64,000 nt of DNA. Origin: Saccharothrix obliqua. GTDB lineage: Bacteria; Actinomycetota; Actinomycetes; Mycobacteriales; Pseudonocardiaceae. The stretch spans positions 744,001-808,000 of the forward strand of contig NZ_JAHXGQ010000002.1 of the NCBI RefSeq assembly GCF_019375475.1, written 5' to 3'. Position numbers and translations under genes: made by a program. The notes under the pieces were generated by a model that ran no database searches, was not told the origin of the DNA, and was given only the letters and a program-made list of their open reading frames with translations. Of this stretch, positions 1 through 64,000 are shown in pieces (position 1 is the stretch's first letter; every line of letters begins with the position of its first letter).

Positions 1-71
1 CCAGCGACTTGAACCTGCTCGTTGTGGGGATCGATGATCCACCGCTGCGGTGAAGAGGTCCCGGTGGCCGG

Positions 72-497
72 TCATGCTGCTGTGGCTTTCCGGACCTGCT
101 GCGCGCGAGTCAGGGCGACGATGTGCGCGCGAACGTGGTCGATGAGCGCTTCGGGAAGTTGGATGTTGATCGAGCGGTTGAGCTCGTCGCGCTCGCGCAT
201 GGACTCCTCGACACCGACGTCGGTCAGGTCGATGGGGGCATAGTCGAGCAGTTGGTCGGCGTAGCGGCCGACGACCAAGCGGCGGTGCCAGTCCGGTGTG
301 CCGGGATAGGGCCGGTGTTCGGAGGCCGAGGCGCGGAACCGTCCGGGTAACGAGGTCAGTGAGGCCACGATTCCGGTGCTCGTACGAGGGCGACGGTAAC
401 CGGACGCCGAACCTGGACTTGTGTCCGGGATGCGGACGGCTGAAGAATCGGCGCGACGAGACATGTGCAGATAGCTACGAACGCGGAGTGGCCGCAA
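72..497 (-). CDS. hypothetical protein, possibly a remnant
   Basis: Open frame ending at a stop at 72. Only the C-terminal half (from about 330 down to 72) looks like a protein: it has balanced composition with segments such as VVGRYADQLLDYAPI and LPEALIDHVRAHIV. The N-terminal half runs through the leader of the adjacent CRISPR array and is basic and unstructured, so the true start is unclear and may lie near 330-360. I do not recognise the family. It lies on the leader side of the first CRISPR array, where cas genes often sit, but it shows no Cas motif. It may be a decayed gene. Confidence 0.35.
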   Translation of the reverse strand: MRPLRVRSYLHMSRRADSSAVRIPDTSPGSASGYRRPRTSTGIVASLTSLPGRFRASASEHRPYPGTPDWHRRLVVGRYADQLLDYAPIDLTDVGVEESMRERDELNRSINIQLPEALIDHVRAHIVALTRAQQVRKATAA

Positions 498-613
498 CCG
501 TCAGGCACCGACCATGGCAGGGCGGCCGAGATGCGGAGGCCACCATTCCACAGGGCGCCACTCAGCAACATCACGAAACGGTAACCCGCTCGTATCGTGC
601 CTGTTCAGAAAGT
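395..613 (+). promoter_or_regulatory. CRISPR leader 1
   Basis: This sequence directly upstream of the first repeat recurs, with about 80 % identity judged by eye, upstream of the second array (1775-1983). Shared blocks include ctggacttgtgtccgggatg, cggacggctgaa and, next to the repeat, aacggtaacc followed by cgtatcgtgcctgttcag. Duplication of the same sequence only upstream of arrays identifies it as the leader, where the crRNA promoter lies and new spacers are integrated. It places the newest spacers at the left end of the array. Confidence 0.8.
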
Positions 614-1541
614 GGTCTCCCCGCGCAGCGGGGGTGGGTCCACCGCGCTGTTCAACGGCCTCCAGCAGGCCAAGGTCTCCCCGCGCAGCGGGGGTGGGTC
701 CTCGCCCATCCCCGCTTCCGCGGCGAGTACATCGGTCTCCCCGCGCAGCGGGGGTGGGTCGATGATCAAAGAGGCCAGGGAGGCCCGAGGGCTGGTCTCC
801 CCGCGCAGCGGGGGTGGGTCCAGCGCGCCGCCGAGGTCGCCGACTACGAGGCCGGTCTCCCCGCGCAGCGGGGGTGGGTCGGCAGGTGCCTGATGCCGCA
901 CCGCCACGAACTCGGTCTCCCCGCGCAGCGGGGGTGGGTCCTATGTTGACCGCCGGGCCTGCCAGGCTCCCAGGGTCTCCCCGCGCAGCGGGGGTGGGTC
1001 CCTCGTAGACGAGCTGGTAGCGCTCGCCGGTCAGGTCTCCCCGCGCAGCGGGGGTGGGTCCCCGTACGGCGACCGCGGGGTGCTGCGCAAGGAGGTCTCC
1101 CCGCGCAGCGGGGGTGGGTCCAGGGCGAGCTGGTTCGGGTCGACCTCGGCCTGGGTCTCCCCGCGCAGCGGGGGTGGGTCCCTCACCAACGCGGAGCTGA
1201 ACAGCGCGAACCTGGTCTCCCCGCGCAGCGGGGGTGGGTCCTACAGCGGCACTGGCGGCGAGCTGAAGGGTGTGGTCTCCCCGCGCAGCGGGGGTGGGTC
1301 CGCGCGTTGCATCGCGCCGACGCTCGGAAGGCCGGTCTCCCCGCGCAGCGGGGGTGGGTCGACTCATGGCTCTATCTCCTGATGTGGTCATGGGGTCTCC
1401 CCGCGCAGCAGGGGTGGGTCGCTGGAGGTGGCGGCATGAGCCAGGTACCCGACGGTCTCCCCGTGCAACGGGGGTGGGTCCTCCGGAGAGGTGGGCGGCC
1501 GATGCGGTGTAGTGGTCTCCCCGCACAGCGGGGGCGAGTCC
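614..1541 (+). CRISPR. CRISPR array 1, 16 repeats
   Basis: Sixteen repeats start every 60 bases from 614 to 1514. Each repeat is 27 nt starting GGTCTCC, with an inner hairpin CCCCGC-GCA-GCGGGG and the end GGTGGGTC, plus a 28th position that is mostly C and sometimes G. The varying last base fits a PAM-derived nucleotide as in type I-E systems. Fifteen spacers of about 32 nt all look different. The last three repeats (1394, 1454, 1514) carry substitutions, which marks the distal end and agrees with the leader on the left. The repeat resembles actinobacterial I-E repeats, with a one-base shorter loop. No cas gene is visible in the window. Confidence 0.97.
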
Positions 1542-1774
1542 TCGCTGTCACCCTGCACGACAGTCTGGACCGCTTGGCGCACGGAAGTTGACGCGCGCCT
1601 CGTTCAGCAACAGGATGCTCGGCGCGCGAGGCGATCAGGTTGTGGGGGGGCGATCTTCGTCGGAGCACAATTCCCGCATTACCACCAGGCAACCCTCGTC
1701 GTCCGGTATCCAACGTCGCCGCGATCGCCGTAGGGGCCCGCCACGCAAGGTCCGGTTCAGCACGTGCACTTGGT

Positions 1775-1983
1775 CAAACCTGGACTTGTGTCCGGGATGC
1801 GGACGGCTGAACAATCAGCACGACGAGACATTCGCAGCTACGAACGCGGCGCAGCCGCGGCCCCGCCGGGCGCACCAAACCATGGCAGAACAGCCGAGAT
1901 ACGGAGTCCGCCGTCTTCGAGGACACACCATCCAGCAACATCACGGAACGGTAACCGGTCCGTATCGTGCCTGTTCAGGGAGC
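1775..1983 (+). promoter_or_regulatory. CRISPR leader 2
   Basis: Homologous to the sequence at 395-613: the blocks ctggacttgtgtccgggatg, cggacggctgaa, cagcaacatcacg and cgtatcgtgcctgttcag are shared in the same order and end at the same distance from the first repeat. The second array is therefore an independent locus with its own promoter and integration site, not a continuation of the first. Confidence 0.8.
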
Positions 1984-3564
1984 GTTCTCCCCGCGCAGCG
2001 GGGGTGGTCCGGTGCGGGGGTCGTCGGGTTCGGTGAGGGCGGGGTTCTCCCCGCGCAGCGGGGGTGGTCCCGTCCATCAGGTGGCCCAGGCGGTCGACCC
2101 CGAGTTCTCCCCGCGCAGCGGGGGTGGTCCCGACGTCAAGAAGGTCAAGGCGACCGCCGAGGCGTTCTCCCCGCGCAGCGGGGGTGGTCCGTCGACCTCT
2201 ACACAGTCAGCCCCGGTGCCGCTGTTCTCCCCGCGCAGCGGGGGTGGTCCCCGGGCTCGGCCGCCGGGCAGGTGCCAGGGGTGGTTCTCCCCGCGCAGCG
2301 GGGGTGGTCCCAGCACCGGCTCTACTCGCTGCTCAGCCAGCTTGTTCTCCCCGCGCAGCGGGGGTGGTCCGACGTTCACCGCCACGGCCTCGTCGACGCC
2401 GCCGTTCTCCCCGCGCAGCGGGGGTGGTCCCAAGGTCTCCCGGCAGGGCGGCTCGGAGTTCGGGTTCTCCCCGCGCAGCGGGGGTGGTCCCCACGCGGTC
2501 AGCGCGCCGCCGGCGGTGAGCAGCGTTCTCCCCGCGCAGCGGGGGTGGTCCCACGGCCTGGACGCCGGTCTCCACCGAGGTCAGGTTCTCCCCGCGCAGC
2601 GGGGGTGGTCCCCAGATCAGCGTGGACAGCACGCCGGTGGCGTCGTTCTCCCCGCGCAGCGGGGGTGGTCCCTCCCGGCCCAGGAAGGCGGCAGCCGATG
2701 ACCAGTTCTCCCCGCGCAGCGGGGGTGGTCCGACCCCGACGCACTGTGGCGAGTAGTGCTGGAGGTTCTCCCCGCGCAGCGGGGGTGGTCCGCCTGGCGT
2801 GGCGCGGGTGGCGGGCACGGCGTTGTTCTCCCCGCGCAGCGGGGGTGGTCCCGACCCGGAGCGGTGGGGTGCTCGGCTGGACGCGTTCTCCCCGCGCAGC
2901 GGGGGTGGTCCCGACGAGGGCAAGTCGGACCCGGTGGACGTCGGGTTCTCCCCGCGCAGCGGGGGTGGTCCCCGCGTCACGCAGATCCCGGGCCTGCGGC
3001 GTGAGTTCTCTCCGCGCAGCGGGGGTGGTCCACCACCAGCGCCGACCCCGACACCGCCCGCATCGTTCTCCCCGCGCAGCGGGGGTGGTCCCCGGATCGT
3101 GTAGCCGAGCGCGACCGTGAGCGGGTTCTCCCCGCGCAGCGGGGGTGGTCCGCTGGTCCCCGGGCTGCCCGACGAGCAGGCCCGGTTCTCCCCGCGCAGC
3201 GGGTGTGGTCCTCCGTTGGCCCCGATCGACATGGGCGCGCCAGCGTTCTCCCCGCGCAGCGGGGGTGGTCCGAGCGACGACGCGACCGCCCTCGTGGCGA
3301 TCCGGTTCTCCCCGCGCAGCGGGGGTCCCTTACCGCGTCTACGTCGACAGCGTCGTTCTCCGTTCTCCCCGCGCAGCGGGGGCGGTCCCGTCATGTGGGA
3401 CTCCGTCCCGTGGTTTGTCGGAGTTCTCCCCGCGCAGCGGGGTAGTCCAAACCGGGCGTGCTTACGATCCGGCTGGGCTCGTTCCCCCTGTGCAGCAGAG
3501 GTGGTCCCGCATCCCGGATGATGCGCCGTCCGTCGTCGCCGTTCCCCCGCAGCGGGAGTGGTCC
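1984..3564 (+). CRISPR. CRISPR array 2, about 27 repeats
   Basis: Repeats start at 1984 and recur every 60 bases to 2464, then from 2525 every 60 bases to 3305; four further degenerate repeats begin at 3362, 3423, 3481 and 3541. The repeat is 27 nt, starting GTTCTCC, with the same CCCCGC-GCA-GCGGGG hairpin as array 1 but ending GGTGGTCC. Position 28 is C or G. One spacer is 1 nt longer (before 2525), and the repeat at 3305 has lost 2-3 bases. Progressive decay at the right end is the expected trailer and agrees with the leader at the left. The spacers look distinct from each other. Confidence 0.97.
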
Positions 3565-4071
3565 TGCAGCTTTGGGCCCTCCACGGCACCGACCCAGTCT
3601 GGGTGGACCCCCGCGTGTTCTCGTGCTGCGTCTGACCGAAGCCGGCCACACGCCACGGGCCGCGGAGAATTGGGCGTGCCGCAGCATTCCCGCCTACAAC
3701 GACGTCACCGGCGAGCAGCTCGACGCGTTCGCCGCGTACCTGGCCGGGATGTGGAGCTGCTGGGAGGCGGCAAGCTGGGCGAGCCACAGGCACCGTCATC
3801 CTGGTGGCCGTACGTGAATGAACACCGCGTCATGGCGGCGTGGCACGCGCACCCATAGCTACCTGTTGGTGTTCTTCGGCAGGTAGGCAGTCGCGGACCA
3901 GGTTTCCTCCGTCGGTCTTGGTGGCCTCCAATCACCACCGCTCCGGGGGGACCAGTGCGGGGTTCACGGTGGAGGGCCGACTGAGGGAAAACCTGGCGAA
4001 CAGACCCGGAGCCGCGGGTCGTCCTGGTATGCCGGACCCGCCCGGTGAGAGCGGTGGCCAGGGGGCGCGGG
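3565..4071. other. intergenic, no recognisable gene
   Basis: About 500 bases between the decayed end of array 2 and the AfsR-like gene. A short plus-strand stretch around 3690-3800 has protein-like composition (GEQLDAFAAYLAGM), but it has no supported start, is short and is not recognised. It may be the remnant of a gene displaced by array growth. The promoter of the downstream regulator should lie here, but I see no clear -35/-10 pair. Confidence 0.5.
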
Positions 4072-6911
4072 ATGGTGGTGGAGTTCAGGCTTCTCGGCGG
4101 CGTGCGGGCGCACCGGGACGGCACACCGGTGGACCTGGGGCACCGCCGGCAGCGCGGGGTCCTGGGTGTGCTGCTGGCCGAGGCCAACCAATCCGTGCCA
4201 GTCGAGCGGTTGCTGGACCGGGTGTGGGGTGAACCCGCGCCGCGGCGCGGACGCGACACCCTCTACAGCTACCTGGCCCGCCTGCGCGGAGCATTGGCTG
4301 GCCTTGACGGGGTCCGGTTGGAGCGCCACTCCGGCGGTTACCGCCTCAGCCTCGACGAACACACCATGGACCTGCACCGCTTCCGCGACCTGCTCACCCG
4401 CGCGCCAGGGCCACGCGGGACGACGAGCAGGCTTCGGCGCTGTACAAGCAGGCGCTCAACCTGTGGCGAGGCGAGCCGCTGCCCGAACTGGACAGCTCGT
4501 GGGCCGAGGATCTGCGGGCCACTCTGGAGCGGCACCGCCTGGCCGCAGAGCTTGACCACGCCGATATCGCGTTGCGCTTGGGCCGGCACAGCGATCTCCT
4601 GCCCTCGCTGACTGAGCAAGCTGGCCGTCATCCGCTGGACGAACGCCTCGCCGGTCAGCTCATGCTCGCCCTGTACCGCAACGGACGCCCAGCCGACGCG
4701 CTGTCCCACTATCAGCAGCTCCGCGCCCGGCTCACCGACGCACTCGGCACCGACCCCGGCCCGTCACTCCAGCGCCTCCACCAGCAAATCCTCACTGCCG
4801 ATCCCGTCTTGGCTGAACCGACGGAGGTAGAGGACGGTTCACGGGTAGTGCCCCGCCAGTTGCCCGCCTTGCCCGGACCTTTCCTTGGCCGTGACATCGA
4901 ACTGGCCGGACTGGATGACACCGCCCTGGAAAGCGGACCGGGCGCGAACCCGCCGGACGCGCCGCCCGACGTCTTACAGGCGACAGGGGCGGCGGTGCTC
5001 GTATCGGCGATCGGCGGCCTGGGCGGGATCGGCAAGACGTGGCTCGCCTTGACCTGGGCGCACCGCAACCTAGAGCGGTTCCCCGACGGTCAACTGTTCG
5101 TCGACTTGCACGGCTTCAGTCCCGCGGGCGATCCGGTGGAGCCCACGGTGGCGTTGCGGGGGTTCCTCGACGCTCTCGGCGTCAGCCCCGACCGCATCCC
5201 GAACGACCTCGACGCGCGGGCCGCCCTGTACCGCAGCCTGGTCGCGAACAAACGAATGCTGGTCGTGCTGGACAACGCCGCCACCGCCGAGCAGGTCGTC
5301 CCACTGCTCCCCGGCTCGCCGACCTGCACCGTGCTGATCACTGGCAGACACCGGCTCGCCTCCCTGATCGACCGGCACGGCGCCCGCCACCTGCCCCTGG
5401 ACGTCCTGTCCCACAACGAAGCCTGCGCCCTGCTGACCGCCCGGCTGGGCGCCGACCGCGTCGCCGCCGAGTCCGATGCCGTGGACGAGCTGATCGAGCT
5501 GTGCGGGGGCCACCCGCTCGCATTGGCGATCACCGCCCGCATCGGCGCCACCCGCACCGCAGTCCCACTGGCCGAGGTCGCCGCCGAACTTCGTGAATTC
5601 GGACTGGAAATGCTCGACCACGACACCGACCTGGCCGCCAGCCTGCCCACCGTCCTGTCCTGGTCCCTACGCCGACTCACCGATCAACAACGCACCCTGT
5701 TCGCACTGCTCGGGATCTCACCCGGACCCGACACCACCCTGCCCGCCACCGCCGCCCTCACCGGCCTAGCAGGCCAGTCTGCCCGCAAGGCACTCCTGGC
5801 GTTGGAGGACGCCGCACTACTCGACCGGCGGCCGAGTGGCCGGTACGCAATGCACGACCTGATCCGCGCCTACGCCGCCACCACCGCACACAACCTGCCC
5901 GAACACGTGCGGGAGGCGGCCCTGGTACGGGTGACGGACTTCTACCTGCACACTGCCCACACCGCCGGGCGTCTCCTCGACCCCAACCGCACGCTGGCAC
6001 ACCCCGAGCCGCCCGCACTCGGCGTCCACCCGCACTCACTGCCTGACGCCGAGTCTGCGATGGCCTGGCTGTCCGCCGAGCACGCCACCTTGCTGGCCAC
6101 TCAACGTGCTGCCACTACCCTGGGCCTCCACAGCGTGGTGTGGCATCTGGCCGCGGCGCTGGACACCTTCCACTTCCGGCTGGGACACCGACGCGACGCA
6201 GTGGCCGTATGGCAGGCCGCGCTGGAAGCCGCCCACCACCTGCCCAACCCCACCACCCGCATCCGCTCTCACCGCAATCTCGGCCGAGCCTGCGACCTGT
6301 TGGGTCGGCACGACGAGGCCATCGGCCACCTGGACCGCGCCCTCGTCCTGGCCGAACAGCACCACGACCCCACCGAACAGGCCATTACGCACCGGGCGCT
6401 CGCGATCTCCTGGGGGCAATGGGGGGACTACCGACGAGCTTTGAAGCACGCCCGCCACGCCCTCGACCTCCACCGCGCCCTCGACCAGTCGGTAGGAGAA
6501 GCCGCCGCGCTCAACCTGGTGGGCTGGTACGCCGCACAGCTGGGCGACTTCACCACGGCCCGCGAACACTGCCACACCGCTCTTGCCCTGCACCGCCACC
6601 ACCATGACCTCGGCGGCGAGGCGGCCACCCTGGATAGCCTCGGCTTCATCGCCCGCCACACCGGCGAGCACCAGCAGGCTCTCGACTACTACCGACAGGG
6701 CCTCACTCTGCTCCGCACCCTCGGCCACTCCTATCAGGTCGCGAACATCCTCGACAACCTCGGCCACACCCACGCCGCCCTCGGTCAACGCGGCAAAGCC
6801 CGCGCAGTGTGGCGAGAGTCGCTTCATCTGTACCAGACCCAAGGCCGCGACGACGACGCCGACCGCATCCAACGGCAACTCGACGACCTCGACTCGACCA
6901 GAACTCCTTGA
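4072..6911 (+). pseudogene. AfsR/SARP-type regulator (wHTH-BTAD-NB-ARC-TPR), frameshifted
   Basis: Translation from ATG 4072, preceded by AGGGGG, gives a SARP winged-helix domain (FRLLGGVRAHRDG ... LLDRVWGEPAPRRGRDTLYSY). Near 4400-4406 the frame must shift from one to the next: reading 4401 onward in the other frame restores the BTAD domain (ASALYKQALNLWRGEPLPEL). A single missing base explains this. After BTAD come an NB-ARC ATPase (P-loop GGLGGIGKT at about 5010-5040, Walker B LVVLDN near 5260, GGHPLAL near 5510) and a C-terminal TPR array (about 6060-6890). Proteins of this architecture are pathway activators of secondary metabolism and development. As sequenced it makes only a 120-residue DNA-binding fragment plus a separate 779-residue open frame. 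Genuine decay or a sequence error are both possible. Confidence 0.85.
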
Positions 6912-6945
6912 CCCCGCAACTCGCCGCAGTATGAGAAGAGCGTGA

Positions 6946-7420
6946 TCACCGCGGACAAGGAGGGCGATGTCTACGGACACCGCCCAGAAGTCCGCTGACC
7001 ACCCGCATGGGCGGTCGCGTGCCAGTGGCGATCATGGGCACGTCGTCGCCCTGGTCGGGCCAGAACCCCTTGCAACACCACGGGCACCGGACGGCAGGCG
7101 GACACTCACGGCACCTGGGGGCACGGCTCTCGGCGTCCATGTGCCGGATCCGCTGGGCGAACCTCTTGTAGACGCCCGGATGCCTTCCCTGGCTGCCCTT
7201 GCCGTCGCTTCGATCGGTGGCCAGCAACGTGATCGCGCACAGCAGGGCTTCCAACACGTTCATCGCTAGAAACCGGAGCCGCAGCGTGATGCCCGGCGGC
7301 GAACGTCGTCAGCGCTGCCCACGGGTACCTGCCCAATTCGCCGATCTCACTGCGCTCGACAACCTCAACGCCGCAGCGCAGTCGCCGGAGATCGTCTCGG
7401 TGGGCGGTCACCTCGCTCAT
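6946..7420 (-). pseudogene. hypothetical small Cys-containing protein, frameshifted
   Basis: The start at 7420 gives MSEVTAHRDDLRRLRCGVEV ... YPWAALTTFAA. At about 7300 a GGG run must lose one G for the protein to continue as GITLRLRFLAMNVLEALLC ... and end at 6946. The reconstructed ~157-residue protein has a CRECPPAVRCPWCC cysteine cluster that could bind metal. The family is not recognised. The two frames join seamlessly at the GGG run, so this is one gene split by a one-base insertion, as with the neighbouring AfsR-like gene. It converges with that gene, with 34 bases between their ends. Confidence 0.6.
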
Positions 7421-8327
7421 CCATCCGGATCAGCCCGGTTCGACGGTGAGCAGGGTCTCGCAACACAGCCGCGCGCGACACCCGCGGGGTGCCCTGCTCG
7501 GCTGGTATGGGCAGCCTGGCCGGACTCCGAGGCGCACGTATCGGTCTGCACCATGCCGAAGACTTGTTCCCACCTCCCATTCTCAATACGACTGCCCGCA
7601 ACAAGGACGGGGTCCGGACTGCCTCGAAGGTGTCGTCACTCCTGCCGTATGCGGGCCGCCGGCGGGAGGGAGTCCATGGCGACAAGCTTTCACGCACCCA
7701 GTGCCCCACAGACGTACTACAGCCATTGTCACCGGACTCGCGGCACGAGGAGCCGAACGGCCAGCGGGCGGTCGTGTCAAGCGGCGCGCCGAGCAGGCCG
7801 AGCAGGCCGAGCACAAGGCCCCGCGATGTGTTCACCGACTTGCAGGCAAGCGAGTCTGGGTCGACCGCAGCCCGATCCCTTGCCCCTGACCGCCACCTTT
7901 GCCGTCCACAGGGGTACCGACCTAAGAGGTCCCCCAACCTGTCCTTCCATGTGATCCTCCATGTGCACCGCCACAGGACCCTCGCTACCGCACTGACCGT
8001 CACTTGTGCCGTGATGCGACCAGGTCGAAACGCTTGGAGTACGGAGGACGACTTCACCGATTGGCGCGATAGAAATCGAGACCGCCACTGCGAATGATGG
8101 GCGATACCGGCCGTAGCAGCGCACGTCCGCTCCATGGTACCCCGAATGAACTGTCCTGTTTGGACGCTACGAAGCGTATACAAGACAACAATCAGGCTAG
8201 GTCCAGGACCCGCTTCCCTTTGGGGGTCTTCATGGCGATCCGTCTTGGAGGGCGGTACCCCGCCGACCGCCGCGTCAGCCGAAGGCTGGGATGGGCAGCG
8301 GGCTTATGGCCAAGATGGTTCGGGTGT
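7421..8327. other. intergenic, no supported gene
   Basis: About 900 bases with long but basic, Ser/Arg-rich reading frames on both strands, without domain signatures or good ribosome-binding sites; they look like spurious frames of GC-rich DNA. A short dyad (acgct-acga-agcgt) at about 8164-8177 sits beside a locally AT-rich stretch (gtatacaagacaacaatc) and could be a regulatory site. Nothing else is seen. Confidence 0.5.
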
Positions 8328-11117
8328 CTACGGTGGGTCGTGGCGCCGGCATAGCCGCTCGGCGAGGCCGACTGTCTGTGGTGTGGGTCGGTCGTCGAGT
8401 TCGGCGAGTCTGGTGGTCAGCAGGGTGAGTGTGCGTGGGACGGCGTCGAGGTGGCCGAGGCGTTCCTGTAGTCGCATGATGTCGCGGTAGATCAGTTCGT
8501 TGTGTGGGTCGAAGGCGCGCGCGGTCTCCAGCAGGTCCAGGGTCTGTTGCGGGTCGTGGGTGACCAGGGCGCGGGCGAGTGCGGCGACGGCGTCAATGGC
8601 GTCGCGGCGGGTGGCTTCTCGTGCGGTTTCGATCCATTCGGTGTTCATGCCGTCGGCCAGTGGGCCGCAGTAGGTGTCGACGATGCGCCGGTATGCCTCG
8701 ATTCGCTGGTGGTCGGTGGTCGCGGTGCGGCGGGCGTGCACGGCGGTGGCGAAGTGCCAGTAGTCGACCTGGACCAGGTCGGGGGCCAGGTGGTAGCGGC
8801 CTTCGCCGGCGACTACCACTGCGGTGCCTGTGAGGGTGCCTTTGGTCGCGGTGGTGAAGGCGTGGCGTAGGCGGGTGAGGCTGGTGTTCATCGCGTTGGT
8901 GGTGCGCTCTGGCGGGCTTGTGGGCCACAGGGCGGCGGTGAGGGCTTCTCGGGTTGTGCCGTGCGGATGTAGTGCGAGGAACAGCAGTAGTTCACGCAGG
9001 CGGGGTTGGAAGGCTGCGGTGACCTCGCGTTCAGGGTCTGCCGGGTCGGGGCGCCACCACACTTGCGGCGGTCCCAGGGTTGTGATGCGCAGTGGTGCGG
9101 GCGCGGTTTCGCGTTCGGGGACGGCGGTGGTCGGTACGGCTTGGTCGATGTGAGGCGTGGGTTGTCTGGTCGTGGATTCGAGGATTTCCAGGCGGTGCGG
9201 GTGATCGCTTTGTCGCCCGGCTTGGTCGTGTGTGGTTGGCTCGGGGTGGGTGTCGCCGGTCGGTTCGTTGACCGTGTGCTCTGCGGTGGGTTCCTGGGCC
9301 TGGCCGGCGGTGGCGGGTTCGGCGCTGTGCAGCAGGGTGAGCAGGTCGGCGGTGTGGTCGTCGCCGAGGTGGTAGACGCGGGTGCCGCGCAGTGGTTCGC
9401 CGGGGCCGGGGTTGGTGGCGGAGATAACGCCGTCGTCACGGACGTAGGCGGTCACGCCGGAATTCCACTGGCCCAGCAGCAGGCCGGCCACGCCGACGGC
9501 CGATCCGTTGTCCAGCACGGCTTGCAGCCGGCGGGAGTTCCCGGTGGGCGTGGCGGTCACCAGTACGAGCGGCTTCCTCTGGCGGCCCGCCGCGGGAGCT
9601 TGGCCTATGCGCACGAGGGTTTCGGATTCCAGCATGTCGAGCGCGGTGTCGAGGTCGGTCGTCACGTGCAGGTTCGCTGGACGCGGTGCCTGCGCCGCGC
9701 GTCGGCCCAGGAGTGTTGTGAGGTGCTGTGCCGGGAGGACCACCGTGGCGTCTCCGTCCGCGGCGGTCAGGATGGTGACGAGCAGTGCGCGGGTGGCGTC
9801 GGTGGCACCCGCGCCGAGCAGTCCCAGGCCGTGTACAGCGGCCAGGTCCAAGGCGATCTCGCGGCCGTCGCGTACTCCGACCGGCAGGACGGGTTCCCTG
9901 CCGTCGAAAGTGCTGTCGTCGTGGCCGAGCACGACCGGTGGTGTCGGAACCAACCGCGTGCGCGGCTCCAACTGGTCAGAGTCGGCATCGGGCTCGGGGC
10001 ATTCGTGGTCGGCGGGCAGGTGCGCCAACCTCAGTCGGTAGACGACTGGGGCGATGGGCAGGTCGCCGCGGTCTCCGCTGCCGGGGCGGTAGCGGCGTCG
10101 GTTGTGGTGACGGGCCACGACGAGGGCTGTGCTGACCGCTGCGACCAGGCCGAGGCCGACGAAGAACTCCGTCCCGCCGAACCCCGGCTCTCCGCGCGCG
10201 GCCGTGTCCGGCGGAGCGGAAGTGGTGGGCGGTCGTGGGACGACCTGGCTGCTGGGTGGCGGCGTGGTGGCGCGAGGGGGTGTCGGAGGCGGTGGAACGG
10301 GTGGTGCCGTGGGAGGAGTGGCGTCATCGGGCAGGGTCAGTTCTTCGCCGGGGTAGATGAGGTCGGGTCGGGTGAGGGTTCCGCCGTCGGGTTGGGGTTT
10401 TCCTTTGTTGAGTTCGTAGATTTCCGGCCAGCGGGTGCCGTCGCCCAGGATGCGTTGGGCGATGCGCCACAGTGAGTCGTGAACGCCGGTTTCGGGATCG
10501 CGCGGGAGCACCACGGCGGTCTTCGCGTAAGTGGGCTGTGTGTCGGCGGCGGTCTGGGCTGTCCGGTGCGGTCCGTGGTGGATGGTCGGGTAGTCGGATG
10601 TGTTGAGCAACGCGGGGATTGCCGCAGTGGCTACTGCCGCGCTGCCAGTCGGGGTGGATGGTGCCGAAGAGTGGATGCGCTGTCCGAGAACGGAGATCAG
10701 GACCGCGCCGACGAGCACGGCCGCGGTCCGGTGCACCGGTCCGGCCGCCGTCAGGTTCGGCAGTCTCGTGTCGCGGGCGATGCGGATCGCGCTGCGGACG
10801 ACGTCGAGGGTGAAGAAGACCCAGGTAGGCCAGGCCAGGCAGGCGAGGACATTCAGTAGGAACGTCGTGGTCATCGGGCTGAGCAGCACGCGTTGGATCT
10901 CTGCCGGGGAGGGTGGATGGTCGGGCAGCGGCCAGCCGACGAAGTGCGTCAGTGCCCATGGCAGCCCCGCCAGCAGGGCGGTCAGGACGACGGCGGCCGG
11001 CACTCCACGCGCCAGCCGTACGGCGAACCCGAGCACGCGCCTCGCGCGGCGCCGTGCTGCACCGCGCGCTCGCCGCGGCCGGATCGGCACCTGGCCAGGG
11101 GGGTGCGTTGCGGCCAT
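8328..11117 (-). CDS. membrane LysM-BTAD regulatory protein of the tad locus
   Basis: A protein of about 929 residues from ATG 11117 (an upstream TTG at 11147 is an alternative). Three hydrophobic helices near the N-terminus (about residues 35-60, 82-107, 130-146) precede a LysM module (about 200-263, SLWRIAQRILGDGTRWPEIYELNKG ... LIYPGEELTLP, split here by motif), a long Pro/Thr linker, another hydrophobic helix (FFVGLGLVAAVSTALVVARH) and a C-terminal SARP-like winged helix plus BTAD (LRELLLFLALHPHG). LysM binds peptidoglycan and BTAD is found in transcription activators, so this may be a wall-sensing membrane regulator. It is the last gene of the minus-strand pilus locus, 133 bases after the previous gene. 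How a membrane protein would act on DNA is not shown by the sequence. Confidence 0.8.
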   Translation of the reverse strand: MAATHPPGQVPIRPRRARGAARRRARRVLGFAVRLARGVPAAVVLTALLAGLPWALTHFVGWPLPDHPPSPAEIQRVLLSPMTTTFLLNVLACLAWPTWVFFTLDVVRSAIRIARDTRLPNLTAAGPVHRTAAVLVGAVLISVLGQRIHSSAPSTPTGSAAVATAAIPALLNTSDYPTIHHGPHRTAQTAADTQPTYAKTAVVLPRDPETGVHDSLWRIAQRILGDGTRWPEIYELNKGKPQPDGGTLTRPDLIYPGEELTLPDDATPPTAPPVPPPPTPPRATTPPPSSQVVPRPPTTSAPPDTAARGEPGFGGTEFFVGLGLVAAVSTALVVARHHNRRRYRPGSGDRGDLPIAPVVYRLRLAHLPADHECPEPDADSDQLEPRTRLVPTPPVVLGHDDSTFDGREPVLPVGVRDGREIALDLAAVHGLGLLGAGATDATRALLVTILTAADGDATVVLPAQHLTTLLGRRAAQAPRPANLHVTTDLDTALDMLESETLVRIGQAPAAGRQRKPLVLVTATPTGNSRRLQAVLDNGSAVGVAGLLLGQWNSGVTAYVRDDGVISATNPGPGEPLRGTRVYHLGDDHTADLLTLLHSAEPATAGQAQEPTAEHTVNEPTGDTHPEPTTHDQAGRQSDHPHRLEILESTTRQPTPHIDQAVPTTAVPERETAPAPLRITTLGPPQVWWRPDPADPEREVTAAFQPRLRELLLFLALHPHGTTREALTAALWPTSPPERTTNAMNTSLTRLRHAFTTATKGTLTGTAVVVAGEGRYHLAPDLVQVDYWHFATAVHARRTATTDHQRIEAYRRIVDTYCGPLADGMNTEWIETAREATRRDAIDAVAALARALVTHDPQQTLDLLETARAFDPHNELIYRDIMRLQERLGHLDAVPRTLTLLTTRLAELDDRPTPQTVGLAERLCRRHDPP

Positions 11118-11250
11118 GGCGTACTCGTTTCGTTGACAGGACAGCAACCCTCGTGCTCGCCGTCCGAGGGGGGTGCCGGCACGTGGCTTCGCGCAGAGGG
11201 TCGACCCGGCGCGGCAACGGACAGGTGGGTCAGTTCACCGGAGCGGCTGT

Positions 11251-11619
11251 TCAGGCGGATGCGTGCTCCGTACCGGTGGAGTCCCGCTCTACGCGTGGAG
11301 CGGGTGTGTGGTCGGGTGTCGCCGTCCGCGGGTTCGTGACTTTCCTGCGTTTGCCGCGGCCGGTCTTGCGGCCCGCGAGCCACGTGGTGAGGTCGGCGGG
11401 CTTGAGGTCGGTGAACTCGGCCAGTTCGTCGACGTCGATGACGTCCTGGGCGGAGGCGAGCACATCGCCGAGTGCGCGCTCGACGTTGTCGAGCTGGTCG
11501 AGGATGGTGGCGCGGTGCTGGGCGAGTTCACCGATCTGCTGTGCGGCGGCGGCTCTGCGGGCGCTGCGGGCGGTGTCAGCCTGCTCGATGCGATGGCGGA
11601 TCTCCTCGGGCGTTGCCAT
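11251..11619 (-). CDS. hypothetical coiled-coil protein in tad locus
   Basis: 122 residues from ATG 11619, with a GAAGGGA-like ribosome-binding site. The first half is strongly helical and heptad-like (RIEQADTARSARRAAAAQQI, ILDQLDNVERALGDVL). It is followed by an HTH-like segment, DELAEFTDLKPADLTTWLAG, and a basic tail. The family is not recognised. Lying between the TadG-like gene and the LysM-BTAD gene, it may be a small DNA-binding or scaffold protein of the pilus locus. Confidence 0.65.
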   Translation of the reverse strand: MATPEEIRHRIEQADTARSARRAAAAQQIGELAQHRATILDQLDNVERALGDVLASAQDVIDVDELAEFTDLKPADLTTWLAGRKTGRGKRRKVTNPRTATPDHTPAPRVERDSTGTEHASA

Positions 11620-11662
11620 GACGCTTCCCTTCTCCTGGCTTCGTTTCGGGTGGGTGGTGTGG

Positions 11663-12064
11663 TCATGGGTCGGTCGCGGTCACCCCGTGTCGCGGCCGGG
11701 CGCTGCCGTGGCTGTGGACCTGGAGGGTGTCGATGCCGACCAGGGCCAGCAGTTGGGTGGTGCGGGTGGTGGTCACGGTGACCGTGACGGTGTCGCCGGC
11801 GACGGTCACGGTGCCGGTGGCGTTCTCGGTGGCCAGGTGCGCTTGGGCGTGGGCGATCGCCTGGGCGGGTAGCAGCCGCACGGTTCCGTTGGCGCGGTAG
11901 GCGGTCAGGTCGATGGCCTGGGCGCCGGCGCGGGCGGCGGCTTCAGCCTGTCCGGTGGCGCGGGTCTTCGCGGCCAGTGCGAGGCCGCCGTCGAGGGTGA
12001 GGCCGGCCAGGGCGAGGATGCCGGTGGTGAGCACCACGACGAACGCCGTCACGGGGTCCACCAC
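11663..12064 (-). CDS. TadG-like pilus assembly protein (Flp locus)
   Basis: 133 residues. The N-terminal hydrophobic helix (VTAFVVVLTTGILALAGLTLDGG) is the hallmark of the TadG/TadE N-terminal region; LTLDGG followed by small residues and then AAARAGAQAIDL matches the conserved start of TadG-like proteins. The rest is Thr/Val-rich beta structure (VTVAGDTVTVTVTTT). It is exported through the membrane and probably a minor pseudopilin or pilus anchor. It follows the TadE-like gene closely on the minus strand. Confidence 0.75.
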   Translation of the reverse strand: MVDPVTAFVVVLTTGILALAGLTLDGGLALAAKTRATGQAEAAARAGAQAIDLTAYRANGTVRLLPAQAIAHAQAHLATENATGTVTVAGDTVTVTVTTTRTTQLLALVGIDTLQVHSHGSARPRHGVTATDP

Positions 12065-12101
12065 CGTTTCGGCCTGCCGCGGCCTCGGGTGCGTCGGCGG
12101 G

Positions 12102-12590
12102 TCATGTCGGGTTCCCGGTGCTCGCTGTGGATCGCCACAGGTCGACGGGTTCGACGGCGGTGGCCTTCAGCGTCGTGGTGGCGGGCACGCCGAGGATGAG
12201 GGCGTCGCCGAGGTCGACTTGGCAGGACACGGTCACAGTCACGGTGCCGCCGGGTCGTAGGTCGCCGGTGGAGGTGGTCACGGCCAGGGATGCGCACGTC
12301 ACGCCGGCGTTGGACAGCGCGTTCGCGGCGGTGGTGTGGGCGGCGGTGGTCGCGGCGGTCGGGGCGCGTTCGATGCCGGCGGCGCGGGCGGCCTGGTGGG
12401 CGGCGTCGTCGATGCGGATACGCGCGTCCACGCCGCGGTGGATCAGCACGGCCACGAAGACGAGCAGCATGACGAGGAACGGGGTGGCGATGGTGAGTTC
12501 GGCGGCGACGGAGCCGTCGTCGGACCGCCACCACTTCCGCCGTTCCTGGTGGTCGTGGCCGTGCCGAAATGGTGTCGTCGGTGTGGTCAT
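12102..12590 (-). CDS. TadE-like pseudopilin
   Basis: 162 residues. A charged N-terminus ends in DDGSVAAELTIATPFLVMLLVFVAVLI, the class III prepilin-like pattern of TadE proteins (a conserved acidic residue a few positions into the hydrophobic helix). Next comes ARIRIDDAAHQAARAAGIERA, the conserved helix after the membrane segment, then a domain with two Cys (about 100 and 122). TadE is processed by the locus peptidase and acts as a minor pilin of the Flp pilus. The next gene upstream is a second TadE paralogue. Confidence 0.8.
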   Translation of the reverse strand: MTTPTTPFRHGHDHQERRKWWRSDDGSVAAELTIATPFLVMLLVFVAVLIHRGVDARIRIDDAAHQAARAAGIERAPTAATTAAHTTAANALSNAGVTCASLAVTTSTGDLRPGGTVTVTVSCQVDLGDALILGVPATTTLKATAVEPVDLWRSTASTGNPT

Positions 12591-12596
12591 GGGCTC

Positions 12597-13016
12597 TCAC
12601 CCGCCTGTCGGGTCGGGGACGAAACGCTCGACCGGTCCAGCGGCCTCGGCGTGCACGTGCAGGCTCAGGAAGGGCACGAGCGAGGTCGCGGTGCCGGTGA
12701 TGCGCACCGACGCCGACGTCATGCCGCGGTCGGTGCTGACGGTGGTGTCGCGTAGTGGGCCGGCGGCGAGTTGGTCGAGAATGTGCCGGGCGCCCGCCGT
12801 TCCCGCCGCCGAGGTCCCGTTCTGTGCTCTGGCCGCGGCCAATCCGTGTGAGGCGGCGGCTTGGGCGATGTGGGTGGCGTGCGACCAGAGCGTGAACTGC
12901 ACGGTGGTCAGCAGCATCAGCATCAGCAGCGGCGTGGCGATGACCAGCTCGGCGCTGACCGATCCCCGCTCATCGCGCAAAGCCCGTCGAACCCGGTGTA
13001 TGCGGTGGCCGTTCAT
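12597..13016 (-). CDS. TadE-like pseudopilin (second copy)
   Basis: Start ATG 13016 is chosen because it lies 5 bases after the stop of the Flp-like gene. The 139-residue product has RDERGSVSAELVIATPLLMLMLLTTVQFTLW, the TadE prepilin-like N-terminal helix, and then a helix with AQAAASHGLAAARAQNG. It parallels the downstream TadE gene, as usual for tad loci with paired pseudopilins. The end of the protein lies just before the next TadE gene. Confidence 0.8.
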   Translation of the reverse strand: MNGHRIHRVRRALRDERGSVSAELVIATPLLMLMLLTTVQFTLWSHATHIAQAAASHGLAAARAQNGTSAAGTAGARHILDQLAAGPLRDTTVSTDRGMTSASVRITGTATSLVPFLSLHVHAEAAGPVERFVPDPTGG

Positions 13017-13021
13017 GGGGT

Positions 13022-13210
13022 TCACATGGTGATGCCGTTGGCTTTCTCGGTGATTTTGGCGGCCACGATCGCGATCACCGCGAGCGCGGTCACCACGAGC
13101 AGCGCGGTCACCAGGACGGTCTCGGTGGAGTATCCGGCGTCGGGCTGCCGGCGCAGTTGTTCCCACCGGGCGCGCGCGACGGTCCGCAACGTTTCGATCT
13201 GCGGGTGCAT
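13022..13210 (-). CDS. small Flp-type pilin-like membrane protein
   Basis: A 62-residue protein. Start ATG 13210 follows GGAGGAG with a 6-base gap. One hydrophobic helix (TETVLVTALLVVTALAVIAIVAAKITEK) follows a basic N-terminus, and GYSTETV before the helix recalls the processing region of Flp pilins. It is the most likely major pilin of the locus by size and position (after TadC, before TadE), although the classic Flp motif G/xxxxEY is not perfectly matched. Confidence 0.6.
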   Translation of the reverse strand: MHPQIETLRTVARARWEQLRRQPDAGYSTETVLVTALLVVTALAVIAIVAAKITEKANGITM

Positions 13211-13241
13211 GGTGTTCTCCTCCAAGGTGTCGGGCCGGGTG

Positions 13242-14135
13242 TCACAGTCCGGTCAGGACTTGGGTCAGCGCGGGATAGGCGATGAATGCCAGGAAGCCGA
13301 GGAACAGAGCCATGACCGGTAGCGACATGCGTTCGGTCGCGGCCTGGGCGCTGCCCTCGGCTTCGAGGGTCTGGCGGGTGCGCAGGGTGTGTGCCTTGGC
13401 GGCCAGCGAGCCGCGGACCCTGGCGCCCTCGGTGCCGGCCAGGCTGATCGAGGCGGCAAGTTCGGTCAGCTCGGTGACGTCCAGTTCCTCCCCGAGCCGG
13501 CGCAGGGTGGACCAGGGTGTCGTGCGGGTCAGGCGTGCGGTGTCCAGGGCGCGGTGGATCTGCTCGAACGCCGCACCGTGGCCGATGTTCGCCGCGTCGC
13601 CCAGGGCGCTGTCCACTCCGGCGCCGCCGGCCAGCGAGATCCACACCAGGTCGAGATAAGCCGACAGGGCGTGGCGGACTCCGACGCGCAGCCTGGCGGC
13701 GGCGGAGCGGGCCCGCAGGTCCGGTAGGGCGAATCCGACGGCGGCGAGCACCAGGCCGGCGACGGCGGGCAACTCGACGCCGGGACCGGCGCCGGCCACG
13801 GCGAGCACCACGACCGGCAGGGCGGGCACGAGCAGTCCGGCGACGGCGAGGGCGGCTTTTTCAGCCAGGTGGGTCGAGGTCGCCTTCCCGAGGACGGCGA
13901 GGTCGCGAGCCAGGCGCGGTCCGGGCAGGCCGAGCGCCCACAACAGCGCGACCGCAGGACGACCCAGCCGCGCGGCCCGGCCGGTGGCGTCAGTGGCGAG
14001 GATCGGCACGGGTGTCGGGGACGCGGTGGCACGGGCCAGGGCCTCGCCGAGGGCGGGGCGCGGTGGGAACAGGGAGACCGCCAGTGCCCACATCCCGATC
14101 CCGAGCCCGGCCCCCAGGGCGACGACGGTGATCAC
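13242..14135 (-). CDS. tadC: TadC, type II secretion F-domain inner-membrane protein
   Basis: 297 residues from GTG 14135, which overlaps the tadB stop by 4 bases (GTGA). It is hydrophobic at the N-terminus, with further helices (ALAVAGLLVPALPVVVLAVAG, VAGLVLAAVGFALPDL) and at the C-terminus (SLPVMALFLGFLAFIAYPAL). The cytoplasmic F domain spans about residues 160-260 (AYLDLVWISLAGGAGVDSAL). With TadB it forms the platform on which the TadA ATPase drives pilus assembly. The overlap implies translational coupling. Confidence 0.9.
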   Translation of the reverse strand: MITVVALGAGLGIGMWALAVSLFPPRPALGEALARATASPTPVPILATDATGRAARLGRPAVALLWALGLPGPRLARDLAVLGKATSTHLAEKAALAVAGLLVPALPVVVLAVAGAGPGVELPAVAGLVLAAVGFALPDLRARSAAARLRVGVRHALSAYLDLVWISLAGGAGVDSALGDAANIGHGAAFEQIHRALDTARLTRTTPWSTLRRLGEELDVTELTELAASISLAGTEGARVRGSLAAKAHTLRTRQTLEAEGSAQAATERMSLPVMALFLGFLAFIAYPALTQVLTGL

Positions 14136-15040
14136 GATGCCACTCCTGCCTGCCGGTCACCCGGGAACGCCTTCCGCCCGTCGAGGGAAAGGAACCGGTC
14201 GGGCTGGGCGACGTGGGCGATGCGGGCCAGCCAGGCGAAGCCGACGGCGAACAACGCTCCGATGCCCAGCAGCACGAGTTGCCCGGTCGCGCTGTCGTAG
14301 GCGGCCATGTAGGAGCGGTTGAGCAGCACCACGGCGGCGGCGAAGACGAGGGTGGTGCCGACGATGACCCGCACCGAGGTGCGGGTGCGGGCACGACCCG
14401 CTTCCACCCGCATCCGCATCGCGGCCTGGCCGCGGGCGGCATCGGCCAGCGAGCCGAGCAGGTCGGCCAGCCGGCGGGTCTGCTGCTCGGCGGCGAGCAG
14501 CAGGGCGGCGATGACCAGGTCGCCGACCGGGTCGTCCAGGCGCTCGCCGAGGCGACGCAGGGCGGGCGCCAGGCGCTCGCCGTTCTCGATCCCGGCGGCG
14601 AGGTCGTCGATCTCTCCGCGGATCACGGCGGGGGCGAGCGGGACGGTGGCGAGGATGGCCTGTTCCAACCCGGCGGCGGCCGACAAGGTGTCGCGCAGCA
14701 TCTCGGTCCAGGTGGCGACGGCCTCGGTGCGCGCCACCCGGCTCGCGTGCTCGGGGTCGCGGCCCAGCACCCGCGGCAGCGCCCAGGCGGCGAGCCCGGC
14801 CAACACCGCGCCGACGACCCACCCGGTCAGCAGACCGGTCACCACGGCAGCGGCCACCGTCAATGCCAAGCGCGGCGTCCGGTGCCGGCCCACCGCGCCG
14901 GTGCCGCGCGTGCGGGGCCGGTTCGGATCGGTGCCGCGCCGGCCGAGAACGACCAGCAGCAGGCCGATCCCGGTGCCCACGCCGAGCAGGGCAGCCACAG
15001 CAGTGGTGGTCTCCAGAGCGACGTCCGCCGTGGAGTTCAT
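14132..15040 (-). CDS. tadB: TadB, type II secretion F-domain inner-membrane protein
   Basis: 302 residues from ATG 15040, overlapping the end of tadA by 4 bases. An N-terminal helix (TAVAALLGVGTGIGLLLVVLG), a helix pair (ALTVAAAVVTGLLTGWVVGAVL), an F domain (about 120-215, WTEMLRDTLSAAAGLEQAI) and two C-terminal helices near 235-285 match TadB. It is the partner of TadC in the inner-membrane platform of the Flp pilus machine. Confidence 0.9.
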   Translation of the reverse strand: MNSTADVALETTTAVAALLGVGTGIGLLLVVLGRRGTDPNRPRTRGTGAVGRHRTPRLALTVAAAVVTGLLTGWVVGAVLAGLAAWALPRVLGRDPEHASRVARTEAVATWTEMLRDTLSAAAGLEQAILATVPLAPAVIRGEIDDLAAGIENGERLAPALRRLGERLDDPVGDLVIAALLLAAEQQTRRLADLLGSLADAARGQAAMRMRVEAGRARTRTSVRVIVGTTLVFAAAVVLLNRSYMAAYDSATGQLVLLGIGALFAVGFAWLARIAHVAQPDRFLSLDGRKAFPGDRQAGVAS

Positions 15041-16467
15041 GGGGCCCACCAGCCTTCGGGGTTTTCCAGCACGGCGGGGTCGAAGCCGACGTCGACCAGG
15101 TCGTCGAGGGTGTCGCCACGCAGGGCCCCGGCCACCGGGCGGGCACGCCGGTCGGGGCCGGGGCGGTAGACCTCGTTGGAGATCACCTGGGGGCCGTCGG
15201 CACCCACCACCTCGCGGATCGAGGACACCACCCGGGTCCGGCGGTCGGCGGCGCGGGCCAGGTGCACCACGACGTGCACCGCCGAGGCGACCAGCAGGTT
15301 CGTCGCCTCCACGGGCAGCCGCTCGACACCTTGTGCGGCGTAGGACGCCAGCCGCGTGAACGCGATCCGCGAGCTGCTGGCGTGCAGGGTGGACATCGAG
15401 CCGTCGTTGCCCTGGCTCATGGCGTTGCACATCGGAATGACCTCGGGGCCGCGGATCTCGCCGACGATCACCCGGTCTGGGCTCATCCGCAATGCCCATC
15501 GGACGAGATCGGCCTGGCTGATAGCGCCGTGGCCCTCCACGTTGGGTTCGCGGGCCTGGAACGCGGTCACGTCGGCATGGATGTCCGGGTCGTGGTCCAA
15601 GCCGAGTTCGAAGGCGTCCTCGACGGTGACGACACGTTCCAGCGGATCCATCTCCGAGGCCAGCGCACGCAGCAGGGTGGTCTTGCCCGCGCCGGTTCCA
15701 CCGGTGATCACCACGTTCCTGCGGGCCTTCACCACGGCCCGCAGGAACGCCTCCACACCAGAGTCCAGGGTGCCCCGGCACCGCAGCTCGGGCAGGGTAA
15801 CGGTGAGGTAGCCGTGGCGGCGGATCGACAACGCCGTCACCCCACCCGCTGTCACGCCCATGACGGCGAACAGCCGCTCACCGCCGGGGAGCTGGAGGTT
15901 GACCGCCGGGGACCCCTGGTCGAACCGCCGCTCCTGGCTGCTCGCGCGGGCGGCGAGCAGCCTCACCAGATCGGTCAGCTCCTCGTTCGAACCCGCGATC
16001 GGCCCGACCCGGACGCGGCGGCCGTCGTCGTACTGCACGAACACCCGGTCGTACCGGTTGGCGTTGATCGTCTCCACGGACGGGTCGTCCAGCAGGGGCT
16101 GCAACCCGGCCATGCCGAACACCTCGTTGACGACCTCGCTCACGACCCGCTGCTCGGCCTCGTGGAGCAACAACTGCCGACCCGCGGCCAACTCGTTCTC
16201 GGTGTGCACCCGCAGCGCCTCGTCCAGGACGTTCCGCGCCAACTCCCGGCGGGCCTCGTGGGTGACGGTGACACCGCCGCGCTCCCGCTGGTCGGCCACC
16301 TGCCGCGGAAGATCGTCGGTCAGCCGCTCACGCAGGTACCGACGCAACCGCGTGGCGGCCGAGCGGTCGGCCTCGTCCTTGTTGTCGAACGGACCGGGCC
16401 CGTCGAGCCGCCGACGGACGTCCAGCGGCTGCTCGGCCACCGGGTGGTGACTGATGGGGTGTGTCAT
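15037..16467 (-). CDS. tadA: TadA/CpaF, pilus assembly ATPase
   Basis: 476 residues. Walker A GGTGAGKTT is at about residues 256-264, followed by an Asp box (VVTVEDAFELGL), Walker B region RVIVGEIRGPEVI and a His box STLHASS. This is the CpaF/TadA branch of secretion ATPases. The N-terminal part holds the family's helical domain and IETIN-like motif (SVETINANRYDRVFVQ). It hydrolyses ATP to polymerise the pilus at the cytoplasmic membrane. Start ATG 16467 overlaps the CpaE-like stop by 4 bases; the end overlaps tadB. Confidence 0.95.
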   Translation of the reverse strand: MTHPISHHPVAEQPLDVRRRLDGPGPFDNKDEADRSAATRLRRYLRERLTDDLPRQVADQRERGGVTVTHEARRELARNVLDEALRVHTENELAAGRQLLLHEAEQRVVSEVVNEVFGMAGLQPLLDDPSVETINANRYDRVFVQYDDGRRVRVGPIAGSNEELTDLVRLLAARASSQERRFDQGSPAVNLQLPGGERLFAVMGVTAGGVTALSIRRHGYLTVTLPELRCRGTLDSGVEAFLRAVVKARRNVVITGGTGAGKTTLLRALASEMDPLERVVTVEDAFELGLDHDPDIHADVTAFQAREPNVEGHGAISQADLVRWALRMSPDRVIVGEIRGPEVIPMCNAMSQGNDGSMSTLHASSSRIAFTRLASYAAQGVERLPVEATNLLVASAVHVVVHLARAADRRTRVVSSIREVVGADGPQVISNEVYRPGPDRRARPVAGALRGDTLDDLVDVGFDPAVLENPEGWWAP

Positions 16468-17249
16468 GACGCACGACCTCCCTGCCGTTCGTGAGGGTGC
16501 TGTGCCGACGACGCGGTCGGTCGGTCACACGCGGCGAGTCGGGTCGCGACCCGGTACGCAAAACGACCCAAGGCCGAGTGGGAAGGCGCGCCGCGGCGGA
16601 GCCTGTTCAGCCGCCCGCACAGCACGGCCGCGCCGACCGGGTCGTACGGCACACGCCCCAGCGGTGCCACACCGAGTTCACGAGCGACCTCGGCCTCGCC
16701 GTACCCCTCCCCCACCAACAGCAGCACGCAGTTCGGGCACCACCGGCCGACCGCGGGCAGCCTGCGCGGCAAGTGCGCGAGATCGTCGGCATGAGCCCGC
16801 GACAACAAGACCACCACGTCGCTGGACCGCACGAGCGGCGAAGCCGGTGACCCCGGATCCATTCGCCCGCAGTCGGCGATGACCACGACGCCTGGCTCAC
16901 CGGCCACCGCGCGCAACACCTCCGGCTTACCGGTCGGATCATGGGCGAGCGCGGACAACGCCGCCCTGGCCTGCTCGGCATCCGGCGGTGCGACGACCAC
17001 CGGCACACCACCGGGCAGCGGTTGGGCGTGCCGCCACACCAGACCGGCGTCGCCACCGCGACGCGCGGCGGCGGCCATGCTCACCAGACCGGGCGCCGAG
17101 GACAAAGAGAACCGCAGACCGAGATCTCCACCGGACGGGTCGGCTTCCACCACCAGCACACGGGCGGGCACCGGCCACACGGCGGCCAGCGCCACCACGA
17201 ACGTGGTCACACCAGGCGACCCCTTCAACGACACCACCGACACCAACAT
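16464..17249 (-). CDS. CpaE/TadZ-like MinD-family ATPase
   Basis: 261 residues from ATG 17249, which shares one base with the stop of the SAF gene (TGATG). It has a deviant Walker A (SLKGSPGVTT), VLVVEADPSGGDLG, and VVIADCGRMD as Walker B, as in actinobacterial CpaE/TadZ relatives. Lys of the deviant Walker motif is present, but the second conserved GKT is GVT. In tad systems this protein positions the pilus machine at the membrane. There is no N-terminal receiver domain, unlike some CpaE proteins. Confidence 0.75.
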   Translation of the reverse strand: MLVSVVSLKGSPGVTTFVVALAAVWPVPARVLVVEADPSGGDLGLRFSLSSAPGLVSMAAAARRGGDAGLVWRHAQPLPGGVPVVVAPPDAEQARAALSALAHDPTGKPEVLRAVAGEPGVVVIADCGRMDPGSPASPLVRSSDVVVLLSRAHADDLAHLPRRLPAVGRWCPNCVLLLVGEGYGEAEVARELGVAPLGRVPYDPVGAAVLCGRLNRLRRGAPSHSALGRFAYRVATRLAACDRPTASSAQHPHERQGGRAS

Positions 17250-17944
17250 CAACGACCTCCCGCAGCGGTGGAGAGCAACACGATCGCCAACTGCCCGACG
17301 GACACCGCGGCGACCTGCCGTGCGGCGGCCTCCGCCATCTGCACTGACACCACAGCGGCCTGCCCGTTCACCGCCGCGGTCACGCCGGTCACCACAGCGG
17401 GCCACGCCATGCCACCGCCGGCGGGTGGACCGGTCGCGGAGCCCGCCTGACCGGGGACGAACACCACCGACACCCGCGCACCCGCGGTGACCTCGGGTGG
17501 GAACTGGCCCGGTTTCAGCGCCAGCGCGGCGAGTGCCTGACCCTCGACGGGAACAACCGCACCACCCACCGCACCCGGCGTGAGCAGCGTCCCCGCCGAC
17601 AGGCTGGTGGCCAACGGCCTGCCCACCACCGTGGCCGCCCGGTCGGCGTCTACCACCGCCACACCAGGGTCGACCGCGACGTCGACCTGCCGCAGGTCCT
17701 GCATAGCGAGCACCTGCCCCACCGCCACGTCGCGAGCCAACGAAAGCACCGCTCGACGGTCACCGGAATGCAGCGAGATCACCACGAACCCGCCCGCACA
17801 CGCCAGCACGAGCAGCACCCCGAGCAGGAGGTGGGGAACGCTGCGGTGAAGGGGCAACCGCTTCCTGCCGTTGCCGACCCATCGACCGTCGCCTGCGGTC
17901 ACGGGGCGGTCTACGCCTGTCCTGGCCGTGGTGTTCGTGCTCAT
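17249..17944 (-). CDS. SAF-domain protein, CpaB/RcpC-like
   Basis: 231 residues from ATG 17944, preceded by AGGAGG at 7 bases; longer upstream frames lack such a site. One N-terminal membrane helix (HLLLGVLLVLACAGGFVVI) is followed by a SAF domain (about 75-140): LSLARDVAVGQVLAMQDLRQ ... VVGRPLATSLSAGTLLTPGA. CpaB/RcpC proteins stabilise or glycan-anchor the pilus pore in tad systems. Here, in a monoderm actinomycete, a membrane-anchored wall-side role is likely. Confidence 0.8.
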   Translation of the reverse strand: MSTNTTARTGVDRPVTAGDGRWVGNGRKRLPLHRSVPHLLLGVLLVLACAGGFVVISLHSGDRRAVLSLARDVAVGQVLAMQDLRQVDVAVDPGVAVVDADRAATVVGRPLATSLSAGTLLTPGAVGGAVVPVEGQALAALALKPGQFPPEVTAGARVSVVFVPGQAGSATGPPAGGGMAWPAVVTGVTAAVNGQAAVVSVQMAEAAARQVAAVSVGQLAIVLLSTAAGGR

Positions 17945-18054
17945 GCCGGAACCTCCTGAAGGCATAGGGGAAGCGCGCCGCGTCGTCGAAGCGTTCAGCG
18001 AGCGGTCAAGGGTGTTGCTGCCGTTTGTGTTCTTGGACGAAGGCGAGCCGCCGG

Positions 18055-18879
18055 TCAGCCGCCGTTGTTCAGGGCCTGCGACTCCACCACGCGGAAACTG
18101 GTGCCACCGGTCGTGGTCATGTCCGGGAACGTTCCACCCTGGCCCGCCCCTGACCAGGTCACCACCCAGCGCACGGTCACCGTCACGGGAAACTCCTCTT
18201 CCGGTTGCCCTGCCGAGGAACGGTGGTAGACATGTCCGCAATCAGGCGAAGTCGCCCGAGGATCGGCACCCGCTGTGTAGGGCGTTCCCGCACCGGCACA
18301 CGTCACCGTCGAGCCATCGCCCATCGACCAGGACACCGAGATCGGCTTGGCGGTCGCTGCCACGGAGACACCCGGCACCGACGCCGTCGCTGAGACTTCG
18401 CTCCACCCGCTCGACAACCACAACCACGTCGGCAGGTGCACCAACTGGTCACCGACCGGGCTTGCCGCAATGACCACAGAGGGCAACTGCAACCTGCTGC
18501 GTGCCGTGTCCGCCAACTCGGCCGGGGAAAACGTTGGAACCTCGTCTTTCTTCACCCAGACCGGCCCATGCGACAACGGGTCCTTGCCATCGGGCGAACA
18601 CCGCACCATGAACCAATCTCCATCACCGGCATCCCCGCCGGGCGGCTCCTTCTTCACCGGCACGTATCGACAGGCCGCCTGTGCCGGGTCGATCTCGTCG
18701 GAGTAGCCGACCTCACCGGGCCGACCGATTACCTGCCCCTGGTGCTGTTCCATGGCGGCGCTCAGGTCACAAGCCGCCGACCCGACTCCGCATTCCACGT
18801 TGCCCCACAGGTCGGCCGACGCCGGACAGGCCGCGGCCAGCACCAACACCGTGGCAAAACCCGCTGCCTGCCTCAGCAT
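18055..18879 (-). CDS. secreted protein of tad locus, unknown function
   Basis: 274 residues. Start ATG 18879 is supported by GAGGGAGA upstream and by a signal peptide (LRQAAGFATVLVLAAACPASA). The mature part has Cys pairs (VECGVGSAACD, CRYVP, MVRCSPDG, VTCAGAG, SPDCGH) and ends in beta-rich sequence with VTVTVRWVVTWSG. It is exported, probably disulfide-bonded and conserved in this type of locus, but its role is unknown. It overlaps the lipoprotein gene by 7 bases, so the two are co-translated. Confidence 0.75.
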   Translation of the reverse strand: MLRQAAGFATVLVLAAACPASADLWGNVECGVGSAACDLSAAMEQHQGQVIGRPGEVGYSDEIDPAQAACRYVPVKKEPPGGDAGDGDWFMVRCSPDGKDPLSHGPVWVKKDEVPTFSPAELADTARSRLQLPSVVIAASPVGDQLVHLPTWLWLSSGWSEVSATASVPGVSVAATAKPISVSWSMGDGSTVTCAGAGTPYTAGADPRATSPDCGHVYHRSSAGQPEEEFPVTVTVRWVVTWSGAGQGGTFPDMTTTGGTSFRVVESQALNNGG

Positions 18880-19442
18880 GAGCCGATCTCCCTCACCACG
18901 AACCGGGAAACCTTCCACGACCGATCCGACTGCCTGGTCACCAACGCCTCGATCCGTCGACGCCCGGTCGGGTCGTCGGCCGCGCGTTCGCCGTTGTCGG
19001 CCCGGTGCCGGGTCCAGTTCGTCGAGTCCCCGCAGTCCCGCACCACGACCGTCGTCGGCGCCTCGGCGGGCTCGGCAGTGGTGGCAACGGGGGCGAGGTT
19101 CGGCTGTCCTCGCGAGACCACTCCTTGCTCATACGCGGCGTGCAAGCCCTGGGTCAGGCTCGTGAGCGCTTCCCCCACCGCGAACTTGCCCAAGGCCGCA
19201 GACCGCCAATCCGAGGTCGTACCGGCGTCGGCGTACGCCTGCCACATGCCGCGGTAGACATCCAGTGCCGAGCCCACCTCGTCGGAGGTGGTGGGCACCG
19301 GTGTGGACGCCTCGGAGGGGAAGGAGGCGTCCACACCGGCTAGGACGCCCGACGTTGCGGGCGAGTCCACAGTGGAGGGAGCGCAGGAAGCGACGACGAG
19401 CGCCGTGACAAGGACCGATGCCGTGCTGTGGAAGATCCTCAT
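18873..19442 (-). CDS. putative lipoprotein of tad locus
   Basis: 189 residues from ATG 19442. The signal peptide ends in the lipobox LVVAS-C20, so it is probably lipid-anchored on the outer face of the membrane. The mature protein has a Ser/Thr-rich linker and then an SCO-like helical-beta domain (DVYRGMWQAYADAGTTSDWR ... VTRQSDRSWKVSRFVV), resembling small actinobacterial lipoproteins with an NTF2-like fold. A pilus-accessory role is inferred from position only. Confidence 0.7.
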   Translation of the reverse strand: MRIFHSTASVLVTALVVASCAPSTVDSPATSGVLAGVDASFPSEASTPVPTTSDEVGSALDVYRGMWQAYADAGTTSDWRSAALGKFAVGEALTSLTQGLHAAYEQGVVSRGQPNLAPVATTAEPAEAPTTVVVRDCGDSTNWTRHRADNGERAADDPTGRRRIEALVTRQSDRSWKVSRFVVREIGSC

Positions 19443-19468
19443 GCCTTGCCTCACTCGCTGGTGCACCG

Positions 19469-20113
19469 TCAGATGTGAAGAACCGTGTGGGCGACACCTG
19501 CGATCAGTGCCGGCCCGAGGGCGACGTGGTCGCCACGGCGGATGCGCCCGAAGGAGAGAAGTACGAGGGTCGTGGCGGCTGCGAACACAAGCCCGGTCAT
19601 GAGTCCGGAGAGAACGTAGTGCCACCCGAACCAGCCGAGGTAGGCCCCTCCCGCGGCGGCCAAGGTGACGTCGCCGAATCCCAGAAACGGCTGTAGTCGC
19701 AGGTAGATGATCGAACCGATGATGAACACGAGGAGCGCAGCCGCTCCTGCCCGCATGAACGGCCCTGCGTCGCGCTGAAGGACACCGAGAACTCCGAACT
19801 GGGCCATGCCTCCCGCCAGCAGTGCGCCGACGATGCGGTGGGGCAGGCGGTGGCAGCTCCAGTCGATCAGGGCGAGCAAGAGACCGAGGATCACCAGCCA
19901 GGCAACGACCGTTGTCATGGTCGCAGGCACCATGTGCGCCACGTAGGTCAGCGATCCGGACAGGAATGCGCTCGCCGCGAGCAGTGGTATCCAGCCGACC
20001 TCCGCGACGACCTTCCACGACAGCGCCTCGCTCCACGCGATCGCGTGGCCGAAGATCATGGTCAAAGGACCTACTACCACGCCCAGCAGCCCGTAGAAAT
20101 ACAAGATCGTCAC
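19469..20113 (-). CDS. A24-type prepilin peptidase-like membrane protein
   Basis: 214 residues from GTG 20113, preceded by GGGGGT. Six or so hydrophobic helices are present, with Asp84 in ALIDWSCHRLPHRI and Asp148 in FLGFGDVTLAAAGG, the two aspartates of the aspartic prepilin peptidase family (D ... GxGD). It probably processes the pilin and pseudopilins of this locus (TadV-like). First gene of the minus-strand operon; a ccccg-tc-gggg dyad lies just before the start. Confidence 0.8.
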   Translation of the reverse strand: MTILYFYGLLGVVVGPLTMIFGHAIAWSEALSWKVVAEVGWIPLLAASAFLSGSLTYVAHMVPATMTTVVAWLVILGLLLALIDWSCHRLPHRIVGALLAGGMAQFGVLGVLQRDAGPFMRAGAAALLVFIIGSIIYLRLQPFLGFGDVTLAAAGGAYLGWFGWHYVLSGLMTGLVFAAATTLVLLSFGRIRRGDHVALGPALIAGVAHTVLHI

Positions 20114-20388
20114 GACAACCCCCGACGGGGCAAGCAACCACTGTGCTCCACATCGGACGGACCGCCACGATCCGACATGCTGAACGATGACTACCGAGAC
20201 TTGATGGTCGCCGAGACACGGTGTCCCCGATCGCCTGGAGGCCACCCTCAGGCAGCCTCGTCGAAGCAATTCAGGGATCAGCTCGATGGCGACAAAGCCA
20301 ACCCAATCGGCACTGAGCCGATTGGCCTAGCGTAAGCAGCGATGCCAGACGCGTCAACCCCGGTGCGTGAACAACCCACCGCAGTAGG

Positions 20389-21234
20389 TCACCACCGCCT
20401 GGCCCTGCCCCTCCGACGGCCTCCGAGCAGTCGCGCGAGCGCCGGCACCAGGTCCTGGTAGTGGCCACCCACGACGCGTGCGATCACCGCGACGAGGCGC
20501 GCGTCGGAACCCACGAAGACCCGCGCCCGCCTACGTTCGACACCTCGCAGCACGATCATCGCCGCTTGCTCCGGCTCGGTGCGCGCAACCCGCGTCTCGA
20601 AGCTCTTCGTGACCGCGTCCGGGTTCTCACCAGCCGCGAAGAGGCCGTTGCGGACGATCGGCGTTCGGACACCGCCGGGGTACACGCACGTCACGGCAAC
20701 CCGGTGCCCCGAAGAGGACACTTCCTGTCGCAACGACTCACTGAACCCGCGAATGGCAAACTTCGATGAATTGTATGCCCCGTACTTCGGGGCCGCCACC
20801 AGACCGAAGGCGCTCGCGAAGGTCACAATATGACCCTGCGAGGCGGCAACGTAAGGCAAAAATGCCTTCACCACGTGCACGGTGCCCAACCAGTTCACCG
20901 ACATCACCCGCTCGAAATGCGAAACATCCGAATCGAGCAAGCCTCCCCGGTGGATTATCCCAGCGACAGAGAAGACCGCATCGATGCCATCAAGCTCATC
21001 GTTCACCACGACCGCGGCACGCTGCACGGCAGCCCAGTCGGTCACGTCGACAGCCTGAGCAAGAACGCGCACCCCGGCCGGTTCACATCGACGAGCGGTT
21101 TCCTCCAGTGCCTGATGGTCGTGGTCAAGCAGTGCCACGTGCGCGCCACGCCGCGACAGCTCGACCGCCAGCGCCCGCCCGATCCCGGAGCCGGCACCGG
21201 TGATCACGGAAACCTTGTGTTCGAAGCGGTTCAT
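20389..21234 (-). CDS. short-chain dehydrogenase/reductase
   Basis: 281 residues. Classical SDR: cofactor motif TGAGSGIG (residues 12-19), DVTD near 65, a VAG loop in FSVAGII, catalytic Ser in FASAFG and YxxxK as YNSSK. LLDHDHQ after strand 2 has Asp at the end, which favours NAD(H). A long basic C-terminus (GGRRRGRARRW) is unusual. Substrate unknown. It lies 29 bases after the upstream sensory gene and may share its transcript. Confidence 0.9.
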   Translation of the reverse strand: MNRFEHKVSVITGAGSGIGRALAVELSRRGAHVALLDHDHQALEETARRCEPAGVRVLAQAVDVTDWAAVQRAAVVVNDELDGIDAVFSVAGIIHRGGLLDSDVSHFERVMSVNWLGTVHVVKAFLPYVAASQGHIVTFASAFGLVAAPKYGAYNSSKFAIRGFSESLRQEVSSSGHRVAVTCVYPGGVRTPIVRNGLFAAGENPDAVTKSFETRVARTEPEQAAMIVLRGVERRRARVFVGSDARLVAVIARVVGGHYQDLVPALARLLGGRRRGRARRW

Positions 21235-21262
21235 AGTCTCCGGTGCCTTCGCCGGGAGTGCT

Positions 21263-22279
21263 TCAACCGGGAGCGGTCAACGTCACCAGGGCCGCCGTGG
21301 TGTGCTGGTCGAGCAGCATGAGCGACGCCGTGACGACCACCTCCACCCAACTGCCGTCCTCACCGCGAAGACGCAGGGCACCACGGGCCCGCCCGCTGGA
21401 GGCAAGCTCCTCGGACATCCTGACAGCGGTGCGGAGATCCATGCGGTGAATCGCCGGGCGGTGCGCGGCGTCGAGCTTCCAGGCGATGCCGGGCGGAGCG
21501 TCGTCGAGCCACCGCAACAACCTCATCGTGCGCAGGTCCACGATCGCACGCCATCGACCAGGTGTCGCTTCGGCGGCGAGGACCTGCTGGGCCAACAGCA
21601 CCGGCATCGACGGCGGAGCGGCCGGCACGCTCTCGGCCGGCCCGATGTCGTGGGTGATCCCGCGAACCACCAACTCGACCCGACCCCTGCTAACCGGAAC
21701 CTCGACGCAACGACACGCGAAGTGGACTGCGCGTCGCACGCCATCGTCGCGCTTCACCGTCCACGTCGCCTGGTGTTCGGCCCCCGCGGTCGCGTTGACG
21801 AGGAGAGCGAGAGCCTTCGACTCGTCCGAGTTCGCCTGCAACCGCCCGTAGGCGAACAGCTCGGCGAGGTCGTGTTCGTTCCTCCAGTTCTGAGCACTTG
21901 TCCCATACAGTCGAAGGAGATCATCCGATCGGCTGCTGATGTGCCGCGTGAGGTTGATGTGCCAGGCACCGGCGGGATCTCGCGGCGGAGGTTCCTCGTC
22001 TCTTCGCCCCACCCAGACGTAGGCACCGTGAGCGCAGCCGCCATAGGCACGCACGGGATACCCGATCAGACGACGCTTCCCCGTCGAAGTCGCGACCTCC
22101 ACCCTCTCCCCCGTCTCGACCACACGCGCGATCAAGGCCAAGGAGTCCGCGAGGAAGGGGCCGCGGCCGAGAACCGTCCGGAGCGGGACCATGTTCCTCG
22201 GACTGCGCCCCAAGGCCAACACCGATGGTTCGCGACGCTTGCCACCGAACGTCTCCACCAACAGCCAGTCCGTCGCCAT
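21263..22279 (-). CDS. probable sensory protein (GAF/PAS-like), actinobacterial
   Basis: 338 residues. The start DWLLVETFGG and following RSPRNMVPLRTVL resemble an actinobacterial family annotated as GAF/PAS-domain proteins. The middle has PAS-like segments (GAYVWVGRRDE, LFAYGRLQ) and the C-terminal half a second such domain (WRAIVDLRTMRLLRWLDD ... LRGEDGSWVEVVVTASLMLL). No output domain is seen. It is possibly a regulator acting with the adjacent SDR. Family assignment is from memory of similar sequences, hence moderate confidence. Confidence 0.5.
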   Translation of the reverse strand: MATDWLLVETFGGKRREPSVLALGRSPRNMVPLRTVLGRGPFLADSLALIARVVETGERVEVATSTGKRRLIGYPVRAYGGCAHGAYVWVGRRDEEPPPRDPAGAWHINLTRHISSRSDDLLRLYGTSAQNWRNEHDLAELFAYGRLQANSDESKALALLVNATAGAEHQATWTVKRDDGVRRAVHFACRCVEVPVSRGRVELVVRGITHDIGPAESVPAAPPSMPVLLAQQVLAAEATPGRWRAIVDLRTMRLLRWLDDAPPGIAWKLDAAHRPAIHRMDLRTAVRMSEELASSGRARGALRLRGEDGSWVEVVVTASLMLLDQHTTAALVTLTAPG

Positions 22280-23279
22280 CGCTCCACCCCTGGTCGATGA
22301 TCAGCCCGAACAGGAGTTTATCGCCACTGTGGCGCTCGGCGCCCGTACACCAGGTTCCCCAAGATCGCAATGACGTCCATTTATTCTCCCGAAGGGCAAC
22401 CCGCCGGGCCGATGGTTCGACCGATCGAGCGAGCCACGGCTCCGTACGACATGCGCCCTAGCTGTTGGACCTGCGTGGGTTCTTGTCGGGAGCACTGTGC
22501 GCCAACGCAGCTAGCCGTCCCTAGCCCGTTCGAGCCGCGTCGCCGACTCAGGTCGCAGGAGGCAGAGCCGGGATGGAGGCGACCTTCTCGGCGGGGGAAT
22601 GCTCCCCTCCGAGGCCAAGGCTGCCTCCTCGCGGCGTCATGCACGTCCCACGTTCGTAGCGGTCGACCAGGCTGATGCTTTCGTCCCTGTTTTAGCAGGC
22701 CAAGGTGCATGACCGTGCCGGCAGCATCATCCCCGGCGGGGATCGACGGTTACTTTCCGCGCCCGCAGCTCGTCAGCCTGTTCCCCCGGACGGGTCAGGG
22801 CCGCTACCACAACCCGCGCCAACGTGTCTCCGCTTTTCCGGGGAATACAGGCGGTGGCATTGAGTTTCACCCGGATGGCATATCGCGGTTCTGTTGTCAC
22901 TTCCGCAGGTCATTACCGTTGCCGCCCCGTTGCCGCCCCATCGCCGCCGCGCGCCCGCTCTGGTTCGGCGCGCGTCGCGGACGTTTAGATGCGTGGGCGG
23001 GTTTCACAGCGGCTCTACCGGCACCGATGCACCGGAACCCGCAACCCCTCCCGGTCCGACCGACCGATAGCCCAATGCTCGACGCTATGGGAGTAGCAGA
23101 AGTTCTGGACAAAAGTAAATCGGGACTCGCTGAGTTACGGAGTAGATGATGACACTCTCCCAGCGATTCGCGGAACCTGCGGTTCCGCGATGCCCACAAA
23201 CAAAGCTCGCTGTGCCGCGTTTCCTCGCGCAGCCGGTGTGGGTACGGAGTTGGACCACCGCACAAGGCGGTGACGCGCG
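22280..23279. other. intergenic region upstream of the deazaguanine operon
   Basis: About 1 kb with no convincing gene; one plus-strand frame of 146 codons (22709-23149) has no ribosome-binding site and random-like content. Visible elements: a 15-nt palindrome ATCCCCGGCGGGGAT at 22729-22743, a locally AT-rich segment (acaaaagtaaatc) near 23107, and a strong hairpin at 23168-23190. The promoter of the operon that starts at 23280 is expected here. Confidence 0.5.
23168..23190 (+). promoter_or_regulatory. perfect 10-bp hairpin before the operon
   Basis: TCGCGGAACC-tgc-GGTTCCGCGA forms a perfect 10-bp stem with a 3-nt loop, 90 bases before the first gene. There is no T-run after it on either strand, so it is not a classic terminator. 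It could be an operator for a dimeric repressor or a 5'-leader attenuator. Confidence 0.45.
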
Positions 23280-23651
23280 ATGAACGACCGCGGACCGTGG
23301 GCGGTGACGTGCCGGGATATCGCCGGCCGCCCTCGGAGTTTGACGGTGCTCGTGCGTGGCTCGGACGTCGTAGTGATGGCTCCTCCGGGTGAGGTGGCCA
23401 GGCTCGACGCCGCTGAGACCGAGCAGTTCCGCTCCGTGTTCGCCACGGCTGTCGAGGTGGCCGCCACCCCTGCCCCCGGTAGGACCGGCCTCTCCGAGGA
23501 GATCGGCACAGCGAGCACGGTGAAGCAGCACGGCGACGGCGGACCCCCGGCCGTCGCGGGACGCCCTGCTTCGCCGTCATGTCGCGGCGGAACCACGACC
23601 CCGATAGCTGGTTCCGCCGCGATCCCCGCCCTGCGAGGTGGGGTGGCGTGA
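23280..23651 (+). CDS. hypothetical protein
   Basis: A 123-residue frame from ATG 23280. The first ~65 residues look like a folded alpha-beta domain (WAVTCRDIAGRPRSLTVLV, VVVMAPPGEVARLDAAETEQ); the rest is Gly/Pro/Ala-rich and overlaps the next gene by 73 bases. Family not recognised. Its G/C bias in third positions is good in the first half only, so the C-terminus may be a poorly constrained tail. First gene of the plus-strand operon. Confidence 0.55.
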   Translation: MNDRGPWAVTCRDIAGRPRSLTVLVRGSDVVVMAPPGEVARLDAAETEQFRSVFATAVEVAATPAPGRTGLSEEIGTASTVKQHGDGGPPAVAGRPASPSCRGGTTTPIAGSAAIPALRGGVA

Positions 23652-23893
23652 TGTCGTTGGCTCTCGTCATCACGGCGATCGCCGCTGTGGTGTTCGTCAG
23701 TTGCCTGCGGTCGCGGGCCTTCCGGCGACGGCGCTCCGAGACCACCTCCGGCAGACACAGCCAGGCCGTGTCGTCCTACGTAGGCAGGCATTGGCGCGAG
23801 CCGAAGCAGCCACCGTCACCCGTGTTGTCGCACGCGCTGGCGACGGTCGGCACGCACGGCTTGGGCTTCATCAGGGAAAGCGAAGCCGCGTGA
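23579..23893 (+). CDS. small membrane protein, unknown
   Basis: 104 residues from ATG 23579, or 80 from ATG 23651. The second start shares bases with the upstream stop (TGATG) and has GAGGTGGGG before it; the first is supported by better codon bias in the overlap. There is one hydrophobic helix (VMSLALVITAIAAVVFVSCL) and then a basic, polar tail. Function unknown; it may be a membrane partner of the operon. Confidence 0.55.
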   Translation: MSRRNHDPDSWFRRDPRPARWGGVMSLALVITAIAAVVFVSCLRSRAFRRRRSETTSGRHSQAVSSYVGRHWREPKQPPSPVLSHALATVGTHGLGFIRESEAA

Positions 23894-24119
23894 GCCGTCT
23901 CGACAACCGGCCAACAACCGTGCGCTCCGCATCCGGTCGGCCGGCACAGGGTCAGGGCGGTGCCTGACGTCCCCCTGATTCTCGAACTCGCGCCGACCGT
24001 TGATCAGCGCGATCCGCGCGGCCATGAGTGCCGCGTCCTCGATCACGGCGGGGCCGGGTTTTCCCTTGAGGCGCGCCTCGGCTCCGCCGCACCAACCTCT
24101 GCACGACGGGAGCCTTTCC

Positions 24120-24602
24120 ATGACCACAGCAACCGCGACCGACCCCGAGCGGCACGACGACATCGAGCCGAGCGTGCTCCGGCGGTACTACACCAACCTG
24201 CTGAGCTGGCCGACAACGATCGACTCGCAAACCGGCGAAGTCCGTTTGTGCCTGGGCGAGACGGTCGACGCGCTGGTGATGCGGGCCGGGTTCGGCGGCG
24301 AGGTCAACCACGAACTCGTCCAGGCGATGATGCGCGCTCCGATCATCGTCGCGCCCGGCAAGAAGGCAGTCGACTGGGTCTTCCTGACCCAACCGCGCAC
24401 GCACATGCGCCAGTCGACCCTCGACGACCTCATGGCCGCCCAGATCGGTTGGTACAAGCCGGGCGACACGGTCGCGCTGCCCGCCTTCGGCGAGACCGAG
24501 GACGGCCTGCGCTGGTTGCAGCGCCCCGAGGCGGGCGAGGAACTTCCGAGCTGGGGAGCCGTTGTCGGCGCGGTTCGGCGCACCTTCACGCGAGCGTGGT
24601 GA
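24120..24602 (+). CDS. hypothetical protein preceding queC
   Basis: 160 residues. ATG 24120 follows GGGAG. Contains YYTNLLSWPTTIDSQTGEVR, MRAGFGGEVNHELVQAMMRA, VFLTQPRTHM and a C-terminal SWGAVVGAVRRTFTRAW. It resembles the small actinobacterial proteins annotated as prim-pol-like, but I see no catalytic DxD/His pattern, so the name would be a guess. It ends 6 bases before queC and is almost certainly co-transcribed. Confidence 0.6.
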   Translation: MTTATATDPERHDDIEPSVLRRYYTNLLSWPTTIDSQTGEVRLCLGETVDALVMRAGFGGEVNHELVQAMMRAPIIVAPGKKAVDWVFLTQPRTHMRQSTLDDLMAAQIGWYKPGDTVALPAFGETEDGLRWLQRPEAGEELPSWGAVVGAVRRTFTRAW

Positions 24603-24608
24603 CCGGCC

Positions 24609-25313
24609 ATGAAGATCGACTGCCTCGAGCACCGCCACCCCGAGCACGCGGTCGTCATCGCCTCCGGCGGCCTGGACTCCACCGTGCTGGCCTACTGGCT
24701 GGCCGCCCGCCACTGCCGACTGACGCTGGTCTCGTTCGACTACGGGCAGCGCCATCGCATCGAACTCGACCACGCCGCCGAGATCGCACGGCTGCTCTTG
24801 AGCCCGCATCGGATCATCGACCTGACGAGCCTGGGCGCACTGCTGACCGGTTCGGCGTTGACCGACACCTCGGTGGCGGTGCCCGACGGGCACTACACCG
24901 ACGAGTCGATGGCGGCCACGGTGGTGCCCAACCGCAACGCGATCATGCTCGACATCGCCGTGGCGGTCGCCATCGCCGTGCGCGCGGACGCGGTGGCCTT
25001 CGGCGCGCACGCGGGGGATCACACCATCTACCCCGATTGCCGGCCGGAGTTCGTGGAGCGGTTCGCCCGCAGCGTGCAGACAGCCAACGAAGGGCTGCTG
25101 GTGCCGGGGTTTCAGGTGCTCGCTCCCTTCCTGACGCTGACCAAGACCGACATCGTGCGCGTCGGCGAGGCACTTCAGGTGCCGTTCGCCCGCACGTGGT
25201 CCTGCTACCGAGGCCGGGCAGTGCACTGCGGCACCTGCGGAACGTGCACTGAACGCCAAGAAGCCTTCCGCGACAACGGCATGACCGACCCCACCGTGTA
25301 CAGGGCCACCTGA
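24609..25313 (+). CDS. queC: QueC-like 7-cyano-7-deazaguanine (preQ0) synthase
   Basis: 234 residues. The N-type ATP pyrophosphatase motif SGGLDST is at residues 19-25, then SFDYGQRHRIELDHA, VVPNRNAIML and FGAHAGDHTIYPDC, all conserved in QueC. Zinc ligands near the C-terminus are WSCYRG and HCGTCGTCTERQEAF. QueC converts 7-carboxy-7-deazaguanine to preQ0 using ATP and ammonia. QueD and QueE, the enzymes before it, are encoded on the minus strand 8-13 kb away. It is followed by a 200-base gap, the largest within the operon. Confidence 0.93.
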   Translation: MKIDCLEHRHPEHAVVIASGGLDSTVLAYWLAARHCRLTLVSFDYGQRHRIELDHAAEIARLLLSPHRIIDLTSLGALLTGSALTDTSVAVPDGHYTDESMAATVVPNRNAIMLDIAVAVAIAVRADAVAFGAHAGDHTIYPDCRPEFVERFARSVQTANEGLLVPGFQVLAPFLTLTKTDIVRVGEALQVPFARTWSCYRGRAVHCGTCGTCTERQEAFRDNGMTDPTVYRAT

Positions 25314-25513
25314 GGGGCGTGAAGATCATGGACGCGAAGCCTGCGAACCCTGGGCTTGAACGGGGCCGTCTTTCCTTCGTTCACAGCTCGCGTGTGTTGG
25401 GTTGCGAGCCTGTTCTCAGTGATCGAGGGAGCGTGCCTGCCGCTCAAGCTGGGCCCACCCTAGCGCACCCGCGTGCCGTGCCACCAACCCCTGCCCCGCA
25501 GGCGCACTCGCTG
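25314..25513 (+). other. 200-base non-coding gap, candidate structured RNA
   Basis: The frame stays open upstream of the RT-like gene from 25319, but third-position G/C over this stretch is only about 65 % against over 90 % downstream, so it is probably not coding. It can form short hairpins: AAGCC/GGCTT around 25337-25357 and GCTCGC/GCGAGC around 25385-25410. All other genes of the operon overlap or nearly touch. A leader or RNA partner of the RT-like protein, or simply a long 5' leader, would fit. No known RNA family is recognised. Confidence 0.35.
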
Positions 25514-26293
25514 ATGTCGTTGCTGGACGAGAAGCATCTGCGAACCGCGTTGCGGCAGTGCGGACGGCGCACCTCGGCTCCTGGTGCGGATCGGATGACG
25601 CTTGGGGAATTGCGTCGGCGTTCCGCCGAACTGCTGCCCCAGCTGGCCGCGCAGTTGGCCGAGGGCACTTGGCAGCCGGGCCCGGTGCGAGAGGTGTTGT
25701 TCCCGACTTACACCGGCAAGCCGATGACGGTGTGCGTGCCCACGATGATCGACCGGTTGGTACACCGCGCGCTGCGCAACGCGATCGAGCCGATCCTGGA
25801 GACGCAAGTGCTGGCAGACTGGGTGTCCGGCTACCGGCCTCGCCGCAACCGCATCACCGCGCTACGCCACGCCGCGGCTCACATCGCGGCCGGCTTGCGC
25901 GCGGTCGCCGACGTCGACGTCGCCTCGGTGTCCGAGAACGCCACGGTCGAGCAGGTCGTCGACTGGTGCGCCCAGCACATCCACGACGGCACCTTCCTCA
26001 ACCGGGTGCGCACCGCGCTGGCCGCGATGCCGTACCCGCTCGTGCCGGGTTCCGGACTCGCGCCGCTGCTGATCAACCTGCGCCTGTCCAATTCCGACGC
26101 CCTGCTGGGCGGGCTACGAGTGGTGCGGTTCGCCGACAACTACGCCGCCTTCGCCGCCGACGAGACCGAGGCCCACGCCGCCTTCACCGCCATCGCCGAG
26201 GCCCTCGCCCGATTCGGGTTGCGTCCCAATGAATCCAAGAGTCGCGTGCGGGCACGCGCCAACGTCGAAGACCTGTTCCTGATCGGGGGCTGA
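25514..26293 (+). CDS. reverse-transcriptase-like protein with altered active site
   Basis: 259 residues from ATG 25514 (an upstream start at 25319 is possible but has poor codon bias). Order of group II intron/retron-type RT blocks: APGADRMTLGEL (RT0), GTWQPGPVREVLFPTYTGKP (RT1), VPTMIDRLVHRALRNAIEPI and SGYRPRRNRITAL (RT2), ADVDVAS with Asp133 (RT3), GSGLAPLLINLRLSN (RT4) and FADN at 206-209 where YxDD is expected (RT5). The second Asp of YxDD is Asn and the usual GK-x-R of RT1 is GKPM. No maturase or endonuclease domain follows. It may be a repurposed or weakly active polymerase. It ends 5 bases before the C-lectin gene. Confidence 0.8.
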   Translation: MSLLDEKHLRTALRQCGRRTSAPGADRMTLGELRRRSAELLPQLAAQLAEGTWQPGPVREVLFPTYTGKPMTVCVPTMIDRLVHRALRNAIEPILETQVLADWVSGYRPRRNRITALRHAAAHIAAGLRAVADVDVASVSENATVEQVVDWCAQHIHDGTFLNRVRTALAAMPYPLVPGSGLAPLLINLRLSNSDALLGGLRVVRFADNYAAFAADETEAHAAFTAIAEALARFGLRPNESKSRVRARANVEDLFLIGG

Positions 26294-26298
26294 CCACC

Positions 26299-26856
26299 AT
26301 GCAGATCGAGTGGGTCGAGGTACCCGGCGGGACATGCCGGTTCGGCGACGACGCCCGGCCAGTAGAGATCCGCACGCTGCTGTGGACGCGCACCCCGATC
26401 ACCTACGCCCAGCTTCGCGGCGAGCGCGGTGGTGACAGCGGGCTGCACCCGGTCACCGGGATGACCCATGCCGAGGCCGCCGAGAGCGCCCGCGCCCTGG
26501 GCGGGCGGCTGCCGACCTCGGCGGAGTGGGAGTGGATGGCGGGCGGAACCGCCCGGCGACGCTGGCCGTGGGGCGACCAGGACTGGACACCCGAGTTGGC
26601 GAACCTGCGCGACCGCGGCCTCGACACCACCAGCCCGGTCGACGCCCACCCCGATGGGGCGACCCCGGAGGGACTACTGGACGTGGCGGGCAATGTGTGG
26701 GAGTGGACCGCCCGCGCCAGGATGGGCGGCGGCGTCACGCTGCGTGGCGGCTCCTACGCCTCGCCCGCGCTGTACGCGCGCACCACTTTCCTCAACGCCG
26801 CGCCCGCCGAGCTGGCCTCGCCGGGCATCGGGATGCGGGTGGTGCGCCAGCCGTGA
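26299..26856 (+). CDS. C-type-lectin/FGE-sulfatase-fold protein
   Basis: 185 residues with the FGE-sulfatase (SUMF1/EgtB) signature series: MTHAEAAESARALGGRLPTS, AEWEWMAGG, WPWGDQDW, GNVWEWT and RGGSY, ending GIGMRVVRQP. It has one Cys only (residue 13), so the formylglycine-generating cysteine pair is missing and it is likely a binding protein rather than an oxidase. The same fold serves as variable target in diversity-generating retroelements, which is notable directly after an RT-like gene. Its stop overlaps the next start (GTGA). Confidence 0.85.
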   Translation: MQIEWVEVPGGTCRFGDDARPVEIRTLLWTRTPITYAQLRGERGGDSGLHPVTGMTHAEAAESARALGGRLPTSAEWEWMAGGTARRRWPWGDQDWTPELANLRDRGLDTTSPVDAHPDGATPEGLLDVAGNVWEWTARARMGGGVTLRGGSYASPALYARTTFLNAAPAELASPGIGMRVVRQP

Positions 26857-27314
26857 CTCCCAGCAGCGGACTCGATCCCGAGCAGGGGCTGATCATCGTC
26901 TCCTGCAGTCGGGAGAAGCTGGTCACCACGACCCCGGTCCCGGCGCTGGAGCTGTACCAAGGCGCGCTCACGCCCCGCCTGCGCAACCACCTCTCAACCG
27001 AACACCGGGCACGGCTGCGCATCCTGTCCGGCGCGCACGGCCTGCTGCACCCCGACGACCTCGTGGGCACCTACGAGCGCAAGCTCCGCACCCGCGGCGA
27101 AGCGCAAGGGCTTCAGGCTCGCGTGTCCGAGCGCCTGACCACCGAGCTGCGGGACCAGGCGTTGCGGCACGTGTTGGTGGTGCTGGAGCCGCTGTACCTG
27201 ACCGCCGCCGAGTGCCTGTTCGACCACGCGCCGCCGCTGTCGCTGACGTTGCTACCCGACCCCGTGGACTGGGCTGGGACGAGCGCCGTGTTGTCCGGCT
27301 GGGGCTGGCTGTGA
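26853..27314 (+). CDS. YaaA/DUF6884-like protein
   Basis: 153 residues from GTG 26853 (4-base overlap). Features: IIVSCSREKL at the start, PALELYQGAL, RLRILSGAHGLLHPDD and GTYERKL, the CS-K-K / LY-G / LSA-HGL / YD series of DUF6884 and the related YaaA family. Such proteins are repeatedly found beside nucleobase or DNA modification genes; biochemical function is unsettled. The context with deazaguanine genes supports a role in base handling. It ends with a 4-base overlap with the GT2 gene. Confidence 0.65.
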   Translation: MTPSSGLDPEQGLIIVSCSREKLVTTTPVPALELYQGALTPRLRNHLSTEHRARLRILSGAHGLLHPDDLVGTYERKLRTRGEAQGLQARVSERLTTELRDQALRHVLVVLEPLYLTAAECLFDHAPPLSLTLLPDPVDWAGTSAVLSGWGWL

Positions 27315-28375
27315 CCACGTCCGAGTTCGCCCCCGGCCAGCTGCCACTGCGGGAGGAGTTGCTGCGGCACGGCAACAACCACAGCTCCACCACCCATACG
27401 TGGGAGGCCCTCGCCGACGGAGTCGGCTGGCACGAGCCCACCCCGTCGGACTGCCGGCTGGCGTCCGCACGCACCGTCTCGGTGGTCATTCCCGCCCACC
27501 AGGTCGGCTACTGCCTGCCCACCGTGCTCGACGCCCTGGACGCCCAACACCATCAGTACGAGTTCGAGGTCATCGTCGTCGACGACGCCAGCACCGACGA
27601 CACCGCCCACGTCGCCGCTCGGCACCGGGTGGTCGACCGGCTGGTGCGGTTGCCGCAGCGGATGGGCGCAGCCACCGCCCGCAACGTCGGCACCGCCCTC
27701 GCCAAAGGGCGAACCGTGCTCTACCTCGACGGCGACATGGTGATCCCGCCGCACGTGATCAACGACGTCGCCACTCGCGCCACCGACACCAGCGTGCTGG
27801 TCGGCTTCCGCCACAACCTGCGCTACGAGGTGCACTCGCAGGACGCGGCGATCCTGGGCCGCATCCCGAACCTCGCCGCCGACCACCGGGTCGTGTGGCG
27901 ACCACCGCCGGACGTCGTGCTGCCCTACAGCGGGATCACGCTGCCCGAACCGCTCGACGGCCGACCGCTGGACGACACCCACGACTTCATCGACCTCGGG
28001 TACGGGCAGTCCTACTACGACTGGGACCTGCCCCGCATGGTCGTCACCGCCCTGGTCGCCGTACCCCGCGCCGCCGTGCTGGACGTCGGCGGCTTCGACC
28101 CGGAGTTCGGCCGCCTCGGGTGGGGCATGGAGGACACCTACCTCGGCGCGTGCCTGATCGCCGCCGGGCTGCTGGTCATCCCGCTGCGCCAGGCCGTCGG
28201 GTTCCACCTCGACCCGCCCGACGCAGCTGAGCAGTGGCAGCACAAGCTCGCCGGCTGGCCGCACACGCTGGCCCGCTACCGCGAGCTGCTGGAGCTGCCC
28301 GCGCCGCGAGGCCGCACCCACGCCTTCATCTCATCCATGTCCGAGCTGCTCACCCACTGCGAGGGACGCCCATGA
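27311..28375 (+). CDS. family 2 glycosyltransferase
   Basis: 354 residues from GTG 27311 (GTGA overlap). GT-A fold: SVVIPAHQVGYCLPTVLDAL, VIVVDDASTDDTA, LDGDMVIPP as the DxD metal-binding region, and the C-terminal galactosyltransferase-like GFDPEFGRLGWGMEDTYLG. An ~50-residue N-terminal extension precedes the fold. Soluble, with no membrane helix. It would transfer a sugar from a nucleotide donor; the acceptor is unknown but may be the deazapurine product or a pathway intermediate. ATGA overlap with the radical SAM gene. Confidence 0.9.
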   Translation: MTTSEFAPGQLPLREELLRHGNNHSSTTHTWEALADGVGWHEPTPSDCRLASARTVSVVIPAHQVGYCLPTVLDALDAQHHQYEFEVIVVDDASTDDTAHVAARHRVVDRLVRLPQRMGAATARNVGTALAKGRTVLYLDGDMVIPPHVINDVATRATDTSVLVGFRHNLRYEVHSQDAAILGRIPNLAADHRVVWRPPPDVVLPYSGITLPEPLDGRPLDDTHDFIDLGYGQSYYDWDLPRMVVTALVAVPRAAVLDVGGFDPEFGRLGWGMEDTYLGACLIAAGLLVIPLRQAVGFHLDPPDAAEQWQHKLAGWPHTLARYRELLELPAPRGRTHAFISSMSELLTHCEGRP

Positions 28376-29349
28376 CCACGACAACCACGACCACAGGCCG
28401 AACCTCGGCGCGCCGGATGGTCGGTTCCGGCACGCGCGGCGGGACCGGTGTCGTCTACGACCCGCTCACCGGTCTGACCCACCGAACCGGCCAGCCGATC
28501 CTCACCGGACGCACCGCCCTGGCCCACGAGGGCATCACCTCGCTACCGGAAGTCCACCCCGGCGAGTTGGGCGACGTGATGCCGGTCAGCGTGTGCTGGT
28601 CGCCCATCGTGCGCTGCAACCTGGCCTGCCCGCAGTGCCTGGACGACAAGACAGTCCCGGAACTCGGCCGCGGCGAGCGCGCCGAGGTCGCCGCCAGGAT
28701 CGCCTCTTCCGGTGTACTCGGCGTGGACGTCTCCGGCGGCGAACCGCTGCTCATCCGCGACCTGCCCACCCTGCTCGACGTGCTGGTCGACGGCGGCTGC
28801 GCGGTCAGCGTCACCACCAACGGCACCCACCTGACCCGCCGCGCCGAAGCCCTCGCCCGCCGGGTCGACGCCATCCGGGTCAGCTTCGACGGCCCCGACC
28901 CCGAGCGGCACGACCGGTGGCGCGGCGAGGGCAGCTTCGCCAAAGCCGTCTCCGGCACCCGCGCCGCCCTCGCCCACGGCATCCCGACCCAGATCCAGAC
29001 CGTGCTCATGCGCTCCACCGCCGCCGGACTACCCGCGCTGGTCGAGCTGGCCGACCGTCTCGGCGTCCACGGCGTCACCGTCCTGCAGTACCTGCCCTTC
29101 GGCGAAGGCGCTCCCCTCGCCACCGCCGAACAAGTGCCCGACGAAGACGCCCGCCACCTGGTCGCCGCGCTCGGCACGACTCCGGTCCCGGTGCGGCTCC
29201 GCACCCGCGCCGACGCCGCCGGGTTCACCGTCGTGCGCGCCGACGGACAGGTCTGGCGCAACGCCCAGAACACCACCACCATCGCTGCCCTGCGCCCCCT
29301 GACCGGGCCGGTCAGCCTGGCCGTGACCGAACGGGACGGTTCAGCATGA
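28372..29349 (+). CDS. radical SAM enzyme
   Basis: 325 residues. [4Fe-4S] motif C82-x3-C86-x2-C89 in IVRCNLACPQCLDD, GGEPLL motif in DVSGGEPLLIRDL, TTNGT and VSFDGPDPERHDRW, as in MoaA/PqqE-like radical SAM proteins. No C-terminal SPASM cysteine cluster. The N-terminal ~65 residues (YDPLTGLTHRTGQPILTG) are an extension. The reaction is unknown; candidates are modification of the sugar, the deazapurine or a peptide. Distinct from QueE, which is encoded separately. ATGA overlaps on both sides. Confidence 0.88.
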   Translation: MTTTTTTTGRTSARRMVGSGTRGGTGVVYDPLTGLTHRTGQPILTGRTALAHEGITSLPEVHPGELGDVMPVSVCWSPIVRCNLACPQCLDDKTVPELGRGERAEVAARIASSGVLGVDVSGGEPLLIRDLPTLLDVLVDGGCAVSVTTNGTHLTRRAEALARRVDAIRVSFDGPDPERHDRWRGEGSFAKAVSGTRAALAHGIPTQIQTVLMRSTAAGLPALVELADRLGVHGVTVLQYLPFGEGAPLATAEQVPDEDARHLVAALGTTPVPVRLRTRADAAGFTVVRADGQVWRNAQNTTTIAALRPLTGPVSLAVTERDGSA

Positions 29350-29915
29350 ACCGCACCGCACAGCGCGTGTTCGAGCACCAGCGCATCTGGAGGGTCACCC
29401 CCGAGGCCCTGAGCGACGCCTGCCTGCTGCTGTTCGCCGCCATCAGCCGCGATCACCCGAAGGTCGACCACGTCATCGGCATCGCCAACGGCGGCGTCGC
29501 CCCCGCCCGCATCCTCGCCGGCCGACTCCGCGTGAAACCCAGGAGCGTCCACGCCCGGCACAACGCCGACGACGGCCTCTACCGGCAGGCCACCGGCAGG
29601 GTCACCGTCGACTTCGACGCCTTCTGCCGCGACCTCGGCCTCAGCCGCCGCAAGCTCGACGGCACCATCCTCGTGGTCGACGACATCTGCGGCAGCGGCG
29701 CCACCCTGCACAAACTCCGCAACCTCCTCACCCCGGTCCTCGCCCCGGACGCCCGCGTGATCACCGCGACGTTGTGCCTGAACACCGGGGCGCAGACCTG
29801 CCCGGACTACTCGGTGTGGACCGTGTCGGACTGGGTCAGCTTTCCCTGGGAGAAACGCCCCGATCAGCCGACCACCGACATACCCCTTCCGAAGCGGGCG
29901 ACCAGCCATGCCTGA
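29346..29915 (+). CDS. phosphoribosyltransferase-like protein
   Basis: 189 residues. The PRPP-binding loop VVDDICGSGAT is at 110-120, with upstream HVIGIANGGVAPARILAG as the conserved base-side loop of type I PRTases (xanthine/hypoxanthine PRT-like). The acidic pair before the loop is intact. By analogy with deazapurine antibiotic pathways, where a PRTase attaches preQ0 to ribose-5-phosphate, it could make a preQ0 ribonucleotide; this substrate is inference. Four-base overlap with the radical SAM gene, 8-base overlap with the next. Confidence 0.82.
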   Translation: MNRTAQRVFEHQRIWRVTPEALSDACLLLFAAISRDHPKVDHVIGIANGGVAPARILAGRLRVKPRSVHARHNADDGLYRQATGRVTVDFDAFCRDLGLSRRKLDGTILVVDDICGSGATLHKLRNLLTPVLAPDARVITATLCLNTGAQTCPDYSVWTVSDWVSFPWEKRPDQPTTDIPLPKRATSHA

Positions 29916-31044
29916 CGCCGGCAAACCGCTGACCATCGCGTTCGTCCTGGCCTCCTACACCCACGACGCCCCGGCCGGGATGGAACGCGCCACCGCCGCC
30001 CTCGCCCACGGTCTCCGCCGGCTCGGACACCGCGCCCTGATCATCACCGCCACCGAACCCGATCACGCCACCGATGAGGAGATGGACGGGGTGGTGCTCA
30101 GCTCGGTCGGGGTCACCTTCCCCGCCGACGACGATGAACTGCGCGAGGCGATCAGCACCCACGGCCAGGACGAGATCATCACCGCCGACCTGCGCGCCCT
30201 CTACCACCGCCACCGCGTCGACATCGCCGTCTACGTCGACGCCCTGTGGGGGCTGGGACGCCTTGCCCCAGAGTGCGACGGCGTACGCACGGTGCTCGCG
30301 ATGCACGTCGTCGGCCACGACCAGGACCTCGTGCCCGCACTGCAACGCGCCGAGTTGGTGGTCGCGCCGTCGACCACGGTTCTCGGACAAGCCCACGCCC
30401 GAGGCTACGACAGCACCTGCTGGCGAACCGTGCCCAACGCCCTGCTCGACGAGCACAACGCGCCCGACACCCGCCAGCGCGAGGCGTTACGGCAGGGCGG
30501 ACCCGTACGTGTGCTGGCCCGGCTCGGGCCGGAGAAGAACGTCCGCGCCCTGCTCGACGCAGGCCGCCTCGTCGACCGCGGCATCGAGGTCGTCCTCGCC
30601 GAAGCCGGGTTCGAGCACACCGCCGGCGCACAAGCCGCCGAGTACCGCCACTGCGCCCACTCCGCCGCCCACCTGCTCATGGGCAGCGTCCGCGACGACG
30701 GCCTGCCCTGGAACCAGGTTCAGCCGTGGCTCGCCAACGCCGCCGTGGTCATCGTGCCCTCGACCAAGGAGACCTTCGGCCTCATCGCCCTGGAGGCCAT
30801 GAGCGTCGGCACCCCGGTCGTCGCCTTCGACGTGGACAACCTTCCCACCCTCATCGGCACCGACGACGGAGCGGGCGGAATCGTGGTGCCCCGCGCCCAC
30901 GGCGAGTTCGGGCTCTGGGCTGCCGCCGAAGTCCTCCTCGACGATCCGGTACGCTACTCAGCGCTATCACGGGCTGCGTACTACCGCTCGCGGGACTATC
31001 TGCCCACCACAGTCGCCCATGACTTCCTCAAGGCGGTGCGGTGA
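29908..31044 (+). CDS. family 4-type (GT-B) glycosyltransferase
   Basis: 378 residues. N-terminal half: IAFVLASYTHDAPAGMERAT, then a Rossmann-like set. C-terminal donor-binding half: VRVLARLGPEKNVRALLDAG and the EX7E-type motif in KETFGLIALEAMSVGTPVV. Retaining GT-B enzyme, soluble. With the GT2 it gives the operon two sugar-transfer steps, which may build a disaccharide on the product. Overlaps its neighbours by 8 and 4 bases. Confidence 0.9.
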   Translation: MPDAGKPLTIAFVLASYTHDAPAGMERATAALAHGLRRLGHRALIITATEPDHATDEEMDGVVLSSVGVTFPADDDELREAISTHGQDEIITADLRALYHRHRVDIAVYVDALWGLGRLAPECDGVRTVLAMHVVGHDQDLVPALQRAELVVAPSTTVLGQAHARGYDSTCWRTVPNALLDEHNAPDTRQREALRQGGPVRVLARLGPEKNVRALLDAGRLVDRGIEVVLAEAGFEHTAGAQAAEYRHCAHSAAHLLMGSVRDDGLPWNQVQPWLANAAVVIVPSTKETFGLIALEAMSVGTPVVAFDVDNLPTLIGTDDGAGGIVVPRAHGEFGLWAAAEVLLDDPVRYSALSRAAYYRSRDYLPTTVAHDFLKAVR

Positions 31045-31898
31045 TGACCGATGTCCCACTTCTGCTGGTCGACGGCCACAACCTGCTCTGGCGCGGAGCC
31101 TTCGGCTTCCCCGCCGCGATCCACTCGCGCGACAAGACCCGCGATCTGACCGCCGAGTTCGCCTTCTTCGCGCTACTGCGAGTAGCCATACGCGAGGAGT
31201 TCACCTCCCCGCCGGAGGTGATCGTGGTATTCGACGGCCAGCACGGCGCTGCCGAACGCCAAGCCACCGACAGCGACTACAAGGCCAACCGCGGCCTCGA
31301 CGAGGCCGCGCTCAAACCCATCCGCGCCATCCCGCACGTCCAGCAAGCGCTGACCGCCTACGAGCTGGCGTGGATCGAGATCGACACGGCCGAAGCCGAC
31401 GACGTGATCGCCACCCTCGTCACCCACGTCCGCCGCGACGACCCCGAGCGCCGGGTGTGGATCATGTCCGGCGACCGCGACTTCTACCAGCTCATCGATG
31501 ACCGCGTCCGGGTGCTCAACACCACCATGAAGCGAGGCCGCCGCCACATCGAGCCCGACACCGTGTTCGACCGCTACCGAGTCCAGGCGGCCCAGTGGGC
31601 GGACTTCCGAGCCCTCACCGGCGACCCGGCCGACAACATCCCCGGCGTACGCGGCGTCGGGACGGGTACCGCCGCCAAGCTCCTGGCCGGCGGCCTCACC
31701 CTCGGTCAACTGGCCGACGCCGGGCGGCTCACCGGCGCCAAGGGCAAGGCCGTCGCCGAAGCCTGGGACCAGCTCCTCGACTGGCGCGACCTGATCAGGA
31801 TGCGCACCGACCTCGCCCTGCCCCTGCTGCCCACCGGCCACAGCAGCCGGCCCCTGCCCACGCCCGCCGAGGTCATCGACAAGCTTGGACTGTGGTGA
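31041..31898 (+). CDS. 5'-3' exonuclease (FEN/Pol I N-domain type)
   Basis: 285 residues from GTG 31041 (ATG 31044 is adjacent). The full acidic set of the FEN family is present: LLLVDGHNLLWRG, VIVVFDGQHG, SDYKANR, EADDVIATL, IMSGDRDFYQL, and the H3TH DNA-binding motif TGDPADNIPGVRGVGTGTAA. It is the size of stand-alone Pol I exonuclease domains, without a polymerase domain. Likely active on DNA or RNA flaps or 5' ends. A nuclease is unexpected in a nucleoside pathway and points to a nucleic-acid substrate. Overlaps both neighbours by 4 bases. Confidence 0.92.
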   Translation: MMTDVPLLLVDGHNLLWRGAFGFPAAIHSRDKTRDLTAEFAFFALLRVAIREEFTSPPEVIVVFDGQHGAAERQATDSDYKANRGLDEAALKPIRAIPHVQQALTAYELAWIEIDTAEADDVIATLVTHVRRDDPERRVWIMSGDRDFYQLIDDRVRVLNTTMKRGRRHIEPDTVFDRYRVQAAQWADFRALTGDPADNIPGVRGVGTGTAAKLLAGGLTLGQLADAGRLTGAKGKAVAEAWDQLLDWRDLIRMRTDLALPLLPTGHSSRPLPTPAEVIDKLGLW

Positions 31899-32533
31899 CG
31901 CCGGTGACCGCGACCGCGTTCATCCCGCCCGGCTCGGTCCTGACCGTGATGGCCCATCCCGACGACGCCGAACTCTGGGCAGGCGGCACGCTCGCCCTCT
32001 GCACCGCCGCCGGAGCCGACGTCACCATCGCCGTCCCACGCCACCCCGAGCCGCGTGCCAGTGAGGCCGCCGCAGGGGCCGCGGTACTCGGCGCGGGGCT
32101 TCACGAGATCAACGAGCCCACGGCGGCGGCCGTACGCGAACTGCTGCTGGACACCCGCCCCGAAGTCGTGCTCACCCACCCGCTACGCGATGTGCACCCC
32201 GACCACCGGCGCATCGCCGAAGCCGTGCTGGAAGCCCTTCCCGAGGTTGTCATCGCCACCGGAAAACCACGCCGGGTCTACGCCACCGACACCTACAACA
32301 GCCTCACCCTCGACGGCCCCGTTCCTGCGCACACCACCGTCGACATCACCACCACCTGGACCGCCAAGCAACGCGCCCTGACCGTGCACGCCTCCCAGCC
32401 CATCGCCGAACACTTCGGCCCGATGGCCGAGAACCTCGCCCGGCTGTGGGGCGCGCGCATCGGCGTCGACCACGCCGAGAACTTCGTCCCGCTGCCCGTA
32501 CTCGGACGCCTGCCCGCCGCGGTCACCCTCTGA
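31895..32533 (+). CDS. PIG-L family deacetylase
   Basis: 212 residues from GTG 31895 (GTGA overlap). Zinc motif AHPDDAELWAGGT near residue 16 and HPLRDVHPDHR near 95 are the two metal-binding signatures of the PIG-L/MshB family, which removes N-acetyl groups from GlcNAc-type sugars. With two glycosyltransferases in the operon it probably trims an N-acetylhexosamine added by one of them. Last gene of the plus-strand operon; 87 bases separate it from the convergent queD. Confidence 0.9.
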   Translation: MTPVTATAFIPPGSVLTVMAHPDDAELWAGGTLALCTAAGADVTIAVPRHPEPRASEAAAGAAVLGAGLHEINEPTAAAVRELLLDTRPEVVLTHPLRDVHPDHRRIAEAVLEALPEVVIATGKPRRVYATDTYNSLTLDGPVPAHTTVDITTTWTAKQRALTVHASQPIAEHFGPMAENLARLWGARIGVDHAENFVPLPVLGRLPAAVTL

Positions 32534-32620
32534 CCTTCGCGGACTTCCGCTGGCTTGATAGTGTCGAATGGGCACGTCAGGTCGGGCCTGCCGTGTTCGA
32601 CGGTCGGTGCCTGCGGTACT

Positions 32621-33106
32621 TCATCGCGGCACCGAGGGCTCGTAGACGGCGGCGTTGAGCCGGGTCTCGCGGACCAAGACCCGCTCGACCCTCGCGCCGT
32701 CAGCGCGAGGAAGCCCGGTCAAGACGCTCTCGGCGACCCGCCCCAGCAGGACCGCGACGGCCTCAACGGTGGGCCACGGCAGCCCGCGGGCGAACTGCTC
32801 GGCAACGTCCGCCGGGCGCTCAACCCCGAAGCAGAACACTCGACTGCCCTCCGCGGTCAGCGGCTCGATCAGCCGGTCGCACGCGCCGAGCATCGTGGCG
32901 TGGTCGAGGTGCTCGTCGATCCACCGCCGAAGCCCGACCTTGAGCGCGCCGAACTCCACCACGGTCACCTCGGGACTCAGCTCCGGGGCGGTCACCGTCA
33001 CTGAGGCAGACCAGGAGTGGCCGTGGAGGCTCACGCACTTGCCACCCAGGTGCGGCAGCCGGTGTCCGGACTCGAACGAGTGCTCGACGGTGATCTTGTG
33101 CGCCAT
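32621..33106 (-). CDS. queD: QueD-like 6-carboxytetrahydropterin synthase
   Basis: 161 residues. T-fold enzyme with zinc ligands His15 (FESGHRL), His28 and His30 (SLHGHSW), catalytic Cys24 (GGKCVS) and LDHATML, the conserved catalytic Asp/His region. It converts dihydroneopterin triphosphate to 6-carboxytetrahydropterin, the substrate of QueE. Convergent with the plus-strand operon. All residues needed for activity are seen. A second, fused QueD-like protein is encoded at 36761-37450. Confidence 0.92.
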   Translation of the reverse strand: MAHKITVEHSFESGHRLPHLGGKCVSLHGHSWSASVTVTAPELSPEVTVVEFGALKVGLRRWIDEHLDHATMLGACDRLIEPLTAEGSRVFCFGVERPADVAEQFARGLPWPTVEAVAVLLGRVAESVLTGLPRADGARVERVLVRETRLNAAVYEPSVPR

Positions 33107-33466
33107 CAGCGGACCACCGTGCTCGACCAGTCGATCGACAGGGGCGGTTGCGGCAGTATCACCTCGTGCATCTGCACCGAACCCAGCTCACTTCCCGCAA
33201 AGTCAGGCGTCCGTGATCGAGAACGGCCTGCGGTGACCGGTCGTCGGGTGGGCCATCGCAGGCCCGAGGCCAGTCAACGGGCTCGCCCACCGCGATCACC
33301 AGAGCGACCGTGCGGCGGCTGCGAGGCGTCCACGGGGCGGCACCCCGCCTGATCAGGGATTTGGGGTTTCCCTGGCGGGTGAGCACGCATGGGCCGACAC
33401 CGGCCGACGCTGCGGAAACGAACGAGTACCGTGCGCTATGGAGGGACCGGAGGAAAGGGACGCGCG

Positions 33467-34747
33467 ATGGTGGCACGGCTACTCACTCCGCTGGCCGCTG
33501 CTCGCGAAGCCGCCGGTTACACCCAGGAAAGTCTCGCCGTCACGCTGAAGGTTGAGCGCACCACCATCGGCAGATGGGAACGCGGCGTCCAATCGCCTCA
33601 GCCGTGGCAGCGACCCGGTCTCGCCCGAGCCCTGCAGGTCTCCCTGGACGAGTTGGACGTCCTGTTGCGCCGCACTGCCCGGCGCTCCAGCAAGCCCACC
33701 TCGGCTGCGGTCCTGGCCCCAGCACCGATCGGCGTTGAGCTGATCCCGCCGGCACCACCCACCAGCGACAGCCACGAGCGCGAACCCGTCGCCGAGGTCG
33801 ACGTCATCCACGCCGCGATCCCGCGCCTGCGCCGCGCCCTCGACCGACTGGACCTGCCCGACGACGGGCTCACCAGGACCCCGGCTGACCTTCACGGCGA
33901 CATCGCCCGCGCCAGCGACGACCGGTTGCAATCCCGCTACGGCAGCCTCGCCCGCCGCCTACCCGCCCTCATCACCGAACTCGCCCGTGCCCGTCAGCTC
34001 GGCGCCACCGCCGACCGTCGCCACGCCGCAGCCCTGCTCACCCTGGCGCTGCGCGCCGCCGACGGCGTGGCCTTCAAGTTCGGCTACCTGGACCTGTCCG
34101 CACGGCTGATCGACCTGATGCGCTCGGCCGCCCGGCTCGCCGAGGACCCACTGCTGCTTGCCGCGGTGGCGTACGTGCGCACCGAGAACTTCTTCGCCAG
34201 TGGAGACCTGGACGCTGCCATCCGCGCCCTCGAACTTGCCGCCGACCGCGTACCCGACCTCGACACTGCCTCGGCCTTGGCCGCCTTCGGCGCCTTGCAC
34301 ATGCGCGCGGCGGTCGTCGCGGGCCGGGCCGGCAAGCCCGATCGCGCCGCCGACCACCTGCGCGAAGCCCGCCGCGCCGCAACCGCCGTCCCCGAAGGCG
34401 TCTACCAGGGCACCGCGTTCGGCCCTGCCTCCCTCCGCATCCACGAACTGGCCGTCGCCGTCGAACTGCGCGATCCCCTGGGGATCGAACGGGCGGCGGC
34501 CTGGCACCCGCCCGACACCCTGCCCGCCGAACGTCGCTCCCACTACTTCATCGACCTCGCCCGCGCCCAGCTCACGCTCGGCCGTCACGAGGACGCCTAC
34601 CTGTGTCTGCAGGCCGCCCGCCAGGCCGCGCCCGAACACACCCGCACCCATCCCCAGGTCCGCCATTCGCTGTCGACCTTGCTGCGTACTCACAGCGCCC
34701 CGAGCACGGGACTGCTCGAACTCGCCGCCTGGGCCCGTGCTCGTTGA
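33467..34747 (+). CDS. XRE-family regulator with TPR-like C-terminus
   Basis: 426 residues from ATG 33467, after a strong GGAGGAAAGGGA site. The HTH spans about residues 8-60 (AREAAGYTQESLAVTLKVER, TTIGRWERGVQSPQPWQRP), followed by a Pro-rich linker and alpha-helical repeats (SARLIDLMRSAARLAEDPLL, LDAAIRALELAADRV). It is the actinobacterial XRE-TPR type seen four times in this window. Divergent from queD, with 360 bases between their starts, so it probably controls the deazaguanine genes; this is inferred from position. Confidence 0.85.
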   Translation: MVARLLTPLAAAREAAGYTQESLAVTLKVERTTIGRWERGVQSPQPWQRPGLARALQVSLDELDVLLRRTARRSSKPTSAAVLAPAPIGVELIPPAPPTSDSHEREPVAEVDVIHAAIPRLRRALDRLDLPDDGLTRTPADLHGDIARASDDRLQSRYGSLARRLPALITELARARQLGATADRRHAAALLTLALRAADGVAFKFGYLDLSARLIDLMRSAARLAEDPLLLAAVAYVRTENFFASGDLDAAIRALELAADRVPDLDTASALAAFGALHMRAAVVAGRAGKPDRAADHLREARRAATAVPEGVYQGTAFGPASLRIHELAVAVELRDPLGIERAAAWHPPDTLPAERRSHYFIDLARAQLTLGRHEDAYLCLQAARQAAPEHTRTHPQVRHSLSTLLRTHSAPSTGLLELAAWARAR

Positions 34748-34762
34748 TGCCCGACCGAACGC

Positions 34763-35407
34763 TTAGTGCGGAGCCAGCAGGTCGGGCAGGTCGTGCAGGG
34801 AGTCGATCACCCAATCGGCATCGCGACGCACCAGTGGATCGTCAGCCCAGAGGTACCCCCAGGGACCGCGCCGGATCAACGCCGTACGGAACCCCGCCGC
34901 CTTCGCCGCCACCACGTCGTTGTCCCGGTGGTCACCCACGTACACGGTCTCACCGGGTCCGTCGGGCACCATCTCCGCGACGCGCGCGAAGAACTCGAGC
35001 GAGGGCTTGGCGACACCCCACTCGCCCGAGGTCGCGACCTGGTCCACCGGCAGGCCCAGCGCACGCAGCAGCTCCGCCGCGCGGGAAGTCTGGTTCCCGG
35101 CCACCCCCACCCACAAGCCGAGCTCCCGCAGCCGCGCCAAGCCGGGCCGGACGTCGGGATAGAGGTCGCCGTCCTCGATGCGCTCACCCAGTCCGGCCTC
35201 TTCCCGTAGCCGCCGTTCGCGGGCGAGGTCGAAGCCCGGCTTGAAGTATTGGAACGTCTCGGCGTTGTCCCGTCCGGCAGCGGTGACCGCACCCAGCACG
35301 GTCGAGAAGGTATGACGTGGCACGCCGATCCAGTCGGCCCACGCACCCCACTCGCGCGAGTCGTCCAACAACGTCTCGCCCACGTCGAACACCACCGCGG
35401 TCACCAT
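34763..35407 (-). CDS. HAD-superfamily hydrolase
   Basis: 214 residues. Motif I DVGETLLDD near the N-terminus (nucleophile Asp, with Glu at the usual second Asp, a known variant), Asn/Ser region VAGNQTSRA, Lys in AKPSLEFF and motif IV VYVGDHRDNDVVAAKAAG. A cap domain lies between motifs I and II. Likely phosphatase or related hydrolase; it could remove phosphate from a deazapurine nucleotide. The start overlaps the stop of the upstream hypothetical by 7 bases. Confidence 0.88.
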   Translation of the reverse strand: MVTAVVFDVGETLLDDSREWGAWADWIGVPRHTFSTVLGAVTAAGRDNAETFQYFKPGFDLARERRLREEAGLGERIEDGDLYPDVRPGLARLRELGLWVGVAGNQTSRAAELLRALGLPVDQVATSGEWGVAKPSLEFFARVAEMVPDGPGETVYVGDHRDNDVVAAKAAGFRTALIRRGPWGYLWADDPLVRRDADWVIDSLHDLPDLLAPH

Positions 35408-35761
35408 GCTTCTACTCCTACGTCACCCACAAACGCCGCGCCACAGAGGGCCCTATGGCCTGCACAGCTGCTCGGAGGCGGCCGAACGTCGATCGCGCCC
35501 AACTCCCAGCGCACCTCGTCGCCGGATTCCAGTTGGCGGGCGGTGAGGTAGACCAGCGTGTCGCCGTCGACCAGCGCCATGCGCCACCATCCCCTTACTG
35601 GATCGCACACCTCGGGTGGGACGTCGGCGTGGATCTCGGTTCGGCACACGCGGGTCGGTCACAGTCAGGCGGAGCCAGAGTCCGTCATGAGATTCGGTCC
35701 TGCTGATCGTCGTTCCAGACCATGCGGTGACACGCGACTGGTCGAGCACCCCGCGCAGCAC
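35401..35761 (-). pseudogene. small hypothetical gene, frameshifted
   Basis: A C-terminal frame (TEIHADVPPEVCDPVRGWWR ... YLTARQLESGDEVRWELGAIDV) ends at 35401. The plausible N-terminus lies in another frame (GVLDQSRVTAWSGTTISRT, SHDGLWLRLTVTDPR); the two join at about 35655 if one base is restored. The GTG at 35761 is a possible start without a clear ribosome-binding site. Family not recognised; the product would be about 120 residues, beta-rich. Coupled to the HAD gene by overlap. Real decay or sequence error. Confidence 0.45.
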
Positions 35762-36059
35762 ATCGAGGTCTACGGGCTGACGCCCTCGCCTTGCTGGGTG
35801 CCGGTCTGTCGAGGGTGTTGGTCGCGGATTCCGCCTCGCTTCCGAATTTGATAAGTGGGTGAAGGACGTCAGTAGCGGAGGCTGGTGGTGAGCCCCGGCA
35901 CGCAAGCTCTGGGCAACCTGCCAACGCAGCGAGGGCGACTACGAGCATCAGGGCGGTCTCAGTCAGGCCCTGGGAACACGTGCCCCCAAGGGACGTCACC
36001 GAGGTTGTGGTGCTGGCACTGGGAAACGCCTGATTCAGTGCTCGGTCTGGGAGTCGGTG

Positions 36060-36764
36060 TCACCTCGCGCCGGTCAGGATGTGCAGGCGGGTGGAGACGT
36101 TCCACCCACGTTCAGTGGCCGGGCCGTAGAGCGCGTCCATGCCGGCCAGAACCTTCTCCTGGGTGGTGCCTTCCGGCATCACCCACACCGGAGCCAGCCG
36201 GTGCTCCTCGACGAGCTGGGCGATCTCGTCGAAGTCGCGGTCAGGCTCGCTGACCACGAACTTGAACACCGCGCGGTCCGTCGCAACCAACGCCGACAAG
36301 GAATCGGCCTTGATTCGGGTGGAGTAGGCCATGCCGGAGTTCGCAAGTTTTGGGCTCACCACCCAGAGATCGACCAAGGAGGCAAGTTCCGGTGTGGGCG
36401 CAATCGTGCCGTTGGTTTCGACCTGCACCCGAACATCCGGCAGGCCGCGGGCCAGTGCAGCCATGGCGGGCTGCTGCAACATCGGCTCCCCGCCGGTGAT
36501 CACCACCATGTCCACGCCGCGCTCAAGCACCCACGACACCAGCTCGGCGATAGGGACTCTGTCGCTGACGTCGGCCGGGTTGTATCTGCTCCAGTCCCAG
36601 CTCTCTGGGGTGTCGCAGTAGCCGCACCGGAGGTTGCACCGGGAGAACCGGACGAACACGCAGCGCTGCCCGGCCCACGGGCCTTCGCCCTGGAACGACT
36701 CGAACTTCTCCGTGAGAATTGCGGAACCCTCTACACGTCCGGGAGTCAAGGCCAGCGTGTTCAC
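36060..36764 (-). CDS. queE: QueE-like 7-carboxy-7-deazaguanine synthase
   Basis: 234 residues from GTG 36764 (4-base overlap with the upstream gene). Radical SAM motif C43-x3-C47-x2-C50 in SRCNLRCGYCDTPESW, substrate region FESFQGEGPWAGQRCVFVRF, VVITGGEPML and VQVETNGT, VVSPKLANSG; all match QueE. It converts 6-carboxytetrahydropterin to 7-carboxy-7-deazaguanine, the QueC substrate. With QueD and QueC the window holds every step from the pterin to preQ0; GTP cyclohydrolase would come from elsewhere. Confidence 0.95.
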   Translation of the reverse strand: MNTLALTPGRVEGSAILTEKFESFQGEGPWAGQRCVFVRFSRCNLRCGYCDTPESWDWSRYNPADVSDRVPIAELVSWVLERGVDMVVITGGEPMLQQPAMAALARGLPDVRVQVETNGTIAPTPELASLVDLWVVSPKLANSGMAYSTRIKADSLSALVATDRAVFKFVVSEPDRDFDEIAQLVEEHRLAPVWVMPEGTTQEKVLAGMDALYGPATERGWNVSTRLHILTGAR

Positions 36765-37450
36765 GAGGCATCGCCTCGCTCCCACAGACCGGTGGTCATC
36801 CCCGAGTCGACCCGTACGGATACGAGTCGGCCGCGGGTCTCCGGTTCGACGTTGTCGACGAACCATCCAGCCAGGTGGGCCACCAGCGCAGGGCCAGCAG
36901 CACGTAGCCCCGCGTCGGCGTCAGACGCCTGGAGGTATGTTTCGAACGGCTTCGAGTCGCCGAAATCGGTGATGAACCCAACCTTGTTGAGCCCGTCCGC
37001 CCTAAGAACCAGCGTGACGTCGCTGCGGCTGCTCTTGAAGGTCTTCGAGATCGTGACCTGGCTGGTGACGTCGTCACAGCGTGCTGACGTGGTCGCGGTC
37101 TCCGACACCACCATCTCGACCAGCGTGACCGACATCGCCGACTCAACGTTGTCCCGGAACCACCCGGCAAGGTGAGCAGCGAGAAGCTCGCTCGTCGGGT
37201 GGAAGGTGACCTGCTCGTTGAGCAACCGGTGGTCAAACGTCGCGGCCAGAAAGTCCCGGAGATGCGACAGATCACCGGGGGCGTCATCGTGCACGAGCGC
37301 CGAGGCGGTCACCGTGTAGTTGTGGCCGTGGTTGCGGCGACATTTATGACTGGCCGGCAACTGCATCAGCTCGTGGCTGGCACTGAAGCGGAACGACTGC
37401 GAGATGGTGATCTGGCCGTCCGCCATACACTTCTCCTCATTGGCCTTCAT
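36761..37450 (-). CDS. tandem QueD/PTPS-like fusion protein
   Basis: 229 residues from ATG 37450 (AAGGAGG site); ATG 37426 (GAGGAG site) is equally possible. The N-terminal domain is QueD-like with His26 (RFSASHELM), Cys37 and His41/His43 (KCRRNHGHNY) and FDHRLLN. After about residue 125 a second T-fold-like half (VTISKTFKSSRSDVTLVL ... LVAHLAGWFVDNVEPETRG) repeats the C-terminal pattern ELLAAHLAGWFRDNVES of the first half but lacks the zinc histidines. A catalytic domain fused to a degenerate copy is unusual for QueD. First gene of the queE unit; GTGA overlap. Confidence 0.8.
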   Translation of the reverse strand: MKANEEKCMADGQITISQSFRFSASHELMQLPASHKCRRNHGHNYTVTASALVHDDAPGDLSHLRDFLAATFDHRLLNEQVTFHPTSELLAAHLAGWFRDNVESAMSVTLVEMVVSETATTSARCDDVTSQVTISKTFKSSRSDVTLVLRADGLNKVGFITDFGDSKPFETYLQASDADAGLRAAGPALVAHLAGWFVDNVEPETRGRLVSVRVDSGMTTGLWERGDAS

Positions 37451-37993
37451 ATGGCCCTCCTTATCCGGCCATGCCGAACGGCACTCGGACGATCTGCGCT
37501 GGCGGCGGAGCCGTCCATGCCGGGCCGGACGACGCAGCGGCCAGAAAGTTCGAGGGTGGAGTGGCACCAGCGGCGATCTGTCGACCAGTCCGGTGCCCCG
37601 AGCGATGTTCGCCTCGTGCGGACGATTGCGCATCGAGCGCGCCCACCAGCACGTCCGCGTGAACGGGAAACTCCCCATCGACAGGGAGGGTGGTCTGACC
37701 ATCGGACATCCAGAGCCGCACGTTCTGGTGAGGCACTACTAGTCACTCGGGCTGTCGCTGGAGACAGCACCCCGCCCAGACCGCAGCGACCTCAGTCAAC
37801 TTCCAATGATCAACGGCTGCCAGAGCGACGACGCGGCGGCAACGAGGCGGCAACGAGGCGGCACCGCCTCTGACCTGCAGAAACACCTTTTGCGCGGCGG
37901 TAGTCCGAACGGGTGCTGCTCGCCGAGCGAGTGATCAGACTTGACCGGTAGCTGGTTATCGTGGCATCGGGCCGACGGAGCGAGGTGGTGTTC
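37451..37993. other. divergent intergenic region
   Basis: About 540 bases between the minus-strand queE unit and the plus-strand XRE-TPR gene, presumably with promoters for both. Visible: tandem copies of ggcaacgaggc (37840-37870) running into a third, partial copy. No gene with a ribosome-binding site or coding bias was found. Confidence 0.5.
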
Positions 37994-39427
37994 ATGGGCG
38001 ACCGGCGAGAGGCGTTCGCGGCGCGGCGTGAGCTGATGGGCTACACCCAGGAAAGCCTCGCAGCAGCCGTCGGTGTGGAGTTCTCGACCGTGGGCCGCTG
38101 GGAGCGCGGTGATCTGACTCCGCTACCGTACCGGAGGCCACGTATCGCGAAAGCGCTGGGGATCGGCCTCGAAGAGCTGGGCACGTTGCTTACGCCGGCA
38201 CCATCCCGGCAGATGACTGCTCCGCCCTCGGCCGCCGTACCAGCCCGAGCGGCGAATGCCGGCGCAGGAGGCCCGCTCGACACGCAGCCCACCGCGCACG
38301 GTGGCGCTCAAGCCCGTCTCGAAGCCGCAGCGCCACGAACGGGTGGCAGGCTGTCCGAAAGGGAGGCCGTCCCTGTTCAGCCCTACCTCGCGGAGACAGA
38401 CGACATGGACCGTCGCGACCTGCTGCGCCTGTTCACCATGAGCGGTGCCCTGCTGGCGTTGCCTGCGATCGAACCTGTCCTCGACGACGTGGACAGGCTT
38501 GCCGCGGTGGCTCGAACCGGCGCGGTGGATTCCGCGGCGGCAGCCGAGTTCGCCCAGTTCAACAGCCACCTGTGGCGGGTCTACGCACTCGCGCCGACCA
38601 AGAGCGAGGTACTTCCCCTCGTCCGCGCACAGCTCGACGTGCTGTCGACGGGCCTGCGGCACCCGCAGACCCCGGCCATCCGGCAGCGACTCTGTGAGCT
38701 GTCCGCCGACCTCTTCCAGTTGGCGGGCGAGATCTTCTTCGACGGTGACCGATACACCGACGCCGCCCACTGCTACACCCTTGCCGCGACAGCAGGCAAG
38801 GAAGCCGATGCCCCGGACCTCTGGTCTTGCGCGTTGACCAGGCACGCCTTCATCGCCCTGTACGAGCGTCAGTTCGATGAGGCCGCTCCGCTACTGGAGC
38901 TGGCCGCCGCCCTGGCCCGCCGAGGCGATCCGGCACTCTCGACCCGGCAATGGATCGCAGCCGTGCAGGCAGAAACCTTCGCCGGTCTCGGCGACGTGGA
39001 CGCCTGCCAGCGCGCACTCGACACGGCAGCCGAGGTCCAGCACCTTCAGGGGCCGGTTCACAACGGTGGCTGGCTTCGATTCGACGGTTCACGCCTAGCC
39101 GAGGAACGCGGCACCTGCTACGTCAATCTGGGCCGCTACGACCTCGCCGAGGCCGCCCTGACCGATGCCCTGGCTGGCAACCTGACCGCCCGTCGAAAAG
39201 CCGGTGTGCTCACCGACCTGGCGATGATCGGAGTGCACCGGCGTGATCCTGACCGGGTCGCGACCTATGTCGACGCCGCCCTGGTCACCGCCCGCCAGAC
39301 CGGCTCCGGAGTCATCGCACGCAAGCTGCGCGGCCTACAGCCGAACCTGGCCCCTTTGCTCACCGACCAGCAGATCCAGCGACTCGATGCCGAGATCACC
39401 GAACTCGTCGGCAACCGCGCCGCATGA
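37994..39427 (+). CDS. XRE-family regulator with TPR-like C-terminus
   Basis: 477 residues from ATG 37994 with GAGGTGG upstream (GTG 37961 is an alternative). HTH in residues 6-60 (RRELMGYTQESLAAAVGVEF, STVGRWERGDLTPLPYRRP), then a linker, and a hydrophobic MSGALLALPAIEPVL segment before helical repeats (ADLFQLAGEIFFDGDRYTDA, FAGLGDVDACQRALDTAAEV). Same class as the gene at 33467. Divergent from the QueE unit, likely its regulator. It overlaps the next small gene by 4 bases. Confidence 0.85.
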   Translation: MGDRREAFAARRELMGYTQESLAAAVGVEFSTVGRWERGDLTPLPYRRPRIAKALGIGLEELGTLLTPAPSRQMTAPPSAAVPARAANAGAGGPLDTQPTAHGGAQARLEAAAPRTGGRLSEREAVPVQPYLAETDDMDRRDLLRLFTMSGALLALPAIEPVLDDVDRLAAVARTGAVDSAAAAEFAQFNSHLWRVYALAPTKSEVLPLVRAQLDVLSTGLRHPQTPAIRQRLCELSADLFQLAGEIFFDGDRYTDAAHCYTLAATAGKEADAPDLWSCALTRHAFIALYERQFDEAAPLLELAAALARRGDPALSTRQWIAAVQAETFAGLGDVDACQRALDTAAEVQHLQGPVHNGGWLRFDGSRLAEERGTCYVNLGRYDLAEAALTDALAGNLTARRKAGVLTDLAMIGVHRRDPDRVATYVDAALVTARQTGSGVIARKLRGLQPNLAPLLTDQQIQRLDAEITELVGNRAA

Positions 39428-39801
39428 TGGAGGACGACAGAATGCAGAACGACCGTGGCCGCGTGTTCCGTCAGGCGTGGATCGCCGGAGTCACAAAGCA
39501 CTACCCCGGCGAGCCCAAGCCCGGCTACATCACCCCGTGGGAGGAGACCCCGGATTGGGAACGCGACGCCGCGACCGCCGTGTACGACCAGGTCCTCGCC
39601 TTCATCAAGGCCACCGACGGCGCCACCGCCAAGCTCACCTCGGACCAGAAGGGCCGCTTCGTCGCGCTGTGCTGGATCGGCCAGATCTACAAGCACTTCC
39701 CCGACCCAAAGCCGTCCTACGTCGCGGACTGGAGTGACCTGCCCGATTGGCAGAAGGCCACGGACATCGACATCTTCGAACGCATCGAACAGGACGCCTG
39801 A
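39424..39801 (+). CDS. small protein with internal duplication, coupled to XRE gene
   Basis: 125 residues from ATG 39424 (ATGA overlap). Two similar halves: VTKHYPGEPKPGYITPWEET-PDWERDAATAVYDQV (residues 23-56) and IYKHFPDPKPSYVADWSDLP-DWQKATDIDIFERI (about 88-121). Each has a Tyr/Phe-Pro turn, a Trp pair and a helix. Soluble and acidic. Probably a partner of the regulator just upstream; function unknown. Confidence 0.7.
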   Translation: MMEDDRMQNDRGRVFRQAWIAGVTKHYPGEPKPGYITPWEETPDWERDAATAVYDQVLAFIKATDGATAKLTSDQKGRFVALCWIGQIYKHFPDPKPSYVADWSDLPDWQKATDIDIFERIEQDA

Positions 39802-39834
39802 CCTGTGTGACGGCATTGGCAGAATACGGCGTGG

Positions 39835-40363
39835 TCACTTCTCGTGCTGGGCCGGGTCGCTGTCGCCCCACCAGACGAACGCGACGGCCGTGGTGGTCGC
39901 GCCGGGATTGCCCGGCCCGATTTCGTACGACACGCGGATCACCGCCGCCGGCACGGTCCACTCCCGCTGCCGCTCGATCACCCGACCGATCTGCGAGCCC
40001 AGCAACGGCAGCCCGAACATGTCCGGCACGCGCTTGGACAGCAGGTGGAACAGCGGCGCGTACTCGAAGTACCGCGCCCGTGTCCGCGGTACGAAGGTGA
40101 CGTTGACGTCGTCGAGGCGCGGACCGGCTGGGACCGTCGTCGATGGCCTGCCCGACAGGGATGTCGAGCAGGCCGTCGCGGACACGCACAGGCGCCCCAC
40201 AGCCGGAACCACCGCCCGCTGGTTGACCAAGCCCGACCGCGTCAGCGGCCGGTGCGCCCACCCACGCCCGCACCCCGTCCCCGGTCGCCGACCCGAGCAT
40301 CAGCCTGGCCGCCGCGATCACCTCGCCACTCGTAGGCGCGCTGGCCGTACGGAGAGGGAACAC
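39835..40363 (-). pseudogene. hypothetical gene, frameshifted
   Basis: The N-terminal frame from GTG 40363 reads MFPLRTASAPTSGEVIAAAR ... RDGLLDIPVGQAIDDGPS. The C-terminal frame reads LDDVNVTFVPRTRARYFEYA ... GPGNPGATTTAVAFVWWGDS and stops at 39835. They join near 40120 if one base is changed. The reconstructed ~175-residue protein is not recognised. It converges with the small gene at 39424-39801. Confidence 0.5.
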
Positions 40364-40434
40364 CCCAAGTGGGCCGGGACGGAGCCCGGCCCGACGGGCG
40401 CTACTCGGGCGCGGACAGCCGGAAAGAAGCCTCC

Positions 40435-40502
40435 ACTACCAGGCTGCCGGTGCAAAACCCCTGTTCAACCCGGTCCCTATCCTTTGGTTCTCCCGCCGCG
40501 GA
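40435..40502. repeat. dispersed ~68-bp repeat, copy A
   Basis: About 80 % identical by eye to 53429-53496. Shared blocks: ACTACCAG, CTGCCGGT, CATCCTTTGGT-like (CTATCCTTTGGT here) and CTCC-GCCG. Both copies lie 45-80 bases beyond the end of a minus-strand gene. No palindrome or coding frame explains the conservation. It could be a small RNA, a conserved 3' element or the end of a mobile element. Confidence 0.6.
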
Positions 40503-40546
40503 GCGTGCCTTGGCCGGGAGGAGGCGTCTCTTCTTCACCCCGCGGC

Positions 40547-41932
40547 TCAGCGGAGGAGCAGGAGGCGATCCCGCCAGGCCAGGCGCAGCAGGGTCACTGC
40601 GCCGGAGGACAGGCGCGTCTCAAGCCGGTCGATGGCCTCGGCCGTGAACGGAACGCCGATCCTGCCGTCGATCGTCACCACGCGGCCTTCGTCGTTGGCG
40701 TCGACGACGCCGCTGAAGAGCCGGTCGAAGACGTCACCGTCGATCACCGCGACGGTGCGTTGGCTCGCCGCCAACCTGAGCGGGTCCATGATCAGGCCGT
40801 AGTGCCACAGCCGGAAACGCCCTTCGTTGCGCGCGCGCTCGAACGACGCGAACGGCTCCTCGTTCCCGTAGTCGATGCGGCGGGCCCCGTTGCCGTCGTG
40901 TTCGGGGTTGCCGAGGAACTCCTCGGAGTATTCACGCATGATGTTGCGCCACAAGGAGAAGTCGTTGCGGATGTCGACAGTGGACACGGAGGAGGGCTGG
41001 AACTCCCCCGCCGGCATGAGACTGCAGATGTCGCGACCGTCGGCGACAGCGGCTCCGTCACGCTCGTGAAGGACGAATCTGTGGTCGCCCGTGCTGCTTC
41101 GTCGGATGGTGAGGGTGTTGATACCCGGGGACATCAGCAGCCGTGACGGGTCGAACGGGTCGCCGATCGCCGACCTCAGCGGCAGCGCGTCCCAGTGCGG
41201 TATCGCACCGCCCGCCGCGTACCACGCACTCTTGAACTCGTGAGCGAGAGACTCTTTGACGTCGAACACCTCGAAGAACGTGGTGGTCCCGAACGTCAGC
41301 GTCAGCCCGTCGGACGCGGATACGTCGAGAAGGCGGTAGCTGAGCCGGTTCTCCAGCAGCCGAGGCCGGACGAGGTCCCGCACCGCCCGGCTGTAGCCGG
41401 CGTAGCGATCACCTCGGGCGGTCAGCGGCAACACGTGATCCACCGGATCGAGCCGAGGCACCGGGTGCTCGGCGTCGGAGAACTCCAGGCGAACCGATTC
41501 CAGTTCCACAGGCTGGTCCAACAGCCAGCCCGGCCCGACCAGCACATGGCCACCGGGCGCCCGTTGTCCAGCCGGGTAAAGCCATGCGGCCAGTTCGGCC
41601 AACTCGCGCCCTCGGGCACCGGCAGCGCGGCGGATGCGAAGCCACTCCGCTTGGCTTCGCCGTACATGCTCGGCGACCGCGGGACCGAACGTCTCACCGG
41701 TCTCCGGCAGGACGGGCGACCGAGGTTCTCCGGCCAACAGAGCGTCGAGTTCCTCGATCGACACCCCCAGCGCCTTCGCGATTGCGGGACGCATCCACGG
41801 CTGCGGGTCCTGCGTCCCTCGTTCCCATCGGCCGACCGTCGACGGCTCCACCTTGACGCGGCGGGCGAACGTCTCCTGCGTGAAGCCCAGAGCTGCACGT
41901 CTGTTCACCAAACGCGTTCGCTTACGTGCCAT
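40547..41932 (-). CDS. XRE-family regulator with Nudix-like motif
   Basis: 461 residues from ATG 41932. HTH in residues 9-60 (NRRAALGFTQETFARRVKVE, STVGRWERGTQDPQPWMRP). The long C-terminal region includes IRNDFSLWRNIMREYSEEFLG, close to the Nudix pattern REUxEExG, and ends in LLRLAWRDRLLLL. It is homologous over most of its length to the gene at 57320-58810 (shared LENRL, ESLAHE/EALAHE, IGDPFD, LPAG-FQPSSV, DANDEG/DSNDEG). May sense a nucleotide-type ligand; inference. Confidence 0.8.
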   Translation of the reverse strand: MARKRTRLVNRRAALGFTQETFARRVKVEPSTVGRWERGTQDPQPWMRPAIAKALGVSIEELDALLAGEPRSPVLPETGETFGPAVAEHVRRSQAEWLRIRRAAGARGRELAELAAWLYPAGQRAPGGHVLVGPGWLLDQPVELESVRLEFSDAEHPVPRLDPVDHVLPLTARGDRYAGYSRAVRDLVRPRLLENRLSYRLLDVSASDGLTLTFGTTTFFEVFDVKESLAHEFKSAWYAAGGAIPHWDALPLRSAIGDPFDPSRLLMSPGINTLTIRRSSTGDHRFVLHERDGAAVADGRDICSLMPAGEFQPSSVSTVDIRNDFSLWRNIMREYSEEFLGNPEHDGNGARRIDYGNEEPFASFERARNEGRFRLWHYGLIMDPLRLAASQRTVAVIDGDVFDRLFSGVVDANDEGRVVTIDGRIGVPFTAEAIDRLETRLSSGAVTLLRLAWRDRLLLLR

Positions 41933-42851
41933 TTCCGCCACCCCCGTCGGCTTTCCACCATAGCGTGTACCGATTAACCCACGTCAGAGGTCATGTAATC
42001 GTCACCCGGACGGGTGTGTCCGGCAGCAGCTCCGGAGTGTTCCCGAGCAAAGAACTTGGAAGACAGGACTGATGGGTGTCAGCGCTGTCGTTTGTCCCTG
42101 CCCCTGGGTAGTTCGGACGGCTCATCGTGACCAGATCGGAAGAACGGCGTGCCGCCGTGTGGCGCGGAACCACGTCACCGCTCTGGACACCAATACAGGC
42201 GCGGCCGTGGACCTTCTTCGAGGAGCGCATCCAACTCGCCGAGGGGCGCTTTCAACGCTCGGGCGATGTTCGGCCTGAACTGCACCTGCGGAACACCAGG
42301 CATCCCACGTCCACGGCGAGCTTTTGCACGAAAGACAGGCCCACCGAACCCGTCCCCGACCGGCCTCTCGCGGAACGTCCGGGCAGACGTACCCGTTCGG
42401 CGTACGTGCACCCGGTTCGCGTTCTCGCAGGTCAACGAGGCGGCCGACGTGTCGACGCCGTGAAGTCGACCGGTGGCCGACGTGGACGTTGGCTGCCGAT
42501 CAATGTTGGGTGGAATTCGTCATGGAAGCACCGGGGTCGCCGCACCCATGTCCGGCCGGCCCGCTTCCCGGACCTTTGGATGTGGTGCAAGTGCCCTGTG
42601 CGAAGTCGAGGTTGCCGAACCCCTATGCGTCAAGTCGCCCGTGCCCTCTGCTGTCGCAGCGACGTGGGCAGTGCGCGTAATCGGCCGACCACCCACGGCC
42701 GCAGGTTCGTCATCGAAGCTCCCACGAACGGGCACTCGGCCGCGGAACGTCTGTGGTTACCGACCCGGACGGTTCCCGACAGCGTCTGACCACATTGGAC
42801 TATCGGCCTGCTCCCGCGCGGGCAGGACGGTAACCGTGAAAGGCGAAACAC
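41933..42851. other. intergenic region with a gene remnant
   Basis: About 900 bases. Apart from the XRE fragment at 42175-42360 I see no supported gene. Reading frames on both strands are Arg-rich and lack starts with ribosome-binding sites. Confidence 0.5.
42175..42360 (-). pseudogene. fragment of an XRE regulator gene
   Basis: One minus frame contains FVQKLAVDVG and another, after a frame change, PGVPQVQFRPNIARALKAPL and GELDALLEEG, the typical second half of the HTH of the XRE-TPR proteins in this window (compare RPAIAKALGVSIEELDALLA in the gene to the left). The rest of the gene is missing. This is a decayed paralogue. Confidence 0.55.
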
Positions 42852-43241
42852 GTGAGTCAACGATGCGAACAGACCAACCCCGCCACCGCTGCGGACATAC
42901 CCGTCTCCGGTCTGTGGGGAGATGAAAGGCTGGCGATCTTCGCCGCGGACGACGTGCCGACGCTGTTCGCGATCGGGGCCGAGGATCTCGGGACCCACGA
43001 AGCGTGGATCATCGGGTGGGGTATCTCCTTCCCGGGTTCCACGAGGGTCGTAGCGACGGACGACGGCCACACGGTGAGCACCGTCCGGCCTGAGGACTCG
43101 CTGCGGTTCTTCGCCGAAGGCGGCCAGACCCGGCTGAGTCTGATCTACGCGCCCTCGATCCGCGACGCCCTTCAGTACCGAGTGCACCGGCCGGCGGAGT
43201 CGCCCGTCGAGGGGCCCGCCGGCAACCGGGCCTCGACCTGA
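42852..43241 (+). CDS. hypothetical protein
   Basis: 129 residues from GTG 42852, preceded by GAAAGG. Alpha-beta protein with LWGDERLAIFAADDVPTLFA, TRVVATDDGHTVSTVRPEDS and LSLIYAP. Ends with a disordered, charged tail. Family unknown. It lies 130 bases upstream of the TPR gene in the same direction. Confidence 0.65.
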   Translation: MSQRCEQTNPATAADIPVSGLWGDERLAIFAADDVPTLFAIGAEDLGTHEAWIIGWGISFPGSTRVVATDDGHTVSTVRPEDSLRFFAEGGQTRLSLIYAPSIRDALQYRVHRPAESPVEGPAGNRAST

Positions 43242-43370
43242 CACGACGCGCTGGACCAACCGGAACGCGTTCTCCGGGTGCAAGACATACGCCCTTGCAC
43301 CCCCGGAGTTCTCACACGGACGAGACGACCAGGCGGACCGGGCACAGCCCGTTGGGAAGGACGGCGGCAG

Positions 43371-44276
43371 GTGAGCGAGCAGGCCAGGCGGCTGTTGCGG
43401 GATGTGGTGCGCGCACGGCGAATGCTCGGTCACGATGTCCGTGACGTCGTCACCCCAGGGCCTGCCTGGCCCACACCGACCGACAGGCCCGGTGGCCCCG
43501 GCTCCTTCCGCGCCGGTCCCCTGCTGGGCCCGGACACACCCGAAGGTGTTCGGCGGTGGATCACCGAACACGGGGACGAGGTGGTCGCCGCCGTGCTGGA
43601 GGCCGACGACATCGGGATCGCCTTGCTGGGTCACGTGTGGCGGGCGCTACCCGACGACGTGGAGGAGAGCTGGCCCCGTCGGCTCTACGAGTGCGCCGCA
43701 CCTCTGGCCGTGCAACGCCCGTCGTCACGCGAGCTGGCAGGCGCGCTCCGGGCCGGAGCGGAAGTCCTGCGCCACCGCGGTTGGTTGCGACCGGCGGCCG
43801 GACTGGGCATACACGAACTCGCCATCCGGCGACTGCTCGACGACCCACAACCACACACGGACGCCCTCCATTCGCTGGCCGCCACCTACCGGGCGCAGCA
43901 CCGGATGCACCGGGTGATCGAGTGCGCCGACGAGGTGCTGGAACTCAACGTCCGCCACGCCCGCCCCGACGGCATCGCACGTGCCCTGGCCCGGCTCGGC
44001 ACGCTGATGACCGAAGTGGGTCGCCTGGACTCGGCGGTGAACTACCTGACCCGCGCCGACAAGGCGCTCGGCACCCTCGACGCCGAGGAGGAACGGGCCC
44101 GCGTGCAGGTCGACCTGGGCCGGGCACTGTGGCTGGGCGGCGACGAAGCCGCCGGCAGACGCAGACTCCGCCGCACCTTGCCCTATCTGCCAGATCCCGA
44201 CGTTCAACGCGTTCGACAACTCCTCGACCTGCCCAACGGCAGCACGCTCAACCGACCCGAGCTGGGCGGCGGCTGA
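43371..44276 (+). CDS. TPR-like helical protein
   Basis: 301 residues from GTG 43371, after GGAAGG. Starts with a helical segment resembling an HTH (QARRLLRDVVRARRMLGHDV) but without a clear DNA-binding motif. From about residue 115 it has helical repeats (LAGALRAGAEVLRHRGWL, LHSLAATYRAQHRMHRVIEC, ARALARLGTLMTEVGRLDSA). Probably a regulatory or scaffolding protein; the following small genes and secreted proteins may be its targets. Confidence 0.7.
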   Translation: MSEQARRLLRDVVRARRMLGHDVRDVVTPGPAWPTPTDRPGGPGSFRAGPLLGPDTPEGVRRWITEHGDEVVAAVLEADDIGIALLGHVWRALPDDVEESWPRRLYECAAPLAVQRPSSRELAGALRAGAEVLRHRGWLRPAAGLGIHELAIRRLLDDPQPHTDALHSLAATYRAQHRMHRVIECADEVLELNVRHARPDGIARALARLGTLMTEVGRLDSAVNYLTRADKALGTLDAEEERARVQVDLGRALWLGGDEAAGRRRLRRTLPYLPDPDVQRVRQLLDLPNGSTLNRPELGGG

Positions 44277-44320
44277 CCGAACCGGTCGCCCTACCAGTCT
44301 CCAGCGAAAGGACCTCAGCC

Positions 44321-44464
44321 ATGCCCGGTGCGACCGCCACCCCCCAGTCCAGGGTGTGGACGCACCGTGCCCGCCGGCCGGCGATTGCTGCGCGGGGAGG
44401 CGTGTTCCCCGGGCTCGCCCCCGTCGAAGCGCCGTCGCCGGCCCCGACGGTCCGCACCACCTGA
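44321..44464 (+). CDS. small ORF, 47 residues
   Basis: ATG 44321 with AAAGGA 8 bases upstream. The product is basic in the middle (WTHRARRPAIAARGG) and Pro/Ala-rich at the end. No Cys, no signal peptide. It stands 44 bases after the TPR gene. Its stop codon lies in the loop of a perfect inverted repeat (44447-44482). Could be a regulatory leader peptide or a precursor peptide; unrecognised. Confidence 0.5.
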   Translation: MPGATATPQSRVWTHRARRPAIAARGGVFPGLAPVEAPSPAPTVRTT

Positions 44465-44482
44465 GCCCCTGGTGCGGACCGT
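44447..44482 (+). terminator. perfect 13-bp inverted repeat (terminator or attenuator)
   Basis: ACGGTCCGCACCA and TGGTGCGGACCGT pair perfectly around a 10-nt loop. GC-rich stem and short T content after it (gtccccctta), so an actinobacterial terminator without a U-tract, or an attenuator between the two small ORFs. The stop of the first small ORF sits in the loop. Confidence 0.65.
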
Positions 44483-44506
44483 CCCCCTTACGTGAAGGAG
44501 CAAACG

Positions 44507-44647
44507 ATGGAGACCACCCCTGGTTCCCCGTTTGAGGACCCTTCCCCCGACAGCTCCACGTCCACGACGCGCACCGATCCCGGATGGACCGCGGCGCGTG
44601 ACCGCCTGATCGCCGCGCTAGCTCGAGCCGCCAGCCACGGTCGGTAA
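44507..44647 (+). CDS. small ORF, 46 residues
   Basis: ATG 44507 preceded by AAGGAG. Product: acidic, Ser/Thr/Pro-rich N-terminal half and a helical C-terminus (WTAARDRLIAALARAASHGR). Good third-position G/C. No signal peptide or Cys. Unrecognised. The strong ribosome-binding site argues that it is translated. Confidence 0.55.
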   Translation: METTPGSPFEDPSPDSSTSTTRTDPGWTAARDRLIAALARAASHGR

Positions 44648-44848
44648 GTACGGGATGTCCCTCTCACTCGAATGTTGTAGGTCGACTTAGACACAACGGT
44701 CGAGCGTTCGACTGTTGCTCACAGGGCGCACCGGAGGTTGGGCAATTCGGTAGACCGCCTACGAGCCGACTCGGTACGTGAGAATTCTTCATAAGGTTGT
44801 GGGACCCACACGGCCGTGTGGAAAAGTCCGTGCTTCCTTGGGGGATGG

Positions 44849-45760
44849 ATGCGGTTGTTGACACGTACGCGGTCCTTGCTTGCCGCAGTGGCGCTCGCGA
44901 CAGTCCTGCCGGCGACCACAACGGTGCCAGCTGCGGCGGCGGAGTCCAGTGCCTGCCAGCGCCAGCCACGGGACGCGGTGGCGCAGATGTGTGCCGACCA
45001 GTCCCAGTACATGTACGGCGTGTTCGCCACATTCGCCTATCCCGGAGTTACTTTCGGCGGGGCGGCGAGTTGGCCGGTGGACTTCTACAACGAAACCGAA
45101 TTTTTCACCGACGACCTGATGACCAAGTCCTTCGCTTTCGGCCTTGATGTGCGGCGACAGGGTACAGCGACGACCTACCAACCGTACTGGATCGACTACA
45201 CGAACTTCTCCGGTTACCGGTCGATCGGAACCGCCGCAGGCGGCTCGGACCTCAAAGTGCACACCTTCATGGCGATCCCGTCGTGTAGCGGTTGCACCAC
45301 CTGGGACATCTTCTACGACTACGTGCACGTCGGTACCACCGGCGGGCAGCCGTCGCCATCCTCGCACCACCTGATGACCGGCTGGCTATTGACGGGAATG
45401 TATGGGCCTTCCTCGTTCCCGCAGACCCGCAACAGGGTCATGTTCCTCGACGGGAACTACCAGTTCGTGCGGTTCGATCGGGCAGCGACGTCGGTGCGCG
45501 CGCCGGCAGGCGACTGCTCTATCGGCGCCCATCCGGACTACTGCTGGCGCTTCGACACAGCCGTGTCGACGGCATCCGGCGGCACCGCCCAGTACGTCAC
45601 CTCTTGGGACGTGACCAAGCCGATGGTGCAGCCGGGGACATTCGCCACCACTGCCCCCGAGGCCGGCCAGAGGGCCGCGCAGGACGCCGACGACGAGACC
45701 GATCAACTCGTCGAGCGGGCCCAGCAGATCGTCGACCAGCGCCTGAAGATCCGCCGCTGA
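44849..45760 (+). CDS. secreted protein, unknown function
   Basis: 303 residues from ATG 44849. Signal peptide RSLLAAVALATVLPATTTVP followed by AAAAE, likely cleaved there. The mature domain has several Cys (ACQRQ, MCADQ, CSGCTTW, DCSIGAHPDYCW) that can form disulfides and aromatic-rich beta sequence. The last ~40 residues are helical and acidic (DETDQLVERAQQIVDQRL). Paired with a secreted nuclease-domain gene 82 bases downstream; role unknown. Confidence 0.7.
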   Translation: MRLLTRTRSLLAAVALATVLPATTTVPAAAAESSACQRQPRDAVAQMCADQSQYMYGVFATFAYPGVTFGGAASWPVDFYNETEFFTDDLMTKSFAFGLDVRRQGTATTYQPYWIDYTNFSGYRSIGTAAGGSDLKVHTFMAIPSCSGCTTWDIFYDYVHVGTTGGQPSPSSHHLMTGWLLTGMYGPSSFPQTRNRVMFLDGNYQFVRFDRAATSVRAPAGDCSIGAHPDYCWRFDTAVSTASGGTAQYVTSWDVTKPMVQPGTFATTAPEAGQRAAQDADDETDQLVERAQQIVDQRLKIRR

Positions 45761-45841
45761 TCCGCCGCACGCCAACCCGCCTGTCCGACCGACCACCGGC
45801 ACGGCATTTACCGGCGTGCCCTCGACATCCTGGAGACACCA

Positions 45842-46969
45842 GTGACGCGCAAGCTCCTGTACTCCCTTGTCGCAACCCTCTGCCTGATCACCGGCACGAT
45901 CGTCCCCGCTTCTGCGGCTTCTCCGGCCGCTGGGCCCATCACCGCCGCCGCGGCTGCGGACCTGAGACAGGACTGCGAAGCGCACCGCAACGAGGCGGCC
46001 GGGCAGCGCGGTTGGGCACGTAGCCGCTTCGAGCAGTGCCACCGCCAATCCAAGTACATCACCCTGTACGACACGAACACCCTGGAACCCAAGGGGCACT
46101 TCGAGTTCGACCTGTGGACGTTGGCCTTCGCCTACGACGGCACCAGGCGCGTGGATTACGTCATTTCGGTGGAGAACGCCAAACAGTCTCAACAGTTGAA
46201 CGACCAATGGAGCCTGCTGACCGTGACCTTCACCGGCTGCGCAAGCCGCACAGACCTGACCTGCACCGGCCCGCAGGAGGTGGAGAAGACCATCGGTGAC
46301 TGGTACTACCAGCCGCACATCGACACGATCAGCGTCACCTCTCCGGACACGGCGGGAGCTGCGCCCTTCGCCACCGTCGGCTTCGACGCTTCCATCGGGA
46401 TAGTGGCCGAGTACCGCGATGGCCGCACCCGTCCTCTGGTCGACTCCTCCTCTCAGGTCAACAGGGTCCGGTTCGACTCCGCCGGCTCGGCATTGGGCAA
46501 CGGCAAGTACAAGGGCACCGTCTTCCTCGACCACACCCCGACCCTCGTCCTTCCGCTGACCGGGGCCGGAATCGACGAGGAAGCCCGGCACGTCGACGAC
46601 GCCCTGCACCACACCGAGCGCACCTTCCCCAGTTCGCTGGGCAAGAACGTCCCCGGCGAGACCAGGCCCCTGCACCGCCTGATGGACGCCACACAGCGCT
46701 CCAGCAACCACAGCGCTTCGGTTGGTATCTGCCGCAACATCTGGGGCGACGGATATGCCGCGGGTGGACAGGAATGCGACGAGTACCCGTTCCAATCCAC
46801 CTACGAGGGCTCGGCCACCTCGACCAACAACCAGCCCTACACGTGGAACGGATCCGCCCGACCCATCAACGGCGACCACAACGGTGCCGGCGGCACCAAG
46901 CTCGCGAACTTCTACGGGGCCAACCGCATCCTGGACAACGACGCCTTCTACGTGAAGGTCAGTCCCTGA
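45842..46969 (+). CDS. secreted protein with C-terminal NucA/NucB DNase domain
   Basis: 375 residues from GTG 45842 (GGAG upstream). Signal peptide (LLYSLVATLCLITGTIVPAS). The C-terminal ~100 residues match the NucA/NucB deoxyribonuclease family: ICRNIWGDGYAAGGQECDEY, PFQSTYEG and NGDHNGAGGTKLANFYGANR, ending FYVKV. The conserved CDEYPF-ST-EG core is intact. The N-terminal ~240 residues are beta-rich and unrecognised. An extracellular DNase or a secreted toxin; the small downstream gene could be its immunity protein. Confidence 0.8.
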   Translation: MTRKLLYSLVATLCLITGTIVPASAASPAAGPITAAAAADLRQDCEAHRNEAAGQRGWARSRFEQCHRQSKYITLYDTNTLEPKGHFEFDLWTLAFAYDGTRRVDYVISVENAKQSQQLNDQWSLLTVTFTGCASRTDLTCTGPQEVEKTIGDWYYQPHIDTISVTSPDTAGAAPFATVGFDASIGIVAEYRDGRTRPLVDSSSQVNRVRFDSAGSALGNGKYKGTVFLDHTPTLVLPLTGAGIDEEARHVDDALHHTERTFPSSLGKNVPGETRPLHRLMDATQRSSNHSASVGICRNIWGDGYAAGGQECDEYPFQSTYEGSATSTNNQPYTWNGSARPINGDHNGAGGTKLANFYGANRILDNDAFYVKVSP

Positions 46970-47051
46970 CCGAGGACCCGACCGCCGCGCGTGGCCCGCT
47001 ACCGTCAACATGGCGGGCCATGCCCGACCCGTCCTCACCCTGGAGGCACCG

Positions 47052-47471
47052 ATGACCGAACCCATCGCTCACCTCGACTTCACCCTCATCCCCGCCTACA
47101 AGCTGATCACCCTGAGAGACGCGGACAACGACGCCGGAACCGACAGCGCGAACGCCGTTACGGCCGCCCGCCGCGACGGCATCCACTCCACCGGCTCCGA
47201 GCTGTACATCCACTGCCCCACCGACACCCAACCGATCACCATCACGCTCACCGTCACCGCCCAACCATCGCAACCCCACTCCCCGACCTTCGAAGTCGAA
47301 TGCCCCAGCGGACTGATCGTGCTGGGCACACCGACCGGAGAACAGACCGACCTCACACTCCCCGGCGGCGCCGGCGTCTACACCGGACACGTCACCAACA
47401 CCGCCGGACACTGCCGAATCCTGCTGTGGCGGACCAGCACCATCGCGGACTATGACGAGGACGAAGATTAA
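47052..47471 (+). CDS. small acidic hypothetical protein
   Basis: 139 residues from ATG 47052 with GGAGG upstream. No signal peptide. Beta-rich (ITITLTVTAQPSQPHSPTFE), ending in ADYDEDED. Located 82 bases after the NucA/NucB-domain gene. It may be an immunity protein or another part of the module; family not recognised. Confidence 0.65.
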   Translation: MTEPIAHLDFTLIPAYKLITLRDADNDAGTDSANAVTAARRDGIHSTGSELYIHCPTDTQPITITLTVTAQPSQPHSPTFEVECPSGLIVLGTPTGEQTDLTLPGGAGVYTGHVTNTAGHCRILLWRTSTIADYDEDED

Positions 47472-48132
47472 CCTCCAGCACGCTCAAGCTAGCCCTGCAA
47501 CCGGCGTTCGCGTCGCCGCCAACGCAGAGTCAACTCGAAGCGGGTTGCCGGGGCGTATTCCTGTTCCACCCCCACCGCGCCCGGAGCGCAGACGCTGGAC
47601 AGGCGCAGCGTCACGTGGGGTGGCCGCAAGGAGCGGTCCGTCCGCGCGAAGGGTGAAGCGGGCCTGGGTGCCACAAGGCATTGCCGGGTGTCGAGGTAGC
47701 CAGCGGCGAGGTTGTTTGTCAGGCAGATTCATCGTCTTTCAGGATTCGACGGGCGCCACGTGCGTAGAGGGCGCCTGGCTAGCTGTCACACGTAGCCGCC
47801 ACCATGGCGCTGCGCACACCCGCCTTGATCAAGCTTCTGGCCAATCGAGCACTCCAGCTCGTTCCCGCTTTCAACAGGTAGGAGGACCTGGCCGTCGAGC
47901 AGGACGGTGCCCGGTGACTGCGTGAGGTTACCTGATTTGTGGGCGCAGATCGCTTGGGCGGAGAGGTGCTCGGCGGAGAACGCAGTGTTCTCGGCCTTGG
48001 TGTACTTCCCGCCGCGGACAGGTGGGCCATTGACGTTCCGAAGACCATCTCTCCTGATCGAAGCCTCACCGCCTTGAGAAAGTGCTTCAGACTCCCAGGA
48101 ACACCGATCAGATCAAGAAACCTCCCTATAAG
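47472..48132. other. intergenic, nothing recognised
   Basis: About 660 bases between two convergent genes. Long open frames exist but are Arg/Ser-rich and lack starts. No repeat or RNA recognised. Confidence 0.5.
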
Positions 48133-49479
48133 CTATTCCGATGCAATACTTCCATTAGCACGGATGAGGCAGTACCAGCCGCCTTCATCTCCAGGGAGGC
48201 ATCCATCGCGGCCAGCTGGCGACAGTACCCATCCAGTTGGCCATATGGAGGGAATATCGCCGCCGCCACGGGTACGAGCAGCACCAAATCCTGACCCTTT
48301 CGGGAGAGCAGCCCCCTCGAAGTCGGCTCGGCCACCGAATGTTGCCCCACGAAAGTCGGCGTATCCGCCGAATTTGACTTTGGAAAACCTCACATCTCCA
48401 CCGAACACTGCCGCACGAAAGTCGGAGTATGCACTCAGTCTGGCCTGGGCAAACCGAGCGTCGCGCGTGAATTCTGCTGCCCGGAAACTGACATTTCCCC
48501 CGAACCTGGCCCTCTCGAATACGGCGCTCCCATCGAACCGGGCAGATCCAAAATTGGCATGGCGCACGTGACATCGATTCAGATTAAGCGCAAAGAGTGT
48601 AGCGCCCGCTAGATCGAGGTCCGTGTCAGGCCAATACTTCGGATTTACAGGAATACCATTCCGGTCGTAATCCGGCCTCAAATGGGCAGCTAGGATCCGC
48701 TGAGCGGTGAGTCGCACCTGATGTTCCTGACCTCGTATGGTCGTGATCACCGCCCGGTCCGGGAGGGCTGCCACCGCCGCGTCATCTGCATCCTCCACGG
48801 GGGCAGGTACATCACCTTTTTCCAGGTTGCCGGACGCCTCGTGAGGCATTCTCAGGTAGGCGCAAATGACATCAACGATTGTCTGCCGGTGGCTCTGATA
48901 ATCCTGGGCGAGGCGTTCCAATGCATAGAGTCCACCCAGCCGCACTGGCGCCTTGTTCGAACCCAGTTGCTCGACCGCCTTGATGTAGAGGTCGGTGATT
49001 CGGCGTTCTGCCGCGTCGTGGCGAGCATCAGTTGCAGCGTCCCTCTTCTGTTCGAGATCGACATCTTGCAACTCCAACGCCACTTCGGTGGAGCGCTGAC
49101 GCCGCACTGCCAGCAATAGGGCAAGCGCACCACCGGTCCCTGCAGAGGCCGTCAGAGCGATGCGTACAGCCTCTGCCCTGGCCCGCATCAAGTCGGGACC
49201 GCTTAGATCGCCCGTCTGCTCCCACAACCACCAGCCGATACCGATACCAACACAACCGACGATCACAGCGGAGGCTCCGACCCACCACCATCGAAGCGGC
49301 TTCAGACGTGCGCGGCGACGAGCCTTTGACGTACTCGGCTGATGGTCCACGTGCCCAGCATGACAGCGAAGCGCAACTGTCGGGTCCGACCCTCCGGATA
49401 CTGCCAGCGCGCTTTGGCGCACTTGGACGAGGGATCGCGACTGCCGCGCCGTTCGATGCGAACCACCCTCAACTTTCAT
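48133..49479 (-). CDS. pentapeptide-repeat membrane protein
   Basis: 448 residues from ATG 49479 (a TTG at 49515 is possible). N-terminal hydrophobic helices (VGASAVIVGCVGIGIGWWLW, ALTASAGTGGALALLLAV), a helical segment (EQKRDAATDARHDAAERRIT, LYIKAVEQLGS) and a right-handed beta-helix of pentapeptide repeats over about residues 300-420 (ANFGSARFDGSAVF, ADFRGATFGGRADFEGA). This architecture is common in actinomycetes; function unknown. Codon use is slightly less GC-biased than neighbours. Confidence 0.85.
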   Translation of the reverse strand: MKVEGGSHRTARQSRSLVQVRQSALAVSGGSDPTVALRCHAGHVDHQPSTSKARRRARLKPLRWWWVGASAVIVGCVGIGIGWWLWEQTGDLSGPDLMRARAEAVRIALTASAGTGGALALLLAVRRQRSTEVALELQDVDLEQKRDAATDARHDAAERRITDLYIKAVEQLGSNKAPVRLGGLYALERLAQDYQSHRQTIVDVICAYLRMPHEASGNLEKGDVPAPVEDADDAAVAALPDRAVITTIRGQEHQVRLTAQRILAAHLRPDYDRNGIPVNPKYWPDTDLDLAGATLFALNLNRCHVRHANFGSARFDGSAVFERARFGGNVSFRAAEFTRDARFAQARLSAYSDFRAAVFGGDVRFSKVKFGGYADFRGATFGGRADFEGAALPKGSGFGAARTRGGGDIPSIWPTGWVLSPAGRDGCLPGDEGGWYCLIRANGSIASE

Positions 49480-49889
49480 GTGCGTCCGGTCTCCGGTAGG
49501 TGTGAGAACGACCAAGTGTCAAGCAGCATCGAAAATGCCGTTCTGTCCGTGCGACTGGTGCGCACCACCGCGCATCTCGGCACTGCCCGTGGGCCGCCGT
49601 TCGCCGTACGACCACGGCTGGGAAGGCACCCTGCGTGCCTGCGCTGCCTTCTGGCAACCAGAAACGCACGGGGTCACTTTGGCCGGGGCAACAACTGCGG
49701 CGGGGCCTCGCCGGAGGGCGGGCCCCGGCCGCAGCACCGGTGGAGGCGGCGACGTCGCCAGTGCCAGCGCCGAGGTCTCGGCGGCGACCGACCTCTGGCT
49801 CGGCGAGCATGCGGGTGCTGTCAAGAAGGCCAGCGAAGCCGCAGCCCAACTCGCCGACGCCGGGGAACCGAGCACGCCGCGTTCTGGCG

Positions 49890-50192
49890 CTACGTGGAGG
49901 CCCACGCCCACTTCGATCGAGGACGCACCCAAGATCTCGTCGCCCGGCAGTTCCCGCGCGGCTTCGCCGAGCACTGCTGCCCTGCGCCGGGTGGGCGCGT
50001 GAGCGGGTCGAGGGCGACGACCAGGTCGTCTAGTGGCAGGTCGAGCAGCCGGGACAGGCGCACGAGCGTCGTCAGCGACACCGTGCGGTGGTTGGGGGCG
50101 CGGGACAGAGCGCTCAGGGTCACGCCGAGCCGGGCGTCCAGGCCGTGCGGCACCAAGCCGAGATCGGCGACGCGCGCCCGGATGCGCGGCAT
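49890..50192 (-). pseudogene. XRE-like HTH fragment, probably frameshifted
   Basis: From ATG 50192: RIRARVADLGLVPHGLDARL, SLTTLVRLSRLLDLPLDDLV, VALDPLTR form an XRE-type HTH. After DPLTR (about 49995) the sense moves to another frame (PTRRRAAVLGEAARELPGDE, LGASSIEVGVGLHVAPE). So a one-base change has probably split the gene. Low GC-independent evidence for the second part. Confidence 0.45.
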
Positions 50193-50785
50193 GTCCAACG
50201 CCGCACGGGTGACGACACCGGTGGACCGGACTGCGACGTCGTAGCCCGCCAGGTCCTCCCTGCGGCACCGGCCGGCGCCGCAGGGAGGGAACGGTCAGTC
50301 GTCCTCGTCACCCCAATGGTCGACAACGCGGGCGATCCTGTTGGGGTAGTGCCTGTCGAGCACCTCGCGCACCCGAGGGCTACTCCAGCCGGGCTATTCG
50401 CTCCCACCTGCACCGAGGCAGGCCACGAGGCGGCCGATCGTGCGCACCGACCCGGTCACGCCACTACCGGCGAGTTCCAGCCCGTCGATCTCCCGCAGAG
50501 GTGAGGGCGCGCTGGTCACACATCGGCCAACTCCAACTGCACGAGCACCCAAGGGTTCCAACACTCGCTCCGCGGCATGAGAGTGCGTTTGGGCCTAGTC
50601 TCGCCGAACGCAAGCCAGTCATATGTTACGGAACACGTCTCCACTGCGATGAACAAGAATCACCTGTTACGGAAGTAGTTGGGCGTGCCTCGCGTCGAGG
50701 TGGGGGTAGAAGTTCCCCAGCGTGGCGGAGGAAGAACTGACGGTATCTGCTCGTAGGTTCGACGTCGAGAAGAAGGGGGTGAGGG
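50193..50785. other. region with a stop-interrupted minus-strand remnant
   Basis: On the minus strand a frame reads SAPSPLREIDGLELAGSGVT, RTIGRLVACLGAGGSE, then an in-frame TAG (near 50396), then PRVREVLDRHYPNRIARVVD-HWGDEDD and a stop near 50296. The second half is protein-like, so this is likely a decayed short gene. A promoter for the plus-strand gene at 50786 should lie at 50560-50770, where GC content drops. Confidence 0.4.
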
Positions 50786-53215
50786 ATGGCACGGCGCAAT
50801 CCCGCTGCCCGGTTCCTGGGCAACCTCGATCCTGCACATCTCGGTGATCCGTCAACCGAGATCGGCCTGTTCCGTGTCTGTAGGACCGTCGCCGATGCTC
50901 GCGGGGTACTTCACGGTGAGGTGGTCGCTGAGGTCGATGAGATGCTCAAGCTCGTCGAGGATGCCGACGCGTTCGACGTCGTCGAGCTGATGCGCATGCG
51001 GGAGTTCCCGCCGGTCCCGGACCCGAACCTCCAATGGGACGGGGCAGCGCTCAACGTTGAGATCGTCGCTGCGATGCTGCTCGGCCGCGGGGCCCGCAAG
51101 CCCACAGACACGCCCAGGATGGATACCCGGCCGCACGAAGCCATCAGCGATCTCCATAGCCGGGCCCAACGCCTCGGGCGGCTGTCCATCTACCGGCAGC
51201 AGTTCGAGGCGCACATCAGCGACGATCCGCTCGCGCCGCTGGCCGCGGAGTACCAGGGCGCGGTTCTCCACATTCGCAACCTCCAGTACGACACCATCCG
51301 CGAGGCCCACGAGAGACAGCTGTTCGACAACGCTATCGTCGCCCCACTCATGGCCGAGCACCTCGGTTACACCTACCCCGACGTAATCGCGGTTCGCAAC
51401 TCCATGGGCCAGCTCGGTAGCTCCAGGATGACCAGACTGCGTGACGACACCGGCGCGATCGTGATGCAGCACCACGGGACGCCACCAGACCAGATCCCCG
51501 ACGGGGTGAAGCAAGAGTTCATGGCAGCGATGGTCTCTTTCATGTTCCTGCCCGCAGACCGAGCCATCATCACCGCCGAGGACATCGCCGCTGACACTGG
51601 CGCCGACGTGGAGGTGGTCCGGGCAGTCCTGGAGTCCTACGCCCAGACGTTCGACAACAGCATCCTGCCCGCCCGCCGGGTCTACGACCTCCTCACGAGT
51701 GGCAACCCGTTTCAGATCACGCCTCTGGTTTCGGACGGTGCCGGCAACTACGTGGAGACTGCGACCGGTGTGGGACTCGACTCGCTCCGACGGATTGTGG
51801 AGACTGCTCTGGCCGGTACGAAGCAGTTCCACCGCTACGACCAGAAAGTCCGTCAGGTCGTCAGCGAACGACTTGCAACCTCCTCGCTCGAAAGGGTACT
51901 GCGGACCCCGGCGAGGCTCACTGGGTTCACGTACTACGCACCCAACGACAACGAAACCCACACCCTCCTCAGTCGCGATTGTGCAAGCCTGAAGTCCGTC
52001 GGGAAGCCGGTCGAAGGAGATGGCCTGTTCGTCGTTGGCGACGTCGCCATTTGTGTCGAAGTCAAAGGCAAGTCGATGGCGTCAGCCGCACGTCGAGGCG
52101 ACGTCAGGCGACTCTGGAGCGACCTCAAGGCCACCATCGGCGACGGCTGCAAGCAAGCCGCACGCCTCCAAGCACTCATTGAGACCAATGCTGGCCTCTG
52201 GCTCGAAGACGGCTCCTGGCTCGACTTGTCCGAAATTCGCGAAGTCCGTTCTGTCGTCGCACTCCTCGACGACATTGGCCCTCTCGGCACCAGCCTCGGC
52301 GACCATCGCAAAACCGGACTACTTCCCGCCGAACGCACACCCTGGGTCACGTCCCTGCACGACCTCGAAACCATCGCTCAGGTCTGCGACCGCCCCTCCG
52401 AGTTCCTCCTGTACCTACGCCGCCGCACTGACTCCGATATCGCCACCTACTACAAGGCATCCGACGAACTAGACCTCTTCATGCTCTTCATGAACGCCGA
52501 CCTCTACGTCGAACCCGATCCCGACAAACTCCGCGAGGAACACCCGACGAGCGGCCGGGTCGCAAACCGTGATCGGAAAGAGCGCGTCCGAAGCGCTATC
52601 CCCACAAGAGTCGGTGAACAGTGCCTCCGCCTCAACGCCTGGATGGCCCGCGATCAAACTTACGACTCCGCCGACGACGTTCACCTCTTGAAACCGACCT
52701 ATAGCGCCCTGCCGCGCGTCCTCCAGCTCATCGACGTAGTCGACGCTCACAGCAATGGCATGATTCGCTTCGGCGCTGACCTCCTCGCCCTATCCGGCAG
52801 CGGCCAGCAACGTCTTCTTAATACCATCGACAAGTGTATCCGCCGCGCCCGCAACGACGGCCGACTACACGACGGCATGTTCTCCTTGGCAGGAACCTGG
52901 GGCCATCCAACTGTGTTCATCGGCTCCCGCCCACGTGGAATCTCTCTGGAACCAGCCCGACAGCGCCTCCAAGCGTACATACACGTCAAGCGCCACCAGA
53001 TGAAGTCGGACCGGTCATACGGCCTGCTTTTCAACGAAGCCGGCAACCTCGAGCTCGTCGTTTACAACAACCATCCGGTTGGCGAAGACGCCGAACTCGA
53101 TGCACTCGTCGAAGATCTTGGCTTGAGGACCATGGCCTATACCTCGTCACCAGATTCGTGGTCTACGCGGCGCACCACACGCCGCCGACGGAGCAAGAAA
53201 AAGCGCCGGAAGTAG
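50786..53215 (+). CDS. large protein with PD-(D/E)xK-like motif, possible defence nuclease
   Basis: 809 residues. ATG 50786 preceded by AAGGGGGTGAGGG. In the middle (about residues 410-435) GDGLFVVGDVAICVEVKGKS has the D-x(n)-ExK pattern of restriction-endonuclease-fold enzymes, followed by KSMASAARRGDVRRLWSDLK. No helicase, ATPase or methylase is seen in the gene. Flanks are helical (EAISDLHSRAQRLGRLSIYR). It ends in a very basic tail (RRTTRRRRSKKKRRK), a likely nucleic-acid contact. Stand-alone; family not recognised. Codon use in the last third is less GC-biased than most neighbours. Confidence 0.7.
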   Translation: MARRNPAARFLGNLDPAHLGDPSTEIGLFRVCRTVADARGVLHGEVVAEVDEMLKLVEDADAFDVVELMRMREFPPVPDPNLQWDGAALNVEIVAAMLLGRGARKPTDTPRMDTRPHEAISDLHSRAQRLGRLSIYRQQFEAHISDDPLAPLAAEYQGAVLHIRNLQYDTIREAHERQLFDNAIVAPLMAEHLGYTYPDVIAVRNSMGQLGSSRMTRLRDDTGAIVMQHHGTPPDQIPDGVKQEFMAAMVSFMFLPADRAIITAEDIAADTGADVEVVRAVLESYAQTFDNSILPARRVYDLLTSGNPFQITPLVSDGAGNYVETATGVGLDSLRRIVETALAGTKQFHRYDQKVRQVVSERLATSSLERVLRTPARLTGFTYYAPNDNETHTLLSRDCASLKSVGKPVEGDGLFVVGDVAICVEVKGKSMASAARRGDVRRLWSDLKATIGDGCKQAARLQALIETNAGLWLEDGSWLDLSEIREVRSVVALLDDIGPLGTSLGDHRKTGLLPAERTPWVTSLHDLETIAQVCDRPSEFLLYLRRRTDSDIATYYKASDELDLFMLFMNADLYVEPDPDKLREEHPTSGRVANRDRKERVRSAIPTRVGEQCLRLNAWMARDQTYDSADDVHLLKPTYSALPRVLQLIDVVDAHSNGMIRFGADLLALSGSGQQRLLNTIDKCIRRARNDGRLHDGMFSLAGTWGHPTVFIGSRPRGISLEPARQRLQAYIHVKRHQMKSDRSYGLLFNEAGNLELVVYNNHPVGEDAELDALVEDLGLRTMAYTSSPDSWSTRRTTRRRRSKKKRRK

Positions 53216-53428
53216 TTCCGAAACCGAGAATTCTGAATAGCGTCCTGGTTCTCATAGGCGCATCCACCCGACGGGGCTGGACGTGGAGAACGCGACCGCT
53301 CATCGGCAATAGCGGGTGTTCGCGGCACGGTGAACTAGACCACCAGTGATGGCCTGGTCCGTCATGCGGCCCCGGGACTTCCCACGGCACGCCGGTCTGC
53401 GACACGTCACAGCGCGAATCGCGCCGCA

Positions 53429-53496
53429 ACTACCAGACTGCCGGTACGAATCCGCTGGTCAGCCCTGTTCCCATCCTTTGGTGCTCCTGCCGGGGA
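53429..53496. repeat. dispersed ~68-bp repeat, copy B
   Basis: Second copy of the element at 40435-40502, about 80 % identical by eye in the same strand orientation (ACTACCAGACTGCCGGTACG, CCATCCTTTGGTGCTCC). It lies about 80 bases beyond the 3' end of the minus-strand gene at 53574. Rest of the 53216-53573 interval: nothing recognised. Confidence 0.6.
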
Positions 53497-53573
53497 CACG
53501 AACGCACACTTCGTGCCTCGGTCGTCTCAACGGAGGCTGACGCCGGTCGTGGCCCCACACCGCCGAGCGGGCT

Positions 53574-54512
53574 TCAGCGGCGGAAGGGTCGCCTGGGGTC
53601 GCGCGGTTGCGCGTGGTCGAAGGTGGTGAACCAGGCGTTGGGGCGGTAGTCGCCTATGTCGAGACGGCGGTTGTGGTCGTCGTCGGGGTCCTCGATGCCG
53701 TCGCGGCCGGGATCGAACAGTTCGAGGATGTCGTGGTCGGTGAACAGCACGTCGGACAGCAGTGCCCAGTCCAGGTCGTCGCCGCGTTCGGGCAGCCCGG
53801 CGAAGCGCGTGTCCAGGCCGGACCAACCGTCGTCCACCGCCGACTCCGCGTAGCGCAGAATCAGGTGCAGGGCCATCTCCTCGGCCGCGCACCGGGGTCG
53901 CGGGCACTCCCCCGCCGCCAGGTCGGCGGCCAGGTCGTCGAACGAACGGGCCGCCTGACGCCGCCACAGCGCGTCCTGACGCCAGGTGATCCGGGGGAAC
54001 TCGCCGAATACCGACCACAAGCCGCCCGCCGGGTCCACCGGGCCGTCACCGAACTCCAGCACGTCACCGTAGGCCAGATCCGCCAACATCCCCGCGGCCG
54101 ACCACAACACCGCGACCGTCCGCGGCGTCAGCATCCCCGCCGCGCACCTCTCGCAGTCCCCGCCACCACAGCCGCACTCCGGGAACAACGCGGCGAAGTC
54201 CGGCCACACCTCCCCCTGACCATCGGCCTCGACGGCCCAGTACCGCGCACCGACAACCTCCACACCCTCGCAGTCCACGATGGCGACCGGGTCGACCACG
54301 GCCTCCAACGCCGCCACCGGGTCACCACGCACACCCTCGGACCCGTCCCGACGAAACCGCACCACGGTCCCACCGGAACCGCCACCGACCACAAAGACGG
54401 ACCCAACAACCGACCGCACCGCCGACCGCTCCAGCGGCGCCTCACCGACCACCTCGACCAGCACCTCGGCGGTCACCTTGAAACGACGCCGCACCCCACC
54501 ACTGTCGACCAC
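53574..54512 (-). CDS. hypothetical protein with small Cys cluster
   Basis: 312 residues from GTG 54512. N-terminal beta-rich part ([20 protein letters not shown]), a compact Cys cluster [17 protein letters not shown] (possible zinc site) near residue 110-125, and a helical C-terminal half ([20 protein letters not shown]). Ends with basic residues. Not recognised. Very high GC. It ends near repeat copy B. Confidence 0.65.
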
Positions 54513-54754
54513 CCCACGACCCTACGACCAACACCCACCCACGGAACCCTCCGAACCAGGTCGGTTCACGTCGATCCGCGCACGTCAGACCCGGTCCAGG
54601 CAGGTTCAACAGAACCACCCATTCGGGTGGCGACCCCATTCGGTGCTGGCAAAAAATCAGGAGCGAGTCGCTCCCGATTCGCTCCTCCACCATCCTCATG
54701 AAGATCGTTTCGTTACCGCCCCGTGACCACTTCCAAGATCGACACAGGCGCACG

Positions 54755-54781
54755 AAAAAGCCCACCGACCTGGGCTTTCGC
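54755..54781 (-). terminator. Rho-independent terminator downstream of tRNA fragment
   Basis: On the minus strand AGCCCA-ggtcgg-TGGGCT is followed by TTTTCGT, a stem-loop with U-run. It lies about 30 bases after the tRNA 3' fragment on the same strand and is probably the terminator of the original tRNA gene. Confidence 0.75.
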
Positions 54782-54810
54782 TCCAGAGCCAGCGGGCTTT
54801 CTCAGACCGT

Positions 54811-54848
54811 CGGGACGACAGGATTTGAACCTGCGACCCCTTGACCCC
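54811..54848 (-). other. tRNA 3'-end fragment (probably tRNA-Pro), attachment site
   Basis: On the minus strand the sequence reads as the 3' half of a tRNA: AGGGGTCGCAGGTTCAAATC then CTGTCGTCCCG, with T-loop GGTTCAAATCC inside a paired T-stem and an acceptor strand CGTCCCG. The 5' half (D-arm, anticodon) is absent; the upstream sequence belongs to the integrase-tail repeat. Such a truncated copy is what remains at one end of an element integrated into a tRNA gene. The T-arm resembles actinobacterial tRNA-Pro. Confidence 0.7.
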
Positions 54849-54850
54849 CA

Positions 54851-54985
54851 GGACGTCCTGGTAGCCATCTAGCTGGGAAAAGACAGTCTCCACTGTCGAC
54901 TCACGCAGGCTACCGTCTCAGGTTTCGCTGTCATTTCTGGGTTTCTGGTCCACGCGTGGTCCACGAGCGCCGCGCCACTTGATCC
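54851..54985. repeat. integrase-tail-like repeat, copy 1
   Basis: About 70 % identical by eye to 56261-56392, same orientation: GGACGTCC, GTAGCCAT, CTGGGAAAA, TCTCAGGT, GGTCCACGCG-GGTCCACG and CTTGATC blocks in order. On the minus strand it reads WTTRGPETQK then stop, like the C-terminus of tyrosine integrases that abut tRNA att sites. Together with copy 2 it brackets the nuclease-like gene at 55007-56076. Confidence 0.65.
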
Positions 54986-55006
54986 GGCGGCAAGCGCACC
55001 GTTGAC

Positions 55007-56076
55007 TCAAGGCAAGTTTTTTAATCCCGTTCGAATGCCCTCCATCATCTCCGGTCCTGTGAGATTCTGAAATACATCTTCACGGTACCGGAGTGCAACA
55101 GGCAGGCGGGGGAGCAGTTTTTGCGCGGCCGCAACTTCGGTCAGGATTGCGTCATCCAGAATTTTTGGATCACCTTTAGTGATTAGCACTAGGACGGGAA
55201 TAACATCACGGTTTGCATTATTGCGCATGCCATTCAGGCTATCGGCAACGAGTGCCAATTTTGTTAAGGCGCGAGCAATTACCGGCCGGGGTGAAACTTT
55301 CGGATCTACGTACTTCACCTCGAATGCGTATGCATCATGACTCATTGCGGGCCGCACGTAGACATCGGCCTCAAGCGCCGGGCCATTCGTGCGACCAATC
55401 CGAACGCCAGCAAAGATCTCGTCGGATTTGAAAATTGTTGAGAGCTTGCGGGTCAACTCTATTTCGAAGGCGAGCATCTTGTCTCGCAGTTCGCGTACCG
55501 TTACTTGCCTTCGTTCGAAGGGGGCATTTTGTGAAGCTTGCCCTGTTGACTGGTCCGCTTGGTGATTTATTTTCGGAAGTGGGTCCTCTCTAGGCTGTTC
55601 ACCAGTCGACGAAATCGAATCGTTAGTTGGTGCAACAACGGCCGAAGCCTCATGGTCGACCCCTTGTTCCTGCACCAAGTCGTTCGCTTCCGTCTCGGCT
55701 TTCTCTTCTTTTTCTTCTTGCGTCAACCGGGTAAATTCAACAGATAGCTTGTCAAGTTCAATATCATCCCTCCGGTCCTGCACTTTCTGTCTTTTGCTCC
55801 ATCCACTTAAGCCGAAAACTGTAAGCGTGAGCCCCATTAAAGTGAGACCCACAACGGCGTACGGTACGACTTTCGTTACGGTGAGAATTATTCCTTGCTT
55901 TCGTCGTATGGCCTCTTGTGCCGCCGGAGTCAACTTCGATAGTTTTTCCTGTTCAATCGACAGGTCTCCTTGAGCCTGCAGAAAAAACCGCCTAATCCGA
56001 TCGATCCAACGATGATGGCTACACCAAGAGTCGTTAGATACTTTCGAAAGTGCCCTTGGTCGGCAGGTGTAAGCAT
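55007..56076 (-). pseudogene. membrane-anchored nuclease-like protein, frameshift at T6 run
   Basis: From ATG 56076 (GGGGAGAG upstream): MLTPADQGHFRKYL, helix TTLGVAIIVGSIGLGGFF; at the T6 run (55982-55987, A on the plus strand) the frame must shift to continue LQAQGDLSIEQEKLSKLTPA, second helix (VVPYAVVGLTLMGLTLTVFG), a polar charged linker, and a C-terminal domain with ALEADVYVRP and AYAFEVKYVDPK, an E-D-ExK arrangement like PD-(D/E)xK enzymes. The GC content is clearly lower than the rest of the window, which indicates transfer. A homopolymer length change could be a sequence error or a phase switch. Flanked by the integrase-tail repeats. Confidence 0.65.
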
Positions 56077-56260
56077 CGCTCTCCCCTGTACAAGATGCGC
56101 AGCGCCTATAGATCAATCTACCTCCCAACGATCTTGGATGGCGCTCCCGGTCTCCTGATCACGCTTCGTGACATCGCTGCCGACACGAGGTGCCACGGTC
56201 CGCTTGATGGCCTGTCAGGTGAGCACAGCTGCGCGGCCGACGTCGCCTCACTTGATTCGC

Positions 56261-56392
56261 GGACGTCCATGTAGCCATACCTGGGAAAACATGGTCTCTG
56301 ACATCCACACTCAAGTGCGCCACGATCTCAGGTCTTGCTGCAATCGCTGGGTTCCGGTCCACGCGCGGTCCACGCGAGCCGTTGGACTTGAT
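56261..56392. repeat. integrase-tail-like repeat, copy 2
   Basis: Diverged copy of 54851-54985. On the minus strand it reads AWTARGPEPSDCSKT then stop, the same integrase-like ending as copy 1. No intact integrase gene is present between the copies or to the right within view, and no second tRNA fragment is visible beside this copy. The flanks (56077-56260 and 56393-56663) hold no supported gene. Confidence 0.6.
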
Positions 56393-56663
56393 CGAACGTC
56401 AAGTGATCAGCATGGGCGCTGCGTCTCCCGAGCAAGACACACAGCCCCATCGCAAGCTGCACACTCTTACTGCTGGCTGTAGACCAGACCCGGCCCGCCT
56501 CAGGGACGCCACTACGGCGTCCAACATCACGGACGTCTCCCCTGGCGAAGCCCTGGGTGGGCAACGCGGCAAGATGGGTAGCTGAACACCATCTCAATAA
56601 AGAGACTGTGGTGAACCGAATCAAAACGGCTTACTTACCAGGTAAAGTGCCAGGTCAAGAAGT

Positions 56664-56935
56664 GTCTTCCCCGCACACGCGGGGGTGGTCCGGGGCTCGA
56701 CACCCCGGCATGTCGTTCCCCGGCGTCTTCCCCCCACACGCGGGGGTGGTCCGATCCCGGCGCTCGGGCAGACGGGCACCACGCAGTCTTCCCCGCACAC
56801 GCGGGGGTGGTCCGCACGACCACCCCGCCGAGTCCGACGGGCAAAGGTCTTCCCCGCGCACGCGGGGGTGGTCCCGAGGCCAAGGCCCGCGGCACGCCGC
56901 CCGGCCTGTCTTCCCCGCGCACGCGGGGATGGCCT
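56664..56935 (+). CRISPR. CRISPR array 3, 5 repeats, different repeat
   Basis: Repeats start at 56664, 56725, 56786, 56847 and 56908, period exactly 61 (28-nt repeat, 33-nt spacer). The repeat starts GTCTTCC, has stem CGCGCACGCGGGG-like with the end GGGGGTGGTCC; it is the common actinobacterial type I-E form and differs from arrays 1 and 2. Repeats 1-3 carry CACACG where 4-5 have GCACGC, and repeat 5 ends ATGGCCT, so the leader is on the left, in the AT-richer sequence 56600-56663. Four spacers, no cas genes nearby. An orphan, perhaps dormant array. Confidence 0.93.
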
Positions 56936-56959
56936 TGCTCTCGCGCGGCGCGAAGCCTA

Positions 56960-57313
56960 TTAGTCAGGCAACAACCCGCCAATACCCAAGAACGCGAGCA
57001 CCGCCACCCCGATCAGCCACCACGGCGAGAACCAGCCCAGAATTACGGCTGTCAAGATCAGACCAGAGGCGAGCAGGAGCATGACCCCGAATTTTCGCAG
57101 CTGCCGTGCCTCTGTCCGGTCAGCCCTCCGAAGCTCAGGGATGCTTGCCTCAAACTCCAGCATCTCCTCAGTGAGCCGGTCAATCTCGTCCTGAAGCCTC
57201 AACCAGACCGACCCTTTATAGCTGGTTTCATCACGTAACCTCGCCTTGTCTTTGATCTTCCGCCGGAACTCCTCAAGCTCTTCTTCGTACGGATCGGTGT
57301 CTCTTACGGCCAT
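56960..57313 (-). CDS. coiled-coil membrane protein, unknown
   Basis: 117 residues. Highly charged helical N-terminal part (YEEELEEFRRKIKDKARLRD, LQDEIDRLTEEMLEFEASIP) and two C-terminal hydrophobic helices (FGVMLLLASGLILTAVIL, WWLIGVAVLAFLGIGGLL). It ends 25 bases after array 3 and lies 6 bases downstream of the XRE/Nudix-like gene, so the two form an operon. Function unknown. Confidence 0.7.
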   Translation of the reverse strand: MAVRDTDPYEEELEEFRRKIKDKARLRDETSYKGSVWLRLQDEIDRLTEEMLEFEASIPELRRADRTEARQLRKFGVMLLLASGLILTAVILGWFSPWWLIGVAVLAFLGIGGLLPD

Positions 57314-57319
57314 GTGCCC

Positions 57320-58810
57320 CTACCTCGCATCCCGGTGCAGAATCTCCCTGCGGTGCGACCACGCGAGGTGGATCGCGGCAGAGGCACCTGGGGACAACTG
57401 CCCCGACTGACATAGCCGCTCGATCGTGTTGCCTTCGAACGGCAACGCCCTGGCAGGGATGGTGCCCTCGTCGTTGCTGTCCACAGCGTCCCTGAACATC
57501 TCGTCATAGGTGGTCGGCTCGATCACCGCGACTGTGAGGATGTCGCCGGTCAGCGTGAGTGCATCCAGCGTCACGCCCAGGCAGTACACGCGGATACGGC
57601 CGTCTGTCAGCGCCTGGTCAAGCGAAGAGAACGGCTCGACACGCTCGTAGTCGATGGGCTGTCCGCTGCCGTCGTACTCGGCGTGCCCAAGAAGCTCTTC
57701 CGCGAACTCGCGCTGGATGTTGCGCCAGATTGAGAAGTCGTTCGCCACCGACTCGGGGAGCACGCTGGACGGCTGGAAGATCCCTGCGGGAAGCAGGTGG
57801 GCCATGCTGCCGCCGCCCGCGACGCGGCCTCCGTCCCGCTGATGCAGGATCATGCTGGGGCTCTCCCCCGCCCTGATGGTGAGCGTGCCGATCGCACCCA
57901 TGAGCGGGCGGCGGGTGAGGTCGAACGGGTCTCCTATCAGCTTGCGGAAGGCGAGCCGCCGCCACGACGGGCGGGTCAGGGTTACGTCGCCGTGCTGGTC
58001 GCGCGAGAGGTGGTGCATCGCCATCTCGTGCGCCAACGCCTCGTTCGTGTCCATGGAGTCGAAGAAGCCCATGACACCGAACTGGAACTGGATGACCGGC
58101 AGCGTCCAGTCCATGCCGACCAGGCGGAAGCACAGGCGGTTCTCGAACAGCCGCGGGGACGCCAGGTCGCGGATGGCGTGGCTGTAGCGCCGGTAGCGAT
58201 GTTCGGCCGACGCCAGCGGGCGGACCTGGGCACTCTCGGCTTCGGAGCCATTGACGGCCGGCGAGTCCGAGTGGGTGTCGAGGTCCAGTACGACTTTGCC
58301 GAGCGGTACGGGCTTCGGCGGAATCCACGACGGGTGTGCGATGACGCCTGTTCCTTCCAGGCCCGGCACCTGGCCGTCGGGGTAAAGCTGCTGCGCCGCG
58401 ACCGCCAGGGCACGGCGGTGCCCGCCCAGCAGTTGCCGGGCTTCCTGCCAACGCTTCTGGTCCTGCTCAACTCTTGGATCGAGGGCGCCTGGCGCGGCCA
58501 CAAGCGTCAGCAGCTCGTCGGTCGTCGTCATCGCGGGCGCGGATGCTCGTTGCGGGCGACGGAAGCCGAGTTCGTCCACCGCTCGGTCGAAGTGCTCGGC
58601 GAGCAGCCGGCGGTAGAACGGCTGCGGCCAGTCGACCTCGCCGCGTTCCCATCGCCCCACCGTCTTCTTGGTGATGTTGGGGTGCTTGCCGTGCTTGCGC
58701 GCTGCTCGGTCGTTCAGCTCGCGGGCCAGGTCCTCTTGGGAGAGGCCCGCGTCTTCCCGCAGTGCGATCAGCGCGAGGTTCGGCGTTCGGGCGTCAGGGG
58801 CCACAACCAT
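57320..58810 (-). CDS. XRE-family regulator with Nudix-like motif (second copy)
   Basis: 496 residues from ATG 58810. HTH-like N-terminus: LALIALREDAGLSQEDLARE, NITKKTVGRWERGEVDWPQP. The C-terminal ~350 residues are homologous to the gene at 40547-41932, including NDFSIWRNIQREFAEELLG (Nudix-like REFAEELLG), MNEALAHE-like region (TNEALAHEMAMHHLSR) and LIGDPFDLTRRP. Lies in the mobile region, whereas its paralogue lies in the chromosome. Could be a ligand-controlled regulator. It precedes the coiled-coil membrane gene. Confidence 0.8.
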   Translation of the reverse strand: MVVAPDARTPNLALIALREDAGLSQEDLARELNDRAARKHGKHPNITKKTVGRWERGEVDWPQPFYRRLLAEHFDRAVDELGFRRPQRASAPAMTTTDELLTLVAAPGALDPRVEQDQKRWQEARQLLGGHRRALAVAAQQLYPDGQVPGLEGTGVIAHPSWIPPKPVPLGKVVLDLDTHSDSPAVNGSEAESAQVRPLASAEHRYRRYSHAIRDLASPRLFENRLCFRLVGMDWTLPVIQFQFGVMGFFDSMDTNEALAHEMAMHHLSRDQHGDVTLTRPSWRRLAFRKLIGDPFDLTRRPLMGAIGTLTIRAGESPSMILHQRDGGRVAGGGSMAHLLPAGIFQPSSVLPESVANDFSIWRNIQREFAEELLGHAEYDGSGQPIDYERVEPFSSLDQALTDGRIRVYCLGVTLDALTLTGDILTVAVIEPTTYDEMFRDAVDSNDEGTIPARALPFEGNTIERLCQSGQLSPGASAAIHLAWSHRREILHRDAR

Positions 58811-59003
58811 GTGGTCACGCTAGGACCTTGAGCGGCCCCGAGCCCGCGATGTCCCCTCAATGTCCCCCGTCTGGCCTCAGATCGGGCGATCGCCGTGGTC
58901 GAAGGGCTCGCGACTACTTGCTGTGATCATTGCATGACCAAGAGCACAGTTTTGGCGGACCTTCGGGCCAGCGCGAACGCCCTCTCGGCTGCGATCGACA
59001 AGC

Positions 59004-59360
59004 TCATGATCGCGCGTCGCCGTCAGCTTGCCGCCGCTCGATCGCTTCGAGCCGGGCGGTGATCGAGTTGACCTGCTCCCGCAACTCCGCGAGCTGCTTC
59101 AGCACCGGGTCGTCGGCATCCGGGTCGCCAGGGTCGTGCCCTTCGAGCACCAGCCACAGGTGGTCGCGGGGCCACTTGAGCGCTTCCGACAACGCTGCCA
59201 GCGTCCGCTTGCTGCGATCCCGCGGCTGGAGGTTCTGCTGGATCTCCCGGACGGTCTGCAACGACAGGCCGGACTCCGCCTTCAACTCCGCCTGCTTCAT
59301 GTCCAGCTCCGCCATACGGGTGGTGATGGCCGTTGCGACGGCCGCCCAATCCTTGGCCAC
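59004..59360 (-). CDS. XRE-like regulator of the integrative element
   Basis: 118 residues from GTG 59360 (AGGAGGG upstream). HTH: MAELDMKQAELKAESGLSLQ, TVREIQQNLQPRDRSKRTLA, ALSEALKWPRDHLWLVLEG; C-terminal coiled coil (LKQLAELREQVNSITARLEA). Divergent from the excisionase operon, with the operator-like repeats between. Likely the immunity or control repressor of the element. Confidence 0.8.
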   Translation of the reverse strand: MAKDWAAVATAITTRMAELDMKQAELKAESGLSLQTVREIQQNLQPRDRSKRTLAALSEALKWPRDHLWLVLEGHDPGDPDADDPVLKQLAELREQVNSITARLEAIERRQADGDARS

Positions 59361-59380
59361 AGACCCTCCTGAGCTGCTGG

Positions 59381-59466
59381 TTTCAGCACGAACATTAGCG
59401 CTTGCCGATCGCTCGCCTCCTCCACCGGCTCAGCCGCGTGTTGACACTGCTAGTTTCAGCACTAAT
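59381..59466 (+). promoter_or_regulatory. divergent control region: repeated operator and promoter
   Basis: Two copies of TTTCAGCAC(G/T)AA at 59381-59392 and 59454-59465, both followed by further GCAC/TAGC elements. Between and over the second copy lies a strong promoter toward the operon: TTGACA at 59441-59446, 16-base spacer, TAATGT at 59463-59468. Placement over the promoter fits repression by the divergent XRE-like regulator. Confidence 0.7.
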
Positions 59467-59520
59467 GTCAGCACTAGCACTAGTTGCTTGTCTCTCAGGA
59501 GTCGCAGACAGGAGCACTAC

Positions 59521-59748
59521 GTGGAGACGAACACGCCCCGGATGTTCCGGGTGAAGGCGGTGGCCGAGCTGCTGGACGTCTCGGCCGCGACGATCTACCG
59601 GGCGATCGAGTCCGGCGCCCTGCGGGCGCTCAAGGTCGGTACCGGGAAGGGCGCGCTGCGCATCCCGGAGGACGCGATCGCGGAGTACGTGAAGGCGTGC
59701 CAGGAGGCCGCGTTGGCGTCGACGCCGCAGCTGCCGGTGGTGGCGTGA
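59521..59748 (+). CDS. excisionase-type (MerR-like HTH) protein
   Basis: 75 residues from GTG 59521, AGGAG upstream. RVKAVAELLDVSAATIYRAI, ESGALRALKVGTGKGALRIP is the winged HTH of excisionase/helix-turn-helix domain proteins of actinobacterial elements. First gene of the plus-strand operon, directly downstream of the promoter at 59441. It probably bends att DNA for excision. Shares a TGATG with the WhiB gene. Confidence 0.8.
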   Translation: METNTPRMFRVKAVAELLDVSAATIYRAIESGALRALKVGTGKGALRIPEDAIAEYVKACQEAALASTPQLPVVA

Positions 59749-60068
59749 TGGGCGTTACGACGTTGCAGGGCCTCACGGGCTGGCCGGACCGGCCGTGCAG
59801 GAACACCAAGGCGGAGTTGTGGTTCGGCCGTTCGTCGAACGTGGCGGACCACTTGAGGGAGTCGCCCAACGAGATCGTTTTGCGTCTCAGGACGGCCAAG
59901 GCGATCTGCGCCGGGTGCCCGATCCGGGTCGAGTGCCTGGAGGAGGAACTGGCGTTCGGCACCGACAACCAGTACGGCGTGCGGGGCGGGCTGACCGCGA
60001 AAGAGCGCGTGGCCTTGTTGCGCGGACGCCGCAAGGCGGCTGGCCGATCGAGGGGCGAGGTGGCGTGA
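59748..60068 (+). CDS. WhiB-family Fe-S regulator
   Basis: 106 residues. Four conserved cysteines, Cys17, Cys54, Cys57 and Cys63 (PCRNTKAELWF, AICAGCPIRVECLEEEL), bind a [4Fe-4S] cluster, followed by GVRGGLTAKERVALLRGRRK (Gly-rich turn and basic tail). WhiB proteins occur on many actinobacterial phages and elements and act with the major sigma factor. Coupled to both neighbours by TGATG junctions. Confidence 0.93.
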   Translation: MGVTTLQGLTGWPDRPCRNTKAELWFGRSSNVADHLRESPNEIVLRLRTAKAICAGCPIRVECLEEELAFGTDNQYGVRGGLTAKERVALLRGRRKAAGRSRGEVA

Positions 60069-60478
60069 TGAGCCTCGCGAAGAACATCGCTGCCGCCGCG
60101 CACCTGGTGCGGTCGCACGCGGAGCTGGCGGCGGAATTGCCGGACGTGTTCGTGACCAACGGTGGCGGGTCCAGCACCGACATCACGTTGCAGTTGGACC
60201 ACCACGGTGACGAGTTGGTGACGGTGGCGCGTTGGGCGCTGGCGCTGGGCATCTCTCACGTCTCGCTGGAGCCGCAGCGGGAGTACGTGCGGGTGTTGTC
60301 CCGGGGCGAGGTCGAGACGCCGGTGGGCGTTGTCCAGGTCAAGGTGTGGACGCACTTGGACGTGTGGAAGGCCGCGCCGAGGGTCGCCTCGCAGTTCCAG
60401 TTGACGTTGTCCCCGGACAGCGGGCCGGTGTTCCTTGAGGCCGCGCAGGTGGTTCGGGCCAGCGAGGCGGCGGCGTGA
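60068..60478 (+). CDS. hypothetical protein of integrative element
   Basis: 136 residues. Alpha-beta: AHLVRSHAELAAELPDVFVT, TDITLQLDHHGDELVTVARW, ALALGISHVSLEPQ, VVQVKVWTHLDVWKAAP. Not recognised. Position between WhiB and the Zn-binding gene, joined by TGATG on both sides. Confidence 0.7.
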   Translation: MSLAKNIAAAAHLVRSHAELAAELPDVFVTNGGGSSTDITLQLDHHGDELVTVARWALALGISHVSLEPQREYVRVLSRGEVETPVGVVQVKVWTHLDVWKAAPRVASQFQLTLSPDSGPVFLEAAQVVRASEAAA

Positions 60479-60924
60479 TGGGTCGTCGGTCGCGGGTCGA
60501 GTTCCGCACGGTGGTGTTGCCGTGGAACGGGATGGCGGTGGTCAGCCGCGGTGTCCGGGACGGGTTGCCGGTGTTCGGGTGGCGTGGCCGCCCGGGAGCG
60601 GTTCCCGCCGGGCTCTACACGCGGCGGCAGCTGAGGGCGAAGGGGTTGCAGCCCGGCACGGCGGACCCGGACGCGCTGTTGGTGTTCCGGCACCGCGTTC
60701 CGGCGCGCACCGAGGAGGTGTGCGAGCTGTGGCGCGAGGAGATCGCGGTGCCGGTTCGCGCGATGACGCCGGGCATGTGGAGGGCGCACCAGGCAGCGAT
60801 GCGGGCTCGCCGCTTCTGCCAGGCGCACCAGGGCTACGTGGACCACGTCGTGCGCGGTCCGCGCAGGCTGTGTTCGGCCTGCTTCTTCGCTGACGCCAAC
60901 GAATCCGTGGGGAGGGCTGCCTGA
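60478..60924 (+). CDS. RRQRL-type zinc-binding protein
   Basis: 148 residues. Has LPVFGWRGRPGAVPAGLYTR then RQLRAKGLQPG, the RRQ-L region of the RRQRL-motif zinc-binding proteins of actinobacterial plasmids, and Cys/His ligands further on (VCELWREE, RRFCQAHQGYVDHV, RRLCSACFF). Function not known; typical of such elements. Confidence 0.75.
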   Translation: MGRRSRVEFRTVVLPWNGMAVVSRGVRDGLPVFGWRGRPGAVPAGLYTRRQLRAKGLQPGTADPDALLVFRHRVPARTEEVCELWREEIAVPVRAMTPGMWRAHQAAMRARRFCQAHQGYVDHVVRGPRRLCSACFFADANESVGRAA

Positions 60925-61292
60925 TGATGACCACCACCGTGTGCATCGCGGTCAGCTGCGACACCTGCGGTGACGCGTGCCGCGACGAGGAGCGGGGGCG
61001 CACCGTCTACTTCGGCACCGAGTCCGAGGCGCTGGAGTGGCTGTCGCGGTCCGGGTGGCACGTCACCGGCAACGGGCGGGCGTTGAGCTGCGCGCAGTGC
61101 GTGGCTGAGCGCACGTGCGCCGAGCACGGGCACGTCACCCGGCACTGGGCCGACTGCGAGTGCTCCCAGTCGTCCGGGCACCACCAGGACGACGACGGCC
61201 GGTGCACGAGGCAGTTCACCTGGTGCGAGCGGTGCCTGACCCTCGTTCACCGCGACCGCCCCGCGGTTCCCGGCACGCGGGAGGTCGCGTGA
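60924..61292 (+). CDS. Cys/His-rich hypothetical protein
   Basis: 122 residues. Repeated Cys pairs (VSCDTCGDACRD, LSCAQCVAERTCAEHGHVTR, WCERCLTL) with His between them suggest two or more zinc sites. Not recognised. Overlap junctions on both sides. Confidence 0.7.
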   Translation: MMTTTVCIAVSCDTCGDACRDEERGRTVYFGTESEALEWLSRSGWHVTGNGRALSCAQCVAERTCAEHGHVTRHWADCECSQSSGHHQDDDGRCTRQFTWCERCLTLVHRDRPAVPGTREVA

Positions 61293-61468
61293 TGGCCGCG
61301 CAGAACAAGCCCGACGACCAGGCCGGCGGCGTGGCCGTCGCCCCGAAGTGCGTCAACTGCGGCCTGGTCGAGGCCCGCAACCACTGCCCGAAGTGCGGCG
61401 GCTGCAAGGTGTCCAACTCGCACTCGTTCAGCTGCCCGCGCAACCCCGACAACCAGCGCAGTCGGTGA
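61292..61468 (+). CDS. small zinc-ribbon-like protein
   Basis: 58 residues from ATG 61292. CVNCGLVEARNHCPKCGGC and SCPRN give a zinc-ribbon-like pattern CxxC-x(8)-CxxC. Likely zinc-binding. Unrecognised beyond that. Joined to the previous gene by TGATG. Confidence 0.7.
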   Translation: MAAQNKPDDQAGGVAVAPKCVNCGLVEARNHCPKCGGCKVSNSHSFSCPRNPDNQRSR

Positions 61469-61479
61469 GGGGACAACCA

Positions 61480-61554
61480 ATGAAGATCCGTATCGGGAGC
61501 ACCGAAGTGGAGATCGCGCCCGCGATCGAGTCGAGCGAAGGGAGCCGATCGTGA
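61480..61554 (+). CDS. 24-residue ORF
   Basis: ATG 61480 with GAGGGGA upstream; the product reads MKIRIGSTEVEIAPAI and ESSEGSRS. Its stop overlaps the next start (GTGA). The start and codon bias suggest it is translated, perhaps only to couple the next gene. Confidence 0.45.
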   Translation: MKIRIGSTEVEIAPAIESSEGSRS

Positions 61555-61982
61555 AGACGGGCGGGAATGGCGGCTGCGTCCCGGAGTGGGACGAGCACGC
61601 CAACTTCTCGGACACCGGGCAACGCGGGATCAACGAGTTGACCGGCAGCACGTACGAGGTCTGGGTCTGCGAGTGCGGCGGGCGAACCTTCGACCGGTTC
61701 CCGACCGGCCCGCTCGTCCAGGTGTTCTGCCGGGACTGCCGGGGCAGCGGCCAGCAGTGGGACGAGAACGCCTACGTGGACTGCTCGACCTGCGACGCGC
61801 GCGGCTGGTTGTGGACCGACCCGGCCAGCGCCGAGGGCTACACGACCGACTGCCCGACCTGCGGCGGCTCCGGCACCTCGTCGGACGGCCGCGCCGACTG
61901 CGCGGTCTGCGACGGCAGCGGCGAGGCCGTTGTCTGGGGCACCGCCGGCGAGGACGACTCCGACGAGGACGGGGAGCGGTGA
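61551..61982 (+). CDS. DnaJ-type Cys-rich zinc-finger protein
   Basis: 143 residues from GTG 61551. CxxCxGxG-like repeats: FCRDCRGSGQQW, CSTCDARGWLW, CPTCGGSGTSS, CAVCDGSGEAV, as in the zinc-finger domain of DnaJ but without a J-domain. Acidic C-terminus. Perhaps a chaperone-like partner; unknown in the element. Confidence 0.75.
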   Translation: MKTGGNGGCVPEWDEHANFSDTGQRGINELTGSTYEVWVCECGGRTFDRFPTGPLVQVFCRDCRGSGQQWDENAYVDCSTCDARGWLWTDPASAEGYTTDCPTCGGSGTSSDGRADCAVCDGSGEAVVWGTAGEDDSDEDGER

Positions 61983-62314
61983 TGACGCTCGGACGCATGT
62001 TGACGCTGCCGCTGTGGATCGCGCTTGGCCTGGCCCAGTTGGTGATCGCCCCGGTGCTCTTGGTGGCCGTGATGTGGTGGCTGGCCCCGCTCGGGTGGAC
62101 GGTGATCGCGGTGCTGGTGGCGCTGCTCTACCTGCTGTGCGTGAGGTGGGCGGCGCGGGCCTCGCACGGCGGTGTCGTGCGGATGGTCGCCACGCGGGCG
62201 GTAACCCGCTCGGAGATCCGCGCCGCCGCCCGTGAAGCCCGCCGTGCTCGCGACGATGACGAGTTCGACGGCGTCACCGCGGCAGGCCCGGTCACCGGCG
62301 AGGTGCAGCGGTGA
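61982..62314 (+). CDS. small membrane protein of transfer operon
   Basis: 110 residues. Two hydrophobic helices (LPLWIALGLAQLVIAPVLLV, WTVIAVLVALLYLLCVRWAA), then a basic helical tail (RSEIRAAAREARRARDDDE). Likely a Spd-type spread protein. TGATG at the start, GTGA at the end. Confidence 0.7.
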   Translation: MTLGRMLTLPLWIALGLAQLVIAPVLLVAVMWWLAPLGWTVIAVLVALLYLLCVRWAARASHGGVVRMVATRAVTRSEIRAAAREARRARDDDEFDGVTAAGPVTGEVQR

Positions 62315-63162
62315 CCAGGCGGCGCAAGGACTGGCGCAAAGCGGCGTTGTTCGCGGTGATGACCGGCGCGTTGGCGTTGACCGTGAACGGCGAAGTGCGC
62401 GCGGTCGCCCCGATGCTCGGTGTCGGGTTCGGCGTGGTGCTGGCCCTGGTGTTCGCGGTGTCCACGTTGCTGGCGCTGAACTACGTCATCGACGGCAGCG
62501 GCCCGGTACGGCGTTGGGCATGGGCGGTGCTGCTGTTCGCCGGTGGCATGGAGTTGGGGCTCAACACCTGGCACGCGGTCACCAGCGTCGCCTTGGACGA
62601 CCAGGGACGGCCGCTGTTGATCGACGGTGGAACCGTACCCGCGCTGCCGTTGGGCGCGGCGGTCGCGGTCGGTGCCGGGCCGGTACTGCTGGCCGGGTTG
62701 CTGTCGCACCTCGTGTCGCTGGCGGTGAGCGCTACCGCGCCGGTGCTGGTTTCGGTACCGGCCCCGTCGTCACAACCGGTGCCGGTGCGGTACTCCGCCA
62801 AGCGGGAATCGGGTACTGCCGATGCCGGTACCGACTTCTCCGGTACCGATCACCGGGCGGCCCTCACCACCGGTACCGCCGCTCCGGCCGGCGACCAGCC
62901 GGCCGCCACCTCGGTTCAGGCCACGCCCACCGAGGACCGACCGACCGGTACCGACCAAGCCCACGCGGAGGACCGCGACCCGCGTGAGGTGTGGGGGCCG
63001 GAGCTGTGGGACCGCGCCGTGCGGACCGCTCGCGACTACCACGACCAGCACGGCAGCCACGTGCGCGTGGACGACGTCCAGGCGCTGGGCATCGGCCGCA
63101 ACCGCGCCGTGGCGCTGCGCCGCGATGTCCTGGCCCACCTGCTCTCCCAGCCCGCCGCCTGA
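62311..63162 (+). CDS. DUF2637/Spd-like membrane protein
   Basis: 283 residues from GTG 62311. Four hydrophobic helices in the first ~150 residues (LFAVMTGALALTVNGEVRAV, LALVFAVSTLLALNYVIDG, WAWAVLLFAGGMELGLNTW, ALPLGAAVAVGAGPVLLAGL), a long Pro/Thr linker and a C-terminal HTH-like domain (VDDVQALGIGRNRAVALRRD). Matches the SpdB/DUF2637 type of plasmid-spread proteins. In many elements it precedes the FtsK-like TraB gene. Confidence 0.75.
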   Translation: MTRRRKDWRKAALFAVMTGALALTVNGEVRAVAPMLGVGFGVVLALVFAVSTLLALNYVIDGSGPVRRWAWAVLLFAGGMELGLNTWHAVTSVALDDQGRPLLIDGGTVPALPLGAAVAVGAGPVLLAGLLSHLVSLAVSATAPVLVSVPAPSSQPVPVRYSAKRESGTADAGTDFSGTDHRAALTTGTAAPAGDQPAATSVQATPTEDRPTGTDQAHAEDRDPREVWGPELWDRAVRTARDYHDQHGSHVRVDDVQALGIGRNRAVALRRDVLAHLLSQPAA

Positions 63163-63220
63163 CCGGGACGGCTTGCGAGGACGACAAGTTCAACAACCGA
63201 CCGAAGAGGAGGTGATCCAC

Positions 63221-64000
63221 ATGGCCCAGACTGTCGACGCGGTACCGGACACCAACCGCCCGGTACCGAACACCGGTACTGAAGCTCCGAAGGTCCAACG
63301 GGAACAGCCCGGCATCGCCACCGCGTCGCCCGCCCGTACCGCTTCACGCGGCGCAGCCGGTACCAAGTCCACGCCCGCGCCGTTGGTGGTGCCGGGAGTA
63401 CCCGCGGCCGTGACGGCTGCGGAACTGGCGACCATCGCGGGCAGTACCGCCGCGTACGCGGGTGGGGTGCCGGGGCTGCTGGTCGCCGGCGCGGTGGCGG
63501 GGACGACCGCCGCCGTGGCCGGTGTTCGGCGGAGCCGCGCCCGGCGGGCCGCCCGGTCCCGGGCTGCCGGTACCGCCGCCGCCCGTGCGGGCGGCCGTGC
63601 GGGCAGTCGGGGCGGGGCTCGCCACGCCGGGCGCGGCGTCGCGGGACTCGTGAACAGGGCACGTGCCGCGATGGCCGGCCGCCGTGCTGCTGCGGCTGGC
63701 CGTGGTGCCGCCGGGGTCGCCGGGAAGCGGACCGGACCGGGCGGGCGCGCGGCAGCGGCCTATGCCCAGCAGGCCGGTCGTGGTTCCCAGGCGGCCAAGA
63801 AGACGGTCCCGCCCGGTGGACGTAACGGCAGCGTCGCCGACCGGCGCGGGCCGCTGAAGCGGTTGTTCGGCGCAGGCCGCGCCGGTGGGCGTGGCGCGAT
63901 CGGCCATGGCACCGGTGGAAGTGGCTTACCGGGTCGCCGGCGCGGCGCTGGTCGTGCCGTTGGTGGCCTGGGTGGTCGCGGCGGTACTGGTGTCGCGACG
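63221..64000 (+). CDS. Spd-like membrane protein, cut by window end
   Basis: ATG 63221 with a perfect AGGAGGTGA site. An N-terminal Pro/Thr-rich part, an Ala/Gly-rich hydrophobic segment (AGGVPGLLVAGAVAGTTAAV) and long Arg/Ala/Gly-rich sequence. At about 63890 the frame stops looking like protein, while the next frame reads MAPVEVAYRVAGAALVV then PLVAWVVAAVLVSR, a good membrane helix, to the end. So either a one-base frame change in this gene or an overlapping next gene from ATG 63906. Truncated by the window. Confidence 0.6.
   Translation, partial: MAQTVDAVPDTNRPVPNTGTEAPKVQREQPGIATASPARTASRGAAGTKSTPAPLVVPGVPAAVTAAELATIAGSTAAYAGGVPGLLVAGAVAGTTAAVAGVRRSRARRAARSRAAGTAAARAGGRAGSRGGARHAGRGVAGLVNRARAAMAGRRAAAAGRGAAGVAGKRTGPGGRAAAAYAQQAGRGSQAAKKTVPPGGRNGSVADRRGPLKRLFGAGRAGGRGAIGHGTGGSGLPGRRRGAGRAVGGLGGRGGTGVAT

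What the first reader, a model, noticed from the sequence alone, without database searches (positions are those of the whole stretch)
23280..37450. Composite deazaguanine gene cluster with RT-like, nuclease and glycosylation functions
Seen: an operon (overlapping ATGA/GTGA junctions from 26853 to 32533) of QueC, RT-like, C-lectin-fold, YaaA/DUF6884-like, GT2, radical SAM, phosphoribosyltransferase, GT4, 5'-3' exonuclease and PIG-L genes, facing QueD, HAD, QueE and a tandem QueD. Known: QueD/E/C make preQ0; base- or DNA-modification and deazapurine-antibiotic pathways use some of these classes. Inference: no QueF, TGT or DpdA is visible, so preQ0 is diverted to a glycosylated deazapurine nucleoside, or to a base placed into nucleic acid. 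Neither pure antibiotic nor known DNA-modification clusters contain an RT-like plus FEN pair. I know of no described system with this set.
Basis: partly seen in the sequence, partly recalled or inferred. Interest (0 to 1): 0.93.

Follow-up and report, generated by a model that had tools for sequence, protein, structure and literature searches.

The report
Deazaguanine pathway with polymerase and RNA
A set of neighbouring genes kept together in many actinobacteria joins predicted genes for making the modified base 7-deazaguanine to a relative of reverse transcriptase and to a likely structured RNA, and the set is predicted to make a sugar-decorated nucleotide-like product, which would be an unexpected job for a reverse transcriptase.

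Summary
The cluster is real and conserved. In 32 of 32 named loci the core genes present lie in the same order: QueC, RT-like, FGE-fold, DUF6884, GT2, radical SAM, PRTase, GT4, 5' nuclease, PIG-L. Two loci of a second architecture reshuffle the order; one lacks QueC, the other a PRTase. The window's genome has no QueF or TGT match.

(1) The RT-like family is a group IIC-type RT domain without thumb. In 225 sequences the steric-gate position is always small (S/T/A/C), and the second Asp of YxDD is Asn in all 224 with a letter there. That predicts a ribonucleotide-using polymerase. (2) A ~115-nt element, not in Rfam at E<=1, has three helices with compensatory change (88.0% of cells paired versus 34.7-46.3% slid). 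It sits at the 5' end of the RT gene, or before the FGE gene in the second architecture, so it is separable from RT.

Best reading: a biosynthetic system, likely making a glycosylated 7-deazaguanine nucleotide with an RT-RNA particle. Product and activity are untested.

The parts
24609..25313 (+). QueC, 7-cyano-7-deazaguanine (preQ0) synthase
   Evidence: PF06508 5.5e-62; NCBIfam TIGR00364 188.6 bits over cut-off 150.3
25319..26293 (+). RT-like gene, full open frame (GTG 25319); RT domain 25514-26293; group IIC-type RT domain without thumb, motif C FADN, steric-gate position S140
   Evidence: PF00078; PDB 6ar1 8.5e-36; Foldseek 5hhl/6ar1 TM 0.81-0.82; residues
25351..25467 (+). Conserved, likely structured RNA element: P1 25354-25363/25440-25449, P2 25373-25383/25420-25430, P3 25386-25391/25404-25409, conserved 12-nt loop 25392-25403
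   Evidence: alignment, covariation, model hits; no Rfam match there
26299..26856 (+). FGE/SUMF-fold (C-lectin-like) protein
   Evidence: PF03781 5.5e-22
26853..27314 (+). DUF6884 protein (YaaA-like; same domain as DpdC of DNA-deazaguanine islands)
   Evidence: PF21818 3.6e-12; domain of dpdC per PMC11888242 passage
27311..28375 (+). GT2 glycosyltransferase
   Evidence: PF00535 1.1e-19
28372..29349 (+). Radical SAM enzyme, CxxxCxxC conserved
   Evidence: PF04055 1.2e-16; conserved RCNL.C..C
29346..29915 (+). Purine-type phosphoribosyltransferase, PRPP loop conserved
   Evidence: PF00156 4.4e-15; conserved VDDI.G.GaT; PDB GpT-2 1.8e-11
29908..31044 (+). GT4 glycosyltransferase
   Evidence: PF13692 1.4e-18
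31041..31898 (+). Stand-alone DNA polymerase I-type 5'-3' nuclease
   Evidence: PF02739 2.1e-32, PF01367 9.7e-16; Taq polymerase 5' domain 2.5e-30
31895..32533 (+). PIG-L family sugar deacetylase
   Evidence: PF02585 3.9e-13; HPDDAE conserved
32621..33106 (-). QueD (6-carboxytetrahydropterin synthase family)
   Evidence: PF01242 4e-22
34763..35407 (-). HAD-family phosphatase; hit in 2 of 32 named loci
   Evidence: PF00702 4.9e-15
36060..36704 (-). QueE-like radical SAM (7-carboxy-7-deazaguanine synthase)
   Evidence: PF04055 3e-11; aligns with a gene between QueC and RT in 11 of 32 named loci
36761..37420 (-). Second QueD, with two QueD-like stretches
   Evidence: PF01242 1.8e-19; two stretches align with one QueD

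Best explanation
This is a conserved actinobacterial gene cluster that likely makes a 7-deazaguanine base (preQ0 or its precursor CDG), likely turns it into a ribonucleotide, and is predicted to build and sugar-decorate a nucleotide product with the help of a reverse-transcriptase-derived polymerase and a likely structured RNA encoded in the same operon. Shown here: the gene set and order, their conservation, the fixed changes in the RT active site, the covariation of the RNA, and its separability from RT. Inferred from family: (FolE)/QueD/QueE make CDG and QueC, where present, preQ0; the PRTase joins the base to PRPP, as TubE does with CDG; DUF6884, the DpdC domain, turns nitrile to amide; GT4 plus PIG-L (and GT2, DegT, Gfo/Idh or WbqC in variants) add an amino sugar; the 5' nuclease trims or releases the product. 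Inferred from residues: with no steric gate and Asp-Asn in motif C the RT-like enzyme adds ribonucleotides, using the RNA element as template, primer or holder. This last step is the least certain.
For: Synteny: same order in 32 of 32 named loci; each core gene hit in 30-32 of 32; misses: L060 lacks QueC (contig edge), L038 GT2, L061 rSAM/PRT/GT4, L044 EXO/PIG-L, L059 GT4/EXO/PIG-L (contig edge). RT distances track the other nine proteins, r 0.82-0.91 over 24 taxa, as shared descent would give. Co-occurrence in 149 relatives: 30 have some RT match, 7 a full-length family member; DUF6884 is in these 7 plus relic G019, PRT in 6 of the 7 plus one weak hit. RT: D135 225 of 225, small residue at the gate 225 of 225, Asn209 224 of 224 with a letter; of 20 other RTs from relatives (20 of 22 loci aligned) 18 have F or Y at the gate and 17 of the 18 with a letter have Asp at 209. 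Fold is group IIC RT. RNA: 88.0% of cells paired versus 34.7-46.3% slid, 17 of 27 pairs with two-sided change; 7 of 7 cluster loci not used to build the model gave full-length hits; 0 of 5 loci of unrelated RTs did. In the second architecture the RNA lies before FGE, 1.7 kb from RT. FolE in L052, L053, L056 of the 32 and in L103, L088, L099. No QueF or TGT in the own genome.
Against: No product, transcript or activity has been seen. Asn for the second Asp could also mean a weak or dead polymerase. No kinase to make a triphosphate and no transporter or resistance gene is among the ten core proteins. The second-architecture genome G624 has no QueC match, so there no nitrile is expected and the DUF6884 step is doubtful; the Embleya record has no PRTase match (its chromosome is not in that record). 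The RNA lies in an open, probably translated frame, unusual for a free RNA. One of five covariation measures, the number of pair types, does not exceed the shuffles (262 and 214 of 500 as high). Single-sequence folds are only modestly stable (z -2.22 window, -2.56, -0.35, -2.07, +0.43). The structure was drawn on the window's own sequence, which favours it over slid controls. Only 2 loci of the second architecture were read.
Confidence: 0.36

Rival explanations
1. A conventional deazapurine nucleoside antibiotic cluster in which the RT-like protein is a catalytically dead RNA-binding protein and the RNA is a cis-acting control element (attenuator or riboswitch-like, sensing a deazaguanine intermediate) that divides the base-making genes from the tailoring genes.
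For: In both architectures the RNA lies between base-making genes and the part with RT, FGE, GT4 and nuclease; its frame is open into the next gene, RT in 36 of 36 sequences and FGE in 2 of 2; motif C carries Asn; PRTase and sugar genes fit a nucleoside.
Against: The two metal-binding Asp (225 and 224 of 225 rows, one row gapped) and the motif D Lys (220, 4 gaps, 1 Thr) are conserved, unlikely for a dead enzyme. A regulator does not explain the 5' nuclease. Regulatory RNAs rarely lie inside a translated frame (recalled).
Confidence: 0.28
2. A nucleic-acid modification or phage-defence system: deazaguanine nucleotides are put into DNA or RNA by the RT-like polymerase working with the 5' nuclease, like a split Pol I doing nick translation, then glycosylated.
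For: RT plus Pol I-type 5' nuclease as a pair; DUF6884 is the DpdC domain of DNA-deazaguanine islands; patchy distribution, a full-length family member in 7 of 149 relatives, and decaying copies G019, G052.
Against: No TGT/DpdA in the own genome, no restriction protein among the ten core proteins; the best PADLOC hit is a generic RT model, DRT/UG models are weaker (DUF6884 and radical SAM give weak PDC-M57A and viperin hits); sugar-building genes vary as in natural-product clusters.
Confidence: 0.24
3. A diversity-generating retroelement or retron that happens to lie in a deazaguanine cluster, the FGE-fold protein being its variable target.
For: RT next to an FGE/C-lectin-fold protein, with an upstream RNA.
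Against: No RT of 225 has the DGR motif [ILV]GxxxSQ; NAxxH is in 1 of 225 and VTG (last 60 residues) in 1 of 225. I saw no template/variable repeat pair among the 20 direct-repeat families shown (of at least 60). The RT travels with nine biosynthetic genes.
Confidence: 0.03

Closest known systems
Toyocamycin/tubercidin/huimycin-type deazapurine clusters
   Same: FolE-QueD-QueE(-QueC) steps to CDG or preQ0; PRPP-dependent PRTase acting on CDG (TubE, tubercidin); glycosyltransferase adding GlcNAc (HuiG, huimycin) (PMC6112128, PMC12648386, PMC7439116: passages)
   Different: No RT, structured RNA, 5' nuclease, DUF6884, FGE-fold or PIG-L gene is named for tubA-I or huiA-G in the passages I saw; I did not see a full toy gene list
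Group IIC intron reverse transcriptase (GsI-IIC RT, 6ar1)
   Same: RT fold and motifs
   Different: No thumb/maturase part, no intron RNA found in the Rfam search, YADD changed to FADN, steric-gate Phe changed to Ser/Thr
Retron and DRT systems (RT with partner RNA)
   Same: RT with a conserved RNA in the same operon, at its 5' side
   Different: Retron motifs absent in 224 of 225 each; RNA not in Rfam; partners are biosynthetic enzymes; best PADLOC hit is a generic RT model
dpd islands (7-deazaguanine in DNA)
   Same: preQ0 genes and the DUF6884 (DpdC) domain
   Different: No TGT/DpdA in the own genome; no dpd restriction protein among the ten core proteins

Membership tests
Deazapurine nucleoside clusters (toy/tub/hui kind) | CDG/preQ0 genes QueD and QueE (with or without QueC) together with tailoring genes | tested here: met
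   QueE between QueC and RT in 11 of 32 named loci; QueC missing in G624
Deazapurine nucleoside clusters (toy/tub/hui kind) | Produces a free deazapurine nucleoside | not testable with these tools
   needs LC-MS of culture extracts
dpd DNA-modification islands | DpdA (TGT family) that inserts preQ0 into DNA | tested here: not met
   PF01702 0 of 1 own genome, control 14 of 14; relatives' genomes not searched for it
dpd DNA-modification islands | DUF6884 domain protein (DpdC) | tested here: met
   PF21818 3.6e-12; link to dpdC from PMC11888242 passage
Queuosine tRNA pathway | QueF and TGT | tested here: not met
   0 of 1 each in the own genome
Group II intron | Intron RNA (domain V etc.) around the RT | tested here: not met
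   only one chance miRNA hit (E 0.83, inside QueC) over 24500-33200
Group II intron | RT of group II type with maturase domain | tested here: not met
   RT domain matches but the protein ends with it; NCBIfam maturase model 120.5 bits against cut-off 300
Retron | NAxxH and VTG motifs in RT | tested here: not met
   1 and 1 of 225 sequences
Retron | msDNA from the upstream RNA | not testable with these tools
   needs nucleic-acid extraction
Diversity-generating retroelement | [ILV]GxxxSQ motif in RT | tested here: not met
   0 of 225
Diversity-generating retroelement | TR/VR repeat pair | tested here: inconclusive
   none among the 20 families shown of at least 60
DRT/UG defence RTs | Best match to a DRT/UG model | tested here: not met
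   best hit is a generic RT model (3.3e-37); best UG model RT_UG22 8.3e-10
RNA-dependent RNA polymerase | No aromatic steric gate, two metal-binding Asp kept (sequence hallmark only) | tested here: met
RNA-dependent RNA polymerase | Polymerises ribonucleotides on RNA | not testable with these tools
   needs purified protein

The most novel reading that the evidence does not exclude
A bacterial reverse transcriptase has become an RNA-using ribonucleotide polymerase inside a biosynthetic pathway: with a dedicated structured RNA as template or holder it adds 7-deazaguanine nucleotides, other cluster enzymes glycosylate them, and the 5' nuclease frees the finished product. That would be a natural product made on a nucleic-acid scaffold.
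Probability: 0.22. Interest if true: 0.98.

Novelty: categorically new. Interest (0 to 1): 0.9.

Why it matters
It links three things I know of only apart: deazaguanine chemistry, a reverse transcriptase, and a structured RNA. If the polymerase uses ribonucleotides it would be a cellular RNA polymerase newly derived from an RT, with an active site that resembles some viral RNA polymerases (recalled). If the RNA is a scaffold, it would open a new logic of natural-product synthesis. The system is compact and occurs in strains held in culture collections (record titles), so the product, the RNA and the polymerase are each directly testable.

Tried and rejected
DGR: RT motif tested and not met, repeats inconclusive. 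Retron: motifs absent in 224 of 225. Group II intron: no intron RNA. RNA as a mere conserved leader peptide: codon-position entropy in the element is nearly flat (0.63/0.70/0.82) against 0.60/0.47/1.16 in the RT gene of 20 loci plus the window, and changes follow base pairs; but the mild third-position excess and the open frame (36 of 36) suggest that it is also translated. RNA without RT: G052 looked like a case but is a relic with a broken QueC. RNA as RT's own translational operator only: weakened by the second architecture. RT-only hit G784 (35%) has no cluster gene and no RNA in the 19.9 kb read. Phage or plasmid origin: one IMG/VR contig with the cluster, one plasmid record (Embleya). 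Whole phylum: 1 of 396 sampled genomes, the window's own, at E 1e-40. Hyphobacterium (recalled as an alphaproteobacterial genus) encodes a member, P0222; I could not fetch its neighbourhood.

Rows dropped before counts: P0225 (group II intron RT) from the 225; proteins P0226-P0257 were found later and not counted; one search scored 256 hits but lists 120, which are the ones used; L058-L060 left out (broken or edge RT), 11 of 17 sources matched, the misses being the five unrelated RT loci and L060, whose contig begins inside RT. The RT gene seems frameshifted in L057-L059 by the match lengths. Of the 10 genomes hit I read 5: four hold the cluster (L099, L101, L102, L103), one (L100) does not.
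Full report
1. What is there. The + strand operon runs QueC, RT-like, FGE-fold, DUF6884, GT2, radical SAM, PRTase, GT4, 5' nuclease, PIG-L; from the FGE gene on, stops and starts overlap. QueD, HAD, QueE and a second QueD face it. The window lies in an 8.04 Mb genome; by its closest RT hit (94%, Lentzea atacamensis) it is probably a Lentzea-like actinobacterium (inference).

2. It is a system. With the RT family profile I fetched 32 named loci from genera such as Actinokineospora, Amycolatopsis, Sciscionella, Saccharopolyspora, Thermomonospora, Spongiactinospora, Kitasatospora, Micromonospora, Nocardiopsis and Streptomyces. The core genes that are present lie in the window's order in 32 of 32. 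Hits per gene: QueC 31, RT 32, FGE 32, DUF6884 32, GT2 31, rSAM 31, PRT 31, GT4 30, nuclease 30, PIG-L 30 of 32; L059 and L060 end at contig edges, L038, L044 and L061 have real gaps. In 11 of 32 loci QueE lies between QueC and RT, with QueD beside it. DegT aminotransferase is hit in 12 of 32, Gfo/Idh oxidoreductase in 11 and GTP cyclohydrolase I in 3 (families from Pfam). In 149 related genomes a full-length RT family member occurs in 7; DUF6884 occurs in these 7 and relic G019, the PRTase in 6 of the 7 plus one weak hit. QueC is commoner, 23 of 149. The cluster is patchy and decays: G019 and G052 hold relics.

3. A second architecture. L088 has QueC in front but no PRTase match in its whole 5.7 Mb record; L099 has the PRTase but G624 has no QueC match anywhere (100% complete by the tool). 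The RT of L088 is 43% identical to the window's. What both architectures share is QueD, QueE, DUF6884, PIG-L, FGE, GT4, RT, nuclease and the RNA; QueC and PRTase are each missing once; GT2 and radical SAM are replaceable. Four of five genomes read hold the cluster: L099 in the second architecture, L101, L102 and L103 in the first.

4. The RT-like protein. Its model (pLDDT 87.9) matches group IIC intron RTs but stops after the RT domain. In 225 family sequences (224 found proteins plus the window; P0225 left out) D135 is invariant, position 140 is S 148, T 71, A 5, C 1, and position 209 is N in all 224 with a letter. In the alignment to GsI-IIC RT position 140 faces the second Phe of DLEKFF, which I recall as the steric gate; 18 of 20 other RTs from relatives have F or Y there. 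A Y-family polymerase without an aromatic gate is naturally adept at ribonucleotide incorporation (PMC4176160, start of abstract). Asp-Asn in motif C is found in some viral RNA polymerases (recalled). The inference, untested, is a ribonucleotide-using polymerase.

5. The RNA. Upstream of 25514 the DNA is conserved base by base. Three helices fit: P1, P2, P3. On 30 MAFFT-aligned sequences 87.6% of cells pair against 34.4-45.9% when slid, with 101 two-sided changes; on 37 model-aligned sequences 88.0% against 34.7-46.3% (this alignment leans towards the structure). The number of pair types does not exceed the shuffles in either. The 7 loci not used for the model all give full-length hits, the two of the second architecture at 71.6 and 63.2 bits. 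Five loci of unrelated RTs give none, nor does G784. Rfam has no such family at E<=1 (one chance hit inside QueC, 0.83). Among relatives 7 of 99 genomes have exactly one copy each, two of them relics. The reading frame through the element is open into RT (36 of 36, some of them the same genome twice) and into FGE in the second architecture (2 of 2), so it is probably translated as well. Single-sequence folding energies are not striking in 2 of 5 tested.

6. How it may work. QueD and QueE make CDG and QueC makes preQ0 (established for the families). TubE of tubercidin joins CDG to PRPP (PMC6112128, passages), so the PRTase here likely makes a deazaguanine ribonucleotide; using CDG would also fit the genome without QueC. 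DUF6884 is the domain of DpdC (PMC11888242, passage), whose role in making the amide I recall. GT4 plus PIG-L resemble the mycothiol and bacillithiol pair that adds and deacetylates GlcNAc (NCBIfam hits well below cut-off). The RT-like enzyme with the RNA would then add or template nucleotides, and the nuclease would trim. Steps to the base are likely; the nucleotide step is plausible; the RT-RNA step is the boldest.

7. What is known. The listings of nine searches of the held papers showed no paper on such a set; the library lacks most subscription journals, and a main review on deazaguanines was not held. The huimycin list and the tubercidin genes named in passages contain no RT, nuclease, DUF6884 or PIG-L. 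The 2014 RT survey (PMC4244168, passages) lists groups, but the passages I saw name none like this. I therefore rate it categorically new, with the caveat that absence from these searches is not proof.

Noticed in passing
window 614-1570 and 1984-3480: Two CRISPR-like arrays with repeats of about 28 nt every 60 bases; the stretches before both arrays are near-copies (558-637 and 1928-2007, 88%), like a duplicated leader.
   Followed up: partly
G000:C46:27467-28156: The same genome holds a second, 38% identical QueC-like gene on another contig.
   Followed up: no
L088:17147-17650: A nucleoside 2-deoxyribosyltransferase-family gene (PF05014) follows the nuclease in the Embleya variant, where no PRTase was found.
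   Followed up: partly
L071, L070: Decayed copies: one keeps QueC, QueD and QueE but has RT and FGE deleted into each other, the other keeps only a broken QueC, the RNA and the RT start.
   Followed up: yes
P0222: A family member annotated in Hyphobacterium suggests the RT family may reach beyond actinobacteria.
   Followed up: partly
window 23280-23651 and 24120-24602: Two small genes upstream are hit in 13 and 19 of 32 named loci; of the 19, 14 lie within 57 bases of QueC and 5 lie 4.6-6.7 kb away, so they may be accessory.
   Followed up: partly
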